Source of the DNA: a virus
Strand: one strand, 5' to 3'
DNA length: 24,685 nucleotides
IMG/VR virus record: IMGVR_UViG_3300020468_000069
Location: 1 to 24,685 of that record
Numbering within the stretch: the stretch's first letter is position 1; each line of letters begins with the position of its first letter. The notes beneath the pieces are model-generated. The model worked only from the letters and a program-made list of their open reading frames with translations, was not told where the DNA came from and did no database searches. The position numbers and the translations under genes are program-made. This document shows positions 1 to 24,685 of this stretch, one piece after another.

Positions 1-145
1 TAAGCTGTTCTGTTGTTCTAATAAGTCTGTCTCTGTATGTTAGAAGTTTTAGGTCTTCTACTTTTGAAAATAATGTCTGTTGTTGGTTGTAAAGGGTTTG
101 TCTAAAGTTTGAAAAGTCTAATGCTTTTTCTAATTTACTATCCAT
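1..145 (-). CDS. Partial phage protein, 5' end only (runs off left edge)
   Basis: An ATG at 145 reading leftwards opens a frame of 48 codons with no stop before the window edge. The protein begins MDSKLEKALDFSNFRQ and continues with a charged, glutamine-rich, probably helical stretch. A strong Shine-Dalgarno (AGGAG, with AAAA before the ATG) lies in the 11-base gap after the stop of the upstream 556-residue gene, so the start is well supported and the gene belongs to the same leftward late operon. The opening resembles a short conserved protein I associate with T4-like marine phage structural regions, but I cannot assign a function. The gene is too short to be listed by ordinary ORF length cut-offs here because it is truncated by the window, not because it is broken. 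Confidence 0.8.
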   Translation of the reverse strand, partial: MDSKLEKALDFSNFRQTLYNQQQTLFSKVEDLKLLTYRDRLIRTTEQL

Positions 146-156
146 TTTCTCCTTTT

Positions 157-1827
157 TTATGGTGATTGAAATGTTGCTCTAAGCCGTCTTTCATATATTG
201 CAGAACTAGAATTAACCTCAGCAGTGGCATAAGATCTAGCTATTACAGGAACAGACTGGGCTATAAATTCATTTTTATTTATCGGTGCTCTCCATCCTAC
301 AGTAAATCCATTGCCACTTCCGTCCATTGTCATTCGATTGACCGTGTTATCGCACATTATTCTAAAAAATACATCGTGATTAGTACCATCTCCTAATCCC
401 AACCTCCAATCAAGGTACATATACCCATCATCTCCACTAGGATCATGTAAACCACCGTATAATGCACTTTCGCCTTTAACATAACCACATCGGTACCATT
501 TACTTACACACCATGTTTGGTCAGATAAAGAACTTGTTTCAGTGCCGCTTGCATTTCTTAATTTTTGTACCAATGTAATTGTAGTTGTGCTGACCGAAGC
601 AACTTCTCCTTCATAATAATCTCCTACTCGAATAATATCGCCTGCGGCTACATTTGTCCAATTAGAACTTTTTGTAACAGAAAAATTACTGACATCAGCT
701 CCTGTTCCTGTTTGAACTGCATTTGCTTTGTCACCTATACCATGAAAAGTCGGTAGATGATCTGTTACTGTATACGCTCCACCATTGCTACTTTGCCAAC
801 TTGTATTAGAATGTAAAGTGGCGTGTTCGGCTGGTGTTTGTCCTATGTAAAAATGGCCATGTTGCATGATAGCATTCCAAGTAGGATTTGCAGAGTTACC
901 ACTAGGATTATGATTTCCTCTAAAATAAAATTTACCGCCTTGATTTAACCAATAACGTAAATGATTCCAATTTGTAAATCTATATCTCCATTCTGCAAAT
1001 GGCCTATCATACCCCGAATCTGCACCAAAATTTCCCCATTGATTAGAATAGGAATCGTTGCCCCAAGTTCCACTCCAAATTGCATTTCCTTTATTATTTT
1101 GATAATCAAATACCGCAGAATTACTAATATCCATATAATTATGTCTGTGATTAGATGTATTCCTGATATATTCAATATCATCGCTCATTCTGTCTAAATG
1201 TCTTTTACTAACTCTACCCGTATCTTCGGTTAATGCAGAAGCTGCACTTCCATCGTATTTTGTATACGAACCAGCAGTAGATAAAAGAGGAATAGTTGCA
1301 TTACTGCTTGATCCATGTCCGGTATGCACAATAGCATCATTGACTCTACCTAAAATAGCATGTATCTGATAATATGCAGGACCTGTTACAGTTGGATATG
1401 TATAACCTGATCCTTGAGTAACAAAATCTATAGGAGTTTCGTCGCCCGAATTATCTGTAGTATCAGTTGGGGTTGTTACACTAACCGAAGTTGATGTTAC
1501 GGCACTATTATCACCTGAACTAGAGGCAGGATTACCTGATACACCTCCCAGTTTTGTAAAATTTACTGATGTATTAGATTCGTACTGAGAATCTGTGTAC
1601 ACACCATCAGGATCTTGATTCCAACCTATACGCCTATCTGCTTCGTCGCCTGAATTCCAATTTGGAATATTTGGTCCTGGACCCCAAAAGCCAGCCCAAA
1701 GGTCGTATTTTAAATCTTTAATATCTTCTGATATAATTTTACTAGGGGGCTCTGATCCTGCTGATCCCCCTGGTGCATCAGCAGGATTAAATCCTGTGAC
1801 TGCATTATATTGTTTTGCATCTGCCAT
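157..1827 (-). CDS. Putative tail fibre / adhesin-type structural protein (556 aa)
   Basis: This 556-residue protein lies directly downstream of the large tail fibre gene and is read from the same leftward operon. The start at 1827 is preceded by AGGAAACTAG, and the spacer to the tail fibre stop is 11 bases. The N-terminal 150 residues are rich in Gly, Ser, Asn, Asp and Thr and probably flexible. A short GSGYTYP element near residue 140 recalls the GxGY repeats of the neighbouring fibre. The middle holds a His-rich segment (SNHRHNYMDIS, about residues 222-232) and an aromatic stretch with RYWLNQGGKFYFRGNH (about 291-306), then many Trp and Tyr residues typical of beta-structured virion proteins. 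No signal peptide or membrane segment is visible. Its position and composition suggest a distal tail or fibre-associated protein. No catalytic motif was recognised, and the exact family is unknown. Confidence 0.72.
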   Translation of the reverse strand: MADAKQYNAVTGFNPADAPGGSAGSEPPSKIISEDIKDLKYDLWAGFWGPGPNIPNWNSGDEADRRIGWNQDPDGVYTDSQYESNTSVNFTKLGGVSGNPASSSGDNSAVTSTSVSVTTPTDTTDNSGDETPIDFVTQGSGYTYPTVTGPAYYQIHAILGRVNDAIVHTGHGSSSNATIPLLSTAGSYTKYDGSAASALTEDTGRVSKRHLDRMSDDIEYIRNTSNHRHNYMDISNSAVFDYQNNKGNAIWSGTWGNDSYSNQWGNFGADSGYDRPFAEWRYRFTNWNHLRYWLNQGGKFYFRGNHNPSGNSANPTWNAIMQHGHFYIGQTPAEHATLHSNTSWQSSNGGAYTVTDHLPTFHGIGDKANAVQTGTGADVSNFSVTKSSNWTNVAAGDIIRVGDYYEGEVASVSTTTITLVQKLRNASGTETSSLSDQTWCVSKWYRCGYVKGESALYGGLHDPSGDDGYMYLDWRLGLGDGTNHDVFFRIMCDNTVNRMTMDGSGNGFTVGWRAPINKNEFIAQSVPVIARSYATAEVNSSSAIYERRLRATFQSP

Positions 1828-1841
1828 CTAGTTTCCTATTA
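1828..1841 (-). promoter_or_regulatory. Compact stop / ribosome-site junction (fibre to 556-aa gene)
   Basis: On the minus strand this reads TAA, TAGGAAACTAG, then ATG. The stop of the fibre gene is followed at once by TAGGAA as Shine-Dalgarno, six bases before the start. It fixes the start at 1827 and is nearly identical to the junction at 18914-18927. Confidence 0.75.
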
Positions 1842-4800
1842 GTTTCTAGCAACGGCTATTTCTATTGTACCTTCTCCATCAGAATCATGTGCTTCGATTG
1901 CTCTTCCAATTATAGCATATGCAGAATCTTTAGTCAAGTCTGCTTTTCTTGCTACACCTTTTGTTGAAGACGATACTAACCTATCACCTTTACTTATCTT
2001 GCCTTTAACCTTGCAAGGACAACGACCTACCATTGCAACTTTTGGATGGGTTTTATCTCTTGATCCTTTTTCTCCTGCACCACCATTTAAAACAAATCCT
2101 GGTTCAGTTGATATTACTCCAAATACATTTTCGTCATTGTCTTTAGTAGTTGCAGATATTTCTTTATCGCCACCCATTGCAACTACTGTACCTGGTGTTA
2201 ATTCTTCGTCTGCTTCGTATCTTTCTGCTAAGTCAGCTGTATATGTTGCTTGGAAAGTTGAACCAGCAGTTAATGACCAATCGCCTGTCACTGTACCAGT
2301 GTCTGAAGCAGATCCTGCACTAATATTTTTTACATAAATAGTTTTCCATCGCCTGTTAGTTGACCCAGTAGCACTACTTCCTGAATTTTGACTAGCAACT
2401 TCAGTTTCATAATCTGTTGCACCTAGATCATGTGTATTGTCACCATCTGGAAATATATCAGATCCTACATCGGATTTAAAATATGTCTTTCTAGTAAATT
2501 GATCCGAACTTGTATTTCCGTCACCTAAGTGAATATCACCACCATGACCTAATCTACAATCTGTAGCATGAACTTCAAATCGTTTTACTTGTCCTGTGCC
2601 AGCAGTATCAGCAACTTTAATATATTGATCTGCTTGCAAGCAAATGTTATTACCTGTAAATTCTGAATGACTTGATGCATATGGATATGCGGTACCTCCG
2701 GCAGTTCCTGCATGACCTGATGCTTTAAGATAAACATAAGATACTCCGCCTCCTGTTGCAGTTTGTAATGTAGCATATGATGCTCCGCCATTACTTCTAG
2801 CTTCGACGTTTACGTTTCCTGTTCCGTCTGTCGAAGAATCAGTACCGCTTTGAGCTCTAATTAAAATATCACCATCGCCTTTAGTACCTGCATTTGTAGC
2901 AACAATGTTTATTTTTGCTTTTGCAGCAGTACCACTAGCATGTGTATTTCTACTTAATATTGTCAATTCTTCTAACGAAGCATTTGGATTTTCTACACGA
3001 ACATTTCTTGTATATGTATCAATAAAATGTAAATGTTGTGTACCTAATGTCATTCCTCCGCCTTTATACGGAAATGTTTCTGAAGTAATGCCATGATCAT
3101 TATGACCATCCATTGCTGGATAAGCACCAACATATTTGTTATCACTATCTGCTACTGCAGAACCAGCAGTATTAGACGAACTTCTATCAGTGCTCGGCGT
3201 ATTTTCTAATTTAGTAGTGGCCGGTATATGTCCAGGATATGCACAAAACGCACCATTAAATTTAATTGCATTTATTTCTTTAAACGGTTTGGCTGATCTA
3301 TATCCAACTCCGGCAGTAGTAGTACCCATACTACTAAGGTAATGACCGTATTGATTTGAAAGATTAGTACAAGTTACATCTTGTTTACCGCCAGTTGCTA
3401 TGTAATCGGTTTGAGAAGCAGTTGTTGTATCTCTTGCTTCGCCGACTACTGCGGTATTAGGACCTGTTCCTGAATAATATTTTCCTTTAGTATATATAGT
3501 TCCGCCACCAATAACGCCTGTTGCGTTAACCGTTAAACCTACAAATCCTCCAGTTCCTGCAGCATCTTGAATAAGTAATCTAGGATTTTTCCATCCTATT
3601 GATCTGCCTTCAGGTAATGCAGTTAACACACCTTCGCTATTGTTAATTACATACACAGGTTCATCTAAAAATCCTGTATCGTTATTAGCACTACCCCATG
3701 CATTAGTAGTATGTCCTGAATTAGTTGTAGGTACTGTACTATAATTGTACCGATAAGGACCAGCAGATCCTTTTATGTAACCTACAGATGTACTAGATCC
3801 TGTTGCCCAAGATTTTGCTACTGTTTGGGATATGCCCGACGATCCGATACCATCAGTAGTAGTAGAACTATTTGTAGTCAACACCGCAGAATCTTTTCCA
3901 TCTACAGGAATAGCATCTCTATAAAAATGAAACTCACCTCTTATGATACGTTCATCTTGGTCTACTAAAATAAAATCTTTATCTGCATTATAAGGGTATG
4001 ACGCCGAATCTACATCTTGTGCAAATCCATTATATGTTGTAAGTTTACCGCCATTGGATCTTCCGACCAATGAAGAACTACTATGATCTCTATGATCACT
4101 AACAATGTCTGCTTTTACACCCTGTTCTGCCATTACTAGTCTAGCATCAAAGTTGGCTAGAGATACACCTGATCTTGTAATAGTGTCAGCTACCACATTA
4201 GGTTTATCTTTATTCGAGCTTTCTGCTTCGGTTAAGTCTGAATGAGCAAATGTTGATACTTTAAAATAATCTTGTCCATCAAAATCGTCTCCACCTGTTA
4301 CTGCGGTTGAAGCATTTCCTGTACCTGCACCGGCACTATCATCCCACATTAATGCGGCAGGATTTACATAATTACCGCTAGTTTTTCCTCTGTTAACCCA
4401 AAATCCTGAAACTCCAGTATATGCATTATTATCTAGATCACCACCTAATTGATGCTGACTACTGTTTAATTGAAATAGATTATCTTCAATTAGTAAATTA
4501 TTAGATTCAACTACAAGAGAACTTCCTGATACTGTATGAGTTCCTTTAACATGAACATTACCATTAACTTGAAGATTTTTTTCTATATGCACTCCGCCTT
4601 TAACTCTAAGAGCTCCATTTGGGTCGGCCCCTGAAGCAGAGTTTCCGATAGTTTGATCTCTTTCAAATGCTACTTCAACATAGCCTGCTAATCGTTTAAC
4701 TGCGGCAGTCGAAGTTGCAGTTGTGGTTAATGATCCACCTGAAGCAGAATTATATTCTGCTTTCCCTGTGTATGTACTTGAACTATTATCATCACCGCCT

Positions 4801-6419
4801 AATGCAGTACCTCCGTACCCCGAACTGGCTGTTGATTGTCCGTCATTTAATGTTAGTCCATCAATTCCGGGATCATTTTGAAATGGGTTTGTTAAGTCAT
4901 TTATAGCATTAGATTGAAATTTAGAATATGTACCACCATGTAACTTATCACCGCTAATAGCATCGGGATCTAATAAAATTCTATTGTCGCCTAATTCTGC
5001 AACTAATTTTGCTCCAGAACCACTTCCTACACTACCTAGTGTAATACCACTGCCTTCGCCGGATTCCGTACTAAGAGCATATGTGTATCCTGAACCAGGC
5101 GTACTAACTGTAACTCCTGTTATAACTCCTCCTGTAACAGTCAATGAACCTACGGCAGTTACTCCTGAACTAGGAGCAGCAAATGTAATAGTTGTACCGT
5201 TAGCATAATTACTGCCTCCATCAATGATTTTTACACTTTGAATTGAGTTACCAAATCCTGATCGGCATCCTGTTAAATCTATTTGATCCGAAGGATTTAT
5301 TCCTACACGAATACTACCATTAATAGCCGGTCTAATAGGAGGCGATGAATATCCTTTACCTCCTGTCATTCCGCCGCTGGCAGTCATTGTAATACCTGTA
5401 ATCTTATCCTCGTCGGCAGTTCCGTCGCCTCCCCTAACAACATTAGCAGTTGCTGCGACACCGCCAGTACCTTGAGGTGGTCCTATTACTACTGTATGAC
5501 CCGAAGTTGCAGTATATCCACTACCTTTATTGGTCATTACTGCACCGGTAATTTTTCCTAATTGGGAACTATCAGTTCTATCAATAATAGCATAACCTTC
5601 TGCTTGGGTACCATCCGATTCGTTAGGCGGACTAAATTTTAAATCATATCTATAACCTGCCACTGTCGAACCTGACGAAGATGTTACATCAGGATCAAAT
5701 TCTCCGGCTAAAGTTAGTCCTGTGGTTATTTTTGGAAACTCTGTATATATGGGCAATCCATCTGGATGCTTTTCTTGTTTATATACAGTAGAAGTAGAAC
5801 CTATTGTTATAGTGGCATCTGCTTTCAATGGTTCCCAGGGTAGTTGAGTATTAGCAAAATTAAATATACCAACAATTTTTTTGTTTAGAACTACTTTAAT
5901 ACATGGATATGCAGTAGGAGGTGTTGATCCATCTGTTACATGAGAATTTATAGATTGAAATAGGAACGTAGCATCAGCAGATACCGGTACACTTAATTGT
6001 CCCCATTGTAATACACCACTTTCGTCTTTGTATCTAATATTCAAAATGCCATTATCTGAACTACTATCAAACCAAAAATCACCTTCTCGTGGAGTATAAC
6101 CACTAGAATCGGTTGTAGGATCAGCAGTTGCAACCGTTATATTTGCTAACTGTTTCCATTTTTGATTACCTGAATTATCAGCATCAAGCATATATAAATA
6201 CCCGTCTGTCGGTTTAAACCATAATTGGCCCACCATAGGATTTGTAGGTGCAGTATCTCTTGAAAAATTTTCAAGGATATGAACAAAATTTTCTGAGATT
6301 AATTGTCCATAATTTTTATAGTTTTGACCTATAAGGTTTAAACTTGTTTGAGTATTAACAGTACCTTCCAATACATTTGCTACTGTTGACCCTTTATAAT
6401 TTTTTATATTATATGGCAT
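1839..6419 (-). CDS. Large tail fibre with C-terminal Peptidase_G2-like self-cleaving chaperone domain (1526 aa)
   Basis: This is probably a receptor-contacting tail fibre. Residues 1-95 form a compact N-terminal module (NYKGSTVANVLEG, LNLIGQNYKNYGQ, NPMVGQLWF) that I recognise from marine T4-like fibres and that probably attaches to the baseplate. Residues about 285-460 carry repeated GxGY-type beta elements. Residues about 576-653 contain short repeating turns (HIEKNLQVNGNVHVKG), typical of trimeric beta-helical shafts. Before the C terminus come a DLGATDYE element and RRWKTIYVKNISAGS. The last 130-150 residues (TADLAERYEAD, TPGTVVAMGG, VFGVISTEPGF, GRCPCKVKGKISKGD) match the intramolecular chaperone / Peptidase_G2 type best known from phi29 gp12. 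The D1396-x-x-E1399 spacing fits the self-cleavage site, so the last 131 residues may be removed after trimer folding. The Shine-Dalgarno AAAGG overlaps the preceding stop codon. Confidence 0.88.
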   Translation of the reverse strand: MPYNIKNYKGSTVANVLEGTVNTQTSLNLIGQNYKNYGQLISENFVHILENFSRDTAPTNPMVGQLWFKPTDGYLYMLDADNSGNQKWKQLANITVATADPTTDSSGYTPREGDFWFDSSSDNGILNIRYKDESGVLQWGQLSVPVSADATFLFQSINSHVTDGSTPPTAYPCIKVVLNKKIVGIFNFANTQLPWEPLKADATITIGSTSTVYKQEKHPDGLPIYTEFPKITTGLTLAGEFDPDVTSSSGSTVAGYRYDLKFSPPNESDGTQAEGYAIIDRTDSSQLGKITGAVMTNKGSGYTATSGHTVVIGPPQGTGGVAATANVVRGGDGTADEDKITGITMTASGGMTGGKGYSSPPIRPAINGSIRVGINPSDQIDLTGCRSGFGNSIQSVKIIDGGSNYANGTTITFAAPSSGVTAVGSLTVTGGVITGVTVSTPGSGYTYALSTESGEGSGITLGSVGSGSGAKLVAELGDNRILLDPDAISGDKLHGGTYSKFQSNAINDLTNPFQNDPGIDGLTLNDGQSTASSGYGGTALGGDDNSSSTYTGKAEYNSASGGSLTTTATSTAAVKRLAGYVEVAFERDQTIGNSASGADPNGALRVKGGVHIEKNLQVNGNVHVKGTHTVSGSSLVVESNNLLIEDNLFQLNSSQHQLGGDLDNNAYTGVSGFWVNRGKTSGNYVNPAALMWDDSAGAGTGNASTAVTGGDDFDGQDYFKVSTFAHSDLTEAESSNKDKPNVVADTITRSGVSLANFDARLVMAEQGVKADIVSDHRDHSSSSLVGRSNGGKLTTYNGFAQDVDSASYPYNADKDFILVDQDERIIRGEFHFYRDAIPVDGKDSAVLTTNSSTTTDGIGSSGISQTVAKSWATGSSTSVGYIKGSAGPYRYNYSTVPTTNSGHTTNAWGSANNDTGFLDEPVYVINNSEGVLTALPEGRSIGWKNPRLLIQDAAGTGGFVGLTVNATGVIGGGTIYTKGKYYSGTGPNTAVVGEARDTTTASQTDYIATGGKQDVTCTNLSNQYGHYLSSMGTTTAGVGYRSAKPFKEINAIKFNGAFCAYPGHIPATTKLENTPSTDRSSSNTAGSAVADSDNKYVGAYPAMDGHNDHGITSETFPYKGGGMTLGTQHLHFIDTYTRNVRVENPNASLEELTILSRNTHASGTAAKAKINIVATNAGTKGDGDILIRAQSGTDSSTDGTGNVNVEARSNGGASYATLQTATGGGVSYVYLKASGHAGTAGGTAYPYASSHSEFTGNNICLQADQYIKVADTAGTGQVKRFEVHATDCRLGHGGDIHLGDGNTSSDQFTRKTYFKSDVGSDIFPDGDNTHDLGATDYETEVASQNSGSSATGSTNRRWKTIYVKNISAGSASDTGTVTGDWSLTAGSTFQATYTADLAERYEADEELTPGTVVAMGGDKEISATTKDNDENVFGVISTEPGFVLNGGAGEKGSRDKTHPKVAMVGRCPCKVKGKISKGDRLVSSSTKGVARKADLTKDSAYAIIGRAIEAHDSDGEGTIEIAVARN

Positions 6420-6429
6420 ATTTTTACCT

Positions 6430-7062
6430 TTATGTTGCTACGTAATTAGTTCTTATTCTTATTGTATATAAGACTTGTATTTTTCTATTAGCAGACTTTT
6501 CCACAGGATGAAAAATAACATGACTTAACAATAGTCCTTGATTTCTACCATCTACTGATTTAGATTTTAATCCTATCTCATCAAAAATAAATTGACCATC
6601 GCTATTATCAACTGTATTCTGCGATACAATAGGCGAAGACAAATTAAAATTTGTATCAGATGATGCTGGTTCGTCATATGCTAATGTAGATGTAATGACT
6701 ATATCTGTATATGCTGATCCGTCAGCATATACAATTTCCATTTTATTATTTGCAGTATCATCGTTATCGGCATCTAATGTATCTATATTTTTAAAAAACT
6801 TATCTGCATATAAATCATCATTTGCTAAATTAACTTTAGGTTCTCTATATGAAATATTTCCTTGAGCATCTGTAATAGTCCCATCACTACCAAAATGCAT
6901 TTCGTATAAAGTAAAATTATCTTTATTACTTAAAGTATTAGCGATGCATCTACTCATATTTTCAGAATGTATTTTGTTAGGTTTATCTACAAAAACCTCA
7001 CCAGTATCTACGTCAAAAATTTTAACGTGTCCTTGCATGTCTATATTAATATTACTTTTCAT
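6430..7062 (-). CDS. Conserved small virion / baseplate-associated protein (210 aa)
   Basis: This 210-residue acidic protein lies between the giant baseplate-position gene and the tail fibre. It starts MKSNINIDMQGHVKIFDVDTG. A segment at about 38-62 (SRCIANTLSNKDNFTLYEMHFGSDGT) and the C-terminal FDEIGLKS, LLLSHVIFHPVEKSANRKI and YTIRIRT look like a conserved beta-structured family found beside tail fibre genes in marine T4-like phages. I infer a baseplate-to-fibre connector or another baseplate component, in the location T4 uses for gp8-gp10, although I see no direct similarity to those. The Shine-Dalgarno AAGG lies 10 bases before the ATG. A perfect TATAAATA late octamer overlaps the end of the preceding gene, so this gene and those downstream may have their own late transcript. 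Confidence 0.75.
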   Translation of the reverse strand: MKSNINIDMQGHVKIFDVDTGEVFVDKPNKIHSENMSRCIANTLSNKDNFTLYEMHFGSDGTITDAQGNISYREPKVNLANDDLYADKFFKNIDTLDADNDDTANNKMEIVYADGSAYTDIVITSTLAYDEPASSDTNFNLSSPIVSQNTVDNSDGQFIFDEIGLKSKSVDGRNQGLLLSHVIFHPVEKSANRKIQVLYTIRIRTNYVAT

Positions 7063-7081
7063 TATTATTTTACCTTATTAA

Positions 7082-7089
7082 TATTTATA
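7082..7089 (-). promoter_or_regulatory. Perfect T4-type late promoter octamer before the 210-aa gene
   Basis: On the minus strand the sequence is TATAAATATTAATAAGG, then 10 bases to the ATG at 7062. TATAAATA is the canonical T4 late -10 element. It overlaps the TAA stop of the giant gene (7085-7087). A start near 7075 would give a short leader that keeps the AAGG ribosome site. It would allow fibre genes to be transcribed separately from the very long upstream message. Confidence 0.7.
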
Positions 7090-10000
7090 TGGTTCCTTTT
7101 GTCACAGCTAAGCCTTGTATTGGACTAGTACCAGCAATAGTAGTATTAGCTGAAGGATTAAACGCCGGATAACCTAACGGATCTGTTGCTAATGTTAAGT
7201 TCATATCAGTACCTGCTTTTACAACAGAAGCAGAATTTGCATGTGCTTGTGGAGTTGTACCATCGACTCCTCGTGTGCATCCTGTTAATGTATTTGTTGA
7301 TACTCCTGTAAATGTAATTCTTTCAGATCCTATAACTATTGTACCTGTATTTCCTGTTTCTTTAACTGCACTTGCCGAAGTTACCGGAATAGACGTTGCA
7401 GTTGCCGTAATTGCACTAGTTAATGTTGTTTTTTTAGTATTAATAATAGCTTCATATTTTCTTGTACCTGCATCTGTAATAAAAATTCTAAAAGCTCTAG
7501 ATGCAGCGGCTTCTGTACTACCACTTGTGTTTGTTTGCACTCGTATATCTAATACTTCTGTTGCAGTAGTTTTAGATTCTTCTATTATGGTTCTAGCATC
7601 TGCAATAGTTTCTATTTTACTATGATACGGTTTTGTATCATTTAAAAATTCTAAAATATCATCTTCACTACCTATATCAAATGTTTTAGGTGTTAAATTT
7701 AATGGTGTACTTCTTGTTAATTGTAGCACAGATGATTTTGCAATCCAATCTATGTTTTCCTGTTCACTATAAATATATCTTATCATCGCAAAGAAAAATT
7801 CTTTGTAAAATGATTGATATGCTCCAACAAATACATCCAATCGTAATGCATCTAAAATATTTAAAAATTCATTATTATAATTTTTATCCCAGCCGGTTAT
7901 GTCCCATTCTACGGCATCCCAGCCTCCATCTTCGTCATTAATATTATACAATGTTTCTTTAATTTGTATAGTACCATTTTGTTTACCAGTTTTTAACCAT
8001 TGGTTAGATACCCACTGATAAAATGCCCATGCTCCTGCTCCGTCGTCGTCATCTACTCTTACAGTTGTATACAATGATGTGTTTACATCGTATAATTCAT
8101 TTCTTGTGTTTACTGTTTGTTGAGTAACTGTAGATGAATTAATAGTATAATCAGGACGGAACCAGTCGGCATATACCCAATAATCTTGAGGTGTGTATGT
8201 AGTATTGCCCTTATTAAATGTTCCACCTAATCTTTTTCTCCAATTAAGTTGAGAATCGCTTAAATTTATTGTTAATAATAATTCATTTACTTTTTGTACT
8301 ACAACTCGTATTGCTTTTAATCTATCTTTAATTAAACTTTGTTTATATGGACGTATTTGACTACCATATCTAAATAATTCATTTAATCTTAAATCTGGCA
8401 CTCTGTTAGGAGCTTCATATGATATTGTATTATCATTCAAATATTCATATGTTCCTGTTAATAATTGAGTCCATGGTTGTCTGGAAAAGTTTCCTATTTC
8501 ATTAAATGAGGCAAACTGATCATGAGCAACAATCGTAGAAGCAGTAGTAGTTACAGGATGATTGGTGCCTCTTGTAACTAGTAATCTATCTCCTGTTGAT
8601 ACATTTGTAAATTCAATATCATCAACAAAAATTATTACATCACTACTAGGTGAAGATTGTAAATCTATTTTTAAAAATACGGATTGATATCTATCACTTT
8701 GTGCAACTACCTCTAATTGAAGGCCGTATAATTCATTTGCAGCAACCGATGTTATAGCAATGGTGTCGCTGGTCTCTACTGTAAATCCTGAAAAATTAGT
8801 TTGAGACGAACTTGCATGTCCGTACGATAATGTCGCAGATCCTGATCCTGACCAAGCAGAAGAAGATCTAAATTTAATCTTAATTAAATGTTTTACACCA
8901 GCAGTTATACCTGCATACGCAGGTAATGTTATGTCTATTTTTTGTCCTACATATCCAACTTGTGTACCAGATGATATAGTAAATTTACCAGAATATGTTC
9001 CGTTTAATACTTCACCACTAGTTGATGTAATCGCTAATGCACCTGCTTGTGTAGACCAATAAGTTGTTGCATTGGTATTAAAATCAAAATTTTGTAAGTA
9101 ATTAGTATCAGACAAAAATTTTTCAGTTGCATAACGATCATAATATTTTAATTCTACAACTTCGTTTACTATTTTTGCATATGATTGAACATAACCTGAT
9201 CCTTTTCTTGCGGCATTCATTGTTATAGCAGTAATAGAACCATTAGTTAACGTAACGTCTGCATCTATAACAGTTGCTCTAGTACCTGTCGAAGTTTCGG
9301 GATATGAAATGTATACACTTGGTTTAGATTGATATCCTGAGCCGCCTCGAACTATTGTAATACTATCAATTACTCCTCCTACTATATTTGGAAAAGCAAA
9401 TGCAGTAATATCTTCTAGAGGTAATCCTAAAGTATTACCTACCGGTGGATCTATTGTAACAACAGCTCCAAAAGTTAAATTATTTGCTATTGGACTTATT
9501 CTTATTTCAGGATAATGTTTTGCCCAATGACTAGTAGAAGTTAATGCATTTCCTGTATTGCTATTTGCAAGTGAAATATATTGTATTTTATTTGTAGCAT
9601 CATTTACTATGGCATCTTTTGCATATGTTGTTCCGCCGGCGTAATTAGCAATAGTAGGCAAACTTAACATTAATCTTGCCGATTCTAATTCTATTGATAT
9701 TGCATTATTATGCAAATTACCACTATAAGAAACAACAGAATTGGCTGGGTATTCTAAATCTCCGCTCCAATTATATGATACTGTATTAATACTACCACCG
9801 ACTGCTGTTTCTTGTCCGACTAATCCTAATGTTGTTTTTGTTTGATCGAATCCCAATATACTTTCGTGCATTCTGTTTGCTAATATTCTAGGAACAACCG
9901 AACTATCATTTTCTCTTAGTGTTAGCCATTCTTTATGTGTTTGTCCGACACTATTTGTAAAATTAATTTGAACTGTTGAATTTTTATTAAGAATTTTTTC

Positions 10001-13000
10001 TAAATTACCGCTTATTAAACTCGATGTACCTGCAGGAGATGCCCAAAAAATTCCCGACTCTGTAGGATTATCTATGTATTGTGCAACTTCTAATACACTA
10101 AAATTTCTATATGGGTTTGATTTAGGTACTGTTCTTTTATTTTTAACCCAAAAATAATAGTATGTAACTTCAGTACCTGTATAAGGATTATATTCTGTAT
10201 CTTGGGACCAATAATAATATATTTGATCATCTATAATTTTATAATATGCTTCACCTGATGCTACTTCACCATCTATAACAAATTCACCATTTGCTAAAGT
10301 AGACCATTCGTCTGGAGTAACTGTACTTTTAGTCCATTCGTAAATATCTATACTCGATCCTGGAAATTTTGCTCCCCAATTTTTAAACGAATAGTCTAAA
10401 TCTAATTTTTGTTCATAGTCCAAATATCTTACAGTAGATAAATCCCACCATGTTTCACCAACTTTTTCTTTATCCCAATATCTTTCATCAACAACTTCTT
10501 TAGTTTCTTCTGTTGAATTGCTATATAATGCTTGATCATATCTAGTAGAAGAATCTATTTCAACTTCTGCTACTCCGGGTATAATGCCTTTAAATGGGTC
10601 CCAAACTTCTGCCTTACCTAATTCTTTATTATCAATATAATCATATATTAAAACATTTGATATTTGATTTGAATCGGTTTTTGTTTGTTGTTGTCTTTTT
10701 ACAGACCAATTTGTGTTAGATAAATCATATGAATAAACACCATAACCTAAACCTGTTGTGTTCTTAAATACAATTTCTAACGGTTGCCCGATAACCCATT
10801 GTGATATATTAGTTGGTGTAAATGTTATAGTTGTGCCTGAAACTGTCCATGCAACACTTCCTCCTGTTGATGCAGGCAACAGAGTTCTACCAGTTCCTAT
10901 ATAAACAGTTATGTCGCTGGCACTTGATACTGAATATGATAGTGTATATGCAGTTTGTTCAATTCCTGAACTAAGATACTGGCCACCTGTTGTTGTAGTA
11001 TCTGATTGATATTTTAATGTTAAAGATTGTACTCTATAATAAGAATCTGCATATGCAACCCAACCATCATTCCAAGCATATTTTGAATCTGTTACTGCAT
11101 TATATAAATCATCTGTGCCTAAAAATCTGTGCGATCTAATAACAAAACATTTACAATATTGTTCATTTACTGCAATATATTGATCTATATAAAACTGCTT
11201 GTCGCTTCTTGAACCACAAGTAGCACAATCAGAACCGCTCGGAAAACCAGTTACTTTATGTATACCATTTAATCCTGCATTATTTTCCGCACCTACTATA
11301 AAAACATAATCACCAATACTTAAAGAATGAGATTGATTTAATTTTACTAATGCTTCGTTTCCAGTATCATACCCTGGACAAACCAATTCAACATCAAGAT
11401 TCTTATCATGCAACCCTACTACATCCCAACTTTGAGTATTTTCATCATCTGCAAACCAAGCAGTAAATAACCCATTCTCTGATACTGCTGTCCAAGGATT
11501 AGGATCGCTCGAACTTGCTCTATATTGAAATGCTGAAATATAAATAAAGTCATTATCTGCAGGTAACTTACTATATGGCACAGCAGTAGGACCAAATGTA
11601 AATGCATATGTGTATTCACCTAATCCATCTACTTTTGTATTAGTACTATCTCTAGATTGCATAGGATAATATGTTGTATTAAAATCACCTATTCTAACTT
11701 CTACTCCTAAATTACTAGTAGCAAATGGATCTGTTGCGGCAGTTAATTTTGTAGTGTTATCATATGAAAATACACACTTGTCTATATGTAATCCTGCAAC
11801 ATATAAATCTCCCGTCTTTGTCCAAAATCCTGTTTCAGTAGAAGGATTTTTATTTAAATTATTAGCCGTAGTTGTTGCTTTATATTCTGCTCCTTCATAT
11901 ACAACATAATCAGGATTAGTAGAAGAATTGTCCGTTCCATCATAAGCAAAATTAGCATTCCATGTAGGAAAGTCGTTATGTGAGCTACCTGCTACTCCGA
12001 CTGCTACCCATTTAGTTGCATCTGTTCCTGGTGTTACATTTGAAAATGAACTTGCAATAGATCTATAATTTGTAGTTGTACCAGAATCTGTATGAGATAC
12101 ATAAGCATTAATACCATATGTTGTACCGTTATTGTATGCGGTAAAAACAGTAGATGAATAATATGTAGTTCTAAGAGCATTGTTAATACCCCTAAAACTT
12201 TGTTTAGCAGATGTTATTACAGAGTTAGTCCATCTTTGTCCTTTATGCCGTACAAAAGATCCGATAGCATATGATCTATTATCTCTCCATCCGTCTGTTT
12301 GTGTTAAATTATATATACTTGAGAGAGCTCCTTGATCTTTAACATCTTTGTATGTGTCATACAGTTTAGGTAAATCTTTCTTATTAAACATAGTATAAGT
12401 AACTTCGTCTAATTTAAGATAACCTGCATTGGGTAAATTTTTCTCGTCAGTTTCTATTTCTTCAAAATTAGATAAATCTCTATCTAAAGATCCTTGTGTA
12501 AAAGATATAGGAGGATCATTTGCCGGTTCTTCTAACCATCTAGAATCACCTTTTAACATACTAATCGTAGCATCGTAATCTATATCTCTGGCTTGGCCTG
12601 AAAATATAGCATCAAATCGAATTAATTGAGGATTTGTTTTGATGTCGCTTTGTTTTAAAGTAAATTCTTGTGTTTGCTGAGTAGGTAAAGGACCAAACTC
12701 TCCTAACCTAAACATCCATTCTTCTTCTAAGTCAATATCAACACTTGATTCTAATAAAAATGTACTTCGTATTAATCGATTAAAACTTTCTGGCGTTCCT
12801 TTTTTATGAAGTAGTCCTTTCATAAATTGAAATTGCACATCATCGGATAATCGCATATTACGCAAGAACTGTTTCTTCTCATACCCAATATTTTTTCTTG
12901 CAACCCCTGACAGATTTGAATCTGTTAAGTGCTGGGTTTCATCAAATAATTCATAATTTACATTTGATACCGACTTATCAAAATTTTCAAATATTGTATC

Positions 13001-16000
13001 GTTGTTGACTATGTATCCAGGTGCATAAAATGTGCCGTTCCAATTGGATGTTTTTTGATAATCTATTTTTAATCTTAATTTTTCTTCGCCTAATAACGGA
13101 GAATAAACTATATCATTAAAAATTGTTGTATTATCTAGTATCAATAGATGTTCGTAATCACAAACAACTAATATAGCACAATAAATTGCTTTATCATCAT
13201 TTTTGCATTTTACAGTAACTTCTTTATACTGTCTATCTACACTTATCTCTGAAAGATTTAATAAATTTTTATCTTTATCTAAATATGCACTACCATATTC
13301 ATCTTCATTATTTTTTAAATAACCATGAGCTAATGTTAAAGTCATGGATTTACCAACAGGACTTAATTGTACCGATGTATTAACATCCCAATTTGATTCT
13401 GCCCATATTACGAATTGATTAGCTGCAAAATTCCAATTTTGTATATTATTATTTGCATCAACATTATTAAAAACGAAACCAACCGATTCTAAATATTTTT
13501 CATATTCTAACAGAAACCAATAAACATCCTGTATATTATTAAATGTAGTTCCATAATTAACTTTTACAGGAGATGTTCCGTAATTAACATATCTAATTAA
13601 ATTTGTTTTTCCTATTGTTACTGCTCTTCCTGAAACCTTTACAGAAGGTAATACATTAAAATATGGTTCGTTGTTATGCCAACCATTAATTGTATACCCA
13701 GTCGACGATTTAATAATTTCTACTCCACTATAAACTATTTTTTTATACGGAGATGACTTATGTAATTTTAATGAAATATTATCTGCTGGTATAAAATTAT
13801 CAGATAGTTCTGATTGTAGACTATCTGCTAATAATGATATATTATTTTTATTAGAATAGCCTTGTATTTTATACATTTGTTTTGAATTTAACTGTCGTAT
13901 TTGTCTAGCAAAATCTTTATAAATTTCATTACCTAGAAACATCAATCTATCAACCATTAATTGTTGAATTCCTAAAACTCTTCGGGTTAAATTGGTTGTG
14001 TCTACTTCATTATGAATGTATAATTCATTTGTATTATGTCGTTTTTTTGTTTTTTCAGATATTTTTTGTAATTCGTGCTTACTATCTACTATTTCAATTA
14101 TACCTCCCATGCCTGAATGATTACCACAAGAATAATATAACTGACTTATAGCAGTACCTTTAGGTATTATTAATTGTGTATATCTGTCACCTGTGTTATT
14201 TGATTTAAAACTTTGTTCATAATTAGAAGAACCGGCAAATGTATTATAATCAGTTGAACCTATTTTCCAAACTTGTTGTGTTCCTTGGCTATATATAGAA
14301 CCTTCAGTATCCCTTATTGTAGTAAGGTACAACGGATGATTACTAGTGTATGTTAATGACCCGGCATTACTTGAATCTGTTTGATCAAAAATATATGTTT
14401 TACCTTGTTCTAATTTTAAAGTTTTCTGTGGGATTCCGTCTATGTAAAATCGATTCTGGGTTCCGTCATTTGCTACTGTTACTTTCAAGGTAGTTGAAGC
14501 ATCAGGTCCATCGTTTATTTTATCTAAAACATCATAATTGTCTTCTAAATATTTTCCAGGATTAGAAGAATGTAAAAATTTATTTTCTACATAAGGGAAG
14601 ATTGAACTACGCAACCATACAGTTTCTATAGGACTTCCGTCACCAAATTTAAACGCAGCTTTTGCTTCGTTGGCAGTAGGAGAAGTAAGACTCCATGTAT
14701 CTGGATCTTGTAACGTAACAGTTGCATCGGTTCCTCCTGCTGTACCGGCGCCTGTAACAGGAAAGGTTGCACCAGGTCTAGCAACATTTATATCCTGTAT
14801 TATTGTCGTTGTAGGTTCGGATATAATTCCTTTTTGTAATGCAGATTCTAATGCGGCTTTTTTTGTTGCGTTTGCCCAACAATTATCATTTGTAGTTTTA
14901 GTTGTGGGACTACCATATCTTGCATCCCACCAACTAGGTTTTTCGACAAAACCTAACATTTCCCAAGGATGTGTATGTGGTCTATCTGTATCAAAATAAT
15001 GTCTATAAATACCTCTCCAATATCCTATACCTTCTGACTGTGTTGATGAGTAATTATGTGTAAATTTATTATTAGCATCATACGAACTATTTGTTAATGT
15101 TGTAATACCTTTACTAACCCTATATGAATTAAAATAATTATCATAAAAATTATTTTGCTCAGTTTTTGTATAAGGTGTGGTTCTATATTTTCCGGGTATA
15201 TAAGTTAAATCTTTTCTTTTATTTTTAAAGGAAGATTGTATATGATCGTATATTCTATTTTCTAATTCAAACAATGCTTTATCTCTAACATCTGTTAAAG
15301 AAGGAGTTAAGTCACTGTCTACAGTTGTATTAAACGAAACCGTTTTAGAACCATCGTGGCCTTCTATAATAACAACTTGCCTAGAACCTGTATTATCTAA
15401 ATAATATGTAGGTTTAATACACGATGTAATACCTAACTTCGTTAATGTAGGTGGTATAAAACTTAATCCTTGATCAATGCTAACTTTTATAACAACTTTA
15501 CCTGAACTGACTGCACTATTCAATGTAATTTTATTAGTTGTTGATGTAGTATCTAATGTATATAGATCACTTGTTAAATATGTTTCAACCCCGTTAGTAT
15601 CAATGGTATAGACATATACATGATTTTTATATTGATTAGTTCTTGTAATATTTCTAGGTAAATTAAAATTAGACGTACTACTAGAAACACTATATGTTTT
15701 TTCAACCAAGTTAAAATAGTACATCATATCACTATTTGCAAATGGAAATGTATTATTCTTACCTAAATTAATATCATAAAGAGCTTGATCAATTAATCCG
15801 CTAATAGTAGGACTTGACGCCATGCTTTTGTTTAATTGTTCTATTTTTTGAACAAATTTTTTCTTAAAAACATTATAAGAATCAGATACATATTCCAATG
15901 CTAATAATACATCGTAATCTTCGTTACTTAATGTAAAACCTGTTTTTAATAATGAAGATAATTGTTGATTTATTATTCCACCAAATCGTTTTGTTTTATC

Positions 16001-18913
16001 TAAATTTCTATAATTATTAGAACCAAAAGAACTGCCTGTTCTGCCTGGTTGTTTTTCTATTACGTCTATAAAATGATTAAACAATTCTGAGTATTGAATA
16101 TATTGTACTTCACTATTATTTGAATTATTTTTTATCGAATTAGAAACATCATATGTCCATTCATCTGTTGCACTAGTATCTGTAGTAAAAAATTTTACAT
16201 CAACTATATCGCCTACTGCTAATATATCTTCATTATTTGATATTGCTTGGGCATAAGACGAATTACCAGTTTTATAAGGTATTACAATATTCTGTCCATT
16301 AAAAGTATAATGAACATTCCTTAATAATTTATTACCATTATGAAATACTTCAGGCCATCCTTGTTCTAACACTTGATCTATAATTATAATTTTACCTGTC
16401 GAACTACCAGGAGCAGTATAATATAAAATGCTATTTGTTTCTGCGGCATCAACTGCAAATGTTGTTTTTGTTCCTGATGTACTAATACCGGAAGTAAAAG
16501 ATGATCCTGCTTTATTTTGAAATGCTAATGAGGTAGTGCCATTTGTTACATCAAATGTATATGTTTTCCCTCGTGCCAAATATAATGTAGGATTAATACC
16601 TGTTAATTTTTCATAACCATATGCAGAATCTAAATGAAATTCCCATCCAGTTGTATTTGCTTTAAGCCAAAAATCTCTTTCAGGTTCATAATTTGTTGTG
16701 CCTAAATCTACACTTAAATCTGCAATAGCAGATGTAACTTCCTGAGTGACAGTAATTGGAGTTCTTACTTGTTTGTAACTCTGATGCCAGCAATTATCAT
16801 AATAATGTTTTCCGTCACTAACATCATATTTTTGTAGGTAATACAACCCTTTTATATCTACACCTGTAGTAAACGTATTATATTGATATGTTGTTTGTAT
16901 AACAGAATTATTAAAAATTAAATTGCTTGTATTTGTTGTTGTTATATAAGACGACGATGAATACGACAACGGAAATTTTAAATAATCATCATTTTTACGA
17001 GTAGCTGAAGTTGTATCTTCTAGATACTCAAATACGGTTGACCCTGTAAAATCTGTTTCTTTATAATGAGACAGTGGTTGATGTTTGGCATCGTATAATT
17101 CATATAACGGATGTTTATTCGGTATTTCTTTTTCTTGAGTTGCGGACCATGTATCTAACTTTGCATTGTAATAATAATCTATTCCTTTAACTAATGTAGC
17201 AGAAGAAGTTTGCCATTTTGTTGCATCTTCGCCTGGTGTTACGCCTTTATTATTATTGACTAGTGAGCTAAAGTATACATTTTTAAATTTTACAATATTA
17301 CCAGTAGAATAAGATTTATTCCAATCATATAATGTAGGACCATTCATAATAGTAACCACATCACCATGATTTGGTACTGCGGTCGATCGGCTATTGTCAT
17401 TTGTAATTGCTGTCAAAGCATAACTGTTACCAACTGTACAAATTTGGTTGTTTATGCCCGTTGATGCATTTGTAATTAATACTCTATCACCTACTTGAAC
17501 CGTGTAACCATTATGAACTAGATTACTTGCTAGATCGGATCCCGGGTCCGATAATGTTGAAATTACCATAGCAACCGGTTTTCTACTTTCGATACCGTGA
17601 CTATATAAACGTAAATCTTTTTCCCAACAAATAATAGGTCGTTGTGCATAATCACTATCATCTAATGTTTGACCTAATGTTGTAGAACTAGATGGAGATG
17701 CCACACTATCTCCTATTTTAAAAGTTGATGCAACACCTATAAAAGTATTAACTGCTTTTACTGTATCAATATGATACCAATTATTTGTTCGAGACCATGT
17801 ATTATTATCTCTTGCACCTCTGTCAATTGTTAGATATTCGTGCCTCCAATGAACATCTGTGTTTTGTCCGTTTTTAAAAGGTGTTACTTTTTGCCCACCG
17901 ACTACTAATAAATGTACACCTGCACTTGCGCCATAACCTCCGCCACCTGTTGCAGATATAGTAGTACTAACTTTTCCATCGGTACCTATTGAACCTGAGG
18001 CAATAGCATGTGTTGAAGGTGTACCACTAGAATCATATATATTAAAAAATGGCTTATAAACATATCCTGTGCCTTGCGTGGCACCGGCACTTATAGAAAT
18101 AGCATTAACCGCATTACTACTTGTAGTAACAGCACCTGTTGCTATTGTTTGATTTGCTACGCCATGTGCATATGGAGTAATAGATGTTAAATTTGATTGC
18201 CATGCCGTATCCGAAGCACTATATGTGCTCTCTACAATTAATCTTATTTTAGATCCGACGCCAGTAACTAAGTAAACATTATTATCATTAGAAAATGTGA
18301 TTCGCATACCATTTTCTAATTTAATGGTTCTACTACCATATTCTGTTTGAGCATCTGATGTAAATTGTGCTAATCCTTCTACTGCCGATGCAGTAGTTCC
18401 ATGAAGACCAAATATAGGTAATCCAAATGGTAACCATACATAATTATTCCAATTAATAAACATATCAAAATCAATTGGAGGTCTCCAGGAATAATTATTA
18501 TCTGCAAATAATTTATCTAAATTAGTTGTGTTTGAATCTAAAAATTTTAATTTATTAATTACATCACTATATGTATATGCAGATTCGTATTCTCCGGTAT
18601 CTGTTCGCTGACTTACTACACCTGGTTCTAATTGATAACGATTATCTAATGTGCTTCTACTAGGTAAATATGAGTCATCCACTGATGATCTAATTTTTCC
18701 TGTCTTCTTGCCGATATATCCTGATTTATTTTCAGAAACACCACTTTCAATCATAGGATCTAAAGTTGCATTTAAAAATTTTTTATTTGTATCGCTTTGA
18801 AAATATTCAGGTAACAAATCTGTTGAATATTTTTTTGATAAATTCCTATTAGTTGAACCTGGCGAAGTATTGTTAACTTGCTCTGTTTTTGCTTTGCTAG
18901 TAAAGTCAGCCAT
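7085..18913 (-). CDS. Giant modular baseplate/tail structural protein in the gp7 position (3942 aa)
   Basis: One uninterrupted frame fills nearly half the window. It follows gp6, where T4 has gp7 (about 1030 residues), so a baseplate wedge role is inferred from position and not from similarity. Visible modules, in order: GxGY repeats (about 255-341); a CBM5/12-like unit (524-571); a plastocyanin-like fold lacking metal ligands (775-850); a second plastocyanin-like unit with H1526, C1596, H1599 and M1602 (about 1490-1607); a conserved helical segment around LLHKKGTPESFNRLI (about 2010-2080); CBM5/12-like units (about 2253-2305 and 2313-2366); four cysteines C2563, C2566, C2587 and C2589; another CBM5/12-like unit (3088-3136); GxGY repeats (3178-3251); a CBM4/9-like jelly-roll (3268-3436); a conserved segment with FLNDTKPYHSKIET (about 3690-3790); and a terminal TTLTSAITATATSIPV to TGCTRGVDGTTPQAHA module. 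The start has AGGAAATTAA before ATG, 11 bases after the gp6 stop. No signal peptide or transmembrane segment was seen. Confidence 0.85.
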   Translation of the reverse strand: MADFTSKAKTEQVNNTSPGSTNRNLSKKYSTDLLPEYFQSDTNKKFLNATLDPMIESGVSENKSGYIGKKTGKIRSSVDDSYLPSRSTLDNRYQLEPGVVSQRTDTGEYESAYTYSDVINKLKFLDSNTTNLDKLFADNNYSWRPPIDFDMFINWNNYVWLPFGLPIFGLHGTTASAVEGLAQFTSDAQTEYGSRTIKLENGMRITFSNDNNVYLVTGVGSKIRLIVESTYSASDTAWQSNLTSITPYAHGVANQTIATGAVTTSSNAVNAISISAGATQGTGYVYKPFFNIYDSSGTPSTHAIASGSIGTDGKVSTTISATGGGGYGASAGVHLLVVGGQKVTPFKNGQNTDVHWRHEYLTIDRGARDNNTWSRTNNWYHIDTVKAVNTFIGVASTFKIGDSVASPSSSTTLGQTLDDSDYAQRPIICWEKDLRLYSHGIESRKPVAMVISTLSDPGSDLASNLVHNGYTVQVGDRVLITNASTGINNQICTVGNSYALTAITNDNSRSTAVPNHGDVVTIMNGPTLYDWNKSYSTGNIVKFKNVYFSSLVNNNKGVTPGEDATKWQTSSATLVKGIDYYYNAKLDTWSATQEKEIPNKHPLYELYDAKHQPLSHYKETDFTGSTVFEYLEDTTSATRKNDDYLKFPLSYSSSSYITTTNTSNLIFNNSVIQTTYQYNTFTTGVDIKGLYYLQKYDVSDGKHYYDNCWHQSYKQVRTPITVTQEVTSAIADLSVDLGTTNYEPERDFWLKANTTGWEFHLDSAYGYEKLTGINPTLYLARGKTYTFDVTNGTTSLAFQNKAGSSFTSGISTSGTKTTFAVDAAETNSILYYTAPGSSTGKIIIIDQVLEQGWPEVFHNGNKLLRNVHYTFNGQNIVIPYKTGNSSYAQAISNNEDILAVGDIVDVKFFTTDTSATDEWTYDVSNSIKNNSNNSEVQYIQYSELFNHFIDVIEKQPGRTGSSFGSNNYRNLDKTKRFGGIINQQLSSLLKTGFTLSNEDYDVLLALEYVSDSYNVFKKKFVQKIEQLNKSMASSPTISGLIDQALYDINLGKNNTFPFANSDMMYYFNLVEKTYSVSSSTSNFNLPRNITRTNQYKNHVYVYTIDTNGVETYLTSDLYTLDTTSTTNKITLNSAVSSGKVVIKVSIDQGLSFIPPTLTKLGITSCIKPTYYLDNTGSRQVVIIEGHDGSKTVSFNTTVDSDLTPSLTDVRDKALFELENRIYDHIQSSFKNKRKDLTYIPGKYRTTPYTKTEQNNFYDNYFNSYRVSKGITTLTNSSYDANNKFTHNYSSTQSEGIGYWRGIYRHYFDTDRPHTHPWEMLGFVEKPSWWDARYGSPTTKTTNDNCWANATKKAALESALQKGIISEPTTTIIQDINVARPGATFPVTGAGTAGGTDATVTLQDPDTWSLTSPTANEAKAAFKFGDGSPIETVWLRSSIFPYVENKFLHSSNPGKYLEDNYDVLDKINDGPDASTTLKVTVANDGTQNRFYIDGIPQKTLKLEQGKTYIFDQTDSSNAGSLTYTSNHPLYLTTIRDTEGSIYSQGTQQVWKIGSTDYNTFAGSSNYEQSFKSNNTGDRYTQLIIPKGTAISQLYYSCGNHSGMGGIIEIVDSKHELQKISEKTKKRHNTNELYIHNEVDTTNLTRRVLGIQQLMVDRLMFLGNEIYKDFARQIRQLNSKQMYKIQGYSNKNNISLLADSLQSELSDNFIPADNISLKLHKSSPYKKIVYSGVEIIKSSTGYTINGWHNNEPYFNVLPSVKVSGRAVTIGKTNLIRYVNYGTSPVKVNYGTTFNNIQDVYWFLLEYEKYLESVGFVFNNVDANNNIQNWNFAANQFVIWAESNWDVNTSVQLSPVGKSMTLTLAHGYLKNNEDEYGSAYLDKDKNLLNLSEISVDRQYKEVTVKCKNDDKAIYCAILVVCDYEHLLILDNTTIFNDIVYSPLLGEEKLRLKIDYQKTSNWNGTFYAPGYIVNNDTIFENFDKSVSNVNYELFDETQHLTDSNLSGVARKNIGYEKKQFLRNMRLSDDVQFQFMKGLLHKKGTPESFNRLIRSTFLLESSVDIDLEEEWMFRLGEFGPLPTQQTQEFTLKQSDIKTNPQLIRFDAIFSGQARDIDYDATISMLKGDSRWLEEPANDPPISFTQGSLDRDLSNFEEIETDEKNLPNAGYLKLDEVTYTMFNKKDLPKLYDTYKDVKDQGALSSIYNLTQTDGWRDNRSYAIGSFVRHKGQRWTNSVITSAKQSFRGINNALRTTYYSSTVFTAYNNGTTYGINAYVSHTDSGTTTNYRSIASSFSNVTPGTDATKWVAVGVAGSSHNDFPTWNANFAYDGTDNSSTNPDYVVYEGAEYKATTTANNLNKNPSTETGFWTKTGDLYVAGLHIDKCVFSYDNTTKLTAATDPFATSNLGVEVRIGDFNTTYYPMQSRDSTNTKVDGLGEYTYAFTFGPTAVPYSKLPADNDFIYISAFQYRASSSDPNPWTAVSENGLFTAWFADDENTQSWDVVGLHDKNLDVELVCPGYDTGNEALVKLNQSHSLSIGDYVFIVGAENNAGLNGIHKVTGFPSGSDCATCGSRSDKQFYIDQYIAVNEQYCKCFVIRSHRFLGTDDLYNAVTDSKYAWNDGWVAYADSYYRVQSLTLKYQSDTTTTGGQYLSSGIEQTAYTLSYSVSSASDITVYIGTGRTLLPASTGGSVAWTVSGTTITFTPTNISQWVIGQPLEIVFKNTTGLGYGVYSYDLSNTNWSVKRQQQTKTDSNQISNVLIYDYIDNKELGKAEVWDPFKGIIPGVAEVEIDSSTRYDQALYSNSTEETKEVVDERYWDKEKVGETWWDLSTVRYLDYEQKLDLDYSFKNWGAKFPGSSIDIYEWTKSTVTPDEWSTLANGEFVIDGEVASGEAYYKIIDDQIYYYWSQDTEYNPYTGTEVTYYYFWVKNKRTVPKSNPYRNFSVLEVAQYIDNPTESGIFWASPAGTSSLISGNLEKILNKNSTVQINFTNSVGQTHKEWLTLRENDSSVVPRILANRMHESILGFDQTKTTLGLVGQETAVGGSINTVSYNWSGDLEYPANSVVSYSGNLHNNAISIELESARLMLSLPTIANYAGGTTYAKDAIVNDATNKIQYISLANSNTGNALTSTSHWAKHYPEIRISPIANNLTFGAVVTIDPPVGNTLGLPLEDITAFAFPNIVGGVIDSITIVRGGSGYQSKPSVYISYPETSTGTRATVIDADVTLTNGSITAITMNAARKGSGYVQSYAKIVNEVVELKYYDRYATEKFLSDTNYLQNFDFNTNATTYWSTQAGALAITSTSGEVLNGTYSGKFTISSGTQVGYVGQKIDITLPAYAGITAGVKHLIKIKFRSSSAWSGSGSATLSYGHASSSQTNFSGFTVETSDTIAITSVAANELYGLQLEVVAQSDRYQSVFLKIDLQSSPSSDVIIFVDDIEFTNVSTGDRLLVTRGTNHPVTTTASTIVAHDQFASFNEIGNFSRQPWTQLLTGTYEYLNDNTISYEAPNRVPDLRLNELFRYGSQIRPYKQSLIKDRLKAIRVVVQKVNELLLTINLSDSQLNWRKRLGGTFNKGNTTYTPQDYWVYADWFRPDYTINSSTVTQQTVNTRNELYDVNTSLYTTVRVDDDDGAGAWAFYQWVSNQWLKTGKQNGTIQIKETLYNINDEDGGWDAVEWDITGWDKNYNNEFLNILDALRLDVFVGAYQSFYKEFFFAMIRYIYSEQENIDWIAKSSVLQLTRSTPLNLTPKTFDIGSEDDILEFLNDTKPYHSKIETIADARTIIEESKTTATEVLDIRVQTNTSGSTEAAASRAFRIFITDAGTRKYEAIINTKKTTLTSAITATATSIPVTSASAVKETGNTGTIVIGSERITFTGVSTNTLTGCTRGVDGTTPQAHANSASVVKAGTDMNLTLATDPLGYPAFNPSANTTIAGTSPIQGLAVTKGTI

Positions 18914-18927
18914 TTAATTTCCTATTA
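18914..18927 (-). promoter_or_regulatory. Compact stop / ribosome-site junction (gp6 to giant gene)
   Basis: On the minus strand this reads TAA, TAGGAAATTAA, then ATG. The 11-base spacer matches the one at 1828-1838 at nine of eleven positions. It fixes the start of the giant gene at 18913. Confidence 0.75.
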
Positions 18928-21900
18928 GTAATAACTAGAACCGCCGCCACCCGAACCACTGCTACCACTGCCACTACTAGACGATGAAGTAGAACTAGTA
19001 GATGTTGTTACACCAGTAATTGAAGTTGTTCCGGATGCCGTATCTAATGTTCCGCCTGCAATTCTAATATTAGATTCTGTATACGACGAAACTATGTCTA
19101 TATCAGACACTTTCGCGGCACTTATAAAAATTTCATGCTCGTTTGGAGTTACTTGAAACATGTTACCAAATCTAGAACCACCGTCATTAGGTACTATAAC
19201 AATAGACGAAACAATACCTATCATTTTTCGATGTACATAACCGGCCAATTCTGTAAAATAAAATGTTTCTCCAAAGGCCCAATTAGCAGGATCAAAATAT
19301 TCGTCTATATAACCTACAATTAATGCCTTTATTTCATTATCTGTATATGACGTAGTAGAATTTTTAACTACCTTAAATTTTGCTTGCAATGCATAGTCTG
19401 CTTCTGCACCAAATAGTATTTTCATTTCACAAGGTTTGTAAATAATTGTATCGGACGAAGTTTTTGAACTTTCAATTGATGTAAACATATTTTTTAAATC
19501 TTCTGTTGTATGAGGTAACGGCTTAAAATCTGTACGCCTGTCATTTTTTAACCAATTTGAAAAAGAAGTATAATATGTATTTGTTAAGACAAATGTATCA
19601 ATTATATTTGTAACCGCTGGATCTATTCTTGTTTCTTCACTAGCGGCATGTGTCCATTTAAAATTAAGATTTGATCTTCCGGTATAACTTTTATATGTTA
19701 ATGTTCTAACATGTTCCCAATATGTAGTATTAGTTGGTAAACTTCCTAAATTATTATTTGCCAATGATTTATATTCAGAACCTTCATATTCGACTTTATC
19801 GTTTATTGAATATACTTGAGCTGAAGACCAACTTATAACTGCACTAGGAGTAGCAGGTGTCCAATATGTAGTATTAGTTGGTACATTGCCTGTTGATGTT
19901 TGTAGTGCCTTATAATAATTTCCGTTGTATATTACAACATCATTTACTCCGTAAGATGCAACAGCATTATATTCTAATGCTAAAGGCGGAGGATCTGTCA
20001 TTAATGTTTTATATGTGTAATTACCGTCTTGAACATCTGTTATAAAAATAGTATTAGAACCAACAATAGAATCAAATGCAAACGGATCGTCAATTACAGA
20101 ATCTTTATTATCGTCTGCAAATTTAAGCAATACTCTTCGAGGATCGGTATATCCGTCGTCATATGTATAATATCCTGATATATCAAATTTATAGTCTCCA
20201 GTAAATAACGTGGAGCCTGTGCCTCCACCAGTAGTTGTAAGCGGTACAGAATTTAATTTTAAAATATTAATAGCATCTATAACAGATTTTTTTGATAATT
20301 TGCTTACTTTATTTTCTAATCGTTGATTATAAAACCTTACGTTGCTGACAGAACCAAAATTAAATTTAACCGATCTTGCTAAAAATACCCATTGCGATGC
20401 TTCTTTTTCTATTCTTAACATCCAGCTATGATCACCGTTACTACCTGTGCCGGCAGTTCCAAGATTAAATGCAGTATCTCTAGAAGCACCTAAATTTGCT
20501 ACAGGCACTACTGTCCATGCCATTGTTGTATGATTATAATATAAACCAAATGAATTATTTGCATCTAATTGTGTAGTTATATTTGTTCTTTCGGTTGATG
20601 TAAATTTTTTATTAAATGCAGGTGCTATTCTTTTAATTCTATAACCGGAAGGAATATTTCTAGATAATTGTATCGTACCTAGTCCTTCGGCAGTTTTACC
20701 TGTATAAGCCAATGTGGTATCTGTAACACCTCTACCATCTCCCGAAACACTAACTATGCTTGCCCATTCCGTTTTAGAAGAAGCAGTATAAGCATTAGTA
20801 CCGGCGGTATCGGGCTGAACAAACTCAATGTTAGCTCCTGGTACTAAATATTTTCCTATTGCATCGGTTGTATATGTTCCTAAACTTGCGGTTGTTGCAT
20901 CATCTTGAAAATAACCTGTTGACATTTTATTTGTGCTAGTTACCCTCGACCATGTCCATATGTTACTTGTTTCTGCTTGCAAATAATTAGAAGCAATATA
21001 GCTACCAGAATATTTTTGATAATAAAAATTTTCAACTTCTTTTTCATTCAAATATGATTCTATGTATTGTTCTATAATAGATGATGAAGTCAATGTCGAG
21101 GTAGTAGATAAAGTTGATCGTAATAAAGAATCTTCTAAATAAATGTACCCATCGTCACCAAATATAGTTAAATCTTTATATGTACCAGTCGGATCATTAA
21201 TATCAACATAACGTGTATGTCCACTATGTATTCTGTTTGTACTTTTTATCTTTTTAATATTTGTAGATGCTTGTAATGGATATACTGCATAATCTTCAGC
21301 TGTAACCATTCTATCTTGAGTAGCATATACTTGTGGTGCATTTGTTTGTATAGACGTTAAAGACTCTGTTTCTGTGCTATTTTGAACTGTTTCTTGTAAA
21401 TCCAAAACAACAGTTAAATCGTATAATTGATTGTCGTTTCTACTAAAATAAGGAATAACAATGTTTATATTTTGCATGTCTTCTGGTCTAATAATATACG
21501 ATTCATTGTTTCCTGTTCTGTACCAAGTTCTAATAACATCTTTAGGAGCATTGCCAAATCTTCCATCTGCAAACTTAATAGATATTTGATCGTCGACTCT
21601 TGTAACAACTTCAAATATATTTCTTAAACTATTATCAATAGAATTAAAAATAACATTTGATCCTGTAACAACAGGTACTTTTGTCCAACTTGCAGATACT
21701 GATCCTAACTGGGTCACACTTTGAACCCATACATCGTCGTTTACTACATCGTTTACATTAATATCTATAACTTGATTTTCAATAGGAGATGTGATCAAAA
21801 CATCTTTAAATGCCAATGTTCCTTGTTTAAAATAAAAGAAAAATCCTGTATTTTCACTTGCATTGCCTTTACCATCATTTAGATAAACACATTTAAATGA

Positions 21901-22593
21901 TGCATTAGGATCAGGATAAGGTTCTACATAACCAGCAGTATTTAAATTAACATTGCATACCTCAAATCCGGTTGACACTCCGTTAACATTAGCATTAAAT
22001 GAATAAACAACATCTTGCCCTGTCAACGAATTTAGAGTATAAATTTCTGTTTTAATACCATTATATGTTCCTGAATTAAATGGAGTACCAAACTGATTTG
22101 TAGATGTTAGCACAGAATTTACAATTAAAAGAAATTGTTCATAAGCATTTGCATTTGTAGCATCGTTCCATAATACTTCTACATTAGAAAGATTATTGCC
22201 GTCCGAATCTATTAATATTTCTGTAGTTTTTACTGATTTTACTTTAGCTACTCCTTTTGAATTAATTGATCGTTTTGGATTATATCCTAAAAATCTAGCC
22301 AATCGTAACACTGATTCTCTAGAAGTAGCAGTTTCCATAAAATTTTCACGAGAAGAAAAATCGATTCTAAATGCTAGACTATGTCCTAAATATGCAATAA
22401 GATCTATTAAACTTACAAATTCTGAAGATTGAATCCAATCGTTATAATCTTCTGGATAATTTAATCTAATGTAATCGACCATTGCCGATTTAATTGTATC
22501 AAAATCGTATGCTTTAAAATTTGCTTGGGCAAACGATTGATATACCGCCGTGTAATCTTCTGCGGCAAATAACACATCTTGTCTTGTTGCCAT
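18925..22593 (-). CDS. 6: Baseplate wedge protein gp6, enlarged (1222 aa)
   Basis: T4 gp6 forms the inner ring of the baseplate and holds the wedges together. Three segments support the identification. Residues 57-106 contain SSEFVSLIDLIAYLGHSLAF and ENFMETATSRESVLRLARFL. Residues about 428-475 contain VTAEDYAVYPLQ, STNRIHSGHTRYVDINDPTG and FGDDGYIY. Residues about 1067-1165 contain SYTDNEIKALIVGYIDEYF, WAFGETFYFTELAGYVHRK, VSSIVIVPNDGGSRFGNMF and HEIFISAA. T4 gp6 is about 660 residues. The extra length lies mainly between the second and third segments and includes two tandem CBM5/12-like units (about 873-916 and 921-963). The protein ends in an unusual Ser/Gly tail (about 1188-1222) finishing in GGGGSSYY. 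The Shine-Dalgarno TAGGAA uses the gp25 stop codon as its first three bases. Confidence 0.95.
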   Translation of the reverse strand: MATRQDVLFAAEDYTAVYQSFAQANFKAYDFDTIKSAMVDYIRLNYPEDYNDWIQSSEFVSLIDLIAYLGHSLAFRIDFSSRENFMETATSRESVLRLARFLGYNPKRSINSKGVAKVKSVKTTEILIDSDGNNLSNVEVLWNDATNANAYEQFLLIVNSVLTSTNQFGTPFNSGTYNGIKTEIYTLNSLTGQDVVYSFNANVNGVSTGFEVCNVNLNTAGYVEPYPDPNASFKCVYLNDGKGNASENTGFFFYFKQGTLAFKDVLITSPIENQVIDINVNDVVNDDVWVQSVTQLGSVSASWTKVPVVTGSNVIFNSIDNSLRNIFEVVTRVDDQISIKFADGRFGNAPKDVIRTWYRTGNNESYIIRPEDMQNINIVIPYFSRNDNQLYDLTVVLDLQETVQNSTETESLTSIQTNAPQVYATQDRMVTAEDYAVYPLQASTNIKKIKSTNRIHSGHTRYVDINDPTGTYKDLTIFGDDGYIYLEDSLLRSTLSTTSTLTSSSIIEQYIESYLNEKEVENFYYQKYSGSYIASNYLQAETSNIWTWSRVTSTNKMSTGYFQDDATTASLGTYTTDAIGKYLVPGANIEFVQPDTAGTNAYTASSKTEWASIVSVSGDGRGVTDTTLAYTGKTAEGLGTIQLSRNIPSGYRIKRIAPAFNKKFTSTERTNITTQLDANNSFGLYYNHTTMAWTVVPVANLGASRDTAFNLGTAGTGSNGDHSWMLRIEKEASQWVFLARSVKFNFGSVSNVRFYNQRLENKVSKLSKKSVIDAINILKLNSVPLTTTGGGTGSTLFTGDYKFDISGYYTYDDGYTDPRRVLLKFADDNKDSVIDDPFAFDSIVGSNTIFITDVQDGNYTYKTLMTDPPPLALEYNAVASYGVNDVVIYNGNYYKALQTSTGNVPTNTTYWTPATPSAVISWSSAQVYSINDKVEYEGSEYKSLANNNLGSLPTNTTYWEHVRTLTYKSYTGRSNLNFKWTHAASEETRIDPAVTNIIDTFVLTNTYYTSFSNWLKNDRRTDFKPLPHTTEDLKNMFTSIESSKTSSDTIIYKPCEMKILFGAEADYALQAKFKVVKNSTTSYTDNEIKALIVGYIDEYFDPANWAFGETFYFTELAGYVHRKMIGIVSSIVIVPNDGGSRFGNMFQVTPNEHEIFISAAKVSDIDIVSSYTESNIRIAGGTLDTASGTTSITGVTTSTSSTSSSSSGSGSSGSGGGGSSYY
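19717..19739. repeat. 23-bp perfect direct repeat, copy 1 (inside gp6)
   Basis: The bases from ccaatatgta to agttggta are identical to 19861-19883. The two copies are 144 bases apart, exactly 48 codons and in frame. Each encodes the LPTNTTYW or VPTNTTYW end of a CBM5/12-like unit, so the repeat marks a tandem duplication or gene-conversion tract. Confidence 0.9.
19861..19883. repeat. 23-bp perfect direct repeat, copy 2 (inside gp6)
   Basis: This is the second copy of the repeat at 19717-19739. It encodes the VPTNTTYW end of the upstream CBM5/12-like unit of gp6. The rest of the two units has diverged at DNA level, so the identity is confined to this tract. Confidence 0.9.
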
Positions 22594-22606
22594 TTAGTTA
22601 TTCCTA
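22594..22606 (-). promoter_or_regulatory. Stop codon reused in ribosome site (gp25 to gp6)
   Basis: On the minus strand this reads TAGGAATAACTAA followed by ATG. The TAG stop of gp25 is the first half of the TAGGAA ribosome site of gp6, a variant of the two junctions at 1828 and 18914. It supports the gp6 start at 22593. Confidence 0.72.
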
Positions 22607-22975
22607 TTCTGCTTCAGATAAGTTTCGATCAAAATTAATAGATAAGATATCTTCTTGATCAGTTGGTGTATATCTTAATCTCATCTGAACGCTAATTGCA
22701 TTTTGATTACTATAAGTAACCACTTCTCGTAAATTCCATCTAGGATCTTGTGATACAATATCAACACAATCTTCTTTTACTGCATCTTCAACTGTATCAT
22801 CATAAGGTTCAAATAATAAATCCCATATTAAAGAACCATACGAAGGATCCATTAATCTTTCACCTTTTTTAGTGTTAAAATGATTTGTTAAATCTTGTTT
22901 GGCAAGGTCCATATCTTTTAATTTCCTTACTGGTGTTTTAGAAGAATATCCCTTGAATATAACTTTTGTTGCCAT
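22604..22975 (-). CDS. 25: Baseplate wedge protein gp25 (lysozyme-like / TssE family)
   Basis: This 123-residue protein matches the T4 gp25 family (132 residues in T4), a baseplate wedge subunit related to P2 gpW and the type VI secretion protein TssE, which nucleates sheath assembly. Diagnostic residues are NTKKGERLMDPSYGSLIWDL (35-54), LLFEPYDDTVEDA (53-65) and QDPRW (76-80), where DPR occupies the place of the family's EPR signature. The C-terminal beta part includes VQMRLRYTPT. It is the first gene of the leftward operon. The ATG at 22975 is preceded by GGAAC at a spacing of about five bases, and a late-type CTAAATA element lies 19 bases upstream. Its role in the old T4 literature as a lysozyme is not supported by the family's structural work. 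Confidence 0.96.
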   Translation of the reverse strand: MATKVIFKGYSSKTPVRKLKDMDLAKQDLTNHFNTKKGERLMDPSYGSLIWDLLFEPYDDTVEDAVKEDCVDIVSQDPRWNLREVVTYSNQNAISVQMRLRYTPTDQEDILSINFDRNLSEAE

Positions 22976-22993
22976 AATTGTTCCAACTTATTA

Positions 22994-23000
22994 TATTTAG
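22994..23000 (-). promoter_or_regulatory. Late-type promoter element upstream of gp25
   Basis: Reading leftwards, CTAAATA is followed by TAATAAGTTGGAAC and then the gp25 ATG. The heptamer matches the late element reported for T4-like cyanophages. The 14 bases beginning TAAATAT closely resemble those at the TATAAATA element at 7082-7089 (TAAATATTAATAAGG), differing by a one-base gap up to the AAG. Transcription would start near 22987 with a leader of about 12 bases containing the ribosome site. No -35 element is expected for this promoter class. Confidence 0.65.
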
Positions 23001-23032
23001 TAAAAAATAAACCACATATTTAATATTTTTGG

Positions 23033-23060
23033 TTGACATTTGATCTTAAGAGTATATAAT
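23033..23060 (+). promoter_or_regulatory. Consensus sigma-70 promoter driving the rightward cluster
   Basis: TTGACA (23033-23038) and TATAAT (23055-23060) are both full consensus hexamers separated by 16 bases. The expected start of transcription is near 23067, leaving a leader of about 30 bases before the ATG at 23098. A host-polymerase promoter of this strength is typical of T4-type early genes. The spacer contains the palindrome TCTTAAGA, which could be an operator, but no repressor is evident. Confidence 0.88.
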
Positions 23061-23097
23061 ACTTGTAAAAGTAGTTAATCATATAACAAATGAGCAT

Positions 23098-23343
23098 ATG
23101 AATGATTATAACCGCGGTAAACGTGACATTATGTTAGAAATGGCAAAAGAAGATTTGATTAACGTAGCAACAAGAATTGCTGTGTTAGAAAACGATCTCG
23201 ATGGTGCCCGAAAAACAAAGTGGGAGCTAGTTAATAAGATTCGTTTGCTAGAAAACAATGCGGCTTTTGAGTGTGTAGAAAAAGGAGAAGCATTAACCCT
23301 TCATGAAAAGATTAACATTATTAAGGAAGGATTTACTGTATAG
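23098..23343 (+). CDS. Small coiled-coil protein, unknown function (81 aa)
   Basis: This is the first gene of the rightward cluster, about 37 bases after a consensus sigma-70 promoter, so it is probably expressed early by host RNA polymerase. It begins MNDYNRGKRDIMLEMAK, and residues about 24-55 (IAVLENDLDGARKTKWELV onwards) show heptad spacing of Val, Leu and Ile typical of a coiled coil. I do not recognise the family. No clear Shine-Dalgarno precedes the ATG. A three-codon frame (ATG AGC ATA TGA, 23090-23101) overlaps the start by ATGA and could couple initiation, but this is speculative. The TAG stop overlaps a GATAAATA element. Confidence 0.75.
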   Translation: MNDYNRGKRDIMLEMAKEDLINVATRIAVLENDLDGARKTKWELVNKIRLLENNAAFECVEKGEALTLHEKINIIKEGFTV

Positions 23344-23350
23344 ATAAATA
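23343..23350 (+). promoter_or_regulatory. Possible late-type element before the 155-aa gene
   Basis: GATAAATA overlaps the last base of the TAG stop of the 81-residue gene and lies 24 bases before the ATG at 23375, with an AGGA ribosome site between. It differs from the T4 late octamer at one position. In such AT-rich DNA a chance match is possible. Confidence 0.35.
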
Positions 23351-23374
23351 ATTTAAACAGTTTAGGACAGTTAT

Positions 23375-23842
23375 ATGAAAATCAACGACATTGTCAACGA
23401 AGCATCTTTTAAATTTTCTCCCGAAGACTTTAAAGATACAGAAAAGTATAGTGTACCTTTTGAGGATATGACAAGATTTGCTCAATTCTTAGCAAGGCAA
23501 ATGGAAATTATGGGTGTCTCAAAAGAGATGGCGGAAAAGTTATATAATGCAGCAGAATCAGGTAATGATAGTTGGATTCATAGATTTGGAAAAAGTCCTA
23601 AACTTAAAAATCTTATCGGTCATAGTATTAATACTGCAATGACATCCAATTTAGTTGCAATTCAAAAAGCAATGGGATTACATGCAGGCATTCTTAACCT
23701 TAAAAAGAAAAGTCCTAGCAAACCATCGCCTACACCAGACGATATGCTACCCGGCGGACCAGACGACGAAGAAGCAAGAGATCGTCGAAGTGCAGCCGCA
23801 TTTGGACCTCCAACAGATCCACGTGGTATTAGATCATACTAA
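23375..23842 (+). CDS. Hypothetical phage protein with disordered C terminus (155 aa)
   Basis: The start is supported by TTTAGGA about seven bases upstream of the ATG. Residues 1-110 look helical and folded, with MTRFAQFLARQMEIMG, EMAEKLYNAAESGNDSWIHR and NLIGHSINTAMTSNLVAIQ. From about residue 111 the chain becomes rich in Pro, Asp, Arg and Gly (KKKSPSKPSPTPDD, GPDDEEARDRRS, PPTDPRG) and is probably disordered. There is no membrane segment. No family was recognised. The helical part followed by a charged flexible tail would fit a small binding or scaffold-type protein, but that is only an inference. The next gene starts three bases after its stop, so the two are probably translationally coupled. 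Confidence 0.78.
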   Translation: MKINDIVNEASFKFSPEDFKDTEKYSVPFEDMTRFAQFLARQMEIMGVSKEMAEKLYNAAESGNDSWIHRFGKSPKLKNLIGHSINTAMTSNLVAIQKAMGLHAGILNLKKKSPSKPSPTPDDMLPGGPDDEEARDRRSAAAFGPPTDPRGIRSY

Positions 23843-23845
23843 ATT

Positions 23846-24064
23846 ATGAAAGAACTATTAGATCAACTACGAGTTGTTTTTGAAAAATCAGAATCTCGTA
23901 TTACCCAACTCGTGGGTAAATGTAACGAGCTAGAACAAGAAAACGACAGACTTCGTGCAGAACTTCGAGACGAAGGATACATCATTAAAATAAACAGAAA
24001 CTATGATAGGTCTAGAAAGTATGACAGAAGCAAATCCCAACGAGAGTTCGACTGCGATTTTTGA
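23846..24064 (+). CDS. Small coiled-coil protein (72 aa)
   Basis: The start lies three bases after the preceding stop, and no Shine-Dalgarno is visible, which suggests translational coupling. Residues about 5-45 form a convincing coiled coil (LLDQLRVVFEKSES, LVGKCNELEQENDRLRAEL), probably dimerising. The C-terminal 25 residues are basic and polar (INRNYDRSRKYDRSKSQRE), possibly nucleic-acid binding, although this is inferred only from charge. Its last 62 bases overlap the annotated start of the next gene in another frame, so one of the two ends may be over-called. Function is unknown. Confidence 0.65.
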   Translation: MKELLDQLRVVFEKSESRITQLVGKCNELEQENDRLRAELRDEGYIIKINRNYDRSRKYDRSKSQREFDCDF

Positions 24065-24413
24065 TTGGGCAAATAGATTTCATAAAACATTTAGAGAATT
24101 AAAACACAAAGGATTAGACATACAGACACTCCGTGTCTTTAGAAACTTAATATGTAGAGACGGTTTTTCGTTTTCCCTCCAAGCAGGTCCTGCACATTAT
24201 TCAGAACCAAAAGCAATAGCAGAAAAATATGATGCCTGGGAAATAGGTTATCCTTCTGACGTAGAACCACTATGGTTAGACTGGCAAGAGCCGGGACATG
24301 GTCCAACAGAAAGTGTATACGGTTGGGTGCCAAATGATGTTGTTAATGCAGTAATACAAAAACATGGTGGTATTGATGAAAGAGAATTTATCTTAGAGAA
24401 GCTTCTAAAATAA
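24003..24413 (+). CDS. Conserved phage hypothetical protein (136 aa; start uncertain)
   Basis: The body of the protein is FDWANRFHKTFRELKHKG, then LRVFRNLICRDGFSFSLQAG, YDAWEIGYPS and SVYGWVPNDVVNAVIQKHGG. I associate the pattern of a sensitive-to-position Q-A-G-x-x-x-Y-S-E-P segment plus a closing VYGxVPxDVVxxVIxxHGG with a small conserved protein found in many marine T4-like phages, with no known function. Two starts are possible: ATG at 24003, which overlaps the upstream gene by 62 bases, and ATG at 24021, which has GAAAG just upstream and shortens the overlap to 44 bases. I cannot choose between them, and the second is slightly favoured by the upstream purines. The stop TAA lies inside an ATAAATA element. 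Confidence 0.75.
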   Translation: MIGLESMTEANPNESSTAIFDWANRFHKTFRELKHKGLDIQTLRVFRNLICRDGFSFSLQAGPAHYSEPKAIAEKYDAWEIGYPSDVEPLWLDWQEPGHGPTESVYGWVPNDVVNAVIQKHGGIDEREFILEKLLK

Positions 24414-24423
24414 ATACGGTATC

Positions 24424-24582
24424 ATGACTGAAGCACAAGTAGAAGATCATTTAGATGAACGACAAGAGCTAGAGCAGGAACGAGATTATTACAAGGATAG
24501 GTGCACAGAGTTAACACGGCAATTAGAAATTGCTAATAAAGAATTAAAAAGAATAGAAGATACTTATTTCAGAAACAACTAA
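24424..24582 (+). CDS. Very small coiled-coil protein (52 aa)
   Basis: An ATG at 24424 opens a 52-codon frame ending in TAA at 24580-24582. The product is almost entirely charged and helical (VEDHLDERQELEQERDYY, ELTRQLEIANKELKRIED), consistent with a coiled coil. No good Shine-Dalgarno is visible. The gap from the preceding stop is 10 bases. The stop overlaps the start of the PRPP synthetase gene by one base (TAATG), which is a typical coupled arrangement and supports both genes. It is similar in style, though not obviously in sequence, to the 72- and 81-residue neighbours. Function is unknown. Confidence 0.7.
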   Translation: MTEAQVEDHLDERQELEQERDYYKDRCTELTRQLEIANKELKRIEDTYFRNN

Positions 24583-24685
24583 TGAAACTGATAACAGGTA
24601 ATGCAAACAGAAAGCTAGCCGAAGACATAGCCGGCTTAGCAGGTATAAATTTATGCGAAACTTTAGTGACCCGGTTCGCAGACAA
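24582..24685 (+). CDS. prs: Ribose-phosphate pyrophosphokinase (PRPP synthetase), N-terminal fragment
   Basis: The frame starts at the ATG overlapping the previous stop (TAATG) and stays open to the window edge, giving 34 codons. The translation opens MKLITGNANRKLAEDIAG and continues to a TRFAD segment. This matches the N terminus of PRPP synthetases (E. coli Prs has MKLFAGNA, ELAQ and RFSDGE at the same spacing). The family makes 5-phosphoribosyl-1-pyrophosphate from ribose-5-phosphate and ATP for nucleotide and NAD synthesis. The catalytic and PRPP-binding loops lie beyond the edge, so activity cannot be judged. In several T4-like phages prs sits beside nadV (nicotinamide phosphoribosyltransferase) in an NAD-salvage pair, which may be what follows here. 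Confidence 0.88.
   Translation, partial: MKLITGNANRKLAEDIAGLAGINLCETLVTRFAD

Follow-up and report, generated by a model that had tools for sequence, protein, structure and literature searches.

Here we describe a giant protein of 3942 residues, encoded directly after the genes for gp25 and a gp6-like protein in a viral DNA, which we take to be, with a probability of roughly 70%, the gp7 counterpart, in a wide sense of the term, of the RaK2-type jumbo phage baseplate. The DNA analysed, called the window throughout, is a stretch of 24,685 nucleotides, positions 1 to 24,685 of the IMG/VR record IMGVR_UViG_3300020468_000069. This reading is supported because one conserved block of the giant, which holds a KGT motif, aligns in register with the core of gp7 in a way that only one of 400 shuffles equalled, and because T4-type gp7 was not found in seven complete relatives. 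With it, a large and widespread family of jumbo-phage giants, hitherto unassigned, gains a function that can be put to the test. The genes on which the argument turns are these:

22604..22975, minus strand: gp25, the sheath initiator, 123 aa (phrog_43, E 5e-18)
18925..22593, minus strand: gp6-like wedge protein, 1222 aa (phrog_10646, E 0), with CBM5/12 repeats
7085..18913, minus strand: the giant, a candidate wedge protein in the gp7 slot, 3942 aa (phrog_10938 family)
6430..7062, minus strand: a 210-aa neighbour, a possible partner of the giant (phrog_11259)

Reading along the minus strand, the order is gp25, the gp6-like gene and then the giant. The frame of the giant opens with an ATG and has its sole stop at its end; since the other two minus-strand frames over the same stretch contain 328 and 513 stops per 3942 codons, a frame left open over this length is not a matter of chance. 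The giant is a real, intact protein, with a calculated mass of 438.8 kDa compared with 119.2 kDa for T4 gp7. The initial annotation had described an unbroken 3942-residue frame following gp25 and gp6 in the slot of gp7, which is what we find, and had proposed that selection maintains it, with which the differences from the two closest relatives agree, as most of them affect the third base of a codon (0.45, compared with 0.26-0.29 for the second). At 1222 residues the gp6-like protein likewise exceeds its T4 equivalent, which has 660, and its CBM5/12 match (E 2.6e-7) exceeds the Pfam cut-off.

For all its length, the giant is an ordinary, middle-sized member of a large known family. A profile search matches it to phrog_10938 along the protein, in four stretches, with E 8.9e-293, and tblastn against 50,697 phage records gave matches in 60 of them for the C-terminal 2343 residues and in 63 for the N-terminal 2000. 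Among viral contigs, relatives are encoded by at least 572 of at least 599 matched stretches, the best 80 loci of which make up the viral relatives studied here; 49 of the 80 are closed at both ends and encode 2193 to 6778 aa, with 46 of the 49 reaching at least 3376 aa. The closest among the matches listed share 58% (L014, which is cut by a contig end) and 53% (L015) of aligned residues with the giant. Because it belongs to phrog_10938 and has very many related giants in large phages, the giant is not unusual. The exceptional size first attributed to it does not stand, given at least 572 listed relatives, many of them longer and closed ones extending to 6778 aa, and given the giant proteins annotated in the gp7 slot of cyanophages.

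Seven relatives come from named phages: RaK2 (3326 aa), CBB (CBB_236, 3340 aa), 121Q (gene 582, 3323 aa), PA5oct (gp355, 3857 aa), Atu_ph07 (gp180, 4449 aa), Vibrio 2.275.O (3771 aa) and SCTP-2 (gene 140, 3807 aa). These RaK2-type phrog_10938 giants are homologous to the window giant along its length, at 25-29% identity, and share its slot, with the order gp25-gp6-giant present in six of the seven (RaK2, CBB, 121Q, PA5oct, Atu_ph07 and Vibrio 2.275.O). The exception is SCTP-2, whose giant lies approximately 92 kb from gp6, and in 121Q one additional gene separates gp25 from gp6. The gene before gp6, which is unnamed in some records, or in 121Q the gene before the additional one, was compared by blastp with the gp25 of the window, and it proved to be gp25 in all seven, with E values from 5e-29 to 2e-9. 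Where the giants differ is in their inserts, which vary in kind and place.

When the eight giants are aligned, 2299 of the 3942 window residues have a counterpart in six or all seven of the relatives, and these conserved stretches alternate with poorly shared ones, such as residues 201-350, 751-800, 1501-1600 and 2201-2300. Three blocks (N-terminal, KGT and C-terminal) were built iteratively from 88 giants, and a further conserved block was traced among the viral relatives with residues 2745-3030. The conserved blocks and the more distinct inserts are placed as follows:

18419..18841, minus strand: N-terminal conserved block, residues 25-165, with the LPEY segment (80 relatives used)
17210..17329, minus strand: CBM5/12-like repeat, residues 529-568 approximately (below the Pfam cut-off)
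14069..14446, minus strand: plastocyanin-like insert, residues 1490-1615, HP...CxxHxxM (relatives by tblastn)
12575..12964, minus strand: KGT block, residues 1984-2113 (84 of 87 other giants used)
12758..12826, minus strand: KGT motif, residues 2030-2052, between two predicted helices, at low confidence
9833..10681, minus strand: conserved block, residues 2745-3027 (matched in 64 of the 80 viral relatives)
8603..8908, minus strand: beta-sandwich insert, CBM4/9-like, residues 3336-3437 approximately (below the Pfam cut-off; Foldseek 1gui)
7547..8107, minus strand: C-terminal conserved block, residues 3603-3789 (63 relatives used; no link to gp7)

Conserved segments had been expected near residues 2010-2080 and 3690-3790, and both sit inside blocks recovered here, the first in 1984-2113 (84 of 87 giants) and the second in 3603-3789 (63 relatives). 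Judging from the alignment, the architecture looks like module exchange on a conserved backbone.

It is the KGT block that links the giant to gp7. All six T4-type gp7 proteins and all seven cyanophage-type gp7-slot proteins compared contain an FYxxKG-type motif, KG(T/I/V/S) (five of the six and six of the seven under a stricter pattern), and a KG motif is also found in the gp7 of P-HM2. In the eight named giants the motif lies inside the KGT block every time, and the strict pattern occurs anywhere in the protein in 31 of the 80 viral giants. When aligned by hhalign with a profile of the T4/cyanophage gp7 core, the KGT block fell in register with a score of 22.8 (E 0.0028); one of 400 column shuffles was as good, the reversed profile scored 9.1, and windows that miss the motif, taken from residues 1600-2200 and 2745-3830, scored 15.5 at most. 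Once P-HM2 had been included and five rows, Melnitz-like or duplicates, removed, the resulting set of 13 gp7-slot sequences gave E 0.0022. The probability that hhalign itself assigns to the link is 10-13%, which is weak in absolute terms. The same block aligns with the KGT of P2 gpI across 14 columns (score 16.4). With a gp7 KGT model, 58 giants had a match of any kind, and in 24 of them the best spot fell on the KGT block of the giant itself, where approximately 2.7 would be expected, a rough expectation given that the giants are related and the rows not independent. T4 gp7, for its part, matches two families of cyanophage type at the KG motif, phrog_2885 (4179 positions, E 1.3e-4) and phrog_17744 (E 3.6e-4). 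In a first hhalign comparison of the three blocks with 15 targets, the KGT block met T4-type gp7 at the wrong place (E 0.34) and the cyanophage alignment at the right place (E 0.026, the best of the 15 for this block), and it fell on the motif in five of seven single cyanophage sequences.

The two outer blocks fared differently. Towards the N-terminus, the LPE segment falls in register with gp7, with 12 of 200 shuffles as good, or 8 of 400 without the misplaced AS-yj row, in a comparison that left out two T4-type and four cyanophage proteins lacking the anchor; as a sequence link to gp7 this motif is suggestive. The SYxV...HPxG motif at the C-terminus of T4-type and cyanophage proteins left no sign in the giants (94 of 200 shuffles as good, with two cyanophage proteins lacking the anchor left out), and it is doubtful that such a motif is necessary, since XM1 gp17 has only 242 residues. 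A best match of the C-terminal block to residues 210-286 of T4 gp7 (E 0.0058) was rejected; no motif lies there. Of the two conserved segments first named, residues 2010-2080, which align in register, show a likeness to gp7, and no tie to gp7 was established for residues 3690-3790.

Comparisons over whole proteins gave no signal between the eight giants and the S-PM2 giant plus six gp7 proteins (hhalign), nor any profile match of the giant to phrog_964, the family of T4 gp7, and by these measures the giant stands outside the T4 gp7 sequence family. The initial annotation had counted a separate gp7 homologue elsewhere in the genome as an argument against its reading; with the T4-type gp7 alignment, none appeared in G000, the assembly containing the window, in the seven complete relatives or in S-PM2, while T4 was found as the control. 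A shorter gp7 KGT model, applied at E<=10 to 11 genomes or records, found T4 and S-PM2 and missed the giants' genomes as well as P2 gpI, so that little weight attaches to its silence.

Giants in this slot have precedents. The gp7-slot proteins compared, with lengths taken from record coordinates where the sequence read ends inside the gene, have 896 aa (Methylophilales phage Melnitz-1), 1915, 3048, 3515, 4107, 4225, 4454 and 6076 aa; those of T4-like cyanophages span 1915-6076 aa, and the 4454-aa protein of P-HM2 was deposited as 'gp7'. P-HM2 gp7, S-PM2d081 (3048 aa) and syn9 gp101 (6076 aa) share with the window giant the slot after gp6, giant size and a KG(T/S) motif, and P-HM2 gp7 also has a plastocyanin-like module in common with it. 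Unlike the RaK2-type relatives, the S-PM2 giant is without sequence homology along its length, and the motif, which lies near residue 200 in cyanophages (near 700 in syn9), is near residue 2038 in the window giant. T4 gp7 occupies the same slot after gp6, with its KG motif in register and an LPE-type segment that is suggestive; it differs in its length of 1032 aa, in giving no whole-profile match and in its C-terminal motif, for which the giants yielded no match. In Vibrio phage XM1, the 242-aa gp17 is the reported ortholog of T4 gp7, (gp16)2-gp17 is the reported counterpart of T4 (gp6)2-gp7, and the stretches 80-106 and 201-242 of gp17, unresolved, are reported to hold the tail spikes (PMC10457771). 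XM1 gp17 is sixteen times smaller than the giant, and on its published description it offers a precedent for gp7 as a docking scaffold.

If the giant is gp7 in this wide sense, its gp7-like core would consist of the N-terminal LPEY segment and the KGT motif at 2030-2052, with the blocks 2745-3027 and 3603-3789 as additional conserved parts. By analogy with T4 and XM1, core and blocks would pair with two gp6-like copies to form each wedge, while gp25 would start the sheath as it does in those phages. The long beta-rich stretches inserted between core blocks would then project from the wedge, and may form a thick outer layer for docking fibres or contacting the host surface or its glycans. The portions consulted of the literature, including PMC10253068, PMC3622015, PMC5259590, PMC6102473, PMC3037559, PMC9700779, PMC7247149, PMC10966104 and PMC10457771, nowhere call a RaK2-type giant gp7, which does not prove that it is never so called.

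The giant might instead be a protein of the baseplate periphery that docks fibres and follows gp6 without being homologous to gp7, with another protein, such as the 210-aa neighbour, as the third partner of the wedge. The lack of a whole-protein gp7 match and of a credible fold match would suit such a role, as would the neighbour's relatives in 60 phage records, a number equal to that for the C-terminal half of the giant. Yet we consider it unlikely, for it has to contend with the in-register KGT block (1/400) and with cyanophage gp7-slot giants that carry the KG motif, and the only match of the proposed third partner is phrog_11259, annotated as of unknown function. In Salmonella phage Munch, the relative of the 210-aa neighbour lies approximately 10 kb from the giant and on the opposite strand. 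The downstream genes of the window also encode, beyond this neighbour, proteins of 1526 and 556 aa.

That the giant is a head, neck or packaging protein coded beside baseplate genes by chance is very improbable. PHROG does file phrog_10938 under head and packaging, and the SCTP-2 giant lies away from gp6, but the baseplate gene order holds in six of the seven named relatives, the KGT block resembles gp7, and the same category is given to phrog_4406 and phrog_701, cyanophage gp7-slot families that match proteins between gp6 and gp8. The 'head and packaging' label of phrog_10938 should probably read baseplate wedge.

Relatives of the giant appear among virion proteins. The CBB giant, CBB_236, is listed as one, with the values 21 and 7.72 (PMC5259590), which on our own reading are peptides and percent coverage, and the database record of PA5oct marks its giant ESI-MS/MS. 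In phAPEC6, gp245 is reported at 381.88 kDa, with 17 peptides, and adjoins the 131-kDa baseplate wedge gp244 (PMC7247149); from its mass and place, gp245 would be the giant of that phage.

The inserts are less easily named than the core. The giant had been described as a mosaic of small beta modules between conserved segments, and its conserved core does alternate with variable modules, but the CBM names given to some of these fall under the Pfam cut-offs. The full-length protein has no Pfam family at E<=0.1; as cut-out fragments, the CBM_5_12 repeat reaches E 0.03 (14.8 bits, cut-off 26.2) and the CBM_4_9 insert E 0.019 (15.8 bits, cut-off 25.9). For the latter, Foldseek ranks 1gui, a CBM4, fourth, with a probability of 0.96 and E 0.088, in a part where model confidence is low. 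The GxGY pattern, as G[SGTA]GY, occurs four times in the giant.

The module called plastocyanin-like from the start has no Pfam match, and its fragment matches the PDB only at E 1 or worse, but it does have tblastn relatives (E<=0.01) in 87 of 50,697 phage records, P-HM2 gp7 among them; 83 of the 87 are named cyanophage, Synechococcus or Prochlorococcus phage and two are Pelagibacter phage. Type-1 copper sites are formed by His, Cys, His and Met. The form CxxHx(2-4)M is present in one of the eight named giants, that of the window, and in 10 of the 80 viral giants, at differing places. Altogether 54 copies of the module were found in 46 of 96 proteins, and since 12 of the 54 have CxxHx(2-4)M, most copies are without the ligand pattern. 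One could imagine gp7 in T4-like and jumbo phages as an open insertion platform of 242 to more than 6000 residues, with exchangeable surface modules threaded onto it, of which some plastocyanin-like ones, with the full His...CysxxHisxxMet set, may bind copper and so give a baseplate with metal centres, but we hold this to be rather far-fetched.

AlphaFold2 models were made for residues 1600-2200 (mean pLDDT 75.8) and 2745-3830 (58.6), and the first places the KG between two predicted helices, in a low-confidence part. Foldseek found no solved structure at E<=0.001 and no credible baseplate match for either model; a contractile-injection baseplate chain, 9gtp_1G, came seventh for residues 1600-2200 (E 0.12, probability 0.03). 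The best VIA-align scores, Z 6.2 for a pilin and 6.1 for a phage lambda-type tail tip, with other phage tail-tip chains lower, involve single beta domains and are tied with unrelated proteins, so they may reflect common arrangements. A phmmer search of the giant against the PDB returned nothing at E<=1.

The assembly G000, with a completeness of 79%, comprises 29 contigs and 1.18 Mb in all, and SecY lies on a contig other than that of the phage; because of this the phage contig was probably co-binned with a bacterium. The window differs from that contig (C12) at seven sites in the part compared, two of them synonymous and in the giant; the other five, at 24094-24150, fall in none of the six ORFs examined. 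It also extends 436 bases past the end of C12 (in the region 24094-24685); with this overhang and the five differing sites, the window and assembly sequences are not identical. Contig C3 of the same assembly carries, at approximately 58438-79581 (L007, L106), another phage of this type, a diverged one: its gp25 match is weaker, the place of gp6 is taken by a protein of 1186 aa, and its giant has 4024 aa, with 25-36% identity to the window giant in the matched pieces. On C12, past the baseplate genes (L006, G000:C12:1-19800), there is a tight run of mostly minus-strand and often overlapping genes; among ten tested, three encode radical SAM proteins, one a HAD/nucleotidyltransferase and one a 2OG-Fe(II) oxygenase, as if, going by these gene families, the run served to make a modified sugar or metabolite.
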